NCBI GenBank assembly: GCA_023663365.1
Contig: JAMPHP010000006.1
Location: forward strand, 1 to 64,000
Source of the DNA: Muribaculaceae bacterium
GTDB lineage: Bacteria > Bacteroidota > Bacteroidia > Bacteroidales > Muribaculaceae
Direction of reading: 5' to 3'
Length of the DNA: 64,000 nucleotides
The notes under the pieces are model-generated. The model ran no database searches. It was not told the origin of the DNA and was given only the letters and a program-made list of their open reading frames with translations. Position numbers and translations under genes: made by a program. Shown in pieces: positions 1 to 64,000 of this stretch. Within the stretch, counting starts at the first letter, position 1; every line of letters starts with the position of its first letter.

Positions 1-207
1 GTTTTACGCTTCAAAATTACGGATAATTCAGGCAATGCAAGAATTTTAAAGTTAAAGGATGTTAATTAGAAAAATGAGCGCAAAACAGACATGCAATGCG
101 CTATATATCAACGATGTAAATTCGGTAAATTTTGTTACACAATTGTTGCAATAGCTGTTGTGTCACTGTTCTGTAACACAAGTGTATTGTCTTTGCGGGC
201 TGCAAAA

Positions 208-1239
208 TCAGAGCTTGCCGGGAGCGGTGAGGATGTGAAAAATGAGGTCGTGGAAGAGCTGATGCTCGTTCTGGCGTGAGCCTACGCCTTTGCTTGCGGC
301 ATCGAAGGAGCGTATTGCGGAAATGATCTCTACGACTTGGACGGCGGAGTACGAGGCCATGCCTTGCCGGATGCGTCGGAGCTGGAATGTGTTGCGGAGC
401 TTGAGGGCTTCCATGATGGCGGAGTCGGTGCGGCCCGGGGCATAATAGGCCACCAGGAGATCGGCGAAATAGTTGAATACAGAGGCTGCGGCCATCACCA
501 GCGGCACGGCTTTGGGGTTGCTCTTGAAGTATGCAAGGCATCGGAATGCTTTCAGTGCATTTTTCTCGGCGAGAGCGTCGACGAGCTCAAAGCTGTTGTA
601 TTCGCGGCTCACGCCTATGTTGCGCTCTACTACTTCGGGGGTGATGGTGGCGTTTGGCGGCAGGAGCGAAGCGAGTTTGTCGAGCTCGTTGTATAGCTTG
701 CTGAGGTCGGCACCGATGAAGTCGCGCAGCATCTCCACGGCTTTGGCGTCGGCACCGAGTCCTTTCTGCTTCACATACTGCGTGATGTAGGCCGGGATAT
801 TGTATTCCTGTATTTTTTTTGATTCAAAAACCACAGCCTCGCTTTTGCGACAAGCCGCCATGAGTTCTTTGCCTTTCGCCTGTGCACCGCGGCAGCATAT
901 CACAAGGATGGTGGATGGCACGGGGTCGGCGATGTATGGGGCGAGCTTTGCAAGTCGGTCGGCTCTCACAGCCTGTGCTTCCTTGAGGATGATTACTTGC
1001 TTGTCGCTCATCATTGGTATGCGCCTGCAGAGGTCGATTATCTGTGCAGGTTCGACCTCGGGAGCATAGAGCACGTATTGGTTGAAGGCTTTTTCGTCGT
1101 CGGGGAGCACGTCCTCGAAGGCTTTCGCGATGGCATCGATGAAGTAGCCTTCTTCGCCGTGAAGGAGGTAGACGGGCGCGTAGTTGCGTGCCTTGAGCGA
1201 TTTTAATATGCCGTCGTAGGTAGGTGCCGGTAGTGCCAT
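208..1239 (-). CDS. holA: DNA polymerase III subunit delta
   Basis: Clamp-loader delta subunit, which opens the beta sliding clamp during replication. The protein is about 343 aa, usual for HolA. It carries the N-terminal AAA-like fold ('YAPVYLLHGEEGYFID', about residues 22-37) and the typical middle part ('FIGADLSKLYNELDKL') followed by the C-terminal collar helices. The reading frame is open 12 codons further upstream (to 1275), but I chose the ATG at 1239 because the homologous region begins with 'MALPAPTYDGIL' and the extra residues do not look like HolA. Next to an HsdR-N protein, a common Bacteroidetes arrangement. Confident from overall sequence; not aligned. Confidence 0.9.
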   Translation of the reverse strand: MALPAPTYDGILKSLKARNYAPVYLLHGEEGYFIDAIAKAFEDVLPDDEKAFNQYVLYAPEVEPAQIIDLCRRIPMMSDKQVIILKEAQAVRADRLAKLAPYIADPVPSTILVICCRGAQAKGKELMAACRKSEAVVFESKKIQEYNIPAYITQYVKQKGLGADAKAVEMLRDFIGADLSKLYNELDKLASLLPPNATITPEVVERNIGVSREYNSFELVDALAEKNALKAFRCLAYFKSNPKAVPLVMAAASVFNYFADLLVAYYAPGRTDSAIMEALKLRNTFQLRRIRQGMASYSAVQVVEIISAIRSFDAASKGVGSRQNEHQLFHDLIFHILTAPGKL

Positions 1240-1317
1240 CGGGTGCTGAGCTAATTGATGTGTAAAATTACACATTATTTCTCATATCCGCCTCTTTCCG
1301 ACCATTAAAAAATCAGT

Positions 1318-1350
1318 CTTGTGTAAAGTGTGGAAAATTTCGTAAATTTG
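1318..1350 (+). promoter_or_regulatory. Bacteroidetes-type promoter of the HsdR-N gene
   Basis: A -33-like CTTG at 1318-1321, a 21-base spacer and a -7 box TAAATTTG at 1343-1350. The ATG follows only 4 bases later, so the transcript would be leaderless or nearly so. Based on the known Bacteroides sigma-ABfr consensus (TTTG, TAnnTTTG). Confidence 0.55.
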
Positions 1351-1354
1351 TGGG

Positions 1355-1837
1355 ATGAATGTCAAGGACGAGAATAGGGCTTTTCCTCAGCTTAATCTGC
1401 CGCCGATGGAGGCGGGGATTCGGCGTGCCGCCGATTCGCGGCGCGGGGGCTTCGAAATTTTCGACGGGCTCAGGCGCAAGTGGGTGGCGCTCACTCCCGA
1501 GGAGTGGGTGCGGCAGCACTTTGTGGCTTTTCTGATGGCTGAGCGTGGCTTTCCGCAGTCGCTGATGGCCAATGAGGTGGCGCTGAGCCTCAACGGGCAG
1601 TCGCGCCGCTGCGACACGGTGGTCTACTCCCGCGGCCTGAAGCCTATGTGCATAGTGGAGTACAAGGCTCCGCATGTGGCCGTGACACAGAAGGTGTTCG
1701 ACCAGATTGCCCGCTACAACAGTGTGCTCCTTGCCCCCTACCTGATTGTGAGCAACGGGATGAATCACTACTGCTGCCGATACACCGGGAGCGCTTACAC
1801 TTTTTTACCCGACATTCCGGCTTTTGCCGATATGTAG
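1355..1837 (+). CDS. type I restriction enzyme HsdR N-terminal domain protein
   Basis: A 160-aa stand-alone protein matching the N-terminal nuclease-like domain of HsdR, without helicase or other restriction subunits. A PD-(D/E)xK-like core is visible: Asp in 'RRCDTVVYS' followed by 'CIVEYKAP' (ExK). The rest is mainly 'EEWVRQHFVAFLM' and 'ALSLNGQSRRCDT'. It is encoded divergently from holA and convergently with recA. No HsdM or HsdS is nearby, so a role in restriction is doubtful; the family is a conserved Bacteroidetes neighbour of holA and its job is unknown to me. The promoter almost touches the start codon. Confidence 0.8.
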   Translation: MNVKDENRAFPQLNLPPMEAGIRRAADSRRGGFEIFDGLRRKWVALTPEEWVRQHFVAFLMAERGFPQSLMANEVALSLNGQSRRCDTVVYSRGLKPMCIVEYKAPHVAVTQKVFDQIARYNSVLLAPYLIVSNGMNHYCCRYTGSAYTFLPDIPAFADM

Positions 1838-1847
1838 CAAAACGAAG

Positions 1848-1880
1848 CGCCGCACAAGCCCCCGGGGAGCATGTGCGGCG
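1848..1880. terminator. hairpin between convergent HsdR-N and recA genes
   Basis: A perfect 9-bp stem (CGCCGCACA / TGTGCGGCG) with a C/G-rich loop lies in the short gap between two convergent genes. There is no clear T-run, so it is a likely but weak bidirectional terminator. Confidence 0.5.
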
Positions 1881-1903
1881 TGTGAAGTAGAGGGATATTA
1901 CAA

Positions 1904-3112
1904 TCAGAGATCCTCTTCGATCGAGAATTCGTCGTTGAGGTCGTCGTCGTCGTCGAAAGTTTCGTCGATGTCGTCGGGCTTTTCGATTTCTTCATCGTCG
2001 TCGGCTTCCTTTGCTTTGGCTTTGTCGGCTTTCTTCGATTTCTTTGGCTTAATGCCGTTGAGGCGGTCCTGCTCGGCTTTCTTGAGGCCTTCCATGATTG
2101 CGGCCTCAAGCTCTTCGGCGAGCTCGGGATTGTCGGCAATCACCTTCTTTGCGGAGTCGCGTCCCTGAGCGAGCTTGCTGCCGTTGTAGCTGAACCACGA
2201 GCCGCTTTTGTTGATTATGTCGAGGTCCACGCCGAGGTCGAGGATTTCGCCGGCTTTCGATATGCCTTCGCCGAACATGATGTCGAACTCGGCACGCTTG
2301 AAGGGAGGCGCCACTTTGTTCTTCACCACTTTGATGAAGGCGCGCTTGCCGAGCACATCGTCGCCGTCCTTGATCGGGTTGCGCGAGCGGATGTCGATAC
2401 GCACCGATGCGTAGAACTTGAGGGCGTTGCCGCCGGTGGTAGTCTCGGTGGGACCGAACATCTGGCCGATTTTCTCGCGGAGCTGATTGATGAATATACA
2501 GGTGGTGTTGGTGCGGGCTATTGTGCCGGTGAGCTTGCGCATGGCCTGCGACATGAGGCGTGCCTGGAGGCCCATGTTGCGGTCGCCCATCTCACCTTCG
2601 ATTTCGCTCTTGGGTGTGAGGGCGGCAACAGAGTCGACCACGATGAGGTCGACAGCCGACGAGCGGATAAGCTGCTCGGCAATCTCGAGAGCCTGCTCGC
2701 CGTTGTCGGGCTGTGAGATGAGCAGGTTGTTGATGTCTACGCCGAGCTGCTGGGCGTAGAAGCGGTCGAAGGCGTGCTCAGCGTCGATCATGGCGCAGAT
2801 GCCGCCCTTCTTCTGGGCTTCGGCAATGGCGTGGATGGCCAGAGTGGTCTTGCCCGACGACTCCGGGCCGTAGATTTCGATGATGCGTCCGCGGGGATAG
2901 CCGCCCACGCCGAGGGCGTAGTTGAGGCTTATCGAGCCCGTGGGGATTACTTCGATGTTCTCTATCACTTCGTCGCCCATCTTCATGATGGCACCACGGC
3001 CGTAGGCCTTCTCGATGCGGCCCATAGCTGCTGCCAGAGCCTCGAGGCGCGCTGCCTGCGGGTCTTTGGCGGTGGCTTTGTCGACTTTCTTTGCGGTTTC
3101 TTTCTTTGCCAT
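1904..3112 (-). CDS. recA: recombinase RecA
   Basis: DNA-strand-exchange recombinase and SOS coprotease. The Walker A motif 'GPESSGKTT' lies near residues 80-88. Walker B '[12 protein letters not shown]', the loop region '[23 protein letters not shown]' and '[15 protein letters not shown]' are all present. At 402 aa it is longer than the usual 345-355 aa. The extra length is a lysine/alanine-rich stretch followed by a very acidic tail (about residues 345-402, runs of Asp and Glu). No LexA-type operator was recognised upstream. A TAAATTTG -7 box sits 27 bases before the ATG on the minus strand. Identification is very secure. Confidence 0.98.
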
Positions 3113-3138
3113 ATATCGGTAGTTTTTTATTTCTGATG

Positions 3139-3146
3139 CAAATTTA
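3139..3146 (-). promoter_or_regulatory. recA: -7 box upstream of recA
   Basis: Read on the minus strand the bases are TAAATTTG, matching the TAnnTTTG consensus, about 27 bases before the start codon. No convincing TTTG -33 box is seen at the right distance. A second TAAATTTG occurs further upstream near 3222-3230. Confidence 0.45.
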
Positions 3147-3387
3147 GCGCCTAATGTGTGCCAAGAGTGTGCACACTGATGTTAAATAATATTTAGCGCC
3201 CCTTTTCAACTTACAAAATGCAAATTTAGCAATTTACGGCAATAATCCCGTGCTTCGGGCGAAAAATTTTGCAAAGACCATCCGGCAAGGTGTAGAGCGG
3301 GGGTGCAAAAGGTCAAATTTAAGGTAATATGAGTGCCGCGAAGTGGCCGGATATTGTTAGTGATTGTGAGATAGTTAAGGATGGTCT

Positions 3388-3570
3388 GAAGGGACTATAG
3401 GGGAGCAGATGTCCCCCTATAGTCCCTTCGGGACACACATTTTATTATAACCTGTACCTCACACAAATAGTGTGAGGCTAACAGGATTGAGCCGCTTCAC
3501 GGCATTATCCTCCAATTTCCCCGGATTTCCGGCTTGTGCCGCCCCTTACGACGCTTCTGTGGCCAGGGCT
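3388..3570. repeat. dispersed multi-hairpin repeat, copy 1
   Basis: A 16-bp perfect stem (GAAGGGACTATAGGGG at 3388-3403 with its complement at 3414-3429) is followed by a CACAC...GTGTG hairpin, by 'GCTAACAGGATTGAGCCGC' and by a GCCGCTTCACGGC hairpin near 3491. The same series, in the same order, occurs at 39924-40078. The right part (3515-3570, 'CGGCTTGTGCCGCCCC') matches 7041-7096 and, less well, 56489-56523. There is no open reading frame of note. Confidence 0.7.
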
Positions 3571-3838
3571 AATTGCCTATCTACTATTTGCATAATAAGA
3601 TATAATTTCATAATTTTGCGGAGCAGACCGCTTGGAAGCCCCGGTTGAGGGCTTGAGGGTGGGTGCAGACATTGTAAAAGCGTTTATCGAACGCTTGATT
3701 CTTGACAGTTGCAAATTCTCGCAAAATTGGTAATAGTCGTCAAGGATGAAGCAACGGTAGATGCCCGTGGATATGTACTTCCTCGGCTTCGATACTCATT
3801 CGCGAGAGTGGGGGTCGTTGCCATAGTTGCACATATAC

Positions 3839-3933
3839 AAGCGTGGGCTTCTACGTTGCTCGTCTACGACTATGGGCAATGCGAGAAGCCTGCAACTGTA
3901 AGACGAGCAACGATACAGATTCCCACGCTTTTT
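3839..3933 (+). ncRNA. candidate structured RNA or intrinsic terminator
   Basis: AAGCGTGGG at 3839-3847 pairs with CCCACGCTT at 3922-3930. Inside this, CGTTGCTCGTCT at 3854-3865 pairs perfectly with AGACGAGCAACG at 3901-3912. The two stems are separated by an unpaired bubble and the whole ends in five Ts. This is about 92 nt, larger than a simple terminator. A possible competing pairing is CCTGCAA (3889-3895) with TTGCAGG (3947-3953), just before the BspA-type gene start. It could be a small RNA, a leader attenuator, or a terminator of upstream transcription. No known family was recognised with confidence. Confidence 0.5.
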
Positions 3934-3980
3934 CATTTACAGAGGCTTGCAGGGGAGTCACAGGCCTATAAACCAATTCT

Positions 3981-6134
3981 ATGTATTACACCAAATTACT
4001 TAAAGCTGCCTTTGCCATTGCACTTATTGGCATCGCCGCAGCTTGCTCCGATGAGCCGGAGAGCGGCGTCGGAGATGCCGACAATATGTCGGTGACAATT
4101 AAGCCCGACGGCTCCGCTACGGGTGATGCCGTATTCTCGAAAATCGATGGCGAAACTTTTTTTCTTGACTATGTGAAATACCTGATTGTAGACTCACATC
4201 TCGAAATTATAGGTTATGACCCCGTGGAACTACCGGCTAAGCCCAAGCTCTATGCAACGGTGAATATCGCCAACGCAGAATATAAAACGCGAATTATTCG
4301 AGACAAGGCTTTTAAATCTACTAAGATTAAAGAGATTGTGATACCCTCTTCGATAACTGAAATTGGTACATCAGCATTCGAAGAGTGCACTTCCTTAACT
4401 AGCATTGATATACCTTCTTCCGTAACGAAAATAGGGATTGGCGCATTCGAACATTGTACTTCGTTAACGAGCATCAAGATACCCTCTTCAGTAACGACAA
4501 TTGAGAAATCTACATTCTTGGATTGTAGGGCCTTAACCAGTATTGAGATACCACAGTCGGTGTCGGAAATTGGAGCAGAAGCATTCTGCGATTGCTATCA
4601 CCTAACAAGTATTGCTATCCCCTCTTCGGTAACGAAAATAGGAGAATTTGCGTTCTTCTGGTGCAATTCCTTAACCAACATTGATATACCTTCTTCCGTA
4701 ACGAAAATAGAGATTGCCGCATTCGAACATTGTATTTCGTTAACGAGCATCAAGATACCTTCTTCCGTAACGAAAATTGAGGAATCTACATTCTTTGATT
4801 GTAGGGCCTTAACCAGTATTGACATTCCTACTTCGGTAACGCAAATAGGGGATAGAGCATTCGCTGCTTGTGACTCTCTTACCAGTATTGACATTCCTAC
4901 TTCGGTAACGCAAATAGGGGAGGCTGCATTCGCTTCTTGTGAATCTCTTACCAGTATTGACATACCATCTTCAATAAAATATATTAGTAGTTCAGCATTC
5001 GAAAATTGTACGTCCTTAACAAGCATTGACATACCTTCATCGGTAACGCGAATAGGTCTTTCAGCATTTGAAAATTGCACGTCCTTAACTAACATTGACA
5101 TCCCTTCATCGGTAACTGAAATAGATGGATCTGTATTCAAGGGTTGCACGTCCTTAACAAGCATTGACATACCTTCATCGGTAACGCGAATAGGTAGTTC
5201 AGCATTCGAAAATTGTACGTCCTTAACAAGCATTGACATACCTTCATCGGTAACGCGAATAGGTCTTTCAGCATTTGAAAATTGCACGTCCTTAACTAAC
5301 ATTGACATCCCTTCATCGGTAACTGAAATAGATGGATCTGTATTCAAGGGTTGCACATCTTTAATTAACATTGAAATACCTTCATCGGTAACGGAAATAG
5401 GTCTTTCAGCATTTGAAAATTGTACATCCTTAACTAATATTAACATACCTTCATCGGTAACGTATATAGGTATTTCAGCATTCGAAGGTTGCATGTCCTT
5501 GACAAGTTTTGATATACCTTCGTCGGTAACAGGAATCGGTGGGTCTGCATTTAAAGGTTGCACATCTTTAATCAACTTAGATATACCTTCATCGGTAACA
5601 GTAATTAACAGTTCTGCATTTAAAGGCTGTTCGTCCTTAACTAATGTCAATTTACCTAACACCTCAATTAAAATAGAGGAGTCCGCATTTGAAGGCTGTA
5701 CGTCCTTAACAAGCATTGATATTCCTTCTTCGTTAGGAATTAATGGCAGTTCTTTGTTCAAAGGGTGTACGAGTTTAACGAATGTAACGATACATAGTCA
5801 GATAATACTTACCAAGTCAATTTTTGAAGGTTGTACAGCTTTAACTAATGTCCAAATGGATGGGGTGCAAAAGATTAGTCAGTCAGCATTTAAAGGCTGT
5901 ACATCCTTAACCAGTATCACTATTCCTCCTTCAATAAAGGAGATGGTGCCTAGTGCATTCAGTGGGTGTACTTCTTTGAGCGAAGTTACATTTAGAGGAA
6001 AATACCCTGTTAATATATATGGTGTCTTCGACAGCGGAATTAGCGGTCGTGTAGCTTATGTGCCGGAAGCAACTTTGGATTTATATATCAAAGAGGGGTA
6101 TCGCGACTATTTCGATGAAATAAAGCCTATATAA
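3981..6134 (+). CDS. BspA-type leucine-rich repeat surface lipoprotein
   Basis: A 717-aa secreted protein. It starts with a lipoprotein signal ending in 'IGIAAACSDEPES', so it is probably anchored at the outer membrane. From about residue 115 to 690 it consists almost wholly of 23-residue LRR_5/TpLRR units of the form 'LTSIDIPSSVTKIG..AFE.C'. Such proteins are typically adhesins or host-binding proteins in Bacteroidetes; the partner here is unknown. The DNA is AT-richer than its neighbours. Several units are almost identical at base level: a block near 5033-5149 recurs at about 5240-5356, pointing to recent repeat expansion. The stop codon overlaps the first possible start of the next gene, suggesting translational coupling. 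Confidence 0.9.
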   Translation: MYYTKLLKAAFAIALIGIAAACSDEPESGVGDADNMSVTIKPDGSATGDAVFSKIDGETFFLDYVKYLIVDSHLEIIGYDPVELPAKPKLYATVNIANAEYKTRIIRDKAFKSTKIKEIVIPSSITEIGTSAFEECTSLTSIDIPSSVTKIGIGAFEHCTSLTSIKIPSSVTTIEKSTFLDCRALTSIEIPQSVSEIGAEAFCDCYHLTSIAIPSSVTKIGEFAFFWCNSLTNIDIPSSVTKIEIAAFEHCISLTSIKIPSSVTKIEESTFFDCRALTSIDIPTSVTQIGDRAFAACDSLTSIDIPTSVTQIGEAAFASCESLTSIDIPSSIKYISSSAFENCTSLTSIDIPSSVTRIGLSAFENCTSLTNIDIPSSVTEIDGSVFKGCTSLTSIDIPSSVTRIGSSAFENCTSLTSIDIPSSVTRIGLSAFENCTSLTNIDIPSSVTEIDGSVFKGCTSLINIEIPSSVTEIGLSAFENCTSLTNINIPSSVTYIGISAFEGCMSLTSFDIPSSVTGIGGSAFKGCTSLINLDIPSSVTVINSSAFKGCSSLTNVNLPNTSIKIEESAFEGCTSLTSIDIPSSLGINGSSLFKGCTSLTNVTIHSQIILTKSIFEGCTALTNVQMDGVQKISQSAFKGCTSLTSITIPPSIKEMVPSAFSGCTSLSEVTFRGKYPVNIYGVFDSGISGRVAYVPEATLDLYIKEGYRDYFDEIKPI
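5033..5356 (+). repeat. recently duplicated LRR block (207-bp period)
   Basis: About 117 bases from 5033 recur nearly exactly from 5240, an offset of 207 bases, which is three 69-base LRR units. A shorter exact repeat with 69-base offset lies around 4812-4922. The period keeps the reading frame. Confidence 0.8.
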
Positions 6135-6928
6135 TGCGCCTTAGTTACTCTTACAAACCCTCGCACTACCGAAATGCAATTCGGTGGTGTGAGGGTCGCC
6201 AATCAGACATGGGAAAATATCTTTATCACTATACCTCGATGTATAATGCGTTCCAAATCATTAATATGGGGAAGTTGCGTTTTTCGAGACCCGCCGACTC
6301 TAATGATATAAACGAAAGGGTGCGGGATATTTACGTTGATTTTAAAGACGATGCTTCAGAAGAAGATCTTGACCGCGCCTATCAGGAAGCCGTTGAAAAA
6401 ATCCACAAATATGTTCAATTGAGTTTTACCGAGAAGGGTAAGCGCGAAGGATATGCCATACCGGCGATGTGGGGCCATTATGCCGATCGAGGGCGCGGTG
6501 TATGTTTTGTTTTCGACAAAAGTGCTCTGTTGAGAAAATTACCAACCGGAGCCCATTATGCACCTGTTGAGTATAAAGGAGTATATGGAGAGGGTTATAC
6601 TTCCTCGGTAATTTTTGATGGAAACGAAGACTTGCTAAAGCTATTTTTCACAAAATCGGACGATTGGTCATATGAGCAGGAGTTTAGAGTGATATATGAA
6701 TGTCGCAATCCGAATATCCCTAAGTATGTTTCGATAAAAGAAGCTCTTATAGCTGTTATCATACATTACCCTGCCGGTACACCTGCCGATAAAAGTGTAG
6801 TGAATTCAACGGAGTATATTGCACTGAAAGAAGCAATGCCCAGAGTGCCGATAAAGGTTATAGGCGATTTTTTAGGTGCAATGCCGTTGACTGCCGAAGA
6901 TGGAGAGCCAACTCTCCCGCTGGAGTAA
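6134..6928 (+). CDS. DUF2971 domain protein
   Basis: 264 aa as read from the ATG at 6134, which overlaps the stop of the LRR gene (TAATG). A more likely start is the ATG at 6209, because the family begins with the 'YLYHYTS..NAFQIINMGKLRFSRP' block found just after it; that gives about 239 aa. The family signatures 'AMWGHYADRGRGVCFVFDK' and 'EQEFRVIYEC' are visible. The molecular function of DUF2971 is not established to my knowledge. Such genes often sit in accessory regions. The gene is AT-richer than the flanks and lies with the LRR gene between repeat copies at 3388-3570 and 7041-7096. Confidence 0.8.
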   Translation: MRLSYSYKPSHYRNAIRWCEGRQSDMGKYLYHYTSMYNAFQIINMGKLRFSRPADSNDINERVRDIYVDFKDDASEEDLDRAYQEAVEKIHKYVQLSFTEKGKREGYAIPAMWGHYADRGRGVCFVFDKSALLRKLPTGAHYAPVEYKGVYGEGYTSSVIFDGNEDLLKLFFTKSDDWSYEQEFRVIYECRNPNIPKYVSIKEALIAVIIHYPAGTPADKSVVNSTEYIALKEAMPRVPIKVIGDFLGAMPLTAEDGEPTLPLE

Positions 6929-6965
6929 CGATGACACTAAGGTTATAGCAACAATGCGACAAGCA

Positions 6966-7096
6966 TGGCACAAGCCGAAATTCCGATGCCAAGGCTAAGG
7001 TCTTGGTGACCCGCGCTGCGGGTCAGTTGCGATTGAAGCCATTCCCCTGATTTTCGGCTTGTGCCGCCCCGCTATGCCGCTTCTGTGGCGAGGGCT
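6966..7096. repeat. hairpin-rich repeat overlapping the portal gene 3' end
   Basis: The bases at 7041-7096 closely match 3515-3570 (shared core CGGCTTGTGCCGCCCC and CGCTTCTGTGG). An inverted half-copy (GGCACAAGCCGAAATTCC) lies near 6967-6984. Between them is a perfect TGACCCGC-GCT-GCGGGTCA hairpin (7007-7025). The last eight or so codons of the portal-like gene lie inside this repeat. Confidence 0.6.
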
Positions 7097-8370
7097 TTTT
7101 CGTTGCGAGCTTCGGTAAAAGCGGTGAAGGTGTCGAAGATGTCGGCCAGGGCTATGGTGGCGTTTCTGATTCGTGCATCGAGCATCTCCACACCTCTTGC
7201 GCTGCCTTCGGAGCGACCGAGCAGGGCATCGCCCACGCCTGAGATGTCCTCGAATAGCTTCATCTGGAGGTCGAGGAGCTGATATGCGCCCGTGCCGGCG
7301 GTGTTGGTCACTACCTGCTGCGGCAGGTGTGTGCCTTTGCCGGTGATGGGGATTACGCCGTCGGAGCGCGCCCACACCTTTGTCACCTGCTCCCACTTGA
7401 GGCCTGCGGGGCGCTGGTCCTCGGGGAAGAGTAGCACGCCTTTGGCGGAGCTCGTCATCATCTTGTCAATCATCACTATGAGGCGGTTGATGTAGCGCTG
7501 CTGGTCGATCACGTCCTCGACGAATGAGTGCACCTCGCCGTCGGTGAGAGGGTAGAGCTTTACAACGAAGGGGTGCGAGCGATGGGCGAATGGCGAGTCG
7601 TGCTCGGCGAGCACGGTGCCGTCGGGAGCGAGCCATCGGCAGTGCCACGCGAAGTCGAGGCCTGCAGCCCGCGAGCCTTCGCGGCAGTCGTAGGTCCATA
7701 CCTCAATCACGCGGCAGCGGTCGTCGGAGCGTGCGTTGAAGAACTCCTCGGCATCGTCGGGCTCGCCTATTGCTATGGTGCCGCCGTAGCCGCTGTCGGT
7801 GATAGAGTAGATATGCCTCAGCTTCGCCTGACGAGCCTTCGATGTGCCTGCGAAGCGGTCGATGAGCTCGGGGAAGCTCATGTCGTGGAGCATACCCACG
7901 AGCTCTATATCCCATCCGCGCGGGTCGCGGAAATCGTTGACGAAGAAGCGGCGCGGATCCACGTTGTCGACGCGTATGCCCCGGCAGCCGCGTCGCGTGT
8001 CGCCGGCTACGCGCTGGATGGCGCAGCCCGATATGAGAAACTCTTCGAGCGCGCGGCTGTCGAGCTCGGGCAGGGCATTGCGGCGAGCTATGGACGCCAG
8101 GGAGCCGGTGCTGTAGCTGCCATCCTCGGCGGCACGTGTGCGGAAGCGCCCCACGACGGTCTTCACGAGTTGGCGGATGAGGTTGTTCGACAGCGGTTTG
8201 GCACCGCTTTCAATCAGAAGCTGCTCTTCGGGCAGCGAGCGGCCCGAGCTGTCGGTAACGATGTCGGCCCACTGCTTGCCGTAGGTGTAGTTTTTGTATC
8301 GTTCGCGCCTCTGCCTGAGGTCGGCGGCGGCGCTCCAGGCTCTGTAGGCTTTTTCGAGAGTAGTGTTCAT
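7072..8370 (-). CDS. phage portal-like protein
   Basis: 432 aa. The N-terminal part ('LEKAYRAWSAAADLRQRRERYKNYTYGKQW'-like helix, then 'KPLSNNLIRQLVKTVVGRFR') and the late part ('QQRYINRLIVMIDKMMTSSAKGV', 'LFEDISGVGDALLGR') look like P22-type portal proteins of tailed phages. These form the ring through which DNA enters the capsid. It is shorter than P22 portal (about 725 aa) and ends in 'ALATEAA', encoded within a dispersed repeat, so the native C terminus may be lost. The start overlaps the stop of the upstream 182-aa gene (ATGA). No terminase is seen. Portal call by pattern only. Confidence 0.7.
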   Translation of the reverse strand: MNTTLEKAYRAWSAAADLRQRRERYKNYTYGKQWADIVTDSSGRSLPEEQLLIESGAKPLSNNLIRQLVKTVVGRFRTRAAEDGSYSTGSLASIARRNALPELDSRALEEFLISGCAIQRVAGDTRRGCRGIRVDNVDPRRFFVNDFRDPRGWDIELVGMLHDMSFPELIDRFAGTSKARQAKLRHIYSITDSGYGGTIAIGEPDDAEEFFNARSDDRCRVIEVWTYDCREGSRAAGLDFAWHCRWLAPDGTVLAEHDSPFAHRSHPFVVKLYPLTDGEVHSFVEDVIDQQRYINRLIVMIDKMMTSSAKGVLLFPEDQRPAGLKWEQVTKVWARSDGVIPITGKGTHLPQQVVTNTAGTGAYQLLDLQMKLFEDISGVGDALLGRSEGSARGVEMLDARIRNATIALADIFDTFTAFTEARNEKALATEAA

Positions 8371-8915
8371 AAGGCTGATTCATCGAGGGTGTAAAGTTCG
8401 GGACCGGGGTCAAGGGCGGCTGTCACTATGCTCGCTGCCGGAAAGAGGTCCACAATGGGCCATGCGAGGATGTCGGCGCAGCGGCCGTCGGCACCACCGG
8501 CACCGAGCACCGCCACCGGGCACGAGGCTGTGGCACGGGTGTAGGGGTTGTTCTGGCAGGCGAGCACACGCGACAGCTCGGAGTGGGGGAGTACTTCCAC
8601 GGCGTGCGTCCAGCCGTCGAGCTTCACGTCGAACACCCGGCGGCAGTTCGACGGCAGCTCTATCACGGCGGCTTTGGCCGCGCCCTCGCCTGAGGTGGAG
8701 CACGCGAGCCGTCCGGCTATATTCTCGGGCGCGAGCAGCCGGCGGGGTGCGGTGTCGAGGAGATTGAGGTACCATCGGCGCAATTCCTGCTCTAAGGTAG
8801 CGTCGACGTCGATGCCGTCGGTGCGCTCTATGGTGCAATCGGTGCGCAGCGGGTCGAGGGCGAGAGCGCGCCGGCGGCGCTCTATCATCTCTGCTTTACT
8901 GAGGCTTATTTTCAT
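8367..8915 (-). CDS. phage-cassette protein of unknown function (182 aa)
   Basis: Start chosen at the ATG at 8915 ('MKISLSKAEMIERRRRALA'). The open frame continues upstream to 9587, but that part is the shadow of the capsid-like gene. The protein is predicted to be soluble: an N-terminal charged helix, then 'CTIERTDGIDVDATLEQELRRWYLNLL' and a compact C-terminal part. It lies between a capsid-like and a portal-like gene, with a 4-base overlap to the latter. A head-completion or connector role is a position-based guess. I do not recognise the family. Confidence 0.7.
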   Translation of the reverse strand: MKISLSKAEMIERRRRALALDPLRTDCTIERTDGIDVDATLEQELRRWYLNLLDTAPRRLLAPENIAGRLACSTSGEGAAKAAVIELPSNCRRVFDVKLDGWTHAVEVLPHSELSRVLACQNNPYTRATASCPVAVLGAGGADGRCADILAWPIVDLFPAASIVTAALDPGPELYTLDESAL

Positions 8916-8980
8916 GATTAAGAGGGTGTGTATGTGTAAAAAACGGGCCGGAGGAGTCTCCGACCCGCCATTGATTAGTG

Positions 8981-10258
8981 TCAGGCCTGCTTGCCTACCA
9001 CACGGATGTGGGCGTTGGGGTAGCGGAGCACCAGGCACGAGGCTTCGGTGAGCACCACGGCATCGGTGTTTCGCTGGCCTGAGGCGCGGAGGTCGAGCTT
9101 CTCGGCGCGGAAGGGCACGTGCACATACTTGGTGAGGTAGTTGGGGTCGAGCACGAAGCCGTCGGCGGCGTGTCCGCACTGGTCGAAGACCTCGGAGTGG
9201 AGCACGTAGAGCGAGCCGAAGTTCGACACGAGCTCCTTGAACTCTATGCCCCACTTCACGCGGGTCTCGCCTGCCGACACTACCTTTGAGTACTGCAGCT
9301 TCGAGAGTGCTTCCATCAGGGCCGTGCCGGCGATGAGGATCTTGCGCTTGCTGCCGTTGTTGCCGGTGAAAGCGCTGCTGCACAGGCTCACGAGGTCGGC
9401 TTCGGTGAGGGTGTCGAGGTCGAGCTCCACGGTGCGTGCGGCCTGGTTCCAGATGCCGCCGGTGAAGTAGACGTTCTCGTTCTTGTTGGGGTCTACAATC
9501 ACGCTGCGGTGGCCGAAGAGGAAGCTCTTCTCCATGCCCAGGCGCATGTCGATGATGGCGGCTTCTTCCTGGTCGGAGAAGGACCATCCCACCTCCTTGC
9601 CGGCAATCTTGGCCAGCGTGCTTTGCTCCACTTGCATCTTGAATATCTGGCAGTTATTGGCAGCTTTGCGTGGCATTGCGGCAAACTGTGCCGTCTGCAC
9701 GTCGAGCTCGGTGGCAGCACGGCCCATGCGCACCAGGCGTGCGCCCTTTGCTATTGCGGGAAGCGCCACATAGCTTCCGCCCATGCCCGACACTTGAGTG
9801 CCATTGAGAGGCACCACCTCCACGCCGCCATCCTGCGGTCGGCCGAGCACGTAGAGCACCAGCGGGCTGCCGGCGTCGGCACCGTCGACCTCGGGCACGA
9901 GGATGGTCTCGGAGGGGTCGAAGATATTGTCGGCCGCAGTCTTGATTACATACGACTTCATGCCGTCGCCGCGGTCGATGCCGGGAGTACCTGCCGTGTC
10001 GGCTGCGAGAGTGGTCTCGGTGAGCTTGGTATCGACCGAGTAGTACTCCACGGTCATTGCCGTGGCCTTGCGCCCTGCGGCACAGCGGGTGAGCTGGTCG
10101 ATGGGAGTCGACATGGGGCGCACCTTCACTATACGCCGGTCGATGGAGTTGCGCAGCAGGCCGGGGGCTGCCTGTGCTATATTCTCGGTGGTGGCGGGGG
10201 CTCCGCCGATGTGCTGGCCGCCGTTGCTGCCGGCCACAATGTTTGGGTTTTCGCTCAT
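8981..10258 (-). CDS. phage major capsid-like protein
   Basis: 425 aa. The sequence pattern resembles SU10-type/DUF5309 major capsid proteins: an N-terminal arm ('SIDRRIVKVRPMSTPIDQL'), 'EAAIIDMRLGMEKSFLFGHRS' and 'YFTGGIWNQAARTVELD' in the middle, and 'RKILIAGTALMEALSKL' plus 'GSLYVLHSEVFDQCGHAADGFVLDP' late. It would form the shell of a tailed-phage-type capsid. The frame is intact and the codon use matches the host, so it is not an obviously decayed gene. It is followed by the 182-aa gene after 65 bases. Assignment from memory of the family, not from a search. Confidence 0.7.
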   Translation of the reverse strand: MSENPNIVAGSNGGQHIGGAPATTENIAQAAPGLLRNSIDRRIVKVRPMSTPIDQLTRCAAGRKATAMTVEYYSVDTKLTETTLAADTAGTPGIDRGDGMKSYVIKTAADNIFDPSETILVPEVDGADAGSPLVLYVLGRPQDGGVEVVPLNGTQVSGMGGSYVALPAIAKGARLVRMGRAATELDVQTAQFAAMPRKAANNCQIFKMQVEQSTLAKIAGKEVGWSFSDQEEAAIIDMRLGMEKSFLFGHRSVIVDPNKNENVYFTGGIWNQAARTVELDLDTLTEADLVSLCSSAFTGNNGSKRKILIAGTALMEALSKLQYSKVVSAGETRVKWGIEFKELVSNFGSLYVLHSEVFDQCGHAADGFVLDPNYLTKYVHVPFRAEKLDLRASGQRNTDAVVLTEASCLVLRYPNAHIRVVGKQA

Positions 10259-10292
10259 TGTGCTGAAAAGTTTATTAGAGGTTAATTGTAAA

Positions 10293-10457
10293 TCAGAAAT
10301 CCCAGAAGTCGGTGCGCGGGTTTGCCAGGAAGTCGGAGCACTCGTCGCCGTCGTCGGGGTAGTCGGCCGCAGCTTCGGGCTGCGCGGGAGGCGGGGGTGT
10401 CTGAGGTGCGTCGGCGGGGATATCCGCGGGTCTGTCGTCGTGCTTGTCTGTATTCAT
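10293..10457 (-). CDS. small acidic proline-rich protein of the phage cassette
   Basis: About 54 aa starting at the ATG at 10457 ('MNTDKHDDRPADIPADAP'); a start 10 codons upstream at 10487 is also possible. The middle is proline/alanine-rich, then comes an acidic stretch ('YPDDGDECSDF'), ending 'NPRTDFWDF'. It precedes the capsid-like gene by 34 bases on the same strand. Phages often place small scaffold or decoration genes there, but I cannot assign a role. Low complexity makes this call moderate. Confidence 0.5.
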   Translation of the reverse strand: MNTDKHDDRPADIPADAPQTPPPPAQPEAAADYPDDGDECSDFLANPRTDFWDF

Positions 10458-10484
10458 GCTGATGTTTTGGTTTTGATTACGATG

Positions 10485-10492
10485 CAAAGTTA
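10485..10492 (-). promoter_or_regulatory. -7 box for the phage-like cassette
   Basis: Minus-strand TAACTTTG, matching TAnnTTTG, 28 bases before the ATG of the small acidic gene. No clear -33 TTTG was found in the GC-rich bases upstream. Confidence 0.4.
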
Positions 10493-10555
10493 CGGGCGCA
10501 GCGGCGCCGGCGGCACGGCATAATCCCCGCCGTCGGGAGATACGCTCCCGGAAGC

Positions 10556-10586
10556 TTTGATAATTGAGTCAAAATATCTACCTTTG
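10556..10586 (+). promoter_or_regulatory. promoter of the DUF1573 gene, near-leaderless
   Basis: TTTG at 10556-10559, a 19-base spacer and TACCTTTG at 10579-10586: a full match to the Bacteroides consensus. The ATG is 6 bases downstream of the -7 box, so transcription should begin at or within a few bases of the start codon. Confidence 0.65.
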
Positions 10587-10591
10587 CCGCT

Positions 10592-11653
10592 ATGAAAACC
10601 TACACACTCTTTCTCAGCCTCATCGCAGGCTGTGCCATGCAGGCCGGCGCTGCCGTGGAGTGGCAGCAGACCACCCGCGACTTCGGTGCCTTCGACGAGG
10701 ACATGGGCCCCGTGAGCACCGACTTCAGCTTCGTGAACACCGGCTCCGAGCCCGTGTCGATAATCGCCGCGCGTGCTTCCTGCGGATGCACCTCGCCCCA
10801 ATATCCGCGCGAGGCTATCGCTCCCGGCGACACCGCACGCATCACCGTGACCTACGACCCCGCAGGCCGACCCGGCCGATTCAGCAAATATGTGAGTGTG
10901 AACCTCTCCGACGATACAAACACGAAGCTCTACGTGAAAGGCACAGTGGTAGGCTCCGCCGGCAGTGTGGCCAGGCGCTTCCCCGTGGACTGCAGCCCCA
11001 CGATGCAGCTCTCGAAAGGCGTGCTTATGACAGGCGAAGTGCCTAAGGGTAGGATGCGAACGGTGTTTATGGACGCCTACAACCGCTCCACCGACTCCAT
11101 CCGCCCGCGTGTGAGCGACCTGCCTCCTTACTTCGAGGTGGCCGTCACCCCCGAAGTGGTGCCTCCGGGCGAGCAGATGTCGTTTATCTTCTACTTCCAC
11201 TCAGCCAAGTGCCCCGACTACGGCATCGTGAACGACTCCGTGTATGTGTGGCCCGACAGCAATGCCCCCGAGCCCTGCCTTCTGCCCACTGTGGCCCTCG
11301 TGCGAGAGGACTTCTCAAAACTCACCCCGGGCGAGATGGCCAAGGCACCGCATGCGCTCATCTCCGAGACATCGCTCGACTTCGGCATCCTTACCGGGCC
11401 GGCATCGAGGGAGTTCACTATCAAAAATACCGGCAAATCGCCCTTGAAAATCAGACGTGTGTACACAGCCGACCGGGGCATCACAGTCCGGGTGGACCGC
11501 GATACCCTCAAGCCGGGGAAAGAGGCCAAGGTGACAGTCACCGCCGACCCCTCGCAAGTGCCCGGAGCGCTTCTCAACGCCCGCGTGGCTGTGATAACAA
11601 ACGACCCCGACCGGCCTACGGCATCAGTCCGGGCTGTCGGAGAGCTTAGATAA
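10592..11653 (+). CDS. DUF1573 domain exported protein
   Basis: 353 aa with a cleavable signal peptide ('LFLSLIAGCAMQAGAA'). There are two Ig-like DUF1573 units. The first, about residues 23-115, has the hallmark 'FSFVNTGSEPVSI' and 'ASCGCTSPQYP'. The second, about residues 250-350, has 'FTIKNTGKSPLKI' but lacks the Cys-x-Cys. A variable domain lies between them. Bacteroidetes encode many such periplasmic or surface proteins with unknown ligands. It is transcribed away from the phage-like cassette from its own promoter and is probably unrelated to it. Confidence 0.85.
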   Translation: MKTYTLFLSLIAGCAMQAGAAVEWQQTTRDFGAFDEDMGPVSTDFSFVNTGSEPVSIIAARASCGCTSPQYPREAIAPGDTARITVTYDPAGRPGRFSKYVSVNLSDDTNTKLYVKGTVVGSAGSVARRFPVDCSPTMQLSKGVLMTGEVPKGRMRTVFMDAYNRSTDSIRPRVSDLPPYFEVAVTPEVVPPGEQMSFIFYFHSAKCPDYGIVNDSVYVWPDSNAPEPCLLPTVALVREDFSKLTPGEMAKAPHALISETSLDFGILTGPASREFTIKNTGKSPLKIRRVYTADRGITVRVDRDTLKPGKEAKVTVTADPSQVPGALLNARVAVITNDPDRPTASVRAVGELR

Positions 11654-11728
11654 GGAGCCCAGATAAGTAAAGAGCGAGCAAGCTACAACAGGAGGCACAA
11701 ATGCAATGTGCCGCCTATTTGCTCAAAC

Positions 11729-11774
11729 GTATTATAATTTATAACTTATAATTTATAATTTATAATTTATAACT
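11729..11774. repeat. AT-rich tandem repeat at a gene end
   Basis: Repeated 'TTATAATTTATAAC'-like units of about 10-14 bases. The repeat includes the stop codon of the minus-strand 112-aa gene. Upstream, at about 11671-11725, an imperfect GGCAC/GTGCC hairpin may end transcription of the DUF1573 gene. Confidence 0.6.
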
Positions 11775-12098
11775 CCTGACTCTCTCCATCGCCCGGGCTG
11801 CCGTGAGCAGGCCTGCGCGTGTGCGCCTGATGGCGGCCTGGCTGCCCTTCTCGGCCTCAGGCACGAGCAGCAGGTAGGCGCGCTCATAGAGGGCGAGCGC
11901 TGTGTGGACGTGTCCGTGGGTCTCGCACAGCGAGCCTGCGTCCATCAGGCTGAGGCTCCGGCGCCATGCCGGCACGGAGAGGTCATCGGAGAGGTCGAGG
12001 GCTTCGCGAGCCATGGCAACGAGTGCCGACGAGCACATCTGGGTGATTACGCCTTTGCGGGTGCAGCGGAGCACCCTTCCGTAGAATTGCTTTTCCAT
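11760..12098 (-). CDS. small TPR-like protein of unknown function
   Basis: 112 aa, mostly helical. It has a TPR-like helix pair ('SLMDAGSLCETHGHVHTALALYERAYLL') and no signal peptide or membrane segment. The family is not recognised. It has a good promoter about 200 bases upstream, leaving a long 5' leader that contains a 15-bp inverted repeat at its two ends. The stop codon is embedded in an AT repeat. Function unknown. Confidence 0.65.
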   Translation of the reverse strand: MEKQFYGRVLRCTRKGVITQMCSSALVAMAREALDLSDDLSVPAWRRSLSLMDAGSLCETHGHVHTALALYERAYLLLVPEAEKGSQAAIRRTRAGLLTAARAMERVRSYKL

Positions 12099-12100
12099 AG

Positions 12101-12279
12101 TAGCAACATTTTTTAGTGGTTCAACATGTCAAAGAGCTTTCTCTCAACCCCTTGCGCAATTGTGAGCCACAGCCGCGGATGCACAAAAAATCGCACAATC
12201 CACCCTGCTGCAACCCTGCACGAAGCGGGTCGGAGGAATGAAAATGTGCGGCTATAATATGCCTTAAAAAATGTTGCTA
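12101..12279. repeat. 179-bp segment bounded by 15-bp inverted repeats
   Basis: TAGCAACATTTTTTA at 12101-12115 is the exact reverse complement of 12265-12279. The segment occupies most of the gap between the TPR-like gene and its promoter and holds no gene. It could be a small non-autonomous transposable element or a long-stem leader RNA. No transposase is nearby. The remaining gap up to 12447 holds the promoter and otherwise nothing I recognise. Confidence 0.6.
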
Positions 12280-12295
12280 ATGTCGCATAGTGCTG

Positions 12296-12327
12296 CAAAG
12301 GTATGATAAATCCGTCGATTTACCAAA
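12296..12327 (-). promoter_or_regulatory. promoter of the 112-aa TPR-like gene
   Basis: On the minus strand, TTTG (12324-12327), a 20-base spacer and TACCTTTG (12296-12303). This matches the Bacteroides consensus at both boxes. Confidence 0.6.
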
Positions 12328-12447
12328 TCAATCTAATGATAAATTTTTGCAGTGACGTCGAAATATCGGCGGATAAGATGCTTGATGATGTGTCCCATAA
12401 GATTTAAATTTAGAAGTTTATACCTATAGAACACTTCCGCGCACCGA

Positions 12448-15400
12448 TTAGTTCTTCGCTGCCGCCGAGGCTCGGAAAGCGCTCGGGCTCACACCGGCGC
12501 GCTCCTTGAAGAAGGTGCTGAAGTATCGCTGCGAGCTGAAGCCCAGCATGTCGGATATTTCAGCCATGGTGTGAGAGCCGTCGGTAAGGAGCTCTTTGGC
12601 TTTCCGGAAGCGGCAGTCGGCGATGTAAGCGCCTATGGTCTGGCCGCTTATATCCTTGAACTTGGAGTAGAGCGCTGAGCGGCTCGATGCCATTTTCTCC
12701 ACTATGGTGTCGACCCCGAAGTCGGGGTTCGATATATTTTCGGATATTATCTTATTGATTTTAAACATGAAAGTCTCGTCGGCGTTGGTGCGTGCCTTGC
12801 GGGGAGTCTCGGGTGCGGATTCGGGCGAGGCGTAGCGGCGGCGTATCACCGAGCGCGTGTGCAGCAGATTGCGGCAGCGTGCCATGAGCACGGCCAGGTC
12901 GAAGGGCTTTGCAAGATAAGAGTCGGCACCGGCCTCGTAGGCATTCTCGAGCGTGGAGCCTTCCTTGAGTGCGGTGAGCAGTATCACGGGTATGTGGCTG
13001 GTCTCGGGCGATTTCTTCACGGCGTGGCACAGCTCGAGGCCGCTCATGAAGGGCAGACGCAGCGACGAAATCACGATGTCGGGTTGGTATTGACGGATGA
13101 GCAGGAGGGCATCCTTGCCGTTGAAGGCATGGAGCACCTTGCCGAAGAACTCGGAGAGCTGCATTGCCACAAACATGCACAGGTCATTGTCTTCCTCCAC
13201 CACTATCGCGGTCATTGCCGAAGTGTCGATGTCGGCCACCAGAGGCTCGATTTCGGCGGGCGGGTTTGTGGCCTCGCTGTGGCGGCGGCGCGTGTAGGCC
13301 TCGGCGGCGGGAGCGCCGGCTGCGGGGATTTCAAACCACACGGTCACTCCGGGCAGGTCGTCGTTGTTGTACGCGCCTATGCTTCCGCCCTGCAGCTCGA
13401 CGATGCTCTTGGCGTAGGCAAAGGCGAGGCTGTCGGTAAACTTGGCGTTTTCGTCGTGGAAATATTTCGAGAAAAGCTCTCGCAGGGTGTCGGGATCGAG
13501 GTTTTCGCCCGCATCACTCACCGACACTCTGATGAAGTTGTCGCGCATCACCGTGCGCACCTCCACCGTGGCATGGTCGGGCGAGCGGCGGATGGCGTTG
13601 CGGAGCAGGATTTCGATTACAGAGCCGAGGCGCCCGCGGTCGTAGACCGCCGGGAACATATCCTGCGACGGGATATACACGCAGTTGAGGTGCTTGAGGT
13701 CGATGTCGGAGCGGAGATTTGCTATGGAGTCGTCGATTGAGCGGGTGATGTCGTGGGTGGTGAGCTCCTTGTCGGCCGATGCGGCGGCGGTCACATTGTG
13801 CAGCTCAAGGGCCATGTCGATGGTGTCGCGCATCTTCTTGGTGTTGGAGTACACACGCTCGAGCTCGGGCAGAAGGTCGGTATGCTCGCCGGCGCGCAGT
13901 TTCTCGAGGGTGAGCTTGAGGGGAGCGTAAATCAGCGTAAGGGGGGTGCGCAGGGCATAGTTGGTGTTGACCAGGAAGGCCACCTCGCGCTCGAGGGTGT
14001 TGTGGCGGTATGTCTCGAGCTGCGATGCCAGCCGGGCCTTGCGCCTCTGTATGCGCTTCATCTCCCAGTAGATGAGCAGCGCTATGGTGAGTACGGCCAC
14101 TATGCCCCACATCCACGGAGAGCGGTACCACGGAGCCATCACCGCGAGGGTGACAAGGTGGTGAGGCTGTGTCCATGTGCCGTCGGGGCGCATACAGCTG
14201 AGGTTCACGTCGTAGTCGGCGCCGGGGTCGATGAAGCTCAGGTCGAGGCTGCGCGAGGAGGTCTCCAGGTTTTTCTCGCTGCCCTTGCCGCTCACGGTGT
14301 AGCGGAAGCGCTGCCTCCGCTGCGAGTTGCTGCCGTTGTCGATCACCGAGAGGCTGATGCCCGTGAAGTGGTCGGGCACCTTTATCACGCCGTCGTGAAT
14401 CTGGCTGTATGCCGACACGCCGTCAATCTCGAGCTCCGCGATGCTGAGCTCGGGGTCGATGTGGGAGGCGAGGATGGCGTCGACCTCGGCGGAGTTGACG
14501 CGCATAAGGCCGTAGATGCCGCCGAGGAGCACACGGCCATCGGCCGAGAGAGTGGCTCCGGCCTGGTACTCGTTGGGCGTGACGCCGTCGTTGATGCCAA
14601 AGGCCGCGAGATTTCCGTTGTCGAGGTTGCGCAAGTAAAGAGTGCGTGTGGTGGCTATCCACAGGCGTTTGTCGCCCTCGCATACCATCGCCGACACTCG
14701 CTCGTTGATGTCGGGGAGCTGAGTCATCTCGCCCGTCGATGTGTCGATGCAGGTCACGCCCTTGTCGGTGGCCACGAAGATGCGGTGGCGCCCGTCGTAG
14801 GCGGCGCTGTGGATGCGCGGTGCACGCGGAAGCCTGAAGAGCACGGTGTGCTTGGCGGTCACAGGGTCAAATTCGCTCACAAAGTCGGAACCGAAGCACA
14901 GCAGGCGCCCTACCTGGCTGTAGAAAGGCACGAGCGCACCCTCGGGTACGTCGGTCTCGATTGCCTTGGCCGGTGTTACCACCGTGCCGCTCTGCGGGTT
15001 GTAGGTGCTTATGTTGTTGCCGACGATGGCTATGAGGTTGTGCGAGAGGGTGCGGGCATGCATTGGCACGGCGCGGTTCGGGTTGTCGGCCCATAGCTGT
15101 GTGAGGTCGCCGGAAGCGGGTGAGAGAGCGCCGCTCTGCTTGTTGAGCAGGAAGAAGCCCTTGTCGAATGTGACCACAAGGAGGTGCTGCGGGTCGTAGC
15201 CCTCGATGTCGGTCACCTTCATGCCGGCTGTCGAGGGCACGGCCTCGAGCACACCGCTGCCGGGGCGGTAGATGAGTACGCCGTTGCCGTCGTCGCCTAC
15301 CCACACCTTGCCGTCGCTTTCGTCGAGCCACATCGAGGAGATGGCGGCGAAGGGAGCCTTGCGGCCCGACTGGAAGGTGTGTATTGCCACCGGGAGCACG

Positions 15401-16353
15401 GTCACGGCACCGTCGCGCACGGTGCCGGCGTAGAGGTTGTGATGGCGGTCGGTGTAGAGGCTCGTCACGGCACCGAGCGAGCCGAGGGCACTGCGGGGAG
15501 GCATGTCCTCGAAGCTGCCGGTGGCGGGGTCGTAGATCGAGATGCCGCCGCCGTCGGTGGCTATCCAGATGCGCTTGTCGTGCTCGATGATGTCGAGGAT
15601 GATGTTCGAGGGCAGGGCCGAGTTCGAGGTGTTGAGCGAGAAGAGGCACGTGCCTGCGCGGTCGTAGGCCTGAAGCCCCTCGCCGTAGGGCGATACATAG
15701 AGTACACCGCCGGCATCTATAGTGCTGGCCATGATGTGCTTGTCGGCAATGCCGGGCATACGCGTCACCGTGGCGTGGGTGCGGTCGAAGAGCCACATGC
15801 CATCCCAGCGGGTGGCAAGGACGTAGAAGTCGGTGCCGCGGCGGTGTATGTCGGTATAGTAGAATTTCGACCCTCCTTTCACCTGCAGCAGGGCAGTGGT
15901 GCCCGATGCGAAGTCGTGGTAGAAAATGCGGCCTGCACCGCCGAGCAGCATACCGTTGCCCTCTTCGTGGAAAGAGCGAACGTTGACCTGCTTGCCATCG
16001 GCCGTAATGCGCTCGAACGAGTTGGTCTGCTCGTCGTAGTGCGCGAGCCCGTTCTCACCGGCCACCCACAGGCCGCCATAGGCATCGGTGTAGAGGGCGC
16101 GCACGGAGTTGTCGGTGATGGTGCTCTCGTTGTCGCGGTCGTGGTAGTAGTTCACCACGCCGTCGAAGTCGTAGCGGTTGAGGCCGAAGCGCGTGCCTAT
16201 CCACACGAAGCCGCGGCCGTCGCGGGCAAGGCAGGTCACATTGCTGTGTGAAAGCCCTTGGTCGAGCGATACCTTGCGGCATAGATATTCGGTGGCGAAA
16301 GCTGCCGCTGCCGCGTGGATGATTATCAGGAGAACCGCAAGGAGTCGTTTCAT
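12448..16353 (-). CDS. hybrid two-component system regulator with degenerate phosphorelay
   Basis: 1301 aa. The order is: signal peptide; periplasmic two-bladed Reg_prop propeller sensor (about 25-640); Y_Y_Y domain (about 645-735); one membrane helix near 745-768; HisKA-like dimerisation region; HATPase-like region; receiver (about 1045-1165); AraC-type HTH (about 1200-1297). Normally such HTCSs bind a glycan fragment and switch on the nearby PUL. Here the H-box reads 'NTNYALRTPLTLIY', with Tyr799 where His is expected. The receiver reads 'IVISSLRLPFMSG', with Ser1097 where the phospho-acceptor Asp is expected. The ATPase G2 box is also poor ('DSLAFAYA'). It lies 3 bases behind the sialidase gene, so the two are likely co-transcribed. 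Confidence 0.92.
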   Translation of the reverse strand: MKRLLAVLLIIIHAAAAAFATEYLCRKVSLDQGLSHSNVTCLARDGRGFVWIGTRFGLNRYDFDGVVNYYHDRDNESTITDNSVRALYTDAYGGLWVAGENGLAHYDEQTNSFERITADGKQVNVRSFHEEGNGMLLGGAGRIFYHDFASGTTALLQVKGGSKFYYTDIHRRGTDFYVLATRWDGMWLFDRTHATVTRMPGIADKHIMASTIDAGGVLYVSPYGEGLQAYDRAGTCLFSLNTSNSALPSNIILDIIEHDKRIWIATDGGGISIYDPATGSFEDMPPRSALGSLGAVTSLYTDRHHNLYAGTVRDGAVTVLPVAIHTFQSGRKAPFAAISSMWLDESDGKVWVGDDGNGVLIYRPGSGVLEAVPSTAGMKVTDIEGYDPQHLLVVTFDKGFFLLNKQSGALSPASGDLTQLWADNPNRAVPMHARTLSHNLIAIVGNNISTYNPQSGTVVTPAKAIETDVPEGALVPFYSQVGRLLCFGSDFVSEFDPVTAKHTVLFRLPRAPRIHSAAYDGRHRIFVATDKGVTCIDTSTGEMTQLPDINERVSAMVCEGDKRLWIATTRTLYLRNLDNGNLAAFGINDGVTPNEYQAGATLSADGRVLLGGIYGLMRVNSAEVDAILASHIDPELSIAELEIDGVSAYSQIHDGVIKVPDHFTGISLSVIDNGSNSQRRQRFRYTVSGKGSEKNLETSSRSLDLSFIDPGADYDVNLSCMRPDGTWTQPHHLVTLAVMAPWYRSPWMWGIVAVLTIALLIYWEMKRIQRRKARLASQLETYRHNTLEREVAFLVNTNYALRTPLTLIYAPLKLTLEKLRAGEHTDLLPELERVYSNTKKMRDTIDMALELHNVTAAASADKELTTHDITRSIDDSIANLRSDIDLKHLNCVYIPSQDMFPAVYDRGRLGSVIEILLRNAIRRSPDHATVEVRTVMRDNFIRVSVSDAGENLDPDTLRELFSKYFHDENAKFTDSLAFAYAKSIVELQGGSIGAYNNDDLPGVTVWFEIPAAGAPAAEAYTRRRHSEATNPPAEIEPLVADIDTSAMTAIVVEEDNDLCMFVAMQLSEFFGKVLHAFNGKDALLLIRQYQPDIVISSLRLPFMSGLELCHAVKKSPETSHIPVILLTALKEGSTLENAYEAGADSYLAKPFDLAVLMARCRNLLHTRSVIRRRYASPESAPETPRKARTNADETFMFKINKIISENISNPDFGVDTIVEKMASSRSALYSKFKDISGQTIGAYIADCRFRKAKELLTDGSHTMAEISDMLGFSSQRYFSTFFKERAGVSPSAFRASAAAKN

Positions 16354-16356
16354 GGT

Positions 16357-17538
16357 TTAGAAAAGTTTGTCGAGATTGATACGGGTATACCACAGGCGGA
16401 AGCCGCCGAGCGATGAATTTTCTTCGGTGAGTACGCCCAGGCGATTGTCGGGCAGGAGGGTAAGGGCCGAGTAAGCGCTGCCGGAGGGGCATATCTCCAT
16501 GAAGCGCTGCCATGTGTCGCCGAGGTTGTCGGAGTAGAAGAGCGACACGTTGGTGCGCCGGTTCTTGCTGTAGCACAGGCTGTGGATGAGCCGGCCTGAG
16601 GGCAGGGCGATGATGTCGCCGTTGATTGCGGGATCGTGGAGGGTGCCCGATGGCTCGGGAGCCGTCCAGGTGCGGCCTCCGTCGGAGCTGCGGGCGAATT
16701 TGCGCATCCCTTTGTCGCGGTTGCGTATGCTCATCAGGAGTTCGCCGCCGGGCAGCTCGAGCATTTTTGCCTCATCGCCGTAGGTGTCTACGGCCACAGG
16801 CATCGCTTCCCATGTGTGGCCGCCGTCGGTGCTGCGGCAGGGGTAGCAGGCGAGCTCCACGATTTCGTTCATGTTGGGGCGCGTCACCAGCACAAACCAC
16901 ATAGTGCCGTCGGCGCAGGTGAGGATGCGCCCCGAGCTTGCAAACGCGGTGATGGCAGTGGCCGGTGCCGCGCCTTCGGTCTGGCTGAAGAGCCCGGGAG
17001 TGATGTCGACGGGTTTCGACCATGTGCGGCCGCCGTCGGAGCTGCGGCACACATTAATATAAGCGTGGTCGCCGGGGACTGACTGCCACAGACCGTTGCC
17101 GTGCGTCATCACGCACACGAGGTCGCCTGAGATGGAGTCGATGCCAAGGGCCGGGTCGCCGTAGCCTCCGCCCTCGTCGTTGACCACCACATCGACGGCA
17201 TCGCTCCAGCTTCGGCCACCGTCGGCCGAGGTGCGGCACACCACGTCGATGCGGCCGGGCAGGTCCTCATTGCTGTCGAGCCTGCGGTCGGCCACAGCCA
17301 CAAGGGTGCCGTCGCGGAGGGTGGCCAGGGCCGGGATGCGGTAGAATTTCGACACGCCGTCGCCGCCTGAAAAGAGCATAGCCCGGGCTTCTACAGCCGG
17401 GTGGTCGAGCCCCGGAATACGTGCTGCCTGTGCCTTCTGAGTGCATAAAGCGGCCAATGCAAGGAGTGTGGCCGTGTACACACTCCTGCGCGCTTGTGCA
17501 CAGAAGTCGGAAATCGTGGAAAGAGCTTTTTTGAACAT
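16357..17538 (-). CDS. sialidase (GH33), exported
   Basis: 393 aa from the ATG at 17538. The frame is open to 17634, but the signal peptide ('ARRSVYTATLLALAALCTQKAQA') only makes sense from the downstream start. It cleaves terminal sialic acids. The FRIP-type motif is 'FYRIPALATLRDG'. Asp boxes are 'SADGGRSWSD', 'SSDGGRTWSK', 'STDGGHTWEA', 'SSDGGRTWTA' and a weaker 'YSDNLGDTWQ'. Exo-sialidase family GH33 is the natural assignment. It is first in an operon with the HTCS and divergent from the PUL. A TATATTTG -7 box lies at 17599-17606 on the minus strand. Confidence 0.92.
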   Translation of the reverse strand: MFKKALSTISDFCAQARRSVYTATLLALAALCTQKAQAARIPGLDHPAVEARAMLFSGGDGVSKFYRIPALATLRDGTLVAVADRRLDSNEDLPGRIDVVCRTSADGGRSWSDAVDVVVNDEGGGYGDPALGIDSISGDLVCVMTHGNGLWQSVPGDHAYINVCRSSDGGRTWSKPVDITPGLFSQTEGAAPATAITAFASSGRILTCADGTMWFVLVTRPNMNEIVELACYPCRSTDGGHTWEAMPVAVDTYGDEAKMLELPGGELLMSIRNRDKGMRKFARSSDGGRTWTAPEPSGTLHDPAINGDIIALPSGRLIHSLCYSKNRRTNVSLFYSDNLGDTWQRFMEICPSGSAYSALTLLPDNRLGVLTEENSSLGGFRLWYTRINLDKLF

Positions 17539-17598
17539 GGTATATCTTGACTGATTTAGGTATATAAGGCGTATATGTCGCTGATTTCGTTTGCAATG

Positions 17599-17606
17599 CA
17601 AATATA
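17599..17606 (-). promoter_or_regulatory. -7 box of the sialidase-HTCS operon
   Basis: Minus-strand TATATTTG, 61 bases before the sialidase start. The 302-base gap 17539-17840 carries this and the divergent PUL promoter. It is AT-rich and is the expected binding site for the AraC-type output domain. Confidence 0.45.
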
Positions 17607-17714
17607 GAAATAATGCACGGCGCACTATGTTCAAATTTGTGTGGATTTATACGCTTTTTAATTGCAGCACAACATTGGTGTACAAAATTAGATATAATTT
17701 GGAAAATAACAAAC

Positions 17715-17744
17715 ATTGTCAAATATTTTCATATCCTAATTTTG
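17715..17744 (+). promoter_or_regulatory. promoter of the PUL (forward)
   Basis: ATTG at 17715-17718, an 18-base spacer and TAATTTTG at 17737-17744. The 5' leader to the ATG at 17841 would be about 90 bases. Confidence 0.5.
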
Positions 17745-17840
17745 CAGTGTCGATAGCGAAAAGCGCGTCGGCAATCCAAACCTTACCACGAAAAAACCTT
17801 ATTCTGATACTCTATACCTAAAACCATTCCTTTTTATTTT

Positions 17841-18917
17841 ATGAAAAAATCTTTACTCCTGCTTGCACTCGCCGCCATTGCTCCCTCAGTGTCCGCTGAG
17901 TGGGTGACTGTCTCCCCCGAAGGATACAACTTCAATCTTTGGGATGACGTGTCGCATGTCAGTGTAGTGACCACAACAAGCAATATCGGAGTCAACAATT
18001 GGGCCGGCGATGCCGATCCTGCAGCTTGGGACGACACCTACGGCTGGGTACGGCTCCAGTGTGGTCAACCCGCACAAGCTACAGCCTTCGAAGGCGAAAA
18101 AGGTGCGCAGATTGTTGACCTCGGCAGTGAGGCAGGTCGTGTGCTGGCTCTTGTAGGAGCAAATGTAAATGAGGAGGTCAACTCCATTCTCGCGGGCTAC
18201 GGCATAGAGCCGGTAAGCTCAAGTATCGGCCTGGAGCCCCAGGGTTTTCTTGACTTCGCAACAAACAAAGAGAAAATCACACAGGGCAAGATACGCCTCA
18301 CCGTGGTCTATAATATCTATGCACATACTTCTGTAGGCGAAAAATCATGGGTTGACAAAATGCTGTGGTACAATGACAATGGTGTCAATCCTTACAAGTT
18401 TGGCAATCCCGAGCATCATCACACCCTCGGGGCCTCCGACTTCTCTGATAAATCGCAGATTGTGGCCGATGGTGCATGGAACCCCGAAAAGTGGGTTGTA
18501 TATACTGCTGAATTCAACGCAATCAATGTATTCAACGGTCACTACTTCCTGCGTTTCAATTGGCCCTATGGTGCCGCCAAGAATTATGCGGTATTCATTA
18601 AGGAGGTCAAAGTGGAAAACGACCCCGATGCCGCTCCCACCCGTGCTGCCGATGTAGCTCCGACCTATGAAACAGTTCATTACGGAGTCGGCAATTCCAG
18701 TATAATAACCGGTATCGAAAGCATTGTGGCCGACAATGACGCTCCGGTGGTAAATGTTCATGGCTCGAGTGTGCACTTCGGCACCGCAGCCGATGTCTAC
18801 ACCGCTTCGGGTGTGCGCGTGGCATCGCTTGCTGCCGGTGAGACCGCTGAATTTGCTCCCGGACTATATATTGCAGCCGGAGTAAATGGAAAAAATGCTA
18901 AATTTGCAGTCCGCTGA
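17841..18917 (+). CDS. secreted protein with C-terminal sorting-type tail, paralogue A
   Basis: 358 aa with a signal peptide ('KSLLLLALAAIAPSVSA'). The beta-rich body (about 20-260) shares landmarks with the next gene: 'AQIVDLGSEAGRVLALV' and 'QGKIRLTVVYNIYA'. The last 70 residues ('VNVHGSSVHFGTAADVYTASG' then 'APGLYIAAGVNGKNAKFAV') look like a type-IX-secretion or related C-terminal sorting domain. No catalytic motif was recognised; a carbohydrate-binding or scaffold role in the PUL is a guess from position. It is the first gene of the forward operon, right after the promoter. Confidence 0.7.
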   Translation: MKKSLLLLALAAIAPSVSAEWVTVSPEGYNFNLWDDVSHVSVVTTTSNIGVNNWAGDADPAAWDDTYGWVRLQCGQPAQATAFEGEKGAQIVDLGSEAGRVLALVGANVNEEVNSILAGYGIEPVSSSIGLEPQGFLDFATNKEKITQGKIRLTVVYNIYAHTSVGEKSWVDKMLWYNDNGVNPYKFGNPEHHHTLGASDFSDKSQIVADGAWNPEKWVVYTAEFNAINVFNGHYFLRFNWPYGAAKNYAVFIKEVKVENDPDAAPTRAADVAPTYETVHYGVGNSSIITGIESIVADNDAPVVNVHGSSVHFGTAADVYTASGVRVASLAAGETAEFAPGLYIAAGVNGKNAKFAVR

Positions 18918-18968
18918 TTAAATCTGAAAAACAAACCTAAATAATTTACCTTAATCAAATCAATCAAA

Positions 18969-20057
18969 ATGAAGAAATTTTTACTTCTTGCAAGCGCTGC
19001 CGTGCTCGGTACAAGCGCAATGATGGCCGAAGAAATCGACATCACCCCCAAGGCATACCACTTCAATACTGCCACTCAGCTCCCCCTCAGCACATGGACA
19101 TTCCATGGCGCTAACATCGCAGCTCCCTGCTTCGCTACCGCCGATGCCGGCAATCTCTACAACGACGGTCTGCTCGTGGTGGGCGGTGGCCAGTATAACA
19201 ATGAAGCACAGCCCTATTTCGCAAACGCTACCGCAGGTATGCAGCTCGTTGACCTCGGCGGTGAGGTAGGCCAGGTATTCGCATGGGTACACGAGGGTGG
19301 TGCCGAAAAAGTAAAAGCCGCTCTCAAGGCTGCCACAGGCTACGACTACGCCATCGACAAAGAAATCACCGGCGCTATCAACTGGGGCAACATGAACTTC
19401 TTCACCGACCCCAAGAATACTCCTACACGCGATAAGGGTATGATCCGCGTGCGCATCACCTACAATGTGTTCGCTCCCGCATACTCCGCAAACAATATCA
19501 TCAACAAGGTATACTCCGTGACCGATCAGGGTGGTGTACGCCCCGCTCAGCAGGATGCCGAAGCCAACACTCCCTTCCAGCTCGGTGACTGCTTCGTGGA
19601 AGACCCCATGACCGAAGAAATGGCTTGGGATGCTACCAAGTGGTGCGTATATGAGTGGGATACCGACTGCGCCGAACCCGCCGGTGAGACTGTATATGAT
19701 CCCCTCCGCCTTAAATTTGAATTCGCTGCTCAGCCCGGCTGCGCTCTCTTCATCAAGGACATCGAGCTCATGCTCATCGAAGGTCAGGAAGCACCCCGCC
19801 AGGGCAATGGCGAGCGTCTCCGCAGCTTCGTGACCCTCAACCCCGGTGAGCCCAATGCCGCCGGCATCGAATCGGCTGTTGTCGACAACGACGCTTTCAC
19901 CGTGAGCGTAAACGGCTCTACCGTGACCTTCAGCGCTCCTGCCGAAGTATTCACCATGACAGGTGCAAAGGTTGCCGCCGGCACTGAGCTCGACCTCGCC
20001 GCAGGTCTCTACGTGGCTCGCGTAGGTGCCAAGGCTGTGAAGTTCATCGTGAAGTAA
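18969..20057 (+). CDS. secreted protein with C-terminal sorting-type tail, paralogue B
   Basis: 362 aa with a signal peptide ('KFLLLASAAVLGTSAMMA'). It is related to the preceding gene: 'MQLVDLGGEVGQVFAWV' and 'KGMIRVRITYNVFA' match corresponding stretches there. It ends with the same kind of tail ('VFTMTGAKVAAGTELDLAAG' then 'LYVARVGAKAVKFIVK'). Codon bias is stronger (many preferred codons) than in paralogue A, suggesting high expression. A strong GC hairpin follows at 20081-20115. Family and ligand unknown; probably a surface glycan-binding component. Confidence 0.7.
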   Translation: MKKFLLLASAAVLGTSAMMAEEIDITPKAYHFNTATQLPLSTWTFHGANIAAPCFATADAGNLYNDGLLVVGGGQYNNEAQPYFANATAGMQLVDLGGEVGQVFAWVHEGGAEKVKAALKAATGYDYAIDKEITGAINWGNMNFFTDPKNTPTRDKGMIRVRITYNVFAPAYSANNIINKVYSVTDQGGVRPAQQDAEANTPFQLGDCFVEDPMTEEMAWDATKWCVYEWDTDCAEPAGETVYDPLRLKFEFAAQPGCALFIKDIELMLIEGQEAPRQGNGERLRSFVTLNPGEPNAAGIESAVVDNDAFTVSVNGSTVTFSAPAEVFTMTGAKVAAGTELDLAAGLYVARVGAKAVKFIVK

Positions 20058-20080
20058 TTTTCCCAATATATTACAGCTAA

Positions 20081-20115
20081 GGGCGCACCGCTTGCCGCCG
20101 CGGCGCGGTGCGCCC
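20081..20115 (+). terminator. strong hairpin after paralogue B
   Basis: GGGCGCACCGC pairs perfectly with GCGGTGCGCCC over 11 bp. No T-run follows. It may end or dampen transcription between the paralogue pair and the GH18-SusCD genes. A near-match -7 box (CATCTTTG at 20155-20162) may restart transcription. Confidence 0.5.
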
Positions 20116-20182
20116 ACTTTCACCTCTCCCCTTCTCTCCAAATCAGTCAATATCCATCTTTGCATAAAAACAACAGGACCAA

Positions 20183-22690
20183 ATGAATAAAGGCCTCTTG
20201 CTCGCGTGCGCTCTCTGCGCAGGCTCTATCGGCAGCGCTTTCGGCGTGGCCACAAACTATGCACTCACCCTCGCGCCCGACGGCTCGGTGAACTGCGGCC
20301 ACGTCCATAAGCTCGACGGAGCTTCGACCTACACCATGCAGCTGTGGTTCAATGCCGCGCAGTGGACCGAAGGCGCAAACCTCCTCTCGGCAGGCTCCGA
20401 CTGGAGCATCGCCCTTGGCCCCGAAGGCACTCTCGTGTATACTGCCGGCGGCTCAAGCGCCGACATCAAATCGGCCGACCTCAAGGCCGGCAACTGGTGC
20501 CAGCTCACTCTCATCGCCGACAAGGATGCCGGCAAAGCCATCGTCAACGGTGGCACTCCCGCCTCCCTGGCAAAGCTCCCCGCGATAGCCGCCTCGAGTT
20601 CCGACTTTATCATCGGTGGCGGCTTCGACGGTCGCATCGACGAAGTGCGCCTCTGGAACGACGTGCTCTCCGACGAGTTCGACTACTTCATCAAGAACAC
20701 TCTCAACCGCTGGAACCCTCAGCTCGAGGCTCTCGCGGCATACTATAAGTTCGACCAGGCCGACTGCCCTCATGTTGTGGAGCAGACTGCCATCTGGGCC
20801 GACAATACCACCGACTACAACAACCACGGCCTCATCAGCGGCACCGTGCGCAAGGAAGCTGTCACCGACAACGCTCCCATGCGCTACCGACTCAACGGTG
20901 CCTACACCGAGAACTCCCGCTTCTACGACCGCGCAATCCCCGCCGACCAGTACCTCCTGTCGAACGATCTCATCATCCTCGGCATTAGCGGTAGCTCCGA
21001 CGGTCACCTCGACTTCACCACTCCCAACAACCACCTCACCAACAACGGCGCCGTATGGCTGGCCGACTACGAAGGCCGCCCCGGCGTGATGAGCTTCGAC
21101 GGCAATGCCACAATGACAGCCGAGCCCAAGACTTTCAACCCCAAGAAGGGTCAGTACATCTTTGAGTCCTTCATCTTCATCGACGAGTGGGTCGAAGGCG
21201 CATACATCTTCCGCAAAGAGACAGCCGACGGCACCAAGGGTATCTCGCTCCGACTCGGAAATCCCGACAAGAAAGAAATGCTCGTGCGAGTCAATGGCCA
21301 CACCTACGGCGTGATTCAGAGCCAGAGCAAGATAGAGACCGGCAAGTGGTTCCACTTCGCCACATATCCCAATCCCAACCCCCAGCTCGCTCGATTTACC
21401 TACAACTTCTATGTCGATGGCAACGAGTGCATGGGCAGCAGCGGAAGCTCTGATAAAGAAATCTACACCGATGCCCCAGCCGGTGCCGAAGATCGCGAGC
21501 TCGTGCTTGGCGAAGGCTTCAAGGGCAAGCTCGACGAGACTGCCTTCTGGCTCTCCAACGGCCAGACCGGCTTTGCCTCGCACATGGCCAATGGCCTGCC
21601 TATGCCCGGCATAGGCGTGACACAGACCGCCGATGTGATGTTCAACGCCGAGGCATACTACCGCTTCGACCGCGAATCCGACCCCGGCTTCGACTACTAC
21701 TCGCAGGACAACTGGCTCGAAATCATGAAGAGCCCCTACGAAGGCTACGCCGGCTACGAAGTCCGCATCTCCGTGAAGAGCTGGACAGGCTGGGAGACAA
21801 CTATCCGTAACGCTGCCTACCGCACAAACTTTGCCCGCGACCTTGCACGCCTCGCTGAGAAATACGACGGTGTTGAGTTTGACCTCGAGTGGGTATACAA
21901 CGACGGCTGGAACACCGTGGCACTCCTCGTGGATGAGTGCCGTGAGCTCCTCCCTGCCGAAAAGTCGTTCATGGTATCGTGCCACAACGTCACCTACAGC
22001 TATCCCAAAGATAAGATGGGCGCGCTCGACGGTTTCACCTTCCAGCAGTACGGCCCGCAGAACGTTCACTTCGGCTACAACCACTTCGTGAACATGTGCA
22101 AGGCCTTCGTCAACTACGGCTTCGACCGACACAAAATCGTCACCTCCTACTCCACAACCACATCGAAGGGCTTCAAGAACGGTAGCGCCGTCACTCCCAT
22201 CAAGGGCGTGCGTAACGGCTTTTTCGACGAAGGCTTCGTGAACAAGGGCGACACAAACTTCAAGACCATCGACGGCTACGACTACTACTTCACCGACCCC
22301 CTCCAGACCTACAAGCGCGCACGCTACAGCGTCGACGAGGACTTCGGAGGCATCTTCTACTGGGACATGGGCAACGACGTGCCCGTAGAGCATAAGTACA
22401 ATATGGCCAAGTGGTGCTCCTATGCCCTCAACTCCAACGTCGAGAAGCACATCACAAAAGTCGACATCATCCGCACTTCGGGCATCGGCAATATTGTGGC
22501 CGATGGCACCGACGGCGCTCCCGGCATCGTGCGGCGAGGCGACACCGTAGCCGCTCAGGGCAGCATAGAAATCGTCACCCCCGCCGGGGTGACTGTTGCC
22601 GTCGGTAAGGGCAGCCTCAACATCGGCAGCCTCGCTCCGGGTCTCTACATAGCCCGCTCAGGCAAGAGCACTCTCAAATTCGTGAAATAA
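20183..22690 (+). CDS. LamG-GH18 glycosidase with C-terminal sorting tail
   Basis: 835 aa, exported. It has two LamG/concanavalin-like regions (about 30-190 and 280-485), then a GH18 domain (about 495-760). The catalytic line is 'YDGVEFDLEW' with Glu569 as general acid (DxxExDxE form). Late GH18 landmarks 'MVSCHNVTYSYP', 'GFTFQQYG' and 'FGGIFYWDMGNDVP' are present. GH18 enzymes of this type are chitinase-like or endo-beta-N-acetylglucosaminidases; next to sialidase, GH20 and GH2, an endo-acting role on host glycans is likely. The barrel appears short before the catalytic strand. It ends 'LAPGLYIARSGKSTLKFVK'. It is 20 bases before the lipoprotein gene. Confidence 0.8.
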   Translation: MNKGLLLACALCAGSIGSAFGVATNYALTLAPDGSVNCGHVHKLDGASTYTMQLWFNAAQWTEGANLLSAGSDWSIALGPEGTLVYTAGGSSADIKSADLKAGNWCQLTLIADKDAGKAIVNGGTPASLAKLPAIAASSSDFIIGGGFDGRIDEVRLWNDVLSDEFDYFIKNTLNRWNPQLEALAAYYKFDQADCPHVVEQTAIWADNTTDYNNHGLISGTVRKEAVTDNAPMRYRLNGAYTENSRFYDRAIPADQYLLSNDLIILGISGSSDGHLDFTTPNNHLTNNGAVWLADYEGRPGVMSFDGNATMTAEPKTFNPKKGQYIFESFIFIDEWVEGAYIFRKETADGTKGISLRLGNPDKKEMLVRVNGHTYGVIQSQSKIETGKWFHFATYPNPNPQLARFTYNFYVDGNECMGSSGSSDKEIYTDAPAGAEDRELVLGEGFKGKLDETAFWLSNGQTGFASHMANGLPMPGIGVTQTADVMFNAEAYYRFDRESDPGFDYYSQDNWLEIMKSPYEGYAGYEVRISVKSWTGWETTIRNAAYRTNFARDLARLAEKYDGVEFDLEWVYNDGWNTVALLVDECRELLPAEKSFMVSCHNVTYSYPKDKMGALDGFTFQQYGPQNVHFGYNHFVNMCKAFVNYGFDRHKIVTSYSTTTSKGFKNGSAVTPIKGVRNGFFDEGFVNKGDTNFKTIDGYDYYFTDPLQTYKRARYSVDEDFGGIFYWDMGNDVPVEHKYNMAKWCSYALNSNVEKHITKVDIIRTSGIGNIVADGTDGAPGIVRRGDTVAAQGSIEIVTPAGVTVAVGKGSLNIGSLAPGLYIARSGKSTLKFVK

Positions 22691-22710
22691 AACCTTAACA
22701 ACTATATCTG

Positions 22711-23340
22711 ATGAAAAAACTGCTTTATCTATCCGCAATAGGATTGGGTGTGGCCGCGCTTGCATCGTGTGAGAGCGAGCCCGAAAATCCGGGCGACTTC
22801 TCGCTGAAGTCGACCCTCGAGGTGGTGCAGGTACGCTCTCTCGTCACCGGCGAGGTCTACCCCCTCACCGTGGCCCGCAGCATCGATTCAACCTACCGCT
22901 ACTCCTACGAGGTCTACGACACCGTGAAAGACCCTGCCACCGGCGAGCCCGTGCTCGGCACCGACGGCAAGCTGCAGATCACCAGCACCACAGAATACTA
23001 CAACAGCAAGACCACTGCCAAATTTGTGGAATTTGAGCCCATCGTATTCCCCTCCTACGACGACGTGGCTCAGGACACCATCCAGATTGAGCTCGCAAGC
23101 AACGCTTCGTGGATCAGCAACGCCGACAATATGTCGCCCACCAACGAGCTCGTCACATGGTACAGCGTGCTCAACTCTTCATCCACCGGCGGTGGCGACG
23201 GCTACATGCTCATCGGCGTGAACAAGTTCCTCGGCGGCCTCTCCCGCCACATGAAGGTGCGCGAGGTGCTCACCCGCGACAGCACCGTGATGTACCGCTT
23301 CACTTTCCGCCACACCGGCATGGCATACACCGGTCAGTAA
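22711..23340 (+). CDS. PUL lipoprotein of unknown function
   Basis: 209 aa with a lipoprotein signal ('GVAALASCESEPENPG'), so probably attached to the outer membrane. The body is rich in Thr, Ser and Asp with beta-type patterns, and no enzyme motif is seen. It lies between the GH18 enzyme and SusC with short gaps (20 and 35 bases), a typical place for an extra surface glycan-binding protein (SusE/F-like position). Not recognised by family. Confidence 0.7.
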   Translation: MKKLLYLSAIGLGVAALASCESEPENPGDFSLKSTLEVVQVRSLVTGEVYPLTVARSIDSTYRYSYEVYDTVKDPATGEPVLGTDGKLQITSTTEYYNSKTTAKFVEFEPIVFPSYDDVAQDTIQIELASNASWISNADNMSPTNELVTWYSVLNSSSTGGGDGYMLIGVNKFLGGLSRHMKVREVLTRDSTVMYRFTFRHTGMAYTGQ

Positions 23341-23375
23341 GCCACACTCACTGTTAAACCAAGAAAAACCAAGCA

Positions 23376-26300
23376 ATGAAAAAGTATATCTTAGCACTCG
23401 TGTGCATGATCACGGCTCTCGCGGCAGCCGCTCAGGCTACCGTCACCGGCACGGTGTATGAGCCTACCGGCGACACCGCCATCGGCGCATCAGTGTACGA
23501 AAAAGGCAACGAAGGCAAGGGCGCTGTCACCGACATCGACGGCAACTTCACCCTCAAGGTGAGCTCCCTCAATGCCACTATAGTCGTTTCTTACGTAGGC
23601 CTCGAGACTCAGGAAGTGCCCCTGAACGGTCGCAGCTCCGTAGAGGTGCACATGAAAGAAGCCTCCAACGCCCTCACCGAGCTCGTGGTGGTGGGCTACG
23701 GCACTCAGAAGAAAATCAACGCCACAGGCGCCGTGAAGACCATCGACAATGAAATGCTCGAGAGCCGACCTCTCAGCAATGCCGTGCAGGGTCTCCAGGG
23801 TGCTGTTGCCGGCCTCAACATCACAAACGATGCCGGTGGCGCCCCCGGTTCCGAGATGGCAATCAACATCCGCGGTGTGGGCTCTATAGGCGATGGCTCC
23901 AACGCAAGCCCCCTCATCCTCATCGACGGCATGGAAGGCGACCTCGCTTCCATCAACCCCAACGACATCGAGAGCATATCAGTGCTTAAGGATGCCGCGG
24001 CCGCTTCAATCTACGGTTCGCGCGCTCCCTTCGGCGTGGTACTCGTCACCACCAAGGGCGGCCAGCGCGGCACCCGCGTCAACTACACCGGCAACGTCCG
24101 CTTCCAGACGCCCATGAGCGTGCCCAACAGCGTGGACTCCTACACCATGGCTCTCATGGTGAACGACGGCTACACCAACTCCGGCAACAACCCGCCCTTC
24201 TCGAAAGGCTACCTCGAGCGCATCCTCAACTATCAGGCCGGCATGTATGAGTTCGGCACCGAAGCTCAGGATGCTACCCGCTGGAAGACAAACTTCGAGA
24301 GCTGGGGCAACACCGACTGGTACGACGTATACATGAAGAAAGTGGCCGTCTCGCAGGAGCACAATGCCAGCGTCACCGGCGGCGGCGATAAAGTCACATA
24401 CTACTTCTCCGGCAACTACCTCGACCAGAGCGGTATCTTCAAGTATGCCGACGAAAGCTACAAGCGACTCGCCCTCACCGGCAAGGTAAACGTGGTCTTC
24501 AACGACTATGTGCGCTTCAACTGGACATCGCGCCTGATCAACACTCAGAACAACAAGCCCTCGGCCCTCAACTCACTCTTCTACCACAACATCGGCCGCC
24601 GCTACATCACAATTCCGCTCTATCTCCCCAACGGCGAATATCACCCCGACTCGCTCGTGCCCACCATCAAGGACGGCGGTCGTGAAAAGACAAACACTCT
24701 TCAGGTCTACAATCAGGCAAACCTCGTGATCGAGCCCATCAAGGGCTGGCAAATCCACGCCGAGGTCAACAGCCGTATCGAGAACAACCCCTACACCCGC
24801 CAGTTCAAGCCCATCTACTATACCGGCCCCAACGGCGATCCCGTGGCCATGCAGGTGCTCAACGGTGTGAACGCACGCCACAACATCCGCGCAAACGGCA
24901 CTTTCGACGTCTACCCCGCAGCAGGCGAATCCTACTACGAGAAGGCGCACACCAAAATCAACTACTTCTCCACCAACATCTACACAGACTATAAGCTCAC
25001 CCTCAAGGAGAAGCACAACTTCACCTTCCTGCTCGGTATGCAGACCGAGTACTTCCATCGCGAAATCGACCGCATGGCATCCACAAACGTCGTAATCCCC
25101 GACACCCCCTTCCTCCCCTCCGAGAGCGGCGGTGAAGGCACCATGATTTCTGAGAGCAAGGGCGAGTGGAGCTCGATGGGCTTCTTCGGCCGCGTGAACT
25201 ACAACTACGACGACCGCTACATGCTCGAGGTGAACATGCGCGGCGACGGTGCATCGCGCTTCCCCAAGAACCAGCGATGGGGCTACTTCCCCTCCGTATC
25301 TGTCGGTTGGAACGTGGCTCAGGAAAGTTTCTGGCAGCCCATCTACAATGTTTGGAACTACTTCAAGCTCCGTGGCAGCTACGGTGTGCTCGGCAACCAG
25401 AACACGACCTCATTCTATCCCTTCTATCAGCAGATGACAACCTCCGGCGGCAACGTGGTGCTCGGCGGCAATCAGGCCAACATGCTCCCCGTCTACGCTC
25501 CCTACTCCAGCAGCCTCACCTGGGAGAAGATTGAGAATGCCGGCGCAGGTGTCGACTTCGCCTTCTTCAACTCTCGCCTCCAGGGTGCCTTCGACTGGTA
25601 CCAGCGCACCACCAAGGATATGGTGGGCCCGGCAATGCAGCTCCCCGGCGTATTCGGCGGCGACGCTCCCAAGACCAACAACGCCGAGCTCCGCACTCGC
25701 GGCTGGGAAGTCGAGCTCTCGTGGCGCGACCGCATAGGCAAGGACTTCAACTACAGCGTGAGCGCTTCGCTCTCCGACTATAAGACAGTAGTCACCAAAT
25801 ACGACTCGCCCACCAACGCCGTGCGCGGTTGGTACCAGGGCAAGACCTATGGCGAAATCTGGGGCTATGAAGTGGTTGGCATCGCTAAGAGCGACAAAGA
25901 GATGGCCGACTACCAGGCCGTGCACTCGCAGAGCGCTATCGGCAACAACTGGGGCGGCGGCGACCTTATGTACCGCAACCTCGACGATGACCCCAACATC
26001 AACACCGGCGCAGGCACCGTCGACGACCACGGCGACCTCAAGGTGATCGGCAACACCACTCCCCGTCTGGCCTACAGCTTCACCCTCGAGGCTCAGTGGA
26101 AGTTCATCGACTTCCGCGCCTACTTCCAGGGCATAGGCAAGCGTGACTTCTTCATCGGCAGCGGCGAGAACAACCCCGTGGGCACTTCCACATTCTTCGC
26201 CTTCGGCGGCGGCCCGTGGCAGTTCACACCCTTCGTGGATCACCTCGACTACTTCCGCTATGCAGGCAGCGAGCTCGGCGCAAACATGGACTCCTACTAC

Positions 26301-26600
26301 GGACGCCTCCGCACCGACGCAAACAACATCCAGTACTGCGACCGCTTCGTGCAGGATGCTTCCTACCTCCGCCTCAAGAACCTCACCATAGGCTTCACAC
26401 TCCCCAAGGAAGCTAAAATCTCGAAATGGGTGCAGAAAGCGCGCCTCTACTTCTCGGCCGAGAACCTCTTCACCTTCACCAAGCTGAAAATTTTCGACCC
26501 CGAAGCTCTTAACGGCAGCGACAGCGTCTACGACGGCGGTGCCGGCAAGACTTACCCGCAGTACCGCACATACTCTGTCGGTCTCGAACTCACTTTCTAA
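23376..26600 (+). CDS. SusC-type TonB-dependent outer-membrane transporter
   Basis: 1074 aa. A signal peptide is followed by a carboxypeptidase-regulatory-like domain (about 24-100), the 'LTELVVVGYGTQKK' linker typical of SusC/RagA proteins, the plug ('AVQGLQGAVAGLNITNDAGGAPG', 'SISVLKDAAAASIYGSRAP') and a long beta barrel ending in an aromatic C terminus ('SVGLELTF'). It imports oligosaccharides across the outer membrane with its SusD partner, energised by TonB. SusD follows 24 bases later. Heavy use of preferred codons suggests strong expression. Confidence 0.97.
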   Translation: MKKYILALVCMITALAAAAQATVTGTVYEPTGDTAIGASVYEKGNEGKGAVTDIDGNFTLKVSSLNATIVVSYVGLETQEVPLNGRSSVEVHMKEASNALTELVVVGYGTQKKINATGAVKTIDNEMLESRPLSNAVQGLQGAVAGLNITNDAGGAPGSEMAINIRGVGSIGDGSNASPLILIDGMEGDLASINPNDIESISVLKDAAAASIYGSRAPFGVVLVTTKGGQRGTRVNYTGNVRFQTPMSVPNSVDSYTMALMVNDGYTNSGNNPPFSKGYLERILNYQAGMYEFGTEAQDATRWKTNFESWGNTDWYDVYMKKVAVSQEHNASVTGGGDKVTYYFSGNYLDQSGIFKYADESYKRLALTGKVNVVFNDYVRFNWTSRLINTQNNKPSALNSLFYHNIGRRYITIPLYLPNGEYHPDSLVPTIKDGGREKTNTLQVYNQANLVIEPIKGWQIHAEVNSRIENNPYTRQFKPIYYTGPNGDPVAMQVLNGVNARHNIRANGTFDVYPAAGESYYEKAHTKINYFSTNIYTDYKLTLKEKHNFTFLLGMQTEYFHREIDRMASTNVVIPDTPFLPSESGGEGTMISESKGEWSSMGFFGRVNYNYDDRYMLEVNMRGDGASRFPKNQRWGYFPSVSVGWNVAQESFWQPIYNVWNYFKLRGSYGVLGNQNTTSFYPFYQQMTTSGGNVVLGGNQANMLPVYAPYSSSLTWEKIENAGAGVDFAFFNSRLQGAFDWYQRTTKDMVGPAMQLPGVFGGDAPKTNNAELRTRGWEVELSWRDRIGKDFNYSVSASLSDYKTVVTKYDSPTNAVRGWYQGKTYGEIWGYEVVGIAKSDKEMADYQAVHSQSAIGNNWGGGDLMYRNLDDDPNINTGAGTVDDHGDLKVIGNTTPRLAYSFTLEAQWKFIDFRAYFQGIGKRDFFIGSGENNPVGTSTFFAFGGGPWQFTPFVDHLDYFRYAGSELGANMDSYYGRLRTDANNIQYCDRFVQDASYLRLKNLTIGFTLPKEAKISKWVQKARLYFSAENLFTFTKLKIFDPEALNGSDSVYDGGAGKTYPQYRTYSVGLELTF

Positions 26601-26624
26601 TCTCTCCATTAACCTGACTCTGAT

Positions 26625-28529
26625 ATGAAAAGATACATAATCCCGGTAATGGCTGCTCTGGCTCTGTGCTCCTGCGATGACTTCCTCGACCGCGAGCCCC
26701 TGGACTTCGGCAACGAAGACTCGTACTACAAGACCGCCGAAGACCTCCGCATTGCCGTAAACACTTTCTACGAGAACTTACCCAAGAACGATGCCCTCTG
26801 GGGCGGCCTCTACACCGAAGACATCGTCAGCGACAACCAGTGCGCCACCGGTGCCCAGACTCTCTTCTACAAGGGCGACAAACTCACCGTGAAGATGGGC
26901 AAGAGCTCAAGCCAGTGGAACTTCGAGAACCTCCGCGGCATAAACTTCTACATCAACAAGACCATCGCCCGCCGCGAGAGCGGTGCACTCACCGGCAATG
27001 AAGCCACCCTCGACCACTACCTCGGCGAAGGATACTTCTTCCGTGCCTACGACTACTTCCGCCTCCTCCGCAACTACGGCGACGCTCCCATCCTCACTCA
27101 GATGCTGCCCGACAATGCCTCCGAGCTCGTGGCCGCTACCAAGCGCTCGCCCCGCAACGAAGTGGCTCGATTCATCCTCGAGGACCTCGATCGCGCCACG
27201 GAGATGCTCCTCGAGACAGCACCCGAGAGCGGTCGCGTGACCCGCGATGCCGCCTACGCCCTCAAGGCTCGCGTGGCTCTCTACGAGGCTTCGTGGGAGC
27301 GCTACCACGCCGGCACTTGCTTCGTGCCCGGCAACGAGAAGTGGGTAGGCAACCGCTACTGGCCCGGCTTCACATGGAAGGCAGGCTCTGCCGAGGCTGA
27401 GGTTAACTTCTTCCTCGACGAAGCCATCAAGGCCGCTGCAATGGTGGCCGACAACCGCGCGCTCGACTCCGACTACGCCGGCATGTTCAACAACTGGCAG
27501 AGCGAATTCGGTGCCAAGGACGAGGTGATCCTCGCACGCTACTACAAGCCCGGTATCCTCACCCACAGCTGCTCGGCTTACCTCTCGGGCGGTGGCGGCT
27601 GCGGCGCAACCCGCGCACTGGTCGACAGCTACCTCATGACTTCGGGCCTCCCCGTCTATGCCGACCGCTCCTACAAGGGCGACCGCGACGGCTATCAGCA
27701 GATGCAGGACCGCGACGAGCGCCTTACCGCTTCCGTGCGCTTCCCCGGCCGTGTGATCAACACTTCCGTAGGCCCCGACGGCAAGGTCGTGAACGACACC
27801 ATCTACTTCCACAAGCCCAACATCACCGCATCGGGCCGCGAAAAAGCCACCACCGGCTACGAAATCAACAAGTGGGTGTCGACCGACAAGACTCAGGCTA
27901 CACAGTACCTCTGCACCACTGCCGTGCCGGTGTTCCGCGCCGCTGAGTGCTACCTCGTCTACATCGAGGCTTACTACATGCGCCATGGCAACATCGACGC
28001 AAAGGCCGATAAATACTGGCGCGAGCTCCGCCGCCGTGCCGGTGTCGACGAAGACTACACCAAGACTATCGCCGCAACAATCCTCTCCAAGGAGAACGAC
28101 CTCGGCGTGTGGAGCAAGGGTGTGGAAATCGACCCCACTCTCTACAACATCCGCCGCGAGCGCCGCTGCGAGCTCATCGCCGAAGGCCTCCGCCTCGACG
28201 ACCTCAAGCGCTGGCGTGCCCTCGACAAGATGGTCAACTATCAGCCCGAAGGCATCAACCTCTGGGGCGGCGACACCTGGGAAATCTGGGGTAGCACCCT
28301 CAAGACCAGCACCTCGGTATCGCAGCAGTCGGTGTCGAACTATATCCACCCCCTGCAGATCTCGGCAACATCGAGCGCTTACAGCGGATATACCTTCCCC
28401 AAGCAGCACTACCTCGAGCCTATTCCTCTGAGCGAATTCCAGCTCGTAGGCACCGATGTGCTCTACCAGAACCCCGGTTGGCCCGACAGCACCGACGGCC
28501 CCGCCGATTACTCCTACGATTGCGACTAA
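26625..28529 (+). CDS. SusD-type surface glycan-binding lipoprotein
   Basis: 634 aa. The lipoprotein signal 'ALALCSCDDFLDREP' leads into the SusD/RagB fold. Typical landmarks are 'YLGEGYFFRAYDYFRLLRNYGDAP' (TPR-like N-terminal half) and 'RRERRCELIAEGLRLDDLKRW' in the C-terminal half. It forms the lid over the SusC barrel and captures glycan. It is followed by a GC-rich hairpin that may reduce expression of the enzyme genes downstream. Confidence 0.96.
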   Translation: MKRYIIPVMAALALCSCDDFLDREPLDFGNEDSYYKTAEDLRIAVNTFYENLPKNDALWGGLYTEDIVSDNQCATGAQTLFYKGDKLTVKMGKSSSQWNFENLRGINFYINKTIARRESGALTGNEATLDHYLGEGYFFRAYDYFRLLRNYGDAPILTQMLPDNASELVAATKRSPRNEVARFILEDLDRATEMLLETAPESGRVTRDAAYALKARVALYEASWERYHAGTCFVPGNEKWVGNRYWPGFTWKAGSAEAEVNFFLDEAIKAAAMVADNRALDSDYAGMFNNWQSEFGAKDEVILARYYKPGILTHSCSAYLSGGGGCGATRALVDSYLMTSGLPVYADRSYKGDRDGYQQMQDRDERLTASVRFPGRVINTSVGPDGKVVNDTIYFHKPNITASGREKATTGYEINKWVSTDKTQATQYLCTTAVPVFRAAECYLVYIEAYYMRHGNIDAKADKYWRELRRRAGVDEDYTKTIAATILSKENDLGVWSKGVEIDPTLYNIRRERRCELIAEGLRLDDLKRWRALDKMVNYQPEGINLWGGDTWEIWGSTLKTSTSVSQQSVSNYIHPLQISATSSAYSGYTFPKQHYLEPIPLSEFQLVGTDVLYQNPGWPDSTDGPADYSYDCD

Positions 28530-28547
28530 TCGCCTGAAACCATAGCA

Positions 28548-28583
28548 AAGGGGGCGCACACACCCAGGTGTGCGCGCCCCCTT
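28548..28583 (+). terminator. hairpin between SusD and the sulfatase
   Basis: AAGGGGGCGCACAC pairs with GTGTGCGCGCCCCCTT, with a two-base bulge and a short loop, followed by 'CCTTCC'. It is likely an intra-operon attenuator that sets SusCD expression above that of the enzymes. Confidence 0.55.
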
Positions 28584-28618
28584 CCTTCCAACCTCCATCA
28601 GCATCACATCAAAACCAC

Positions 28619-30205
28619 ATGAAAGGTAAAGCCCTGATATACTCCGCCGTATCGGCTGCCGCAGCAACAGGCATCGCCGTCGGCACAACCGCTTGCCAGA
28701 AGGCAAAGGCATCCGACTCGCAGTCGAAGCCGCTCAACATCGTCTACATCATGACCGACGACCACACGGCACAGATGATGAGCTGCTACGACACACGATA
28801 TGCGCATACGCCAAACCTCGACCGCATTGCCGCCGACGGTGTGCGCTTCACTAACAGCTTCGTGGCAAACTCCCTCTCCGGCCCAAGCCGTGCTTGTATG
28901 CTCACCGGCAAGCACAGCCACAAGAACGGCTTTACCGACAACACTACCTGCGTATTCGACGGCTCGCAGCCGACATTCCCCAAGTACTTGCAGAAGGCCG
29001 GCTACCAGACTGCACTCTTCGGCAAGTGGCACCTTGAGAGCCTGCCGCAGGGTTTCGACCGCTGGGAGATAGTACCCGGCCAGGGCGACTACTACAACCC
29101 CGACTTCATCGTCGAGAGCGGCGACACCGTGCAGGTGCACGGCTACCTCACCGACCTCATCACCGACAAGAGCCTCGACTGGCTCGAGAACGGCCGCGAT
29201 GAGTCGAAACCTTTCTGCCTCCTCATCCATCACAAGGCCATTCACCGCAACTGGCTGGCCGACACCGCACACCTGAGCCTCTTCGAGGACCGCACTTTCC
29301 CCGTGCCCGAAAACTTCTACGACAACTATGAGGGCCGCACCGCAGCTGCCGAGCAGGAGATGAGCGTGATCAAGGATATGGACCTCATCTACGACCTCAA
29401 GATGAACCGTGCCGACAAGGACTCGCGCCTCAAAGAGCGCTACGAAAGCTACATCGGCCGCATGGACTCGGCTCAGCGCGCTGCCTGGGATGCCTTCTAC
29501 GATCCCATCACCGAAGAATTTTATGCCGCCGACCTCAAAGGCCGCGACCTGGCAGAGTGGAAGTACCAGCGATATATGCGCGACTACCTCAAGGTGGTAA
29601 AGAGCCTCGACGACAACGTCGGCCGCGTGCTCGACTACCTCGAGGAGAAGGGCCTGCTCGACAACACTCTTGTGGTCTACACCTCCGACCAGGGCTTCTA
29701 TATGGGCGAGCACGGTTGGTTCGACAAGCGCTTCATGTACGAAGAGTCGTTCCACACTCCGCTCATCATGCGCCTGCCCGAAGGCATGGAGCGCCGTGGC
29801 GACATCGAGCAGATGGTGCAGAACATCGACTACGGCCCCACCTTCCTCGACATCGCCGGTGTGGAAGTGCCTGCCGACATGCAGGGCGTGTCGCTCCTCC
29901 CGCTCCTCAAGGGCGAGAACCCCGCCGACTGGCGCGACGCTCTCTACTACCACTTCTACGAGTACCCGGCAGAGCATAGCGTGAAGCGCCACTACGGTGT
30001 GCGCGACGGTCGCTACAAGCTCATCCATTTCTACAACGACATTGACCAATGGGAGCTCTACGACCTCGCTTCCGACCCCACCGAGATGCATAATATCTAC
30101 GGCACAGAGGGTACCGACAGCATCACCTCGGTGATGATGGCCAAGCTGAAAGACATGCAGGAGCAGTACGACGACCCCATCCGCTTCACATATCCTATCA
30201 AATAA
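28619..30205 (+). CDS. sulfatase, serine-type (S1 family)
   Basis: 528 aa from the ATG at 28619 (upstream in-frame ATG ignored; the signal begins at 'MKGKALIYSA'). The signal ends 'VGTTACQK', so it may be a lipoprotein. Metal-binding 'MTDDHTAQMM' lies at the start of the fold. The formylglycine motif is 'LSGPSRACMLTGKH' with Ser87 as the residue to be converted by an anaerobic maturase; 'KWHLESLPQGFD' and 'GFYMGEHGWFDKR' follow. The overall pattern resembles S1_11-type sulfatases that act on GlcNAc-6-sulfate, but the subfamily is from memory. It would remove sulfate caps from mucin-type glycans. Confidence 0.9.
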   Translation: MKGKALIYSAVSAAAATGIAVGTTACQKAKASDSQSKPLNIVYIMTDDHTAQMMSCYDTRYAHTPNLDRIAADGVRFTNSFVANSLSGPSRACMLTGKHSHKNGFTDNTTCVFDGSQPTFPKYLQKAGYQTALFGKWHLESLPQGFDRWEIVPGQGDYYNPDFIVESGDTVQVHGYLTDLITDKSLDWLENGRDESKPFCLLIHHKAIHRNWLADTAHLSLFEDRTFPVPENFYDNYEGRTAAAEQEMSVIKDMDLIYDLKMNRADKDSRLKERYESYIGRMDSAQRAAWDAFYDPITEEFYAADLKGRDLAEWKYQRYMRDYLKVVKSLDDNVGRVLDYLEEKGLLDNTLVVYTSDQGFYMGEHGWFDKRFMYEESFHTPLIMRLPEGMERRGDIEQMVQNIDYGPTFLDIAGVEVPADMQGVSLLPLLKGENPADWRDALYYHFYEYPAEHSVKRHYGVRDGRYKLIHFYNDIDQWELYDLASDPTEMHNIYGTEGTDSITSVMMAKLKDMQEQYDDPIRFTYPIK

Positions 30206-30220
30206 GTCCTATCAAATAAG
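30193..30220 (+). repeat. 14-bp perfect tandem duplication
   Basis: TCCTATCAAATAAG occurs twice in direct succession across the sulfatase stop codon. It is a likely replication-slippage product and creates a second stop-like copy in the gap before GH20. Confidence 0.85.
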
Positions 30221-30224
30221 CTAA

Positions 30225-32510
30225 ATGACTTACCGAAATATACTCACGGCCATCGCACTTTCTGCGGCGGTGGCCGTTTTTGCCGACCGACCGGCAGTAA
30301 TTCCCGCGCCGGCCAACTATACGCTCACCTCCGACGCCGGCACCGCTTTCACCATGCCCGCACGCCCGGGAGTGGCCGCTGCCGACAGCCGCTCGGCCAA
30401 GGCGGCGGCATCCTTTGTGCGCCACATTGGCCGCATGGGCGTGGATGCACGCCGTGCATCGGCATCGTCGTCGCAGATCACCGTGAAACTCGACGAGGCC
30501 CTCGGTGCCGAGCGATATACCCTCGAGGTGAAGCCCTCGGGTGTGAGCATTGCCGCCGGTAGCGATGCAGCACTCATGTATGCCGCATCGACCCTGGCGC
30601 AGCTTGCCGAGGCTGGAAACGGCACGGTGGCCGCGTGCCGCATCGACGACTATCCGCGCTTCGGCTACCGCGGCCTCATGCTCGACGTGGTGCGCTGCTA
30701 CATTGAGCCCGAAGCTATCAAGCGCTTCATCGACGTGGCGGCTCAGCTCAAGCTCAACAATCTGCACCTACACCTCACCGACGACAACGGCTGGCGCCTC
30801 GAGATCAAGAAATACCCCATGCTCACCAAGGTGGGTGCATGGCGTGTGGCAAGGCCCGACCTGTTCCCCGGCCGCCGCAACGCCACAGGCCCCGACGAGC
30901 CCGCTACCGAGGGCGGCTTCTACACTCAGAAGCAGATGCGCGAGCTGGTGAAGTACGCCGCCGAGCGCAATATCAACATCATCCCCGAGATAGAGATGCC
31001 CGCACACTCAGCTGCCGCCATCGCATCCTACCCCTCGCTGGCGTGCTCGGTGGTCGATAAGTTTATCGGCGTATTCCCCGGTATCGGCGGCAAGGATGCC
31101 AACGTGATCATGTGCGCCGGAAAGGAAGAGACTTTCACCTTCATTCAGGACGTGCTCGACGAGGTCATGGATATTTTCCCCTCGCCCACAATCCACCTCG
31201 GAGGCGATGAGGCCAACAAGACCATCTGGAAGAAGTGCCCCCTGTGCAACGACCGTATCGCCAGCGAGAACCTCGACGGCCACGAGGGCCTGCAGGCCTA
31301 CCTCATGGACCGCGTCAACCACTACGTGCGCTCCAAAGGCCGCACGGCAATGGGCTGGGATGAAGTCACCTACGGCGACCCCAAGGAAGATATGATCATC
31401 TATGGCTGGCAGGGCGACGGCGGCGTGGCCGTGCGCGACTCCCGCCGCAGCGGCCGCAAGTTCATCATGACTCCCGCCCGCTCCACTTATCTTATCCGCT
31501 ATCAGGGCCCGCAGTGGTTCGAGCCTTTCACTTACTTCGGCAATATCACCCTGCGCGACGCCTATCTCTTCGAGCCCGTAGGTGCCGACTGGGACGATGC
31601 CCTGCGCTCCAATCTGCTCGGCATCCAGGGCTCGCTCTGGAGCGAGTTCTGCAAGACTCCCGCCGATGTCGAGTACCAGGTGTTCCCCCGCCTGCTCGCC
31701 ATCGCCGATGCCGCCTGGCGCCCCGAAGGCAGTGCCGACTGGGAGGCCTTCCTGCCTGCGCTCGATGCCTTCACCAAGCGCCTCGATGCCTCGGGTGTGA
31801 CTTATGCCCGCTCCATGTACAACCTCGACCATAAGGTGTGTGGCGACGACAAGGGCGCGCTCACGGCTTCCATCAGCTGCATCCGCCCCGACATGGAAGT
31901 GCGCTACAGCACCGCCGACCCCTCGTTGGCCGATGCCTTGCCCCTCACGGCTCCGCTCACCCTTACAGAACCGGCCACGGTCTATGCCGCTACTTTCAAA
32001 GATGGCAAGCCGATGGGCCGCACCCTCGAGCTGCGCCTCGACTTCAACAAGGCCACAGCTCGACCCGTGACAGCCGCAACTGCCGGAAACGGCCTGGCAT
32101 ATACCCTCACCAACGGCCTCCGCGGCAGCGACCGCAACTCCGACTTCGAGTGGGCCGGATGGCACAACCAGCCCGCTGAGTTCACCGTCGACCTCGGCTC
32201 GGTGCAGCCCGTCCGCAGCGTGAGCCTCGGAGCTCTCGTGCACGCCGACATCTGCGTGGCTGCCCCCAAGCACATCTATGTCTACACCAGCGAGAACGGC
32301 TCAGCCTTCACCCTGCAGCGCACCGTGGAGGTCGACCCAGGGCTCGTATACCACGACAAGGCCCGCGTGCTCGACATCGACTGCGGCGGCTTCGAGGCCG
32401 ATGCCCGCTATGTGAAGTTTGTGGCCGTCAACCCCGGCTGCATCCCCGACGGCCTCCCGCGCGAGGGCGCACCCACATGGATGTACTTCGACGAGATTTC
32501 AATCAACTGA
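30225..32510 (+). CDS. beta-N-acetylhexosaminidase (GH20)
   Basis: 761 aa with a signal peptide ('LTAIALSAAVAVFA'). Order: GH20b N-terminal domain (about 25-145), catalytic GH20 barrel (about 147-510) with 'LHLTDDNGWRLEIKKYP' and the catalytic pair Asp328-Glu329 in 'HLGGDEANK'; 'WQGDGG' and a late 'GIQGSLWSEF' follow. The C-terminal part holds a chitobiase-type and a discoidin-like domain ('EFTVDLGSVQPVRSVSLG'). It removes terminal GlcNAc or GalNAc from host glycans. It follows the sulfatase after 19 bases and precedes GH2 by 13 bases. Confidence 0.94.
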   Translation: MTYRNILTAIALSAAVAVFADRPAVIPAPANYTLTSDAGTAFTMPARPGVAAADSRSAKAAASFVRHIGRMGVDARRASASSSQITVKLDEALGAERYTLEVKPSGVSIAAGSDAALMYAASTLAQLAEAGNGTVAACRIDDYPRFGYRGLMLDVVRCYIEPEAIKRFIDVAAQLKLNNLHLHLTDDNGWRLEIKKYPMLTKVGAWRVARPDLFPGRRNATGPDEPATEGGFYTQKQMRELVKYAAERNINIIPEIEMPAHSAAAIASYPSLACSVVDKFIGVFPGIGGKDANVIMCAGKEETFTFIQDVLDEVMDIFPSPTIHLGGDEANKTIWKKCPLCNDRIASENLDGHEGLQAYLMDRVNHYVRSKGRTAMGWDEVTYGDPKEDMIIYGWQGDGGVAVRDSRRSGRKFIMTPARSTYLIRYQGPQWFEPFTYFGNITLRDAYLFEPVGADWDDALRSNLLGIQGSLWSEFCKTPADVEYQVFPRLLAIADAAWRPEGSADWEAFLPALDAFTKRLDASGVTYARSMYNLDHKVCGDDKGALTASISCIRPDMEVRYSTADPSLADALPLTAPLTLTEPATVYAATFKDGKPMGRTLELRLDFNKATARPVTAATAGNGLAYTLTNGLRGSDRNSDFEWAGWHNQPAEFTVDLGSVQPVRSVSLGALVHADICVAAPKHIYVYTSENGSAFTLQRTVEVDPGLVYHDKARVLDIDCGGFEADARYVKFVAVNPGCIPDGLPREGAPTWMYFDEISIN

Positions 32511-32523
32511 TATACCGACCACT

Positions 32524-35500
32524 ATGAAAATACACGCCCTTATACTCCCTCTTCTCCTCCTGACTCTGCTACCGCTCGCCGCATCGGCTCAGCAGCTCCC
32601 CGAGTGGCAGCAGATCGAAGCCTTCCGCAAAGGCCAGCTCGACCCGCATGTGTGCGTGGTGCCCTATGCCTCGGGCCCCGGTGCCCGCACTGCCATCGCC
32701 GACCAGCTTTTCGCTCAGTCGCCGTGGTATATGAGTCTCAACGGCGAGTGGGATTTCAAGTGGTCGGCAAGCCCCGCCGACCGCCCCGCCGACTTCTATC
32801 GCCCCGAAGCGAGCACCGAGGCCTGGGATAAGATCAAGGTACCCGGCAACTGGCAGGCCCAGGGCTTCGGCACCAAGGTATATGTGAACGAGCGCTACGA
32901 GTTCGGCCAGAAGTACTACAATTTCGAGAAGAACCCGCCCTTCGTCCCCGCCGACAGCAACGAGGTTGGCAGCTACCGCAAGCTATTCCGTATTCCCGCC
33001 GACTGGGCCGGACGGCGCACCGTGCTCTGCATCGAAGGTGCCGCTTCATTCTACTACATCTGGCTCAACGGCGAGCTCCTGGGCTACAATCAGGACTCCA
33101 AGACGGCCGCCGAGTGGGATATCACCGACAAGCTCGTGCAGGGTGACAACACCCTCGCCATAGAGATGTACCGCTGGTCGGCAGGCTCCTACCTCGAGTG
33201 CCAGGATATGTGGCGCCTCAGCGGCATCGAGCGCGATGTGTACCTCTACAGCACGCCGCTCACCTATGTGGCCGACTATACCGTGACTTCGCCTCTCGAT
33301 GCCGCCTACCGCGATGGCCTCTTCGGGCTCGACACCCGCATAGCCGGCGCCGACATCAAGGGCTCGCTCGCCTACACCCTCTACAGCCCCAAGGGTGCCG
33401 TGGTGGCAAAGGGTGAGAAAGCTCTGGCAGAAGAGATGCTTATGGAAGCCACTGTGAAGGATGTGGAGGCATGGTCGGCTGAGACCCCCGCTCTCTATAC
33501 CCTGGTGATGCAGCTCAAGGATGCCGACGGCCGCACCACCGAGACCCTCGGCTGCAACGTGGGCTTCCGCACGTCGGAAATCAAGAACGGCCAATTCTGC
33601 CTCAACGGCAAGCCGGTACTCATCAAAGGCGTGAACCGACACGCTTTCACACAGCTCGGCCACTATGTCGACGAAGCCACCATGCTCCGCGACATCGAGC
33701 TCATGAAGCGCTCCAACATCAACACCGTGCGCAACAGCCACTACCCCATGGAGCGCCGTTGGTATCATCTTGCCGACAAGCACGGCCTCTACATCATCGA
33801 CGAGGCTAATGTCGAGTCGCACGGCATGGGCTACGGCGAGCGCTCGCTGGCCACCAAAATCGAGTGGCTGCCCGCAATCATGGACCGCACTCAGCGCATG
33901 TATGCCAAGAGCAAGAACAACCCCTCTGTCACTTTCTACTCCCTCGGCAATGAGTCGGGCAACGGCATCAACTTCGAGGAGACTTACAAGTGGATGAAGG
34001 CCGTGGAGAAGAACCGCCCCATCCAGCACGAGAGAGCCTTTGAAGCCTACAATACCGATGTGTATGCGTATATGTACCGCCCCATCGACGTAATCGAGGC
34101 TTACTGCCACAAAGATGGCATCTACCGCCCCTACATCGTGTGCGAGTACGCTCACGCTATGGGAAACAGCGTCGGCGGCCTGCGCGACTATTGGGAGATG
34201 TTCGAGCGCGAGCCCGTGGCTCAGGGTGGCTGCATCTGGGACTGGGTGGACCAGTCCTTCATCGAGCACACCCCCGAGGGTACTCTCTGGTATGCCTACG
34301 GCGGCGACTACGGCCCCAAGGGCATACCCTCCGACGGCTCGTTCTGCTGCAACGGTCTTGTCAATTCCGACCGCACGCCGCACCCGCATCTCGCCGAGGT
34401 GAAGGCTGTATACCGTAATATCAAGTCGGAGCTCGTCAGCGCCGACCCGCTCGTAGTGAAGGTGCGCAACTGGTACTTCTTCACCAACCTTGTCGACTTC
34501 GACATGAACTGGAGCCTGGTCGATGCCGATGGCAATGTGCTTGCCAAGGGTGTGCGCAAAGTGGCTTGTGCCCCGCAGAAGTCTGCCGAACTTGCTTTCG
34601 GCAATCTCTCCGTGCCCGACGATGGCCGTGAAATCTACCTCAACATCGACTGGACGCCCCGCAAGTCCACGGCCATGGTGCCCGCCGGCTATCCCTTGGC
34701 TCAAGAGCAGCTTGTGCTCCGCACTGCCGACATGGCACGCACCGACAAGGCTCTGCCATTGAAAGGGCGCAATGGTGTCTACAGTGCCGCCGGTCTCAAC
34801 TTCGCGGTAGACCCCGCGAGCGGAGCGCTCACTTCGCTCACCTCCGGCGGCGTGGAGCTGCTGGCCGAGCCTGTGGAGCTCTCGCTCTTCCGACCCCTCA
34901 CCGAGAATGATGCTCACCGCAACGGCTCCGGCCGCAAATGGTTCGCCGAAGGCCTCGACAGCATCAGCACCGACGTGCGCTCAATCAAGCTGAAAAACAA
35001 TGTCCTCACCGTCGACAGCCGCGTGATTGGCCGCACCGGAGCTGTGCTCGGCACCGCGTCGATGCGCTACTCGGTGCTTCCGGGGCAGGTACTCGCCGTA
35101 GGCTGCACTTTCGTGCCCGACACTGCCGCCGTGCACTCCCTGCCGCGCGTAGGCCTCACCTACCGCACACCGGCTGAGCTCGCACGCTCGGTGGCTTTCC
35201 TTGGCCGCGAGGGTGAGACTTATGTCGACCGCAATACCGCCGGCCGGATCGGACGCCACACCATCACACCCGAGAGCGATTTCCACCGCTATATAGTGCC
35301 TCAGTCGAGCGGCAACCACACCGATGTGCGCAGCGTCGACTTCAACGACGGGCTCCTTGCAGTGTCGGCGGCTGCTCCATTCCAGTTCAGCGCCGTTCCC
35401 TACTCCGATGCCAATATTCAGGCGGCCAAGCACCTCTGCGACCTCACCGACGATGGCCTCGTGACCGTGCACCTCGATGCCGAGCAGACAGGTGTCGGTA

Positions 35501-35589
35501 CTGCTACCTGCGGCCCCGACGTGCTCCCTAAATACCGCATTGCAATCCGTCCGATTGATTTCACATTCTACTTCAAAGTGAAAAAATGA
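32524..35589 (+). CDS. beta-galactosidase (GH2, LacZ-like), exported
   Basis: 1021 aa from the ATG at 32524; the signal peptide ('ILPLLLLTLLPLAASA') shows that the longer open frame is not used. It has the full LacZ-type order: sugar-binding, Ig-like, TIM barrel, Ig-like and beta-sandwich (Bgal small chain) domains. Acid/base Glu477 sits in 'YSLGNESGNG'; nucleophile Glu541 in 'IVCEYAHAMGNS'. It would release terminal beta-galactose exposed after desialylation. The stop overlaps the next start (ATGA at 35586-35589), so GH2 and the fucosidase are translationally coupled. Confidence 0.95.
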   Translation: MKIHALILPLLLLTLLPLAASAQQLPEWQQIEAFRKGQLDPHVCVVPYASGPGARTAIADQLFAQSPWYMSLNGEWDFKWSASPADRPADFYRPEASTEAWDKIKVPGNWQAQGFGTKVYVNERYEFGQKYYNFEKNPPFVPADSNEVGSYRKLFRIPADWAGRRTVLCIEGAASFYYIWLNGELLGYNQDSKTAAEWDITDKLVQGDNTLAIEMYRWSAGSYLECQDMWRLSGIERDVYLYSTPLTYVADYTVTSPLDAAYRDGLFGLDTRIAGADIKGSLAYTLYSPKGAVVAKGEKALAEEMLMEATVKDVEAWSAETPALYTLVMQLKDADGRTTETLGCNVGFRTSEIKNGQFCLNGKPVLIKGVNRHAFTQLGHYVDEATMLRDIELMKRSNINTVRNSHYPMERRWYHLADKHGLYIIDEANVESHGMGYGERSLATKIEWLPAIMDRTQRMYAKSKNNPSVTFYSLGNESGNGINFEETYKWMKAVEKNRPIQHERAFEAYNTDVYAYMYRPIDVIEAYCHKDGIYRPYIVCEYAHAMGNSVGGLRDYWEMFEREPVAQGGCIWDWVDQSFIEHTPEGTLWYAYGGDYGPKGIPSDGSFCCNGLVNSDRTPHPHLAEVKAVYRNIKSELVSADPLVVKVRNWYFFTNLVDFDMNWSLVDADGNVLAKGVRKVACAPQKSAELAFGNLSVPDDGREIYLNIDWTPRKSTAMVPAGYPLAQEQLVLRTADMARTDKALPLKGRNGVYSAAGLNFAVDPASGALTSLTSGGVELLAEPVELSLFRPLTENDAHRNGSGRKWFAEGLDSISTDVRSIKLKNNVLTVDSRVIGRTGAVLGTASMRYSVLPGQVLAVGCTFVPDTAAVHSLPRVGLTYRTPAELARSVAFLGREGETYVDRNTAGRIGRHTITPESDFHRYIVPQSSGNHTDVRSVDFNDGLLAVSAAAPFQFSAVPYSDANIQAAKHLCDLTDDGLVTVHLDAEQTGVGTATCGPDVLPKYRIAIRPIDFTFYFKVKK

Positions 35590-38528
35590 TAAAAAGACAG
35601 TTGTTTAGGTTTGCAGCAATGATGCTGCCGATAGTCCTCGCGGGGACTACGGCAGCATTTGCTGTGGATAAACCTACTTTCGTAAAATCCCTCACCTTCC
35701 CCGCCGATGCCACATCGGAGCAGAAAGTTGAGATGGCAGCCCGCCTTGTGCCATCGCCCAAGCAGCTCGAATGGCAGAAGCTCGAGATGACTGCCTTCCT
35801 TCACTTCGGCGTGAACACTTTCACCGACCGCGAGTGGGGCGACGGCACCGAGTCGCCCGCTATCTTCAACCCCGACGGCCTCGATGCCGACCAGTGGGTG
35901 AAGGTGCTCAAGGATGCCGGATTCCGGCTCGTGATTCTCACCGCAAAGCATCACGACGGATTTTGCCTCTGGCCCACGGCCACTACCTCGCACTCGGTGG
36001 CTTCATCGCCGTGGAAAGAGGGCAAAGGCGATGTCGTGGCCGACCTGCGCCGTGCCTGCGACAAGTACGGCATGAAGCTCGGCCTATACCTGTCGCCGTG
36101 GGATAGAAACGCCTCATGCTATGGCGACTCCCCGCGCTACAACGACATGTTCGTCGCTCAGCTCACCGAGCTCCTCACTCGCTACGGTAAAATCGACGAA
36201 GTATGGTTCGACGGTGCTTGCGGTGAAGGGCCCAACGGCAAGAAGCAGGAGTACGACTGGTCGCGCTTCAAGAGCGTGATTGAGAAGCTCCAGCCCGATG
36301 CCGTGGTGGCTATCATGGGCGACGATGTGCGCTGGGTAGGCAATGAGAAAGGCATGGGCCGCGAGACTGAGTGGAGCGCAACGGCGCTCACTCCGGGTAT
36401 ATACCCCGGCTCGGGAGCCGCCAACAAGGCTCTCGGCATCTACGCCAAGGCCCCGGACCTCGGCGGGCGCGATATTGTGGCAAAAGCCGATAAGCTCTAC
36501 TGGTGGCCCTCGGAAGTCGATGTGTCGATACGCCCCGGTTGGTTCTATCACGATAAGGAGCTGCCCAAATCGCTCCGTCAGCTCGCCGAGATATACCTCA
36601 ACTCGGTGGGGCGCAACTCCGTGCTCCTGCTCAACATACCGCCCGACCGCCACGGCCGCATCGCCGAGCCCGATGTGAAGCGCCTCGCAGAGTTCAAGGC
36701 TTGGATCGATGCCAACTTCTCCGATAATCTCGCCGGAGAGCCCGAGGGATTGGAAGTGCCCGTCAGGCCCGGTGCGGAGGTCAACACCGTCGTTCTCGGC
36801 GAGGATATATCCAAGGGGCAGCACGTGGAGAGTTTCGCAGTGGAGGCTCTTGTCGATGGCGTCTGGACCGAGTTGGCCCAAGGTAGCACCATAGGCCTCA
36901 AGCGTATAATAACCTTCCCGGCCGTCAAGCCCGAGGCTTTGCGCCTTGTCGTCAAGGAGGTGCGCACAGAGCCATATATCGACCGCTTCGAGGCATACTC
37001 CACGGCTCTGCCCGAAGAGATTAATGTCGACCTGCCCGGCTACCGCACAGTGCCCCCAACCGACTGGAGTGTGACAGCTGCCACAGGCCCCCTGGCCGAG
37101 GCCTACAAGACCTTCGACGACGATGCCGCCATAGCCTGGATTTCGCCCGCGGCTGAGGGTGAGAAGTCTGTCGCCGTGGATATGAAGCGCACAGTGCCCG
37201 TGGCCGGCTTCGTCTACGAGCCGCGGGCAACCGACGACAAGAGCGGCACCGTGTACCACTACCGCCTCGAGCTCAGTGAGGATGGCATCAACTGGACAGC
37301 GGCGCCCGTATCGGGTGAGTTCAGCAACATCATGCACAACCCCATTGCTCAGAAGGTATACTTTCCGGCAGCCATCAAAGCCCGCTATTTCCGCTTCACC
37401 GCCGTCGACGAAATCGACGGGCGCGACTTCATCAGCGTGGGTGAGCTGCGCATCATCACACCCGAGCCTCCTTTGGCGGCCAAAGATAATGAGACTATTC
37501 TGTGGAAAAATCCCGGAGCGCCGCTCGCGCTCAAGCCCGGTGACAGCCATCCCTCCTACAAGCGGTGGAAATTCTACACGGCGCATGAGTTCTCAGGCAC
37601 ACCCGGCACTGTGCTCTACGGCACTCCTGCAGGATGGCGCATGAACGCCGGCAAGCACGTGTCGCGCCACGCGCGCATCGAGGAAGATTGCTACATGCTC
37701 CGCGGAGGCTACCTGCGCATGGAGAGCCACCGCCTCCCCGAGCCCGTCGACAACCGCCACGGTGCCGATGTGGAGCACAGCACATACTCGTGCCGCACCG
37801 TGGCTCCGGCCGACAGCAATTTCTGGTGCGCCTTCACCCACAACATGCGCATCGAAGTGCGGGCGCGCCGCTCGTCGCACACCGGCCTCAACGACGCCCT
37901 GTGGTTTATGGGAAATGCGCGCAAGCCTTGGCCCGCGAACGGCGAAATCGACCTCATGGAAAACCCGAAAGCCACTGTCAACGGCACGTCGCACTTCACA
38001 CTCCACTCCGAGAACCACTTCGCCGGGCGAATGGGAGCCGCAGGAAGCACTTCTGCAAACATTGACCTTGCCGATATGGCCGACTGGAATATCTACTGGA
38101 TAGAGTGGCTGCCCAATGAGATACGCGGCGGTGTGAACGGTCACACATATTTTCACACACCGCAAGGGCGAAGCCGGAAACACCGACTGGCCATGGAGCG
38201 ACCCGGCCAAGTTCTACATGCTCATGAGCAGCTGCCTTTCCACCAACCCCGAGGCTTGGCCCGGAGCCGTCGACTCGCAGAGCTGGGACGAAAACAACCC
38301 GCCCCACTTCGACATCGACTGGATACGAGTCTTCACCAACGACAACTTTGCCGGCGACCCCGCGCCACGAAAATTTTACTGATTTCCCTATCCCTCGCCG
38401 TCCGTAGCCGTGGCGATTGGCTGATTGCCATGGCATGGACGAGATGCCGCTTCGCGGCACCTTGCGCACAACAAGATATTCCCCAGCGGCGAGAACTGCC
38501 TCTCCCCCGATGGGGTGATAATTATTAA
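35586..38528 (+). CDS. alpha-L-fucosidase (GH29) fused to GH16, frameshifted
   Basis: 980 aa as read. After a signal peptide comes GH29 (about 45-400) with 'KHHDGFCLW' and nucleophile Asp209 in 'VWFDGACGEG'. A discoidin/F5-8C domain follows (about 500-635), then a GH16 domain from about 645 with the catalytic 'NGEIDLMEN' (Glu787, Asp789, Glu792). At about residue 855 the frame shifts: after 'GVNGHTYF' the product turns into basic, repeat-derived sequence. In another frame the GH16 C terminus continues cleanly to a stop at 38382. Removing one T from the TTTT at 38150-38153 restores it. GH16 members of gut Bacteroides can be mucin O-glycanases; the fusion suggests coupled defucosylation and endo-cleavage. 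Confidence 0.85.
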   Translation: MIKRQLFRFAAMMLPIVLAGTTAAFAVDKPTFVKSLTFPADATSEQKVEMAARLVPSPKQLEWQKLEMTAFLHFGVNTFTDREWGDGTESPAIFNPDGLDADQWVKVLKDAGFRLVILTAKHHDGFCLWPTATTSHSVASSPWKEGKGDVVADLRRACDKYGMKLGLYLSPWDRNASCYGDSPRYNDMFVAQLTELLTRYGKIDEVWFDGACGEGPNGKKQEYDWSRFKSVIEKLQPDAVVAIMGDDVRWVGNEKGMGRETEWSATALTPGIYPGSGAANKALGIYAKAPDLGGRDIVAKADKLYWWPSEVDVSIRPGWFYHDKELPKSLRQLAEIYLNSVGRNSVLLLNIPPDRHGRIAEPDVKRLAEFKAWIDANFSDNLAGEPEGLEVPVRPGAEVNTVVLGEDISKGQHVESFAVEALVDGVWTELAQGSTIGLKRIITFPAVKPEALRLVVKEVRTEPYIDRFEAYSTALPEEINVDLPGYRTVPPTDWSVTAATGPLAEAYKTFDDDAAIAWISPAAEGEKSVAVDMKRTVPVAGFVYEPRATDDKSGTVYHYRLELSEDGINWTAAPVSGEFSNIMHNPIAQKVYFPAAIKARYFRFTAVDEIDGRDFISVGELRIITPEPPLAAKDNETILWKNPGAPLALKPGDSHPSYKRWKFYTAHEFSGTPGTVLYGTPAGWRMNAGKHVSRHARIEEDCYMLRGGYLRMESHRLPEPVDNRHGADVEHSTYSCRTVAPADSNFWCAFTHNMRIEVRARRSSHTGLNDALWFMGNARKPWPANGEIDLMENPKATVNGTSHFTLHSENHFAGRMGAAGSTSANIDLADMADWNIYWIEWLPNEIRGGVNGHTYFHTPQGRSRKHRLAMERPGQVLHAHEQLPFHQPRGLARSRRLAELGRKQPAPLRHRLDTSLHQRQLCRRPRATKILLISLSLAVRSRGDWLIAMAWTRCRFAAPCAQQDIPQRRELPLPRWGDNY
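38154..38382 (+). pseudogene. out-of-frame C-terminal part of the GH16 domain
   Basis: In the frame ending at the TGA at 38380-38382 the sequence reads 'THRKGEAGNTDWPWSDP', 'KFYMLMSSCLSTNPEAW' and 'PHFDIDWIRVFTND', a typical GH16 ending. It belongs to the upstream fusion and is separated only by the one-base shift at 38150-38153. A real mutation or a homopolymer sequencing error are both possible. Confidence 0.8.
38444..38492. repeat. dispersed hairpin repeat, partial copy 3
   Basis: Contains TGCCGCTTCGCGGCACC and TTGCGCACAACAAGATATTCCCC followed by AGCGGCGA. It matches 40033-40078 over about 46 bases and lies in the region the frameshifted fusion reads through. With that copy it brackets the lipoprotein gene at 38604-39869 as direct repeats. 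Confidence 0.75.
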
Positions 38529-38549
38529 CATATATTAATTTATTTTATA

Positions 38550-38579
38550 GGGGGGGGTAATTCGTTTTTCGTAACTTTG
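38550..38579 (+). promoter_or_regulatory. promoter with G8 tract in the spacer region
   Basis: A -7 box TAACTTTG lies at 38572-38579, 25 bases before the ATG at 38604. A run of eight G at 38550-38557 sits where the -33/spacer would be. No TTTG -33 is seen. Homopolymer length changes would alter promoter geometry. Confidence 0.5.
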
Positions 38580-38603
38580 GAAAAAATAAAACCAGTTACA
38601 GCA

Positions 38604-39869
38604 ATGATGAAAAAATTTGTGGTGGGATTGCTATGCGGCATAAGCCTTGGCCTATGTTCGTGCAGCGACCAAAAAGCTATATCACTTGAGCAAGCCTCGG
38701 CGCAAGTCGACAACATGTTGACTTCACTCAACATCCAGCATGCCAAAGCCATCTATCAAAAGGGAGGAGAGTCGAGAGCCTCAAAAGACAACGGCTTCTA
38801 CAAGCTTGACATATCGGGCAACGAAGTAAAACTTCAAATCTGTGGTGCCGATGGTAAAATTCACGACATCGGCATAGACTGGGTGGTAAATGTGAAGGCA
38901 CGATACGTATTCTTCCAGCCCAACACTCGCGATTTAATCAATGTAGTAAGTTCTGCTCCCGATTATGATGCCGACAGCGACGAGGCAGTAGCTACCGCTG
39001 CTCTGGTCACGTGCGTGGCTGACGTGAAAACCGGAAAGTTATATAAATTTCCGATAGTGGATTTAAGTACCGACAAATCTTTTACAGCTCAGGAAGCATT
39101 GGGTAAATTCTACATCAAAGGATTTGAACATTCGGTATACGGTGGTCCTTTTGACGGTGACCAAATCTTTGAGTTCAACCCCTCTGACATGACCATCAGG
39201 GGCATTCTCCCCCAGGGGCAAGGTGTCCAGAGCTTCGGAGTCAACCAAGAAGGGTTTGTATACTATCTTGAGAGCTCCCTTGTTAAGGTAAAGTGTCCGG
39301 GTGGTGCGATTGTTCCCATTCAAACCGATGTGCAGAAGATGCTCACAATTGGTGGAAAGTTCTACGGTATCCTCGGTGATGCCATATACGAACTTGTGCC
39401 TTCCGGCAACAACGGTATAGAGAAGAAAAAGGCACACGACTTACCGACCGCTGTATATATCGACGGAATCATATTTAATGATTTGCAAAATCTCTATCTG
39501 ATTAAATCCTACGACGTGCAGAACGGCGAAAAGATATGGAGTTTTGATGGAAATAGTTTGAGTAGCACCACGCTCGACATCCCGATGAACTACCAGATGG
39601 AAACTAAAGATGGATGGTTCAGCTGCACAGGCATGACTGATGTTGAAAGAATCAGCAAGGCTGACTATTCAACAACAACTATATCTATGAGCGAGTATCA
39701 GATTTATGAATATACCTCCGACTTGGGAAGTACTTCACTCCCATTCTCAGCCTTGCGCTATGCCGATGGAAAAAGCGTAATAGGCCAAATAACCAATACC
39801 GGTGCTGTCGAAATTCTGGCTGAGATGAATTCGAGTTCTCCCATTTTAAATTTGGTACCGCTCAACTGA
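38604..39869 (+). CDS. lipoprotein of unknown function between repeat copies
   Basis: About 421 aa from the ATG at 38604 (open to 38577, but the signal starts 'MMKKFVVGLLCGISLG'). The lipobox is 'LGLCSCSDQ', so it is a likely outer-membrane lipoprotein. The body has repeated beta-strand patterns such as 'FEFNPSDMTIRGILPQGQG' and 'GKFYGILGDAIYELVPSG', suggestive of a propeller-like fold. No enzyme family was recognised. It is AT-richer than the PUL and flanked by direct copies of a dispersed repeat, so it looks inserted. Its promoter contains a G8 tract. Confidence 0.7.
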   Translation: MMKKFVVGLLCGISLGLCSCSDQKAISLEQASAQVDNMLTSLNIQHAKAIYQKGGESRASKDNGFYKLDISGNEVKLQICGADGKIHDIGIDWVVNVKARYVFFQPNTRDLINVVSSAPDYDADSDEAVATAALVTCVADVKTGKLYKFPIVDLSTDKSFTAQEALGKFYIKGFEHSVYGGPFDGDQIFEFNPSDMTIRGILPQGQGVQSFGVNQEGFVYYLESSLVKVKCPGGAIVPIQTDVQKMLTIGGKFYGILGDAIYELVPSGNNGIEKKKAHDLPTAVYIDGIIFNDLQNLYLIKSYDVQNGEKIWSFDGNSLSSTTLDIPMNYQMETKDGWFSCTGMTDVERISKADYSTTTISMSEYQIYEYTSDLGSTSLPFSALRYADGKSVIGQITNTGAVEILAEMNSSSPILNLVPLN

Positions 39870-39923
39870 CTTTCTTCCTCGCTGTGGCGGATTTCTTGCT
39901 GCGCAAGCGCCCAAGGGCGGTGA

Positions 39924-40078
39924 CGTGTCCCGAAGGGACTATTGGCGAAGATGCACCGATAGTCCCTTCGGGACACGCGTATCTAACTCTCAATCACCAC
40001 ACACACACATCAGTGTGGGGCTGACAGGAGCCAGCCGCTTGGCGGCACCTTGCGCACAGCAAGATATCCCCTGCGGCG
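39924..40078. repeat. dispersed multi-hairpin repeat, copy 2
   Basis: The order is a 22-bp stem (CGTGTCCCGAAGGGACTAT at 39924 on, complement to 39977), a CACAC...CAGTGTG hairpin, 'GGGGCTGACAGGAGCCAGCC', a CCGCTTGGCGG hairpin and 'ACCTTGCGCACAGCAAGATA'. The first four parts match 3388-3505 in order; the last two match 38444-38492. No coding potential was recognised. Confidence 0.75.
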
Positions 40079-40093
40079 AAAGAAATCCTCTCG

Positions 40094-40873
40094 CTACTGC
40101 CTGCTGAGCCAGTCGGCAAGGATGGCGGTCCACACGGGCTTGTAGGTGTAGGCGTCGTTGAAGCCCCAGCCATGGCCGCCTGTTGCGAAGATGTGCATCG
40201 AGGCTGGCACTCCGGCAGCCGTGAGGGCGCGATAGTAGCCGAGTGTGTTTTCAACGGGCACCACGGTGTCGTCGCTGCTGTGGAAGATTATAGCCTCAGG
40301 AGTGTCGGCGCTCACCTGCTTTTCATTGGAGTATAGCTCGACGAGCGCAGCCGAGGGGTCAGGTCCGATAAGGTTCTCGCGCGAGCCGGCGTGTGTGATT
40401 GCCGCGTCCATGCTCACCACGGGGTAAAATAAAATCTGGAAGTCGGGGCGCGTGGCCGGGTCGCAGTGTGTTGCCACGGTCGAGGCAAGATGTCCGCCGG
40501 CTGAGAAGCCCATGATACCGACTTTGTCGACACCCCACTCGGCACCGCGCTCGCGCATGAGAGCCACAGCTCGGCGGGCGTCGTTGCCCGGCACGGTGTC
40601 GCGCCCGGCCGGGAGCCTGTACTCGAGCACTCCCAATGTGATACCCTGCTCATTGAGCCAGGGCACAAAAGCATAGCCTTCATGCTCCATGGCGCGCATG
40701 GCATAGCCTCCGCCGGGGCAGCACACAATGGCTTTGCCCGAGCTCTTTTCGGCAGGGAACACATGGAGTACGGCACGCTCCGTGCCATCGTTGAATATTT
40801 CGATATCGACAGGTGCGGCGGCGATGAGCCTCAGGGCGCACAGCGAGAATACGAACAAAAGAACCTTTTTCAT
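40094..40873 (-). CDS. exported alpha/beta-hydrolase esterase
   Basis: 259 aa with a signal peptide ('LLFVFSLCALRLIAAA'). It has an acetyl-esterase-like alpha/beta-hydrolase fold with oxyanion motif 'CCPGGGYAMRA', nucleophile Ser in 'IMGFSAGGHLAS', Asp in 'HSSDDTVVP' and His in 'ATGGHGWGF'. Relatives remove acetyl groups from polysaccharides. Next to a sialidase PUL, a sialate or GlcNAc O-acetylesterase role is plausible but unproven. It is divergent from the SGNH gene across a palindromic promoter region. Confidence 0.85.
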   Translation of the reverse strand: MKKVLLFVFSLCALRLIAAAPVDIEIFNDGTERAVLHVFPAEKSSGKAIVCCPGGGYAMRAMEHEGYAFVPWLNEQGITLGVLEYRLPAGRDTVPGNDARRAVALMRERGAEWGVDKVGIMGFSAGGHLASTVATHCDPATRPDFQILFYPVVSMDAAITHAGSRENLIGPDPSAALVELYSNEKQVSADTPEAIIFHSSDDTVVPVENTLGYYRALTAAGVPASMHIFATGGHGWGFNDAYTYKPVWTAILADWLSRQ

Positions 40874-40879
40874 AGCAAT

Positions 40880-40911
40880 GGCAAATTTAAGGATTTTTTC
40901 TTAAATTTGCC
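40880..40911. promoter_or_regulatory. palindromic divergent promoter of the two esterase genes
   Basis: GGCAAATTTAAG at 40880-40891 and CTTAAATTTGCC at 40900-40911 form a perfect 12-bp inverted repeat. Each arm contains a TAAATTTG -7 box facing the gene on its side (40882-40889 minus, 40902-40909 plus). Confidence 0.55.
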
Positions 40912-40929
40912 ACCTGAATCTCATCTACT

Positions 40930-41586
40930 ATGAAGCGTTATTTCCTACTGACTATCGCCCTTGCCGCACTCACACTCTCTGCGGCGGCACAGCGAAGCAC
41001 CGAAGGCTACTATGGCCAGCGTGCTTCTCTTTTCGACATCCTTCCCACATCGCCCGACGACATCATCTTCCTCGGCAACAGCATCACCGACGGTGCCGAG
41101 TGGGCCGAACTGCTCGGTGACCCACGCGCAAAGAACCGAGGCATCAGCGGCGACCGTGTGAAAGGGGTGCTTGAGCGCCTCGACCCCATTGTGGAGGGTA
41201 AGCCCGCCAAGATTTTCCTCATGATAGGTGTCAACGATATGGCCGCCGGTATGCCCGTCGACTCAATCGTGGACGGTGTGAAGAAAATCGTGGACACTAT
41301 CGAGCGGAAAAGCCCCGGCACGAAGATTTACCTTGAAAGCGTGCTGCCGGTCAATGCCGCCTTCAACCGCTTCGACGGCCACACTTCGCGCTTCTTCATG
41401 GTGCCGCACATCAACGAAGGCATCCGCCGCATTGCCGACGACAAAAAAATTCCCTACATCGACCTCTACTCTCACTTCGTGGACAAAGCCACCGGCAAGA
41501 TGAAGCCCGAGTACACCAACGACGGCCTCCATCTGCTCGGCAACGGCTACATCAAGTGGGTGGAAATCATCAAGCCTTACCTATAA
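40930..41586 (+). CDS. SGNH/GDSL-type esterase, exported
   Basis: 218 aa with a signal peptide ('LLTIALAALTLSAAAQ'). SGNH blocks: 'IIFLGNSITDGAEW' (block I, nucleophile Ser), 'NRGISGDR' (block II, Gly), 'IGVNDMAAG' (block III, Asn) and 'NDGLHLLGNGY' (block V, Asp and His). This family deacylates carbohydrates such as sialic acid or GlcNAc O-acetyl esters. It is paired divergently with another esterase and ends at a bidirectional terminator. Confidence 0.88.
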   Translation: MKRYFLLTIALAALTLSAAAQRSTEGYYGQRASLFDILPTSPDDIIFLGNSITDGAEWAELLGDPRAKNRGISGDRVKGVLERLDPIVEGKPAKIFLMIGVNDMAAGMPVDSIVDGVKKIVDTIERKSPGTKIYLESVLPVNAAFNRFDGHTSRFFMVPHINEGIRRIADDKKIPYIDLYSHFVDKATGKMKPEYTNDGLHLLGNGYIKWVEIIKPYL

Positions 41587-41612
41587 GATAAGAGCCTAAG
41601 ACGAATAAATCG

Positions 41613-41652
41613 AAAAAAACAGGGGCGATACCCGCGCGGGTACCGCCCTTTT
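41613..41652. terminator. bidirectional rho-independent terminator
   Basis: GGGCG-A-TACCC GCGC GGGTA-C-CGCCC stem (41623-41648), followed by TTTT and preceded by a run of seven A, so it works for both convergent genes (SGNH esterase and the large secreted protein). Confidence 0.8.
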
Positions 41653-41673
41653 AATGTGTATGTTTGGAAGAAA

Positions 41674-44136
41674 TCAGCGGATGATTTCTTTGGTCACTTT
41701 GTTGCCGCGCTTCACTATGTAGATGCCGTGTGCGGGCTTGCTTACTTCAAGGCCCTGCAGATTATAGTAAACGGGGCTTTCGTCGCTTCCGGCAGTGATT
41801 GAGTCGATGCCGGTGGAAGTCTGGCGGAAGAGCTGCATGTTGTCGACCGACACCCAGTTGCCGGTGGCATCCACGCACTTGAAGCCGAGCTCTACATCGG
41901 TGGTTTCGGTGAGCGAGAATTTCACGGAGTACACGTTGATGACGTTGACCTCTGTCTGTGCCTCACCGGCCACGAGCCAAGCGTTGGTGGCAAGCCAGTC
42001 GGCATCCTGGCGCTGGTTCTGAGCCGAAGCCACCAGGATGTAGTCGCCGCTTCCGAGTGTCACGGTCTGCAGGAGCGAGCAGGAGCCCACGCCCTGATTC
42101 TGAGGCACCCACTTCTCGGCATAGTTGTTGCCGCTCTTGTAGGCTACTATTGTGGCGTCGTTGTTGTTCTGGATGTTGAAGCCCACGTTGGTCCAACCCT
42201 CGAGGCCGTCCTCAAAGTCGGGGTTGACGAGCATGTCGCTCACATTGGCATAGCCTGTGGTGATGAAGGCGCGCTGGGCGGCGATGAGCTCCTTGCGTAC
42301 GGCAAGAATTTCGTCGGCACTGAGCTCCTCGCTATCCATCGCGGTGGCGATGATTGCGTCGAGGTCGGCCTTGTAGTCGGCGTTTTCGGCGGCTGTGGCG
42401 AGAGCCTTTCCGTAGGTCTCGGCGATGGGGGCATAGTTGGCAGCGGCAGTGCGCACGGCTGCGATTTCGCCGGTGAGAGCAGCCTGAGCGGCGCTTATTT
42501 CGTCGGCAGTATTGTCGGTGGTGAGTCCTTCGGCATTGCTTACGGCGATGCGGAGCTTATCGAGCAGAGCGGTCGGGGCCATAGTCTCGGATGCAAGGAG
42601 TGCCTGAGCCTCGTCGATAGTAGTGCGCAGGGCGGCAAGAAGAGCTTCTACATTGCTCGTGTCTATCTTGAAGAGCTGCATGTTGTCGACCGACACCCAG
42701 TTGCCGGTAGCATCCACGCACTTGAAGCCGAGCTCTACTTCAGCGGCTTCGGCGAGCGAGAATTTCACGGAGTATACATTGATGAAGTTCACCTCTGTCT
42801 GAGCATCACCGGCCACGAGCCATGCGTTGACAGCAGCCCACTCGGCGTTCTGTCGCTGGTTCTGAGCCGAAGCCACGAGGATGTAGTCGCCGCTTTCGAG
42901 CGCCACGGTCTGCAGGAGCGAGCAGGAGCCCACGCCTTGATTTTGGGCCACCCACTTCTCGGCATAGTTTGAGCCGCTCTTGTAGGGTGCTACAGTGGCA
43001 TCGTTGTTGTTCTGGATTTTGAAGCCAACGTTGGTCCAACCCTCGAGGCCATCCTCGAAGTCGGGGTTGACAAGCAGGTCGCTCACATTGGCATAGCCTG
43101 TGGTGATGAAGGCGCGCTGGGCGGCGATGAGCTGCTTGCGCACTGCAAGAATTTCGTCGGCGCTGAGCTCTGCGCTTTCCATCGCCGTGGCGATGATTGC
43201 GTCGAGGCCGGCCTTGTAGTCGGCGTTTTCGGCGGCTGTGGCGAGAGCTTTTCCGTAGGTCTCGGCTATGGGAGCGTAGTTGGCTGCGGCAGTACGCACG
43301 GCTGCTAATTCGCTGCTGAGAGCAGCCTGAGCGGCGCTTATTTCTTCAGCGGTATTATCGGCGGTGATGCCTTCGGCACTGCTTACGGCGCTGCGGAGCT
43401 TCTCGAGCAAGGCTGTCGGGGCCATAGGCTCGGAAGCGAGGAGTGCCTGAGCCTCTTCGACGGTCGAGCGTAGGGCTGCCAGAAGTGCATCTGTGCCTAC
43501 ATCCTCGCGCAGGAGCTCAACATAGTCCAGGCAAGGCTTTGCGGTGCTGCCGGAGCCTTCGTTGGGCACCGACACGCCAAGTCGAATCTTGCCCTTGGTG
43601 GTGTCTGCGAGCGTAAAAGTGATTTCGTCGATTTGCCACTCACGGAGCTTGTAGGTCATGCCCGACACCACTTCGGCACCGCCTTCAGGAAGCCATGCGA
43701 GCATACTTGTGCCCGAGGTGCCGCTGGCCTTGTTGCAGTTGTAGGTGGGTACGCGCAGTGTGTAGCTGCCTGCGGGAAGCTCGACATCCTGAGTAGTGTA
43801 GATGTTTGCACCCCATGCCGATGCGAATACCAGGCATCCGCCCTCGCTGCCCTCATAGCCCGAGGCGGGGATGGTGCCGTTGCCTTTGATATCCACAGAG
43901 GTGCCGTACTGTGCAGTGCCGTAGGCGTAGTAGCCCGGGAGAGCGCCGACCGTCCAGTCGGCTACATTTCCGGCCACTTCATTCACAGCACCGCTTGCTT
44001 CGATGCTCCACGTGTAGTCGGGGCCGTTGAACTGAGTGTTTTTGAGATAAGTAGCCGTTACATCGGCTTGCTCCGCAGAAAGTGCGGCGGCAGCTCCCAG
44101 CAGAGCTGCTGTGAGAAGACTAAACTTCTTGTTCAT
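41674..44136 (-). CDS. large secreted protein with tandem duplicated modules
   Basis: 820 aa. A signal peptide ('LLTAALLGAAAALSA') is followed by a beta-sandwich, carbohydrate-binding-like domain (about 25-212). Next are two near-identical 280-residue modules, each with an alanine-rich helical FIVAR-like part ('EEAQALLASEPMAPTALL') and a beta-sandwich part ('LVNPDFEDGLEGWTNVGF'). The C terminus has a sorting-type tail ('YYNLQGLEVSKPAHGIYIVK'). No catalytic motif was recognised. It is likely a surface glycan-binding or adhesive protein. A good promoter lies upstream at 44191-44221. Its relation to the PUL is by neighbourhood only. Confidence 0.8.
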   Translation of the reverse strand: MNKKFSLLTAALLGAAAALSAEQADVTATYLKNTQFNGPDYTWSIEASGAVNEVAGNVADWTVGALPGYYAYGTAQYGTSVDIKGNGTIPASGYEGSEGGCLVFASAWGANIYTTQDVELPAGSYTLRVPTYNCNKASGTSGTSMLAWLPEGGAEVVSGMTYKLREWQIDEITFTLADTTKGKIRLGVSVPNEGSGSTAKPCLDYVELLREDVGTDALLAALRSTVEEAQALLASEPMAPTALLEKLRSAVSSAEGITADNTAEEISAAQAALSSELAAVRTAAANYAPIAETYGKALATAAENADYKAGLDAIIATAMESAELSADEILAVRKQLIAAQRAFITTGYANVSDLLVNPDFEDGLEGWTNVGFKIQNNNDATVAPYKSGSNYAEKWVAQNQGVGSCSLLQTVALESGDYILVASAQNQRQNAEWAAVNAWLVAGDAQTEVNFINVYSVKFSLAEAAEVELGFKCVDATGNWVSVDNMQLFKIDTSNVEALLAALRTTIDEAQALLASETMAPTALLDKLRIAVSNAEGLTTDNTADEISAAQAALTGEIAAVRTAAANYAPIAETYGKALATAAENADYKADLDAIIATAMDSEELSADEILAVRKELIAAQRAFITTGYANVSDMLVNPDFEDGLEGWTNVGFNIQNNNDATIVAYKSGNNYAEKWVPQNQGVGSCSLLQTVTLGSGDYILVASAQNQRQDADWLATNAWLVAGEAQTEVNVINVYSVKFSLTETTDVELGFKCVDATGNWVSVDNMQLFRQTSTGIDSITAGSDESPVYYNLQGLEVSKPAHGIYIVKRGNKVTKEIIR
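41813..43492 (-). repeat. intragenic tandem duplication, about 840 bp per copy
   Basis: Copies at about 42653-43492 and 41813-42652 match with few differences at base and protein level; for example 'NYAPIAETYGKALATAAENA' is identical in both. The period of about 280 codons keeps the frame. Confidence 0.85.
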
Positions 44137-44190
44137 GATGAGTTTTTTAAGGTTTATACTTGATTGGTTATGTATTCACGAACGATAGCG

Positions 44191-44221
44191 CAAAGGTAAT
44201 CAATAATTTCGTAATTGCAAA
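44191..44221 (-). promoter_or_regulatory. promoter of the duplicated-module secreted protein
   Basis: On the minus strand, TTTG (44218-44221), a 19-base spacer and TACCTTTG (44191-44198), about 55 bases before the start codon. Confidence 0.6.
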
Positions 44222-44279
44222 ATAGCACCGACTATATATTTTTAGGCACCGGCCCGATGGCCGACCCGCATTTTTTTCG

Positions 44280-44287
44280 TACCTTTG
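44280..44287 (+). promoter_or_regulatory. -7 box of the PurF-like gene
   Basis: TACCTTTG, a full match to the -7 consensus, 30 bases before the ATG at 44318. No clear -33 box. Confidence 0.45.
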
Positions 44288-44317
44288 CGCAGGTTTTTAT
44301 ACATAATATCATACAAT

Positions 44318-45757
44318 ATGGGCGGCTTCTTTGGCGCTATTTCTAAGAAGAAATGTATCAATGACTTGTTCTATGGTACAGACTACAATTCTCATCTGGG
44401 CACCAAGCGTGCCGGGCTTGTGACTTTCGACCCCGAGAAAGGCTTTTACCGTACGATCCACAGCATAGAGCGCGATTATTTCCGCTCGAAGTTCGAGGAT
44501 GAGCTCGATAAATTCGAGGGTAATCAAGGCTTGGGCGTAATTTCCGACACCGACCCGCAGCCTATCATAGTGAACTCCCATCTGGGGCGATATGCCGTGG
44601 TGACTGTCGCTAAAGTAAACAATGTGCGCGACATCGCTGCAGAGCTCCTCGACAAGGGTATGCACTTCAGCGAGCTCTCGGCAAACAACATCAACCAGAC
44701 CGAGCTCGTGGCTCTGCTCATCAACATGGGCCGCGACTTCACCGAAGGCATCAATCTCGTATATTCCAAAGTCAAGGGTTCGTGCTCTATGCTCATCCTC
44801 ACCGAGGACGGCATCATAGCCGCACGCGACTATCTCGGGCGCACTCCCATAGTGCTCGGGAAGAGTGACCACGGCTACGCCCTCGCTACCGAGACTTCGG
44901 CTTTCCCCAACCTCGGCTACACCCGCGTGCGCGACATAGGCCCCGGCGAAGTGATCCGTGTGCGTGCCGATGGTGTGGAAGTGCTGCGCCCGGCGGCCTC
45001 ACGATGCCAGATATGCTCTTTCCTGTGGGTGTACTACGGCTTCCCCTCCAGCGACTACGAAGGCATCAACGCCGAGGCCGTCCGCGAAGCCTGCGGCCGT
45101 GCTATGGGTGCCAAGGACAGCAGCGACGCCGACTGTGTGTGCGGCATCCCCGACTCGGGCGTGGGCTTTGCCCTCGGATATGCCGAAGGAGCACACATAC
45201 CTTACCGTCGCGCCGTGCTTAAGTACACCCCCACATGGCCACGCAGCTTCACCCCCGGCAGCCAGGACCGCCGTGCTCTGGTGGCACGCATGAAGCTCAT
45301 CCCCAACCGTGCCATCCTCGATGGCAAGAGCATAGTATTCTGCGACGACTCCATCGTGCGCGGCACTCAGCTGCGCGACAATGTGAGCACCTTCTTCGAA
45401 GGCGGCGTGCGCAAGGTTCACGCCCGCATATCGTGTCCGCCCCTTGTCTACGGCTGCCCCTTCGTGGGCTTCACCTCATCGAAGAGCGACCTTGAGCTCC
45501 TCTCGCGCCGCATCATCCTCGACTTCGAGGGTGACGCTTCGGCCAAACTCGACCGCTATGCCACCGAAGGTACTCCCGAGTACGAGCGCATGGTAGAGGA
45601 GATCGGCCGCCGCCTCGGCCTGTCGTCGCTCAAATTCTGCAGCCTTGCCGACCTCATCGCAAGCATAGGCCTGCCCAAGGAAGCCGTGTGCACACACTGC
45701 TTCGACGGCAGCAGCTACATGCCCGACGAGGCTTACCGCGAGGACAACTGCAAATAG
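44318..45757 (+). CDS. amidophosphoribosyltransferase-like protein lacking the N-terminal Cys
   Basis: 479 aa from the ATG at 44318. PurF fold: an N-terminal class II glutamine amidotransferase domain (about 1-230), then a type I phosphoribosyltransferase domain with the PRPP loop 'IVFCDDSIVRGTQL'. True PurF starts Met-Cys-Gly, with Cys as the glutaminase nucleophile. Here the start is 'MGGFFGAISKKKC', so the nucleophile is Gly. The domain otherwise keeps 'YGTDYNSHLGTKRAG'. It may use ammonia, or act in another reaction or regulation. Cys-rich positions late in the protein could hold a metal centre. Monocistronic, with a strong terminator. Confidence 0.85.
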   Translation: MGGFFGAISKKKCINDLFYGTDYNSHLGTKRAGLVTFDPEKGFYRTIHSIERDYFRSKFEDELDKFEGNQGLGVISDTDPQPIIVNSHLGRYAVVTVAKVNNVRDIAAELLDKGMHFSELSANNINQTELVALLINMGRDFTEGINLVYSKVKGSCSMLILTEDGIIAARDYLGRTPIVLGKSDHGYALATETSAFPNLGYTRVRDIGPGEVIRVRADGVEVLRPAASRCQICSFLWVYYGFPSSDYEGINAEAVREACGRAMGAKDSSDADCVCGIPDSGVGFALGYAEGAHIPYRRAVLKYTPTWPRSFTPGSQDRRALVARMKLIPNRAILDGKSIVFCDDSIVRGTQLRDNVSTFFEGGVRKVHARISCPPLVYGCPFVGFTSSKSDLELLSRRIILDFEGDASAKLDRYATEGTPEYERMVEEIGRRLGLSSLKFCSLADLIASIGLPKEAVCTHCFDGSSYMPDEAYREDNCK

Positions 45758-45774
45758 ATAAAGCCGCGCTAAAG

Positions 45775-45810
45775 CCAACGAGGCCGCACCTCCCGGTGTG
45801 GCCTCGTTGG
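45775..45810 (+). terminator. terminator of the PurF-like gene
   Basis: A 16-bp stem CCAACGAGGCCGCACC / GGTGTGGCCTCGTTGG with one G-T pair and a TCCC loop, followed by TTAATAAA. Confidence 0.75.
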
Positions 45811-45924
45811 TTAATAAACCAATCATTATCACATTTCTTGCAATGGAAAAAGTAATTTTATCTATGCTATGTACAATTACAACGTCCGTGCAGGAAAAAG
45901 GTTCGATGACCGGTCGAAAAAATT

Positions 45925-46140
45925 TCAGATATCGCCGTGGCTCTTGAGCAGCTCGAGGGCTTTGGCGAGGCTGTCGGCCGCCACATACAGCTCCACGGGC
46001 GCCCAGGTTGAGCCTGCGCCGTAGAGGGTGGCCATATTGTTGGAGGCCACACGGGCCTCGATGCCATTGTCGGCAAGCATACCGCAGGCAATGTTGGCCT
46101 CTATTTCCGAGCTGAAGCGGGCGGCGATTACTTCTTTCAT
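45925..46140 (-). CDS. DUF2007 domain protein
   Basis: 71 aa. '[20 protein letters not shown]' followed by '[10 protein letters not shown]' and '[20 protein letters not shown]' are the typical pattern of the small ferredoxin-like DUF2007 (putative signal-transducing) family. Start and upstream stop overlap by 4 bases with tyrS, so it is the last gene of cdd-tyrS-DUF2007. The function is not established. Confidence 0.8.
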
Positions 46141-47429
46141 TTCACCACGAGCAGGTTATAGCCCTTCTTGCCCTTCTGCACTATGATATAGCGGTCGTTC
46201 AGAAGCATATCGGTGCTTGCGGGTGTCTGCGGGTCGGTCACCTTCTCCTTGTTGATGGAGAAGCCGCCGCCCTGCACGAGCTTGCGGAACTCAGCCTTCG
46301 ACGGGAAGATGGCAGCCTTGTCGGTGAGGAGGTCGCCCAGGCGGATGCCGGCCTCGATGTCGGCGCGGTCGACCTCGAAGGTGGGCACGCCCTCAAATAC
46401 GTCGAGAAGTGTCTTTTCGTCGATGGTGTGCAGAGTCTCTGCGGCCTTGTTGCTGAAGAGAATTTGCGAAGCCTCGATGGCGGCGGTGCAGTCGGCGGCA
46501 CTGTGCACCATGGTGGTGACCTCCTGTGCCAGACGGCGCTGGAGCACGCGGCGCCCGGGGTCGGTCTTGTGCTCCTCCACGAGGGCGTTGATTTCTTCCT
46601 GGGGCAGCTCGGTGAAAATCTTGATGTACTTCTCGGCGTCCTCGTCGCTCACGTTGAGCCAGAACTGGTAGAACTTGTAGGGCGAAGTGCGGGCGGGGTC
46701 GAGCCACACATTGCCGCCTTCGGTCTTGCCGAACTTCGAGCCGTCGGCCTTGGTGATCAGGTTGCAGGTGATGGCGAAAGCCTCGCCGCCGAGGGTGCGG
46801 CGGATGAGCTCGGTGCCGGTGGTGATGTTACCCCACTGGTCGGAGCCGCCGATCTGGAATTTGCAGCCCTTGTCGCGGTAGAGGGTCAGGAAGTCGTAGC
46901 CCTGCACGAGCTGGTAGCTGAACTCGGTGAACGACATGCCGTGCTGGTTGTCGCCCGAGAGGCGCTTCTTCACACTGTCCTTGGCCATCATATAGTTTAC
47001 GGTGATGAGCTTGCCCACGTCGCGGATGAAATCAAGGAAGGTGAAGTCCTTCATCCAGTCGTAGTTATTGACGAGCTCGGCGGCGTTCGGTGCGTCGGAG
47101 TCGAAGTCGAGGAATTTCGCGAGTTGCTTCTTGATAGCCTCCTGGTTGTGGCGGAGAGTGGCTTCATCGAGGAGGTTTCGCTCCTGGCTCTTCATCGAGG
47201 GATCGCCGATCATACCGGTGGCTCCACCGACGAGGGCAATGGGCTTGTTGCCTGAGCGCTGGAAGTGCTTGAGCATCATCACGCCCACGAGGTGACCTAT
47301 ATGGAGGCTGTCGGCGGTGGGGTCGATGCCCAGATACGCCGTGGCCATGCCTTTCTTGAGTTCTTCATCGGCGCCGGGCATCACGGTGTGGAGCATGCCG
47401 CGCCACGATAGTTCTTCTATAAAATTCAT
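46137..47429 (-). CDS. tyrS: tyrosyl-tRNA synthetase
   Basis: 430 aa, class I synthetase charging tRNA-Tyr. The 'HIGH' signature is in '[10 protein letters not shown]', '[11 protein letters not shown]' is the KMSKS-equivalent, and '[11 protein letters not shown]' marks the tyrosine pocket. The C-terminal S4-like RNA-binding domain ends with '[19 protein letters not shown]'. Length and order match bacterial TyrRS. It lies 19 bases downstream of cdd. Confidence 0.97.
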
Positions 47430-47448
47430 CGGTTTGTCTGTTGGATTT

Positions 47449-47922
47449 TCAAAATTCAGTGAAAGCGAGCGGGAGGAGCGAGGCTACTGAGGGGAGGCGG
47501 TATATGGTGTCGCGGCCTACCAGGAGCACGGGCACATGGTGGCGCGCACGGGTCTCATATTCGAGCAAAGCCTGCCGGCAGGCGCCGCAGGGAGCCGTGG
47601 GAGGCTCACATTCGTGGCCGTCGGTGCCTACCGAAGCCACGGCAATCATCTCGAAGCGGGCATCGGGGTAGTTGGCACCGGCATAGAAACATGCCGAGCG
47701 CTCGGCGCAGGTGCCCGAGGGGTAGGCTACATTTTCCTGATTGGCGCCGGTCACGGTCACGCCATTGTCGAGCAGGATGGCAGCGCCTACCTTGAAGTGG
47801 CTGTAGGGAGAGAACGACCCGGCGGTGGCGCGGCGGGCGGCATCGACAAGGGCGCGCTCGGTGGCATCGAGCTCTGCATAGCTCTTCGCCGTTACGGGGG
47901 TGATTATTTCAATTTCTTTCAT
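47449..47922 (-). CDS. cdd: cytidine deaminase
   Basis: 157 aa. Deaminates cytidine and deoxycytidine for pyrimidine salvage. Zinc site and catalytic motifs: '[11 protein letters not shown]' (Cys-Ala-Glu) and 'PCGACRQAL'. '[13 protein letters not shown]' is the substrate-binding start typical of Cdd. It has a good promoter upstream and heads the operon with tyrS. Confidence 0.95.
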
Positions 47923-47945
47923 AGCGGTGGCCGATATTTAGTGTG

Positions 47946-47975
47946 CAAATTTACTGCTTTATGAGCTAAAACAAA
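47946..47975 (-). promoter_or_regulatory. promoter of cdd-tyrS operon
   Basis: On the minus strand, TTTG (47972-47975), an 18-base spacer and TAAATTTG (47946-47953), about 24 bases before the cdd start. Confidence 0.6.
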
Positions 47976-48015
47976 AATTAATGCCTCAAAATTTCATAGT
48001 TTTGGAAATTTACAC

Positions 48016-48023
48016 TATTTTTG
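48016..48023 (+). promoter_or_regulatory. -7 box of the membrane TPR gene
   Basis: TATTTTTG, consensus match, 63 bases before the ATG at 48086. A TTTG at 48001-48004 is too close to serve as -33. Confidence 0.4.
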
Positions 48024-48085
48024 CAGTCGCAAAAGTTGTGCGAAGCACTCTCTTAATCACGATAAATCGAAAACATACAATATCA

Positions 48086-48733
48086 ATGGAAAAGAACAAT
48101 CCCACTCCCGAGCAGGTGGATGGCGCTGAGGACATCCTCGCAAAAGCCAAAGCCAACAAAAAATCCATCATCTGGGGTTTTATCACAGCCGCCGTCATAA
48201 TCATCGGTGTCCTCATCTGGCTCCTGGTGGCTCAGGCCGGAAGCCGCAAGGCCGACGAGCTCGTGGCTAAAGCCGATGCCGCAACTACCGACTCCGTGGC
48301 TTGCGCTCTCTATGCCGATGCCGCAAATGCCGGTTACAAGAGCGGTAACCGCGCCAAAGCTGAGCTCGCTATCCGTCTCTACAACGACGGCAAATACGAG
48401 GAAGCTCTCAAATATCTCGACGACTGCTCTCTCGACGACGAAATCGCAGCTGCCGGCGTATACACCCTCCGCGGCGACTGCCACGTGAACCTCGACCAGC
48501 TCGACGCCGCCCTCAAGAGCTACAAGAAAGCTATCTCCACTGCCGACGGCAACCCCGAGATCGTGCCCTTCGTACTCATCAAGGAAGCAAATATCTACCG
48601 CGAGCAGAAAAACTTCGCCGACGAAGCAAAGTGCTACAAGACCATCCTCGACGAATATCCCCAGTACGTGCGCACCACACGCACCGACATCAAGAAGTAC
48701 TATGAGCGTGCGCTCGCTTCCGCTGCCGAATAA
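48086..48733 (+). CDS. membrane-anchored TPR protein
   Basis: 215 aa from the ATG at 48086 (the open frame extends to 47981, but that part covers the promoter). Short cytosolic N terminus, one membrane helix (about 27-47, 'IIWGFITAAVIIIGVLIWLL'), then TPR-like repeats ('CALYADAANAGYKSGNRAKA', 'VYTLRGDCHVNLDQLDAAL'). The topology resembles YfgM/ancillary Sec-associated TPR proteins. Function by family is uncertain. A hairpin follows at 48763-48795. Confidence 0.8.
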   Translation: MEKNNPTPEQVDGAEDILAKAKANKKSIIWGFITAAVIIIGVLIWLLVAQAGSRKADELVAKADAATTDSVACALYADAANAGYKSGNRAKAELAIRLYNDGKYEEALKYLDDCSLDDEIAAAGVYTLRGDCHVNLDQLDAALKSYKKAISTADGNPEIVPFVLIKEANIYREQKNFADEAKCYKTILDEYPQYVRTTRTDIKKYYERALASAAE

Positions 48734-48762
48734 TCCGAGTTAACTCAAATCCATAACTGCGA

Positions 48763-48795
48763 AAGGGACTGCCGCTATAAGCGTGGCGGTCCCTT
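48763..48795 (+). terminator. hairpin between the TPR and MATE genes
   Basis: AAGGGAC-T-GCC paired with GGC-G-GTCCCTT around a loop, followed by CTC. It lies 17 bases before the MATE start. Confidence 0.55.
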
Positions 48796-48812
48796 CTCGC
48801 CTTCAGCCGACT

Positions 48813-50168
48813 ATGAATGATAAACTGAGCCAGCTTGCCACCAGGCCCGTAGGCCGCCTGCTGTGGGAGTATAGCCTGCCCGCTGTGGTGGGTATGCTCG
48901 TCACGGCACTCTACAATGTGGTCGACCGCATCTTCATAGGCCAGTGGGTGGGCCCCGATGCCATCGCAGGCCTCGCCATCACCTTCCCCATCATCAACCT
49001 CGCCACCGCCATCGGTGTGCTCGTGGGCGTGGGCTCCTCGTCGAGAGTGTCGATAGAGCTTGGTGCCGGAAACAAGGACACCGCAAGCCGCCTGCTCGGA
49101 AATGCCTTCACTCTCACGTGGATCAACGGCATAATCTACGTGGCCCTCTTCGCTGTCTTTCTCGACCCGCTGCTGCGACTCTTCGGGGCGAGCGATGTCA
49201 CCCTTCCTTATGCCCGCGAGTATATGCTCGTGCTCCTGCCGGGCTGCCTGCTCACCAACCTCACCTATGGCCTCAACAACATCATGCGCGCCTCGGGCTA
49301 CCCGCAGCGTGCCATGGTCACGATGCTCATCGGTGCGGTGGTAAATGTGGTGCTCGACCCTATATTTATCAATGTATTCGGCTGGGGCATTCAAGGTGCG
49401 GCATGGGCCACGGATATAGCCATGGCCGTGTCGGGTGTATTCGTGCTGGCGCACTTCTTCAGGCGCGATGTCACGCTACGGTTCACACGCGGCATATTCC
49501 GCCTCCGCCTCCATGTGGTGCTCGGCATAGTGTCGATAGGCGCGGCGCCGGCGATGGTCAACGCAGCCTCCTGCCTTGTCAACATGCTTGCCAACAGAGC
49601 GCTCATCGGCTACGGAACCGACCGCGATATCGGCGCCGCAGGCATCATGGTCACATTCACATCGTTGCTGGTAACCATAGTGCTGGGCATGTGCATGGGT
49701 ATGCAGCCCGTGGTGGGATATAACTACGGCGCCCGGCAGCTGCACCGCCTCCGCAAGGCATATCTCCTGGCCGTGGCCGCCGCAAGCGTGGTCACAGTCG
49801 TGGGTGCGCTTTCGGGCCTCTTCTTCCCCTCGGCCATCGCACGGGCCTTCACCTCCGATGCCGACCTTATTGCTTGCACCGACCGCGCCCTCAGCACATG
49901 CCTGATGGTATTCCCCTTTGTGGGATTTCAGATTATATCCACATCATTCTTCCAGAGCATAGGCAATGCCACCGAGAGCATCATCGTGGGCTTGCTCAGG
50001 CAGGTCATATTCCTCATACCGCTGCTCATCCTGCTCCCCCGCGAGTTCGGGGTCGACGGCGTGTGGATGTCATTCCCCACGTCGGATGCCGTGGCCACCA
50101 TAGTGACTCTATTCCTTATCCTGCGGCAGTTCAGACGGCTCAAGAGCCGGTCTCAGAAGAAATGTTAA
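48813..50168 (+). CDS. MATE family multidrug/cation efflux transporter
   Basis: 451 aa from the ATG at 48813. About twelve hydrophobic helices in two halves. Typical MATE stretches are 'LWEYSLPAVVGMLVTALYNV', 'DRIFIGQWVGPDAIAGL' and 'MQPVVGYNYGARQLHRL'. These transporters use Na+ or H+ gradients to export organic cations or metabolites; the substrate cannot be told. The neighbouring AraC regulator is convergent. Confidence 0.93.
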   Translation: MNDKLSQLATRPVGRLLWEYSLPAVVGMLVTALYNVVDRIFIGQWVGPDAIAGLAITFPIINLATAIGVLVGVGSSSRVSIELGAGNKDTASRLLGNAFTLTWINGIIYVALFAVFLDPLLRLFGASDVTLPYAREYMLVLLPGCLLTNLTYGLNNIMRASGYPQRAMVTMLIGAVVNVVLDPIFINVFGWGIQGAAWATDIAMAVSGVFVLAHFFRRDVTLRFTRGIFRLRLHVVLGIVSIGAAPAMVNAASCLVNMLANRALIGYGTDRDIGAAGIMVTFTSLLVTIVLGMCMGMQPVVGYNYGARQLHRLRKAYLLAVAAASVVTVVGALSGLFFPSAIARAFTSDADLIACTDRALSTCLMVFPFVGFQIISTSFFQSIGNATESIIVGLLRQVIFLIPLLILLPREFGVDGVWMSFPTSDAVATIVTLFLILRQFRRLKSRSQKKC

Positions 50169-50302
50169 CGATAGGGCGGCCAATCGTTGAGCAGTTTTAT
50201 TCGTGCGAAGAGGGAGCAATGCGGGCATTGTGACCGATGAACACGGATAAAAATGCCAACGAGTGGCCGAGGCGATGTTAACATTTTCTTTTGAGACAGG
50301 CT

Positions 50303-51217
50303 CTAAGATTTCTGGAACTCCGTCGGCGACATGCCGGTGAGATGCTTGAAGTACTTGCCGAACGACGACTGATTCGAGAAGTTGAGGTCGTAGGCCACCT
50401 GCTGTATGTTCTTCCCCGAGTAGCGCAGCAGGTTCTTGGCTTCCATTATCACAAACTGGTCAATCCAGCGTGCCGCCGAGCGCCCCGTGGCCTCCTTCAC
50501 GAGCAGCGACAGATACTTCGGCGATATGAATAGCTTCGAGGCATAGAAGCCTACGGAGCGCTCCTTGGTGTAGTAGAGGTGCACCAGCTTCATGAAGTCG
50601 TGCACATAGTTGCCGCGACGCGGACCGAGGCCTTCGGGGCTGTCGGCAAGGTCGATGCGCTTGTAGAGCAAAAGCACGAACTGATAGAAGAGTGCCGATG
50701 TGAGGTTCGACACTATATGCTTGGAGAGCTGTGTGTTGAAGTGCTCTGACAGCACCGACTGTATCAGCGAGAAGTAGCGCAGAAGCAGCGTCATCTCATT
50801 GTCTTTGAGGTCGAACACCGGGGTCTTGCGGTCGATGAGGGCCTGGCCCGAGATGGCGTTGAACGATATATTTACCTCCTGCAGAAACTTTGGCGAGTAG
50901 TCGAGCACGTATGCGTCGACGGCGGCGAGGTCTTTGGTGTCGATGTGGAGCATGGTGCCCGGAGGGAAAGAGATGCAAGCCGGAGCCTTCACCTCGTAGC
51001 GCTCGAAGTTGTAGTTCACATCAAGTGAGCCCTTGGCGAGCAACAGGAAGAGAGAATGTTCTATTTTTACCGATTGGTTGTTGCCGTCGTTGACGCGGAC
51101 GGCGCTGCCGGCGCTTATGTGCGCGTAAGTCACACAATTCTCGAGCTGTGTGTATTCTGTGGCAATCTTGGCGATTATGCTTTCTGTGTCGTGGTTTGCT
51201 GTCTGATTCATTACCAT
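50303..51217 (-). CDS. AraC family transcriptional regulator
   Basis: 304 aa. The N-terminal cupin-like ligand domain includes 'ACISFPPGTMLHIDTKDLA'. The C-terminal double helix-turn-helix ends with 'VAYDLNFSNQSSFGKYFKHL' and 'TGMSPTEFQ'. The target is unknown; candidates are the MATE gene or the CobW-type gene next to it. An alternative start three codons in is possible. Confidence 0.9.
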   Translation of the reverse strand: MVMNQTANHDTESIIAKIATEYTQLENCVTYAHISAGSAVRVNDGNNQSVKIEHSLFLLLAKGSLDVNYNFERYEVKAPACISFPPGTMLHIDTKDLAAVDAYVLDYSPKFLQEVNISFNAISGQALIDRKTPVFDLKDNEMTLLLRYFSLIQSVLSEHFNTQLSKHIVSNLTSALFYQFVLLLYKRIDLADSPEGLGPRRGNYVHDFMKLVHLYYTKERSVGFYASKLFISPKYLSLLVKEATGRSAARWIDQFVIMEAKNLLRYSGKNIQQVAYDLNFSNQSSFGKYFKHLTGMSPTEFQKS

Positions 51218-51324
51218 TTTTGTCTTTCAGGGCACAAAAGTACGAATTTTCTGGATTAATAACCACTATATACGACAAAAGCGCCACAATCGTGGCGCTT
51301 TTGGAGAGGTTTGCGGAGCGTTGC

Positions 51325-52560
51325 TCAGCACTTGTCGAGAGCCTCGGTGATGGCTTTGCGGTCGAGGTGCTGGCCGATGAACACGAGCTTCACCATGCGG
51401 TCGCCGTAAGTGTCGTCCCAGTCGCGGGCAAGTCCGGGCTCCTGCTCCATGAGCACTGCCAACTCCTCTTCGGGTGCCGTGGCATACCAGTAGCCGGCTT
51501 CGGTGAGCTTCTTCTGCACACCTGCCTGCTCGAAGAGATACGACATGTCGGGGTTGTGCTTGAAGTAAAGCACTCCCTTGGTGCGGATCACGTTGGCAGG
51601 CCATTGCGAAGCAATGTAGCGGTCGAATTTATTGATGTCGAAGCCGGGGCGGCGGTAGTACACGAAAGTCTGTATGCCGTATTCCTCAGCCTCGCCCTCG
51701 CCGTGATGGTGGTGGTGGCAGTGGCCACAGTGGCAGTCGGCTCCGTGCTCATGTTCGTGATGATGCTCATGCTCGTGTTCGTGATGATGCTCATGCTCGT
51801 CATCATCATCTTCTTCTTCTGCATGGCCTTCGATAGCCTCAATCCAGGCTGCCGATGTGGCCACACGCTCGAAGTTGAAGAGCCCGGTGTTGAGCAGGCG
51901 AGAGAGCTCCACGTCGCAGTAGTCGCACTCTATGATTTCAGCCTTGGGCTGGATGGCGCGGATGATGGCGCGGATGCGGCCGGCCTCCTCGGCGCTCACC
52001 TCCGAAATCTTGTTGAGCAGGATGATATTGCAGAACTCGATCTGCTCTATCACAAGCCGTTCGAGATCCTCGTCGCCGAGTTTCTTCTTCTGCAGGCCCT
52101 CGCCGCATGCAAATTCCGACTTGAGCCTGAGGGCATCCACCACGGTGGCTATGCAGTCGAGCCGCGGGATGCCGCCGCGGGTGTAGCGGCTCTCCATGTT
52201 GGGTATCGAGCAGATAGTCTGGGCGATAGGTGCGGGCTCGCAGATGCCGCTGGCTTCGATCACGATATAGTCGAAGTCGCCTGTGGCGATGAGGTCGGCA
52301 AGCTGCTCCACAAGATCCATCTTCAGCGTGCAGCAGATGCAGCCGTTCTGCAGGGCAACCAGATCGTCGCCGTCCTGCTGCCCCACGATACCACCCTTGC
52401 GGATGAGCGAGGCATCGATATTTACCTCGCCGATATCGTTCACAATCACAGCGAAGCGTATGCCGCGCTCGTTGGTGAGAATACGGTTGAGGAGGGTAGT
52501 CTTGCCGCTGCCCAGATAGCCGGTGAGCAGAAGCACGGGTATATCTTTCTTCTTTGTCAT
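51325..52560 (-). CDS. CobW/G3E family GTPase with His-rich segment
   Basis: 411 aa. GTPase motifs: Walker A 'LTGYLGSGKTTLLN', the metal-binding CxCC in 'NGCICCTLKMDLVEQL', and 'ILLNKISEVSAEE' (NKxD-like). An inserted segment at about residues 252-292 is dense in His, Asp and Glu, with 'CHCGHCHHHHH'. The C-terminal CobW_C domain follows. Such proteins act as zinc (or other metal) chaperones delivering metal to client enzymes. No Zur box was recognised. It is followed by a short gap before the SDR operon on the same strand. Confidence 0.92.
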   Translation of the reverse strand: MTKKKDIPVLLLTGYLGSGKTTLLNRILTNERGIRFAVIVNDIGEVNIDASLIRKGGIVGQQDGDDLVALQNGCICCTLKMDLVEQLADLIATGDFDYIVIEASGICEPAPIAQTICSIPNMESRYTRGGIPRLDCIATVVDALRLKSEFACGEGLQKKKLGDEDLERLVIEQIEFCNIILLNKISEVSAEEAGRIRAIIRAIQPKAEIIECDYCDVELSRLLNTGLFNFERVATSAAWIEAIEGHAEEEDDDDEHEHHHEHEHEHHHEHEHGADCHCGHCHHHHHGEGEAEEYGIQTFVYYRRPGFDINKFDRYIASQWPANVIRTKGVLYFKHNPDMSYLFEQAGVQKKLTEAGYWYATAPEEELAVLMEQEPGLARDWDDTYGDRMVKLVFIGQHLDRKAITEALDKC

Positions 52561-52604
52561 ATATTTTTCTGATTAGGAGTCGAAAAACTCATATCTTAGT
52601 TGGT

Positions 52605-52650
52605 TCCTGAGTCAAAAGACTCATAACTCATATCTCATAACTCATAACTT
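52605..52650. repeat. short tandem ACTCATA-type repeat
   Basis: Units of 'ACTCATAACTCATATCTC' type, reaching the SDR stop codon. Comparable in placement with the AT repeat at 11729-11774. Confidence 0.6.
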
Positions 52651-53413
52651 ACTTCGCCACCAGGCCGCCGTCGATAAGGTAGTGGCCGCCTGTGCAGAAC
52701 GACGACTTATCCGAGGCGAGGAAGAGCACCATCTCGGCCACCTCCTCGGGAGTGCCTGCATGGCCGCGGGCAAAGAGAGCGTTCTCCTCCTCCCAATATT
52801 CGTCGACAGTCTTGTTGTCGATGGCCGAGAAGCGCTCGAAGAGCTTGTCGACCAGAGGAGTGTGGATGGTTCCGGCGCAGATGGCGTTGACGCGCACACC
52901 TTTGGGGCCGAGGTCTATGCTCAAGCTGCGCGTGATCTGCCCCAGCGCACCCTTGGTGAGCCCATAGCCGAAGCTGTGAGCCTTGCCCACAAACACCTGG
53001 TCGGAAGCATTGATTACCACCGAGCCGCCACCGCCGGCTATGATGTGGGGCACGGCCTCGCGCAGTGTGTTCACCGTGCCGTAGATATTGGTGTCGATCA
53101 TCAGGTCGAGCTCCTCGTCGCTGATGTCGAGCAGAGTGTTGCGGCGGTGTATGCCCGCGTTGGCAAACACACTGTCGAGCCCGCCGAAGCGCTCAACCGT
53201 AGCTTCTATAGCACGATGGATGTCGGAGCGGCTGCGGGTGTTACCCTCGGTGAAAAGCAGGCGATTACCGGCCGAGGCCAACTCAAGGCACAGCGACTCG
53301 GCCTCGGCAGTATTGATGTCCATAAAACCGACCTGCCAACCCTCGGCTATAAATTTGCGCACACATGCGGCTCCGATACCGGTGGAGCCCCCGGTGATAA
53401 ATATCGTTTTCAT
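52649..53413 (-). CDS. SDR family oxidoreductase
   Basis: 254 aa, classical short-chain dehydrogenase. Cofactor motif 'ITGGSTGIGAACV', 'FANAGIHRR' (NAG), Ser in 'VVINASDQVF' and the YxxxK pair in 'FGYGLTKGALGQ'. It ends with 'CTGGHYLIDGG', usual for the family. NAD(P)-dependent; the substrate is not determinable. Upstream is a 388-base gap before the TIR gene. Confidence 0.92.
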   Translation of the reverse strand: MKTIFITGGSTGIGAACVRKFIAEGWQVGFMDINTAEAESLCLELASAGNRLLFTEGNTRSRSDIHRAIEATVERFGGLDSVFANAGIHRRNTLLDISDEELDLMIDTNIYGTVNTLREAVPHIIAGGGGSVVINASDQVFVGKAHSFGYGLTKGALGQITRSLSIDLGPKGVRVNAICAGTIHTPLVDKLFERFSAIDNKTVDEYWEEENALFARGHAGTPEEVAEMVLFLASDKSSFCTGGHYLIDGGLVAK

Positions 53414-53537
53414 ATCAAAAATCTATACAGCAAAATTACAAAAATTGTTTGGATGAGGCAATGCTAAGGAGGATTGATATATTCAAACAATCTGTTGGCC
53501 GAAATACCGAGAATTGGGGGCGGTATACGTATAGTCA

Positions 53538-53582
53538 GCATCTTGAGAATTTGCAGCAAGCTGCTGCAAATTCTCAAGATGC
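53538..53582. repeat. perfect 45-bp palindrome
   Basis: Two 21-base arms, exact reverse complements (GCATCTTGAGAATTTGC... and ...GCAAATTCTCAAGATGC), around a 3-base AGC loop. It lies in the AT-rich 388-base gap 53414-53801, where I see no convincing gene, only short overlapping open frames. Confidence 0.85.
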
Positions 53583-53748
53583 AAGTCATCAACAGAGTGT
53601 AGAAGATTTCATGCTTGAGATATTCTCTATGCCTTGGGATCATCAATGCGGGTCGACTATGAATAAAATATACGCCTCCTTTTCGACTGGTGGTTAGCAT
53701 ATTCCATGTTGTTTTGATAGCATCGAAAACAGCTCGGCCTATAGTCTC

Positions 53749-53780
53749 GTTGCTTTTCTCGCGATTTCTCATTACTTTTG
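53749..53780 (+). promoter_or_regulatory. promoter of the TIR gene
   Basis: GTTG at 53749-53752, a 20-base spacer and TACTTTTG at 53773-53780, 21 bases before the ATG. Confidence 0.5.
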
Positions 53781-53801
53781 TAAGCAACATATACTCTCGA
53801 C

Positions 53802-55013
53802 ATGGAAAGTGCTTACATATCATATACCGAGCCGGACTTTAAGCTCGCCAAGGAAGTCGCGGCTGAGGTCTCACGCTGTGGCCTGAGAGCCTTTGTGAGC
53901 CTCGACGATTTCGTTGAAGGCGAAAAATTGGCGTTGGCGCGGGCCCGGAAGTTGAAGGACTCCGACGATGTGGTGTTCATTGCAAGCGAGCAGTCGCTCA
54001 ACTCGCAGTGGTGCCGACGGGAGCTCGATTTTGCACGGAAGTTAGGGCGGCGGATAATCTCTGTCGGCGCATCGCAGGGTATATTTGCCACAGAAGCGTT
54101 CAGGAGCTCGATAGTGGCGTCCTTCCCCGCACTGGCGTGGGACGGCGAGGGCAAGGCCAAGCTGCGCGCTTTGCTGCGAAGTGGCGTTGCCGATGCCGCA
54201 CCGGCGCCTATGCTGCCACTGCCGTCGCCGGCTGTAGGTGCGGCCGCAGGTGCTCCGGGCTCCACGGTGTTGTCGGCAATGGCTGCCTTCCTGCATCTGG
54301 CCAAGCGGAAAGTACGCATCAAATTGGTGGCCAATAAGGACTGCACCGTGCTTGCCGACAATAAGCCGATAGCTCAGCTTAGGGCGAAGGAAGTGGCGTA
54401 TATAAAGCTCGCAAAAGGGCAGTACTACCTTTTGTTCAAGCCTCTCGACGCTAAGATTAAGGAAAAAAGCATGGCACTGCGGGTAGAAAAGAATGATGAG
54501 CTCATCTGCATCAATTTTCCCGAGCCCGCGATTGATGTGAGAAAGACAATAAAGTGCTTTATTGCAGGCTCAACCAAGCTCGAGGCAGAGCGCGACGCCC
54601 TGCGGGCCGGCATTGCCCGCACACACAATGCGTGGCGAAGCAAAAACTGTGAGATACTATCCTATACCTACGAAGACTTTGTGCGCACGGTGGTCGATGG
54701 CGGCCATCAGAGCAAATACGATGAATTTATCGAGAATGAGGCCACAATAGCTGTATTTATCATCAGCGGAGAAATCGGCGAGTTTACGCTCGTTGAGTTT
54801 GACAAAGCCATGGCCGCCTTTACCGGCGCGAAGCATCCTCAGATATTGGTATTCAATGACCTCAATGCCCCTGTGCACGAGCAGTCGGAAAAGCTCAAAG
54901 CCAAGGTGACCGCACAGCAGCAGTACTGGGCCGACTACGACTCCCTCTCCGCACTCAAGCTCCAGTTTATGCACACCCTCGACTGGCTCCTCATCGACAT
55001 GTACTTCAAATAA
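53802..55013 (+). CDS. TIR-domain protein with C-terminal DUF4062-like domain
   Basis: 403 aa, no signal or membrane segment. The N-terminal TIR domain (about 1-125) has 'AYISYTEPDFKLAKEVA', 'RAFVSLDDFVEGE' and the catalytic-type Glu74 in 'NSQWCRRELDFA', the position used by NAD-cleaving TIRs. An alanine/proline-rich linker follows (about 130-160). Next is a PEGA-like small beta domain (about 170-245, 'KLAKGQYYLLFKPLDAKI'). The C-terminal domain (about 250-400) starts 'KCFIAGSTKLEAERDAL', like DUF4062/TIR-like effector or sensor domains. The AlbA-type gene follows after 26 bases. A defence role through NAD depletion is a reasonable inference. Confidence 0.8.
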   Translation: MESAYISYTEPDFKLAKEVAAEVSRCGLRAFVSLDDFVEGEKLALARARKLKDSDDVVFIASEQSLNSQWCRRELDFARKLGRRIISVGASQGIFATEAFRSSIVASFPALAWDGEGKAKLRALLRSGVADAAPAPMLPLPSPAVGAAAGAPGSTVLSAMAAFLHLAKRKVRIKLVANKDCTVLADNKPIAQLRAKEVAYIKLAKGQYYLLFKPLDAKIKEKSMALRVEKNDELICINFPEPAIDVRKTIKCFIAGSTKLEAERDALRAGIARTHNAWRSKNCEILSYTYEDFVRTVVDGGHQSKYDEFIENEATIAVFIISGEIGEFTLVEFDKAMAAFTGAKHPQILVFNDLNAPVHEQSEKLKAKVTAQQQYWADYDSLSALKLQFMHTLDWLLIDMYFK

Positions 55014-55027
55014 AGACTATCTTTCGT

Positions 55028-55035
55028 TATTTTTG
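55028..55035 (+). promoter_or_regulatory. -7 box directly before the AlbA-type gene
   Basis: TATTTTTG, 4 bases before the ATG at 55040. It would give a leaderless transcript independent of the TIR gene. No -33 TTTG is seen. Confidence 0.35.
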
Positions 55036-55039
55036 CCGT

Positions 55040-56431
55040 ATGAATCAAGAGAACCAGAACATAGAGCATAAGCGCATCTGGAAAGATGAGTATCTGAAAT
55101 GGGTATCGGGTTTTGCCAATGCCCATGGCGGTAAGATATACATCGGCATTGATGATAATCTGACAGTCGTCGGTGTTGATGACCTTCATCAGCAGATGGA
55201 GGATTTGCCCAACAAGATTATCAACAATACAGGCGTATTCCCGGAAACTAATCATCTTACCATTGATGGCAAGGATGTGATTGAAATTATCATTGAGCCC
55301 TCAATGATGCCAATATCATATCGCGGAGTTTATTACTACCGTAGCGGAGCTACTAAACAGGAGCTTCGCGGAACTGCTCTTCATCAGTTTCTCCTGAAGA
55401 AGATGGGGCTAAATTGGGAGGATATGCCTTGTGATGGTACAACTTTGGACGATATTGATGATAATGCCATCAATTACTTTTTGACTCACGCGATAGATGA
55501 GGGTAGGTTAGATCCTGAACGCCGCAATTCGACCAAAGAGGAAGTGCTTGCAAACTTGGGGCTCATCAAGGATGGCATACCGACTAATGGCGCGTTGTTA
55601 TTGTTTGGCAAGCATCCTCAGCGTGTATTTGTCACCTCCAGTTTCAAGATAGGACGCTTTGGTGCCGATGATTCCGATTTGTTGAATCAAGATATGATTT
55701 CGGGCAATCTTATACAGATGACCGACAAGATAATACAGGTGCTTAGTGACAAGTATCTTATTCGTCCGATTCATTACGAAGGGTTGCAGCGCAAAGAGCC
55801 GTTGGAGATACCTTTGGATGCACTGCGAGAGATAATATTCAATAGCATTGTGCATAAGCTCCAGATTGGTACATGGAATCAGATGAGCATCTATGACGAC
55901 CACATCCAATTGTGGAATGAGGGGCCTCTTCCCGAAGACTACACAGTTGAGTCTCTTATGTGCAAGCATATCTCAAAGGCACGCAATCCGAAGATTGCGC
56001 ATGTGTTCTTCCTTGCAGGATTCATAGAGGCTTGGGGGCGTGGTTACGAAAAGATTATGCGTGAGTTTGATAAGGCAAATCTAAAGCACCCCATATTCCG
56101 TGAGGAGTATGGGGGTGTCTCGGCCATTATTCCCCGTGAGATCTTCATGTCGATACGAGGAGGTCGGGACTCTATGGGTGCTGATGATGCTAAAAATGAT
56201 GCTAAAAATGATGCTAAAAATGATGCTAAAAATGATGCTAAAAATATAACTGAGCGGCAAACTAAGATTTTGGAACTAATATCCCAAAATCCCCATATTT
56301 CGCTGGATGCCATAGCGGAAGCAATTGGTGTCAGTTCCCCAACTATCGATAGAGAAATAAAAAAACTCAACAACATGGTCAAGAGAGTAGGTCCTCGTAA
56401 TGGAGGGTATTGGGAGATAGGAGATAATTGA
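55040..56431 (+). CDS. AlbA/Schlafen-type putative ATP-binding transcription regulator
   Basis: 463 aa. The N-terminal Schlafen AlbA_2 domain (about 8-130) has 'EYLKWVSGFANAHGGKIYIG' and 'YYRSGATKQELRG'. Next is the ATP-binding-like C-terminal domain (about 230-370) with 'LREIIFNSIVHKL' and 'FFLAGFIEAWGRGYEKI'. A linker made of five Asn-Asp-Ala-Lys units follows (about 383-402). Last is a winged helix ('NPHISLDAIAEAIGVSSPTI'). Such proteins are often annotated as DNA-binding regulators and are frequent in defence islands. With the TIR gene 26 bases upstream, it may regulate or act with it. Confidence 0.85.
   Translation: MNQENQNIEHKRIWKDEYLKWVSGFANAHGGKIYIGIDDNLTVVGVDDLHQQMEDLPNKIINNTGVFPETNHLTIDGKDVIEIIIEPSMMPISYRGVYYYRSGATKQELRGTALHQFLLKKMGLNWEDMPCDGTTLDDIDDNAINYFLTHAIDEGRLDPERRNSTKEEVLANLGLIKDGIPTNGALLLFGKHPQRVFVTSSFKIGRFGADDSDLLNQDMISGNLIQMTDKIIQVLSDKYLIRPIHYEGLQRKEPLEIPLDALREIIFNSIVHKLQIGTWNQMSIYDDHIQLWNEGPLPEDYTVESLMCKHISKARNPKIAHVFFLAGFIEAWGRGYEKIMREFDKANLKHPIFREEYGGVSAIIPREIFMSIRGGRDSMGADDAKNDAKNDAKNDAKNDAKNITERQTKILELISQNPHISLDAIAEAIGVSSPTIDREIKKLNNMVKRVGPRNGGYWEIGDN
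56186..56245 (+). repeat. 12-bp tandem repeat, five copies
   Basis: GATGCTAAAAAT repeated five times without change, encoding repeated Asp-Ala-Lys-Asn in the linker of the AlbA-type protein. The unit is a multiple of three, so copy changes keep the frame. Confidence 0.95.
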
Positions 56432-56488
56432 ATCGTAAAGATACCCGTATTTATGGTTGATGCGTGCTTATTTTTTATAATCCCGCCA

Positions 56489-56523
56489 CATTTTCGGCTT
56501 GCGCCAATATGCCAACTTCTCCA
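56489..56523. repeat. weak copy of the CGGCTTG-type repeat
   Basis: ATTTTCGGCTTGCGCC then TATGCCAACTTCTCC resembles 7050-7090, with a short internal deletion. It lies in the gap after the AlbA-type gene. The remaining bases to 56720 are AT-rich with nothing else recognised apart from the promoter. Confidence 0.45.
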
Positions 56524-56614
56524 TAGTTATATCAAAAATATTTCGTCTCATTAAATTCAAATGCCCCCTAAGATTTACTTAAAAAATTAAAAACGATGTT
56601 CTTTGGCATGTTTG

Positions 56615-56646
56615 CTTGCGTTTATGGAAATAAAGGTGTAAATTCG
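56615..56646 (+). promoter_or_regulatory. possible promoter of the glycogen operon
   Basis: CTTG at 56615-56618, a 20-base spacer and TAAATTCG at 56639-56646 (one mismatch to TAnnTTTG). The 5' leader would be about 70 bases. Confidence 0.4.
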
Positions 56647-56720
56647 CAAGATAATACATAACTCTCCTGTTTTTCTTCTTACTGATAAGAGACAATACTA
56701 TCATAACCCTAAAATACAAA

Positions 56721-58673
56721 ATGAGTTACCTTAAATTTGATAAGAACTTGCTCATCAACTTGGACCAGTCGCTGCCTAAGGAGATGCTGCGGACCAATCA
56801 AGCCGGTGCATACCACTGCACTACGCTGGTAGGCTGCAACACCCGCAAGCAGCACGGACTGCTGGTGATTCCTATCGAAGGCATGGACTACAAGCAGCAT
56901 GTGCTGCTGTCGAGCCTCGATGAGACGGTCATTCAGCATGGAGCCCCGTTCAACCTGGGTATACATCGCTATCAGGGTGGTGTCTACTCTCCGGCCGGCC
57001 ACAAATACATCCGCGAGTTCGACTGCGAGGATGTGCCCCGCATGACTTACCGCGTGGGCGGTGTGATCCTCACCAAGGAGAAGATTTTTATCAGCCGTGA
57101 AAACCGTATCCTTATACGCTACACTCTCGTCGACGCCCACTCTGCCACCACTCTGCGCTTCAAGCCCTTCCTCGCTTTCCGCGAGGTGAACAGCCTCTGC
57201 GTGGCAAACGACGCCATTAACCGTGCAACCGAGGACGTGCCAAACGGTATCGCCACCTGCCTCTACGACGGCTTCCCGACTCTCTACATGCAGTTCAACC
57301 GGAAAGCTACATGGGTGCCCGAGCCAAACTGGTACAACGGCATCGAATATGTCAAGGACCTCGAGCGTGGCGTTCCCTACTGCGAGGACCTCTGGGTGCC
57401 CGGCTACTTTGAGGTGCCCATCAAGAAAGGTGAGTCGATTATCTTCTCGGCCGGCGTGAGCGAGGTCAATCCCCGCAGCCTCACCAAGATGTACGAGGCT
57501 GAAATCGCGAGCCGAACTCCACGAACCTCTTTCTTCAACTGCCTTAAAAACTCCGCCAAGCAGTTCTACATCCGTCGCGGCGACGGCATGTACCTCATCT
57601 CAGGTTTCCCCTGGGGCGTGGTGCTGGCTCGAAATACTTTCATGGCTCTCCCGGGCCTCACCCTGGCCATCGACCATCGTGCCGACTACGAGGCAATCAT
57701 GGGCACCGCTCTGGATGCCTTGCTCCGCTTCGTGGAAAAAGGCGAAATCTCGCGCAGCATTAAAGGTATAGAGCATCCCGACATCCCCCTCTGGGCTATA
57801 TGGGCCATACAGCAGTATGCCAAGAACGCCGGCACTGAGGCCGCTGGCAAGCTCTACATGGAGCCGGTGGCTAAGCTCATCGACTACGTGCTCTCGGGCG
57901 GACACCCCAACCTCTACGTCGATGCCGACACAGGCCTCCTCTCCACCGACGGGCACGACCGCGCCGTGTCGTGGATGAACTCCATGCTCGGCGGTGCTCC
58001 CGTGGTGCGCCGCACAGGCCGCCTTGTGGAGTTCAACGCTCTGTGGTACAACGCGCTCATGTTTGCAGCCGCTCTTGCCGAAGGCAAGCCCGAAATGGAA
58101 GCCTCACGTGCCAAGTGGCTCGCCGAAGCCGAGAAGATGAAGCTGCCTTTCGTGGATACCTTCCTCAACGAAAGCGGCTATCTCTACGACTTCGTCGACG
58201 GCACTTTCGCCGAGCCATCCGTGCGCCCCAACATGGCCATCGCAATAGGTCTCGACTACTCACCCCTCGACCGTCGCCAGCGCAAAGGCGTGCTCGACGT
58301 GGTCACCCGCGAGCTCCTTACGCCCAAGGGACTGCGCACACTCTCGCCCAAGAGCTACGGCTACCGTCCCAACTACCTCGGCAGCCCCGATGAGCGCGAG
58401 TTTGCCATGCACAACGGCCCTGCGCGCCCATGGCTCATTGGCTTCTATGCCGATGCCTACCTCCGGGTGTTCGGCCTCAGCGGCGTAGGATACATCGACC
58501 GTATGCTCATCGGCTTCGAGGATGAGATGGCGCAAGGCTGCATTGGCTCCCTCTCGCAGCTCTACGACGGCAACCCGCCCTACACAGGCCGTGGTGCAGT
58601 GTCGCACGCCACAAACGTGGCCGAAGTGCTGCGCACATACCGCGCACTCAAGAGGCTCGACGTGAACAATTGA
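56721..58673 (+). CDS. glycogen debranching enzyme (amylo-alpha-1,6-glucosidase)
   Basis: 650 aa, no signal peptide. The N-terminal beta-sandwich domain of bacterial GDE (about 15-230, 'FDCEDVPRMTYRVGGVILTKE') precedes a GDE_C (alpha/alpha-barrel, about 280-645) domain with 'ISGFPWGVVLARNTFMALPG' and 'DGHDRAVSWMNSM'. It removes alpha-1,6 branches from glycogen. It heads an operon with glycogen synthase and GH57, the usual Bacteroides storage-glycan set; the gap to the next gene is 40 bases. Confidence 0.92.
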   Translation: MSYLKFDKNLLINLDQSLPKEMLRTNQAGAYHCTTLVGCNTRKQHGLLVIPIEGMDYKQHVLLSSLDETVIQHGAPFNLGIHRYQGGVYSPAGHKYIREFDCEDVPRMTYRVGGVILTKEKIFISRENRILIRYTLVDAHSATTLRFKPFLAFREVNSLCVANDAINRATEDVPNGIATCLYDGFPTLYMQFNRKATWVPEPNWYNGIEYVKDLERGVPYCEDLWVPGYFEVPIKKGESIIFSAGVSEVNPRSLTKMYEAEIASRTPRTSFFNCLKNSAKQFYIRRGDGMYLISGFPWGVVLARNTFMALPGLTLAIDHRADYEAIMGTALDALLRFVEKGEISRSIKGIEHPDIPLWAIWAIQQYAKNAGTEAAGKLYMEPVAKLIDYVLSGGHPNLYVDADTGLLSTDGHDRAVSWMNSMLGGAPVVRRTGRLVEFNALWYNALMFAAALAEGKPEMEASRAKWLAEAEKMKLPFVDTFLNESGYLYDFVDGTFAEPSVRPNMAIAIGLDYSPLDRRQRKGVLDVVTRELLTPKGLRTLSPKSYGYRPNYLGSPDEREFAMHNGPARPWLIGFYADAYLRVFGLSGVGYIDRMLIGFEDEMAQGCIGSLSQLYDGNPPYTGRGAVSHATNVAEVLRTYRALKRLDVNN

Positions 58674-58713
58674 TCTTAAATTCCCGATTCGTTCAATCTT
58701 ATAACAACACTTT

Positions 58714-59976
58714 ATGAAAGCACTAATGTTCGGTTGGGAGTTTCCCCCTCACATCCTCGGTGGCCTCGGCACGGCGAGCTACGGCCTCACCCGCGGCATG
58801 TGGGAGTGCGGCGACATGGATATCACCTTCGTAATTCCCAAGCCTTTCGGCGACGAAGACCGCAGCTTCGCAAATATAATCGGCACTTCGCAGGTGCCCG
58901 TGGCGTGGCGCGATGTGAGCCGCGACTATGTGGAGGCACGCATAGGCAAGGTCATGGACCCCGACCTCTACTTCCGTCTCCGCGACCATATATATGCCGA
59001 CTTCAACTACATGCGCACCAACGACCTGGGCTGCATCGAGTTCTCCGGCAAATATCCCGACAATCTCCTGGAGGAAATCAACAATTACTCCATCACAGCC
59101 GGTGTGATAGCACGCACCATCGACTTCGACATCATCCATAGCCACGACTGGCTCACCTACCCCGCAGGCATACACGCCAAGCAGGTCACCGGAAAGCCGC
59201 TGGTGGTGCACGTGCACGCTACCGAGTACGACCGCTCACGCGGTAAACCCAACCCCACGGTCTACGGCATCGAGCGCGACGGCATGACTCATGCCGACCA
59301 CATAATCACGGTGAGCAACCTCACCCGTCAGACCGTGATTGACCACTATGGCATCGACCCCGCAAAAGTCACCACCGTCCACAATGCCGTGGTGCCCTTG
59401 AGCCGCGACCTCCTCGAAATCGAGATGCCACGCTCCACAAAAGAGAAGGTTGTCACCTTCCTTGGCCGTATCACCATGCAGAAAGGCCCCGAGTACTTCG
59501 TGGAAGCTGCCGCAAAGGTGCTCCGCAATTGCTCCAATGTCCGCTTCGTGATGGCCGGCTCGGGCGATATGATGGATAAGATGATTCAGCTTGCCGCCGA
59601 GCGTGGTATTGCCGACCGATTCCACTTCCCCGGCTTCCAGAAAGGCCGCCAGGTCTACGAGATGCTGAAGGCCTCCGATGTCTACATCATGCCTTCGGTG
59701 TCGGAGCCATTCGGCATATCGCCCCTTGAGGCCATGCAGATGGGCGTTCCTTCCATCATCTCGAAGCAGAGCGGCTGCGCCGAAATCCTCACAAACGTAA
59801 TCAAGACCGACTATTGGGACATCGACGCCATGGCTGATGCTATCCATGCAATCATAAGCTACCCCGCACTCTACAAGCAGCTCCGCGAGGACGGCCTCGA
59901 AGAGGTGGCGCAGATCACATGGGACAAAGCCGGCCGCAAGGTCATTGACATTTATAATAAAGTACTTGGTCGATAA
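58714..59976 (+). CDS. glycogen synthase-type glycosyltransferase
   Basis: 420 aa, GT-B fold. N-terminal 'MFGWEFPPHILGGLGTA' carries the glycine-rich donor-side motif; 'DIIHSHDWLTYPAGIHA', 'HVHATEYDRSRG' and 'HADHIITVSNLTR' are typical of GT4/GT5-like synthases. The ExxxxxxxE motif appears in 'VSEPFGISPLEAM'. It makes alpha-1,4-glucan from a nucleotide sugar. It is flanked by debranching enzyme and GH57, supporting a glycogen role. The downstream GH57 start lies 13 bases past the stop. Confidence 0.9.
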   Translation: MKALMFGWEFPPHILGGLGTASYGLTRGMWECGDMDITFVIPKPFGDEDRSFANIIGTSQVPVAWRDVSRDYVEARIGKVMDPDLYFRLRDHIYADFNYMRTNDLGCIEFSGKYPDNLLEEINNYSITAGVIARTIDFDIIHSHDWLTYPAGIHAKQVTGKPLVVHVHATEYDRSRGKPNPTVYGIERDGMTHADHIITVSNLTRQTVIDHYGIDPAKVTTVHNAVVPLSRDLLEIEMPRSTKEKVVTFLGRITMQKGPEYFVEAAAKVLRNCSNVRFVMAGSGDMMDKMIQLAAERGIADRFHFPGFQKGRQVYEMLKASDVYIMPSVSEPFGISPLEAMQMGVPSIISKQSGCAEILTNVIKTDYWDIDAMADAIHAIISYPALYKQLREDGLEEVAQITWDKAGRKVIDIYNKVLGR

Positions 59977-59989
59977 ACTATCACACATC

Positions 59990-61405
59990 ATGAAAGCTAT
60001 CTGTTTTAATTTCGAAATACATCAGCCATTCCGTCTTAAGCGCTACCGCTTCTTCGACATCGGCAAGGACCACTACTACTTCGACGATTTCCTCAACGAC
60101 GACATCGTCACACGTGTGGCCCACAATTCATATATCCCCGCCTGCGAGACACTTCTGCGCATGATAGAGCAGTCGGAAGGCCGCTTCCGCTGCTCGCTGG
60201 CAGTGTCGGGCGTGGCTCTCGAGCAGTTCGAGCACTATGTGCCCGAGTTCATCGAGCTCCTCAAGAAACTCGCCGACACCGGCGCCGTAGAGTTTGTGGC
60301 ACAGCCCTTCTCCTATGGCCTGGCATCGCTCACCGACCCCGAAGAGTTCGCTCAGCAGATTGCCGACACCTGCAGCATCCTCCGCAGCCGCTTCGGCGTA
60401 GAGCCCAAAGTGGTGCGCAACACCGAGCTCATCTACTTCGACGACCTCGCTCCACAGCTGGTGGCTCTCGGCTTCAAGGGCGCGCTCACCGAAGGTGCAA
60501 AGCACATCCTCGGCTGGAAATCGCCCGACTACGTTTACTCCGCAGCATCGGCACCCAAGCTCAAGCTCCTGCTCCGCAACAGCAAGCTGAGCGACGACAT
60601 CGCCTTCCGCTTCAGCGACACCTCGTGGTCAGAGTTCCCCCTCACCGCCGACAAATACATCGAGTGGATTGCCGCAACTCCCGCCGAGGAGCAGATCGTC
60701 AACATCTTCCTCAACATGGAGACATTCGGCGACCTGCATCCCGCCACTACCGGCATATTCCAGTTCCTCGAGGCTCTTCCCCGCTTCGCTCACGAGCGCG
60801 GCATAGAATTCGTCACACCCACCCAGGCCATCTCGAAGATCAAAGCCGTGGGCGAGCTCTCAATCGTCCATGCCATTTCCAGTGCCGACGAAGCACGCGA
60901 TACCTCTGTATGGCTCGGCAACCGACTCCAGAACGAAGCCTTTGAAAAGCTCTATTCGCTGGCTGAGCGCATCCGTGAGTGCGACAACCGTGCAATCAAG
61001 CGCGACTTCCAGTACCTCCAGTCCTGCGACCATTTCTTCTACATGAACACACGTCGCCCGGCGGCTTTCTCGCCCTACGAGACGCCCTTCGCAGCTTTCA
61101 CAAACTACATGAACGTCCTGGCCGACTTCCTCATGCGCGTCGAAGAAGAATTCCCCTCGCAGGTCGGAAACGAAGAGCTCAACTCGCTCCTGCTCACCAT
61201 CCGAAACCAGGGTGCCGAAATCGAAGCCCTCAACAAGGAGCTCGCATCGATGCGCAAGAGCGTGGAGCAGTACAACATCGAGCACCGCAAGCGCGAAGCC
61301 GAGGCTGAGCCCGTGGCCGAGAAAGCCCCGGCAAAGAAGGCGCCCGCCCGAAAGGCCGCTGCAAAAAAGCCCGCGGCTAAGAAAAAAACGGCCGCCAAAG
61401 AATAG
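59990..61405 (+). CDS. GH57 alpha-amylase/4-alpha-glucanotransferase-like protein
   Basis: 471 aa from the ATG at 59990. The GH57 fold starts 'AICFNFEIHQPFRLKRYRFF'; the nucleophile Glu is in 'VVRNTELIYFDDLAPQ', and a further conserved part is 'LNMETFGDLHPATTGIF'. No signal peptide, so it acts in the cytosol on glycogen or maltodextrin. After a short coiled coil (about 400-435) the last 30 residues are Lys/Ala-rich ('APAKKAPARKAAAKKPAAKK'), like a histone tail, which is not part of the family. Third gene of the glycogen operon. Confidence 0.92.
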   Translation: MKAICFNFEIHQPFRLKRYRFFDIGKDHYYFDDFLNDDIVTRVAHNSYIPACETLLRMIEQSEGRFRCSLAVSGVALEQFEHYVPEFIELLKKLADTGAVEFVAQPFSYGLASLTDPEEFAQQIADTCSILRSRFGVEPKVVRNTELIYFDDLAPQLVALGFKGALTEGAKHILGWKSPDYVYSAASAPKLKLLLRNSKLSDDIAFRFSDTSWSEFPLTADKYIEWIAATPAEEQIVNIFLNMETFGDLHPATTGIFQFLEALPRFAHERGIEFVTPTQAISKIKAVGELSIVHAISSADEARDTSVWLGNRLQNEAFEKLYSLAERIRECDNRAIKRDFQYLQSCDHFFYMNTRRPAAFSPYETPFAAFTNYMNVLADFLMRVEEEFPSQVGNEELNSLLLTIRNQGAEIEALNKELASMRKSVEQYNIEHRKREAEAEPVAEKAPAKKAPARKAAAKKPAAKKKTAAKE

Positions 61406-61419
61406 CATTTGTCATAATA

Positions 61420-61449
61420 AGCCGGATGTCGGGACCCCGACATCCGGCT
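61420..61449 (+). terminator. hairpin after the glycogen operon
   Basis: AGCCGGATGTCGG pairs perfectly with CCGACATCCGGCT (13 bp) around a 4-base loop. It is followed by ATAATTCC. It lies only 17 bases before the next start codon. Confidence 0.65.
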
Positions 61450-61465
61450 ATAATTCCCTGAAACT

Positions 61466-62095
61466 TTGCTCCCCAAAAACTTCGTAATCACAATAGGCCG
61501 CACATTTGGCAGCGGTGGCCGCGCTCTCGGCAAAATCATCGCCGAGCGCCTCGGCATAGGCTTCTACGATAAGCAGCTGCTCGTGAAGTCGGCCCAGAAA
61601 GCCGGCTACAACGTGGAGTACTTCGAGAAAAACGACGAGCGCGCACCTCGCATCCTCGGCGGCATCATTCCCTTCTCAATGGGTTTCTACCCTATGTCGT
61701 GGATAGGCGACACCGTGAGCTCGTCCGACGGTATATACAAAGCGCAGAGCGACTTCATGCACGAGCTCGCCGACAATGAGTCGTGCGTAATCGTGGGCCG
61801 AAGTGCCGACTACATCCTCCGCGACCGCCCGAATGTGATTAATATATTCGTGCATGCGCCCGCCGCCGACTGTGCCCGCCGTATCGTGAGCCGCTTCGAG
61901 TGCGACTCCGAAGAGCAGGCTATTGCTTTGGCCGACCGCACCAACAAGCTGCGTGCCAATTTCTATAATTTCTACACCGATAAAAAGTGGGGTGACTCAC
62001 GCAGCTACGACTTGTGCGTCGACTCTTCGCTCCTGCCTCTCGAGGAGCTTGCCGACTATATCATCGACTATGTGAAGCGTCGTCTCGACAAATAG
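61466..62095 (+). CDS. cytidylate kinase-like protein
   Basis: 209 aa. P-loop nucleotide kinase with 'ITIGRTFGSGGRALG' and 'ERLGIGFYDKQLL', typical of the cytidylate-kinase-like family (not the canonical Cmk). The start must be TTG at 61466: an in-frame stop lies five codons upstream, no ATG occurs before the P-loop, and homology begins at once. Substrate unknown. The 3' end overlaps the convergent PPTase gene by 35 bases. Confidence 0.85.
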   Translation: MLPKNFVITIGRTFGSGGRALGKIIAERLGIGFYDKQLLVKSAQKAGYNVEYFEKNDERAPRILGGIIPFSMGFYPMSWIGDTVSSSDGIYKAQSDFMHELADNESCVIVGRSADYILRDRPNVINIFVHAPAADCARRIVSRFECDSEEQAIALADRTNKLRANFYNFYTDKKWGDSRSYDLCVDSSLLPLEELADYIIDYVKRRLDK

Positions 62096-62654
62096 CCACC
62101 GCGATTACCGCATCCGGGCCGACCTCGTGATAGTCGAGCCTCAGTTCCACGCGTCTGCCATCATGAAAATGAGCGCAGGCGCTTTTTTCATTCCCCGAAG
62201 GCAGGCAGAGCTCACTCCCATAGTCTATTTCATGCCCGGCCACGCCTCTCACAGCCTTGTAGATGGCTTCTTTCCCGGTCCAAGCCTCGAGCAGACTGCG
62301 CTCGCTGCTGTCGTGGCGGGCGAGCTCTGCCTCCGAGAGTATGCGCGGCACCACACGCACAAGCTGTGTGCGCCATTCTTCAATATCCACGCCTATCAGT
62401 TCGCCGACCCGGCCCACGGCAAGGAGGGCATAGCGCCGGGAGTGGCTTACCGACACCGGCTCATCCACTGCCACGCCTCCGATGGAGATGTGCGGCGCGC
62501 CAAGAGCATCGTTGGCCTTGGAGGCATCAGGGCCGAAAACCTCGCGCACGAGTACATCGACAGCAGCTTTCTCACGGCCACGACGGGTGCCGCGCTCGCC
62601 GGCAGCAATTTCCGTTATATATAAGGTGTAGCCCTCGCCCTCTATTCGCTGCAT
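62061..62654 (-). CDS. 4'-phosphopantetheinyl transferase
   Basis: 197 aa, Sfp/HetI-type. Motifs 'LIGVDIEEWR' (magnesium-binding Asp and Glu) and 'SLLEAWTGKEAIYKAVRG' (WxxKEA). It transfers phosphopantetheine from CoA to carrier proteins. It overlaps the 3' end of gldD by 13 bases and converges on the cytidylate-kinase-like gene. Carrier target unknown. Confidence 0.9.
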   Translation of the reverse strand: MQRIEGEGYTLYITEIAAGERGTRRGREKAAVDVLVREVFGPDASKANDALGAPHISIGGVAVDEPVSVSHSRRYALLAVGRVGELIGVDIEEWRTQLVRVVPRILSEAELARHDSSERSLLEAWTGKEAIYKAVRGVAGHEIDYGSELCLPSGNEKSACAHFHDGRRVELRLDYHEVGPDAVIAVAICRDDASHSR

Positions 62655-63208
62655 AGTGAATTGACAATCGAAAAAGCCTCGCGCTCAAGACTGTCCGCAA
62701 TCGGGCGCAAAGAATCGGCCGGGGCTGTGCGTCCCGAGAGCACGAAAGCGCCGCTCACCAGAAGAGTGCCGTCGGTAGCTATAAATTGCACGGGTGTCGA
62801 CACTCCGTCGGAGCACACCACAAGCTCGCAGTCGAAGCCGGCATCGGTGCGAAGGGCATCGGTGCGTGCGGTGGCTCCGCCAAGATTGAGGCTGATGCGT
62901 TGGCGTCGGTTCGCCACCGCTGCAGCAAGGGCATCGGCAGAGCCGGGGCGTGTGCTCGAAAGGTAAAGGGTGGCGCCGAGGGTGGGGTAGGCTGCCGTGA
63001 GCCAGCCGGTGCGCTCGCTCGTCACCTGCGCGCTGCGGCTCATGCTTAGCGTGAGCCCCCCGCTGCCGTAGAGGCACACTGCCGTGTCGAGCTCGGCTGT
63101 GCGGGGGTAGGCATAGCGGCGTGGCACGCTCCTTTCGCCCTCGGGCCGGGAGTCGCAGGCTGCTGCAAGAAGAGCTGCCGCAAGGATTATTGTCGCGGCC
63201 GCTTTCAT
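62642..63208 (-). CDS. gldD: gliding-motility-type lipoprotein GldD
   Basis: 188 aa. Lipoprotein signal 'LAAALLAAACDSRPEG', then 'PRRYAYPRTAEL' and 'GWLTAAYPTLGATLYLS', which match the GldD pattern ('PYGYFR', 'W.d..Yp...a.i..s'). The start overlaps the gldE stop by 4 bases, and gldE-gldD is a known Bacteroidetes pair. In non-gliding gut species it probably serves envelope or secretion roles linked to type IX secretion; that is inference. Confidence 0.75.
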   Translation of the reverse strand: MKAAATIILAAALLAAACDSRPEGERSVPRRYAYPRTAELDTAVCLYGSGGLTLSMSRSAQVTSERTGWLTAAYPTLGATLYLSSTRPGSADALAAAVANRRQRISLNLGGATARTDALRTDAGFDCELVVCSDGVSTPVQFIATDGTLLVSGAFVLSGRTAPADSLRPIADSLEREAFSIVNSLCSE

Positions 63209-64000
63209 TCCTGAAGCTCGGGCATCACCTTCACGCGCACTTCGGTGATGCGGTGATCCACAATCTCAAGCACCAGGAAGCGGCATCGGCCGTAGACCAG
63301 TGGCTCCTTATCCTTCGGAAAGTCGCCCTTGATGGCAAGCAACATGCCTGCAAGGGTCTCCACATCTTCGGTCACGGCATCGTAGTCGTCGGCCTCAAGG
63401 CCGGTCACGCGGAAGAAATCGGTAAGCGGAGTGCGCCCCTCGAACACGTATGTGTCATCGCGCAGACGCTTGTAAGTAGTGTCGGGCTCATCATATTCGT
63501 CGTCGATGTCGCCCACGATTTCCTCGAGCACATCCTCGAGGGTCACCACGCCTTGCGTGCCGCCGTACTCATCCACCACGATTGCCATGTGGATCTTCAG
63601 CTTGCGGAAGTCCTCGAGCAAGTCGTCGATCTGCCGCGACTCGGGCACGAAGTAGGCAGGCCGAAGCAGCTTCTGCCACTCGAATGTGTCGGGCGTATCC
63701 TTGCCTATATAGGGCAGGAGGTCGCGTGAGTAAAGTATTCCCTTGATATTGTCCTGTGTGTCCTCGTAGGCCGGCATACGCGAGTAGCCGCTTTCGAGCA
63801 CCACCTCCATCACGCGGCTGAAAGTCATGCTCACGTCGAGGTCGGTGAGCTCCACGCGAGGGGTCATGATCTCAGAAGCAGTCGTGGTGCCGAATTTGAG
63901 GATGCCCTCGAGCATCTCTTTGTCGCCCGAGGTGCCTTCGGTGATGTCAAGGGCGCGCGAGAGCTCCGAGGGTGTGATGTCGTTGGCCTGCTTGGCCACC
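63205..64000 (-). CDS. gldE: GldE-type CBS-domain transporter-associated protein, partial
   Basis: The visible 264 residues are the C-terminal part of a CorC/HlyC-like protein: two CBS domains (about 35-160; 'FGTTTASEIMTPRVELTDLD', 'VVDEYGGTQGVVTLEDVLEE') and the CorC_HlyC transporter-associated domain ('FRVTGLEADDYDAVTEDVET'). The N-terminal membrane DUF21 part lies beyond the window edge. Followed directly by gldD, which supports GldE. Confidence 0.85.
   Translation of the reverse strand, partial: VAKQANDITPSELSRALDITEGTSGDKEMLEGILKFGTTTASEIMTPRVELTDLDVSMTFSRVMEVVLESGYSRMPAYEDTQDNIKGILYSRDLLPYIGKDTPDTFEWQKLLRPAYFVPESRQIDDLLEDFRKLKIHMAIVVDEYGGTQGVVTLEDVLEEIVGDIDDEYDEPDTTYKRLRDDTYVFEGRTPLTDFFRVTGLEADDYDAVTEDVETLAGMLLAIKGDFPKDKEPLVYGRCRFLVLEIVDHRITEVRVKVMPELQE

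Follow-up and report, generated by a model that had tools for sequence, protein, structure and literature searches.

How can a hybrid two-component regulator (HTCS) control its genes once the residues of its phosphorelay have been lost? The question is raised by L001 (P0001, 1301 aa), which is encoded on the minus strand at positions 12448..16353 of the window, the 64,000-nucleotide stretch of a Muribaculaceae genome (G000) analysed here. The 3.9-kb frame consists of 1301 codons with no internal stop, as the initial annotation had stated. L001 combines a Reg_prop propeller sensor and an AraC-type HTH in a single chain, both above the Pfam cut-off; HATPase_c and Response_reg also exceed the cut-off, HisKA falls below it and no Y_Y_Y domain is reported by Pfam at an E-value of 0.1. 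The periplasmic beta-propeller sensor occupies residues ~24-690 (14284..16284, boundaries set by us; Reg_prop 68.9 bits). The other domains, likewise on the minus strand, are DHp helices with an altered H-box (residues ~776-850; 13804..14028), a degenerate ATP-binding (CA) domain (residues ~851-1030; 13264..13803), a receiver (residues ~1047-1165; 12859..13215) and the AraC-type HTH (residues ~1205-1297; 12463..12741; HTH_18 68.1 bits). The evidence on balance favours classification of L001 as a pseudo-HTCS: a hybrid two-component PUL regulator by descent and architecture whose phosphorelay has been dismantled, and which would act as a one-component allosteric transmembrane regulator with the receiver as a phosphate-free lock.

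The columns of the relay sites were set by alignment with 33 other HTCS-type proteins. The H-box of L001 reads NTNYALRTP instead of NINHELRTP, with Tyr799 (13957..13959, minus strand) in the column of the phospho-acceptor His. The receiver reads VISSLRLP instead of IISDVMVP, with Ser1097 (13063..13065, minus strand) in the column of the acceptor Asp. Both substitutions had been proposed from the sequence of this protein, and the alignment bears them out; a displaced acceptor, which would have contradicted them, was looked for in the same alignment, and no substitute His or Asp lies adjacent to either residue. The HisKA score of L001 is 13.2 bits (cut-off 26.9), compared to 40.8 bits for the canonical sister L021. 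The G2 box, correctly described before as poor, is TDSLAFAYA in L001 (DSLAFAYA at 13411..13434, minus strand) versus GTGLGLAYS in canonical relatives. The G1 box is DAGEN, the N-box Asn is retained and HATPase_c still scores 43.5 bits. A fold search identifies the receiver as a fold match; aside from the Asp to Ser change, the remaining four of its five active-site residues are kept, and E1054/D1055, T1127, Y1146 and K1149 are all in place. Since loss of one of the five residues suffices for the term, this domain counts as a pseudo-receiver. Judged by its sequence, L001 thus lacks the acceptor His, the intact ATP boxes and the acceptor Asp of a functional HTCS. The genome encodes four further HTCSs, all on other contigs, and each of them keeps both His and Asp.

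These losses are shared. The nearest relative of L001, L019, is encoded beside the same PUL in another genome (56% identity) and carries the same Tyr and Ser, so that the relative with both substitutions that the initial annotation called for does exist. The two belong to a ten-member clade in which seven proteins, L001 included, lack the His and three sisters have both His and Asp; His and Asp are also present in all 24 further aligned HTCSs outside this clade. The His-less proteins form a single clade in the full-length tree (support 100/100) and in a tree of the periplasmic part alone from which L029 was left out (100/98), and L001 is nested among canonical HTCSs in both. In the full-length tree, unusual letter make-up was flagged in five of the seven (L001, L019, L027, L028 and L029) and long branches in L027, L028 and L029; in the periplasmic tree neither L001 nor L019 was flagged. 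The His-less clade spans five genera of Muribaculaceae.

Members of the clade differ in what they have lost. The His site is Tyr in L001, L019, L022 and L025, and Asn, Glu or Leu in L027, L028 and L029. The Asp site is Ser in L001, L019 and L029 and Glu in L025, and L022 keeps the Asp. ATPase losses fall on the N-box Asn in L022, G2 in L001, G1 and the N-box in L025 and the whole domain in L027; L019, with two Gly left in G2, has the least altered ATP site of the four Tyr proteins. L028 has in-frame stops and an HTH out of frame, L029 has no propeller, and a search for a split-off sensor in the 433-aa gene next to L029 gave no significant match to L001. Because these two proteins look partly decayed and four of the seven (L025, L027, L028 and L029) are not beside an L001-type PUL in the stretches examined, some of the clade may be disappearing.

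The His site was also surveyed across the family. Of 59 genomes searched, 45 gave matches, and 123 HTCS-like regions from them were examined, of which 121 could be scored for the His. It was missing in three (L001, the related L022 and a single unrelated region), and hence in one of 119 outside the clade. As the best two candidates per genome were scored in the large searches, further clade members may have been missed. A genus search (50 genomes, E-value 1e-100) matched L001 and L019 only. Clade members already known were recovered when the family was searched again around G160 and in genus searches around G076, G213 and G059, and a scan of genome contigs gave one remote match.

The rate of change is uneven along the protein. 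Relative to the propeller, the CA domain evolves 1.95 times as fast in the His-less clade as in canonical relatives (1.56-2.36). The same ratio is 1.12 (0.89-1.48) for DHp, 1.08 (0.88-1.36) for the receiver and 0.80 (0.59-1.03) for the HTH; the sensor, DHp, receiver and HTH of the clade are as constrained as in canonical relatives. The CA/propeller ratio is also raised in the canonical sister trio (1.52), and some relaxation of the CA domain may therefore precede His loss. Between L001 and L019 (1265 codons), pN is 0.277 and pS 0.788; synonymous sites are saturated, such that a whole-gene dN/dS cannot be given. This difference indicates that the gene is maintained, and the 54% identity of the two propellers, with synonymous sites saturated, indicates that the sensor is still under selection. 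By sequence and rates, L001 is a pseudo-histidine kinase, with a core that lacks the His and ATP motifs yet is maintained.

The genes around L001 are conserved as well. A sialidase-like gene (16357..17634, minus strand; BNR_2 77.4 bits, PDB sialidase 8feb E-value: 6.5e-57) lies directly upstream, 3 nt from the regulator start codon, although the true start of this sialidase-like gene may be internal to the frame. This pair occurs with an ATGA overlap in G034 and G059, and all three genomes have the same PUL. The divergent PUL (17841..38528, plus strand) encodes, in order by Pfam, two proteins without a match, a LamG protein, one without a match, SusC, SusD, a sulfatase, GH20, GH2 and GH29; the order is common to G034 and G059 and is partly shared by canonical relatives. 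The divergent promoter region contains a conserved 73-bp block (17674..17746), a candidate operator or promoter, which matches the corresponding position in G034 at 55 of 73 bases (score 28, compared to a maximum of 14.5 among 200 resampled pairs); no match to the block was found in G059. Since the relay sites are lost and L001 and its nearest relatives are nonetheless intact beside the same sugar-uptake genes, L001, as a sensor for host-type sugars, probably relies on a change of shape alone to switch genes.

A means of doing so is suggested by the junction of receiver and HTH. In HTCSs these domains are held together by the S/CHIP-DK lock (S/CHIP in the alpha3-beta4 loop, D in alpha6 and K in alpha8), and PMC11253607 shows, for other HTCSs, both this lock and how substitutions release it. 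L001 keeps SHIP at residues 1119-1122 (12988..12999, minus strand), the receiver side of the lock as defined there, and has D1215 and K1231/K1233 in the HTH as candidate partners; either Lys may match the published K. The Y1146/T1127 pair is also present. Among the seven His-less proteins the complete motif is found in L001 only; the others have RHIP, QHIP or GHIP, or E/R at the partner sites, and the motif is imperfect in the canonical sisters as well. An AlphaFold model of the L001 receiver and HTH (pLDDT 92.2, pTM 0.54) gives confident domains with a mutual orientation that is not fixed. A solved HTCS receiver-HTH chain, 12aw_A, was found by sequence and is absent among the best 50 matches listed by either fold search.

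The proposed model is as follows. We infer that switching is ligand-driven: glycan would bind the propeller dimer, the membrane helices and DHp would shift in response, and the shift would be transmitted mechanically to the receiver. The receiver would still clamp the HTH via the SHIP, D and K contacts, and the clamp would open without phosphate. The HTH could then act at the divergent PUL promoter by either activation or repression, making L001 a one-component transmembrane transcription factor with its receiver as an allosteric lock. Sequence and evolution speak for the earlier suggestion of signalling without His-to-Asp transfer: the His, the ATP site and the Asp have all gone, and the losses recur in a relative that is itself maintained. 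That this would amount to a separate mode of PUL control is a plausible idea. The chances are about even that the lineage converted a His-Asp receptor into a phosphate-free allosteric transcription factor stepwise, losing the His first and then the ATPase and receiver Asp, with the receiver selected as a mechanical lock.

Alternatively, L001 may be constitutive, its switch lost and its sensor vestigial, either activating at all times or repressing from a permanently bound state. Phospho-control has gone with the Asp, L029 lacks a propeller and in L025 the Asp is replaced by Glu, which in many regulators can act as a phosphate mimic (PMC12632262); BT2391, a non-consensus HTCS, represses (PMC11253607). 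Constitutive activity, one of the options first raised for this protein, sits poorly with a periplasmic sensor that selection still acts on in L001 and L019, both linked to the PUL, and with an HTH-off lock that is complete in L001; we regard it as unlikely. Another early option, a partner kinase, suffers from the loss of the receiver Asp as well as the His. A canonical HTCS or kinase would phosphorylate L001 or form mixed dimers with it, and the genome does encode four canonical HTCSs and the Asp of L022 could still be phosphorylated. However, Ser1097 is unable to accept the normal Asp phosphate, the four HTCSs are on other contigs and tethered HTCSs are considered mutually insulated (PMC11253607), which leaves such partnership quite improbable.

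That Tyr799 or Ser1097 serves as an alternative acceptor is very doubtful. Tyr is common to four clade members and Ser to three, but the ATP-site motifs are altered in all four Tyr proteins, at differing places, the other three have Asn, Glu or Leu, and DivL, with the same His to Tyr change, showed no autokinase activity (PMC4211667). A young pseudogene or sequencing error, for which the in-frame stops of L028 in the same clade might speak, has scarcely any probability and is already contradicted by the open frame, the same Tyr and Ser in L019, the values of pN and pS and the conserved PUL position. On this evidence we rejected three readings: a pseudogene, phosphorylation of the Tyr, and signalling chiefly through a partner kinase.

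The phosphate-free reading of L001 can be compared with known systems. Like the Bacteroidota HTCSs BT4663 and BT4124, L001 has a propeller, membrane helix, DHp, CA, receiver and AraC HTH, a PUL position and lock residues; unlike them, it has no acceptor His or Asp and its G2 box is ruined. SusR has a periplasmic sensor joined to an HTH, and is not known to contain DHp, CA or a receiver. L001 departs from this architecture in its HATPase_c and Response_reg domains, having inherited DHp, CA and receiver, with DHp and receiver still constrained; what it shares with SusR-type regulators is PUL control without a phosphorelay (PMC3878776). In BT4236 of B. thetaiotaomicron the kinase His is likewise replaced (Gln848), and Gao et al. 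2024 suggest a phosphorylation-independent mechanism (PMC11253607); its lock is a non-consensus CSIP-EK, whereas that of L001 is the consensus SHIP-DK, and L001 also lacks the Asp. The Caulobacter pseudokinase DivL (His to Tyr550) similarly uses its kinase core as a conformational module, but it reads the phosphorylated receiver of another protein, and the receiver of L001 is fused and without Asp (PMC4211667). Pseudo- and aspartate-less receivers also keep the fold and the Y/T coupling residues without the Asp; that of L001 differs in being joined to a pseudokinase and periplasmic sensor in one chain (PMC12632262, PMC4395418). Among the matches listed from the open-licence PMC literature, BT4236 was the sole HTCS with lost phospho-sites or called a pseudokinase, and no report of a maintained lineage with stepwise relay loss was found. 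Phosphorylation-site terms gave no match in PMC5061871, and lost sites are not discussed in the available text of PMC3404733 and PMC3878776. His loss thus has a precedent in print (BT4236), and the maintained lineage of stepwise losses would be the addition.

If the model is correct, the HTCS phosphorelay is a removable part, and movement of the sensor reaches the DNA-binding domain via DHp and receiver without phosphate. This would bear on signal passage in canonical HTCSs and on the switching of bacterial pseudo-receivers, which has been called a mystery (PMC12632262). The clade supplies natural intermediates (His lost and Asp kept, ATPase deleted, sensor deleted) that could be used to locate the signal-carrying part. 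A second, apparently independent case, L190, is present in a relative's genome, and the route of relay loss may for this reason be repeatable.

The regulator encoded at 12448-16353 on the minus strand (L001) has, as the initial annotation stated, an intact frame (1301 aa, zero stops) and a normal-looking sensor and DNA-binding domain: the Pfam propeller repeats and the AraC-type HTH score above cut-off, as do HATPase_c and Response_reg. HisKA scores 13.2 bits, under the Pfam cut-off of 26.9. The annotation had also described both phospho-acceptor residues as lost and the ATPase G2 box as poor. This is borne out by alignment with 33 other HTCS-type proteins, which places Tyr799 in the phospho-acceptor His column and Ser1097 in the acceptor Asp column of canonical proteins (those carrying both residues); the G2 box reads TDSLAFAYA vs GTGLGLAYS. 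The remaining receiver residues (E1054/D1055, T1127, Y1146 and K1149) are all kept. In contrast to most pseudo-receivers, of which only 47% are reported to retain both coupling residues (PMC12632262), the L001 receiver retains both.

Relatives were collected by a family search (398 genomes, of which 19 gave matches at E 1e-75) and an order search (393 genomes, of which 11 gave matches at E 1e-90). With the two best candidates per genome scored, seven aligned proteins including L001 lack the kinase His. The annotation had proposed looking for orthologues with the same two substitutions; the nearest relative, L019 of genome G034 (56% identity), carries both Tyr and Ser. The His column holds Tyr in L001, L019, L022 and L025, Asn in L027, Glu in L028 and Leu in L029. 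The Asp column holds Ser in L001, L019 and L029 and Glu in L025, is deleted in L027, and keeps its Asp in L022 and L028. Both residues are present in the sisters L021, L023 and L024 and in 24/24 further aligned HTCSs (L026, L030-L048 without repeats, and four other HTCSs of the window genome). Counting these sisters, the clade has ten members, with L026 outside; its His-less proteins come from five genera of the family. Because His loss is common to all seven proteins and Asp loss is not, the kinase His was most likely the first site lost and the receiver Asp a later one. Two relatives differ in architecture. L029 (G006:C23:116149-117747) lacks the sensor propeller and consists of a membrane helix, the pseudokinase, a receiver without the Asp, and the HTH. 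L027 (G178:C11:691755-695120) is missing the ATP-binding domain and keeps the propeller, the H-box helices (DHp), a receiver remnant and the HTH.

In the full-length tree, the seven His-less proteins form one clade (support 100/100), to which canonical L021/L023/L024 are sister, while other canonical proteins branch outside; this tree carries warnings for long branches (L027, L028, L029, L045, L048) and for unusual letter make-up in 5/7 His-less proteins (L001, L019, L027, L028, L029). A tree of the periplasmic part (residues 24-735), from which L029 was omitted as it has no such part, recovers the same clade with six members (100/98) and a make-up flag on L045 only. A single loss of His in a common ancestor predicts such a clade; several separate losses within it are formally conceivable.

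The background rate of His loss was estimated by searching the L001 cytosolic part against 59 family genomes (at least 95% complete), which gave 131 matches in 45 genomes. Four partial rows ending before the HTH were left out, and another four, the window genome's further HTCSs (all canonical), were scored separately in the alignment. Of the 123 matches examined, L184 and L189 break off at contig ends without reaching the H-box, and an alignment gap in L104 proved on further reading to contain His. His is present in 118/121 scorable regions and absent from L001, L022 and L187/L190 (G059), and is thus missing in 1/119 outside the clade, in a search whose degenerate query would be expected to favour similarly degenerate proteins. 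Published frequencies are 0.9% for HisKA domains without His and 2.0% for receivers without Asp (PMC12632262). L190 (G059:C4:78411-82568, minus strand) carries Asn in place of the His and Gln in place of the receiver Lys, with a Glu at the Asp site or close to it. It lies outside the clade, on a long branch beside canonical L032/L034 (support 0.89, quick tree), and so is apparently a second, independent HTCS with lost sites; relay loss may therefore have followed the same route more than once. The L190 gene points away from a gene cluster on the plus strand, to which it is divergent.

Pseudokinases are known, as are pseudo-receivers, and BT4236, like L001, is an HTCS with the kinase His replaced (by Gln), for which its authors suggest phosphorylation independence (PMC11253607). 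A maintained HTCS clade with both sites lost was not described among the open-licence PMC papers listed.

Decay and maintenance were compared using per-domain branch lengths on a fixed topology (four full-length His-less proteins, L001, L019, L022 and L025, vs 12 canonical; 100 column resamples). Measured against the propeller, the ATP-binding domain of the His-less proteins shows a 1.95-fold acceleration (1.56-2.36), with no acceleration of DHp (1.12; 0.89-1.48), receiver (1.08; 0.88-1.36) or HTH (0.80; 0.59-1.03). In the alignment, the ATPase is broken at different places in different clade members. Against a simple decay story count the same ratio in the canonical sister trio, also raised (1.52, over short branches), and that within the L001-L019 pair, only 1.18. 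Between these two proteins synonymous sites are saturated (pS 0.79) and pN is 0.28 across 1265 codons, with per-domain pN running from 0.17 in the receiver to 0.29 in the propeller and ATP-binding domain. An open frame is kept in L001, L019, L022, L025, L027 and L029; in L028 the matched region contains two in-frame stops and the HTH is not in frame. These codon comparisons indicate that the L001 gene is still maintained.

The proposed model for L001 is as follows. As demonstrated for canonical HTCSs by Gao et al. 2024 (PMC11253607), the unphosphorylated receiver keeps the HTH off DNA, a hold attributed to a receiver S/CHIP motif with D and K of the HTH, and breaking the S/CH contacts gives phosphate-free DNA binding by the HTH. 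L001 carries SHIP, D1215 and K1231/K1233; therefore it has the brake but lacks the usual means of releasing it. Most simply, this lock would be released mechanically, the signal passing from the sensor via DHp to the receiver. The argument is limited to L001, as the motifs are imperfect in other clade members and in the canonical sisters. An AlphaFold model of the REC+HTH fragment has a pTM of 0.54, too low to fix the domain arrangement. DivL, with a His-to-Tyr kinase core as in L001, is described as lacking kinase activity and acting as a conformational module (PMC4211667).

A gap of 3 nt separates the stop of a sialidase-like gene from the start of the regulator, and divergent from this pair lies a sugar-uptake locus (PUL) with SusC, SusD, sulfatase, GH20, GH2 and GH29, an enzyme set from which the substrate is likely a sialylated and sulfated host-type glycan. 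Gene order is the same in G034 and G059 over the stretches read, with an ATGA overlap between the sialidase and regulator genes. Canonical relatives adjoin related enzyme genes in G076 and G114 (GH29, GH2, GH20, sulfatase; in G076 also SusD and SusC), and in G073 sulfatase, SusD, SusC and the genes preceding them; on the G095 contig, GH29 alone adjoins the regulator. L025, L027, L028 and L029 are not beside this PUL type within the fetched stretches (for L029 the contig ends about 3.4 kb away on one side), and near L025 are a sulfatase-like gene and distant relatives of one PUL protein. The divergent promoter region contains a 73-bp block (17674-17746) with 55/73 positions identical to G034 (score 28 vs a maximum of 14.5 among 200 resampled pairs), conserved between genomes whose regulator synonymous sites are saturated; a counterpart sought in G059 was not found.

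The protein encoded at 20183-22690 contains two Laminin_G_3 stretches and matches GH18 weakly, below cut-off; its relatives precede SusC in G034, G059 and G073. About 4 kb from the regulator, an ORF at 7072-8370 (minus strand) is similar to a P22-like phage portal protein and is a possible prophage remnant. Two genes at 3981-6928 have 40-43% G+C (window, 57%) and were possibly acquired.
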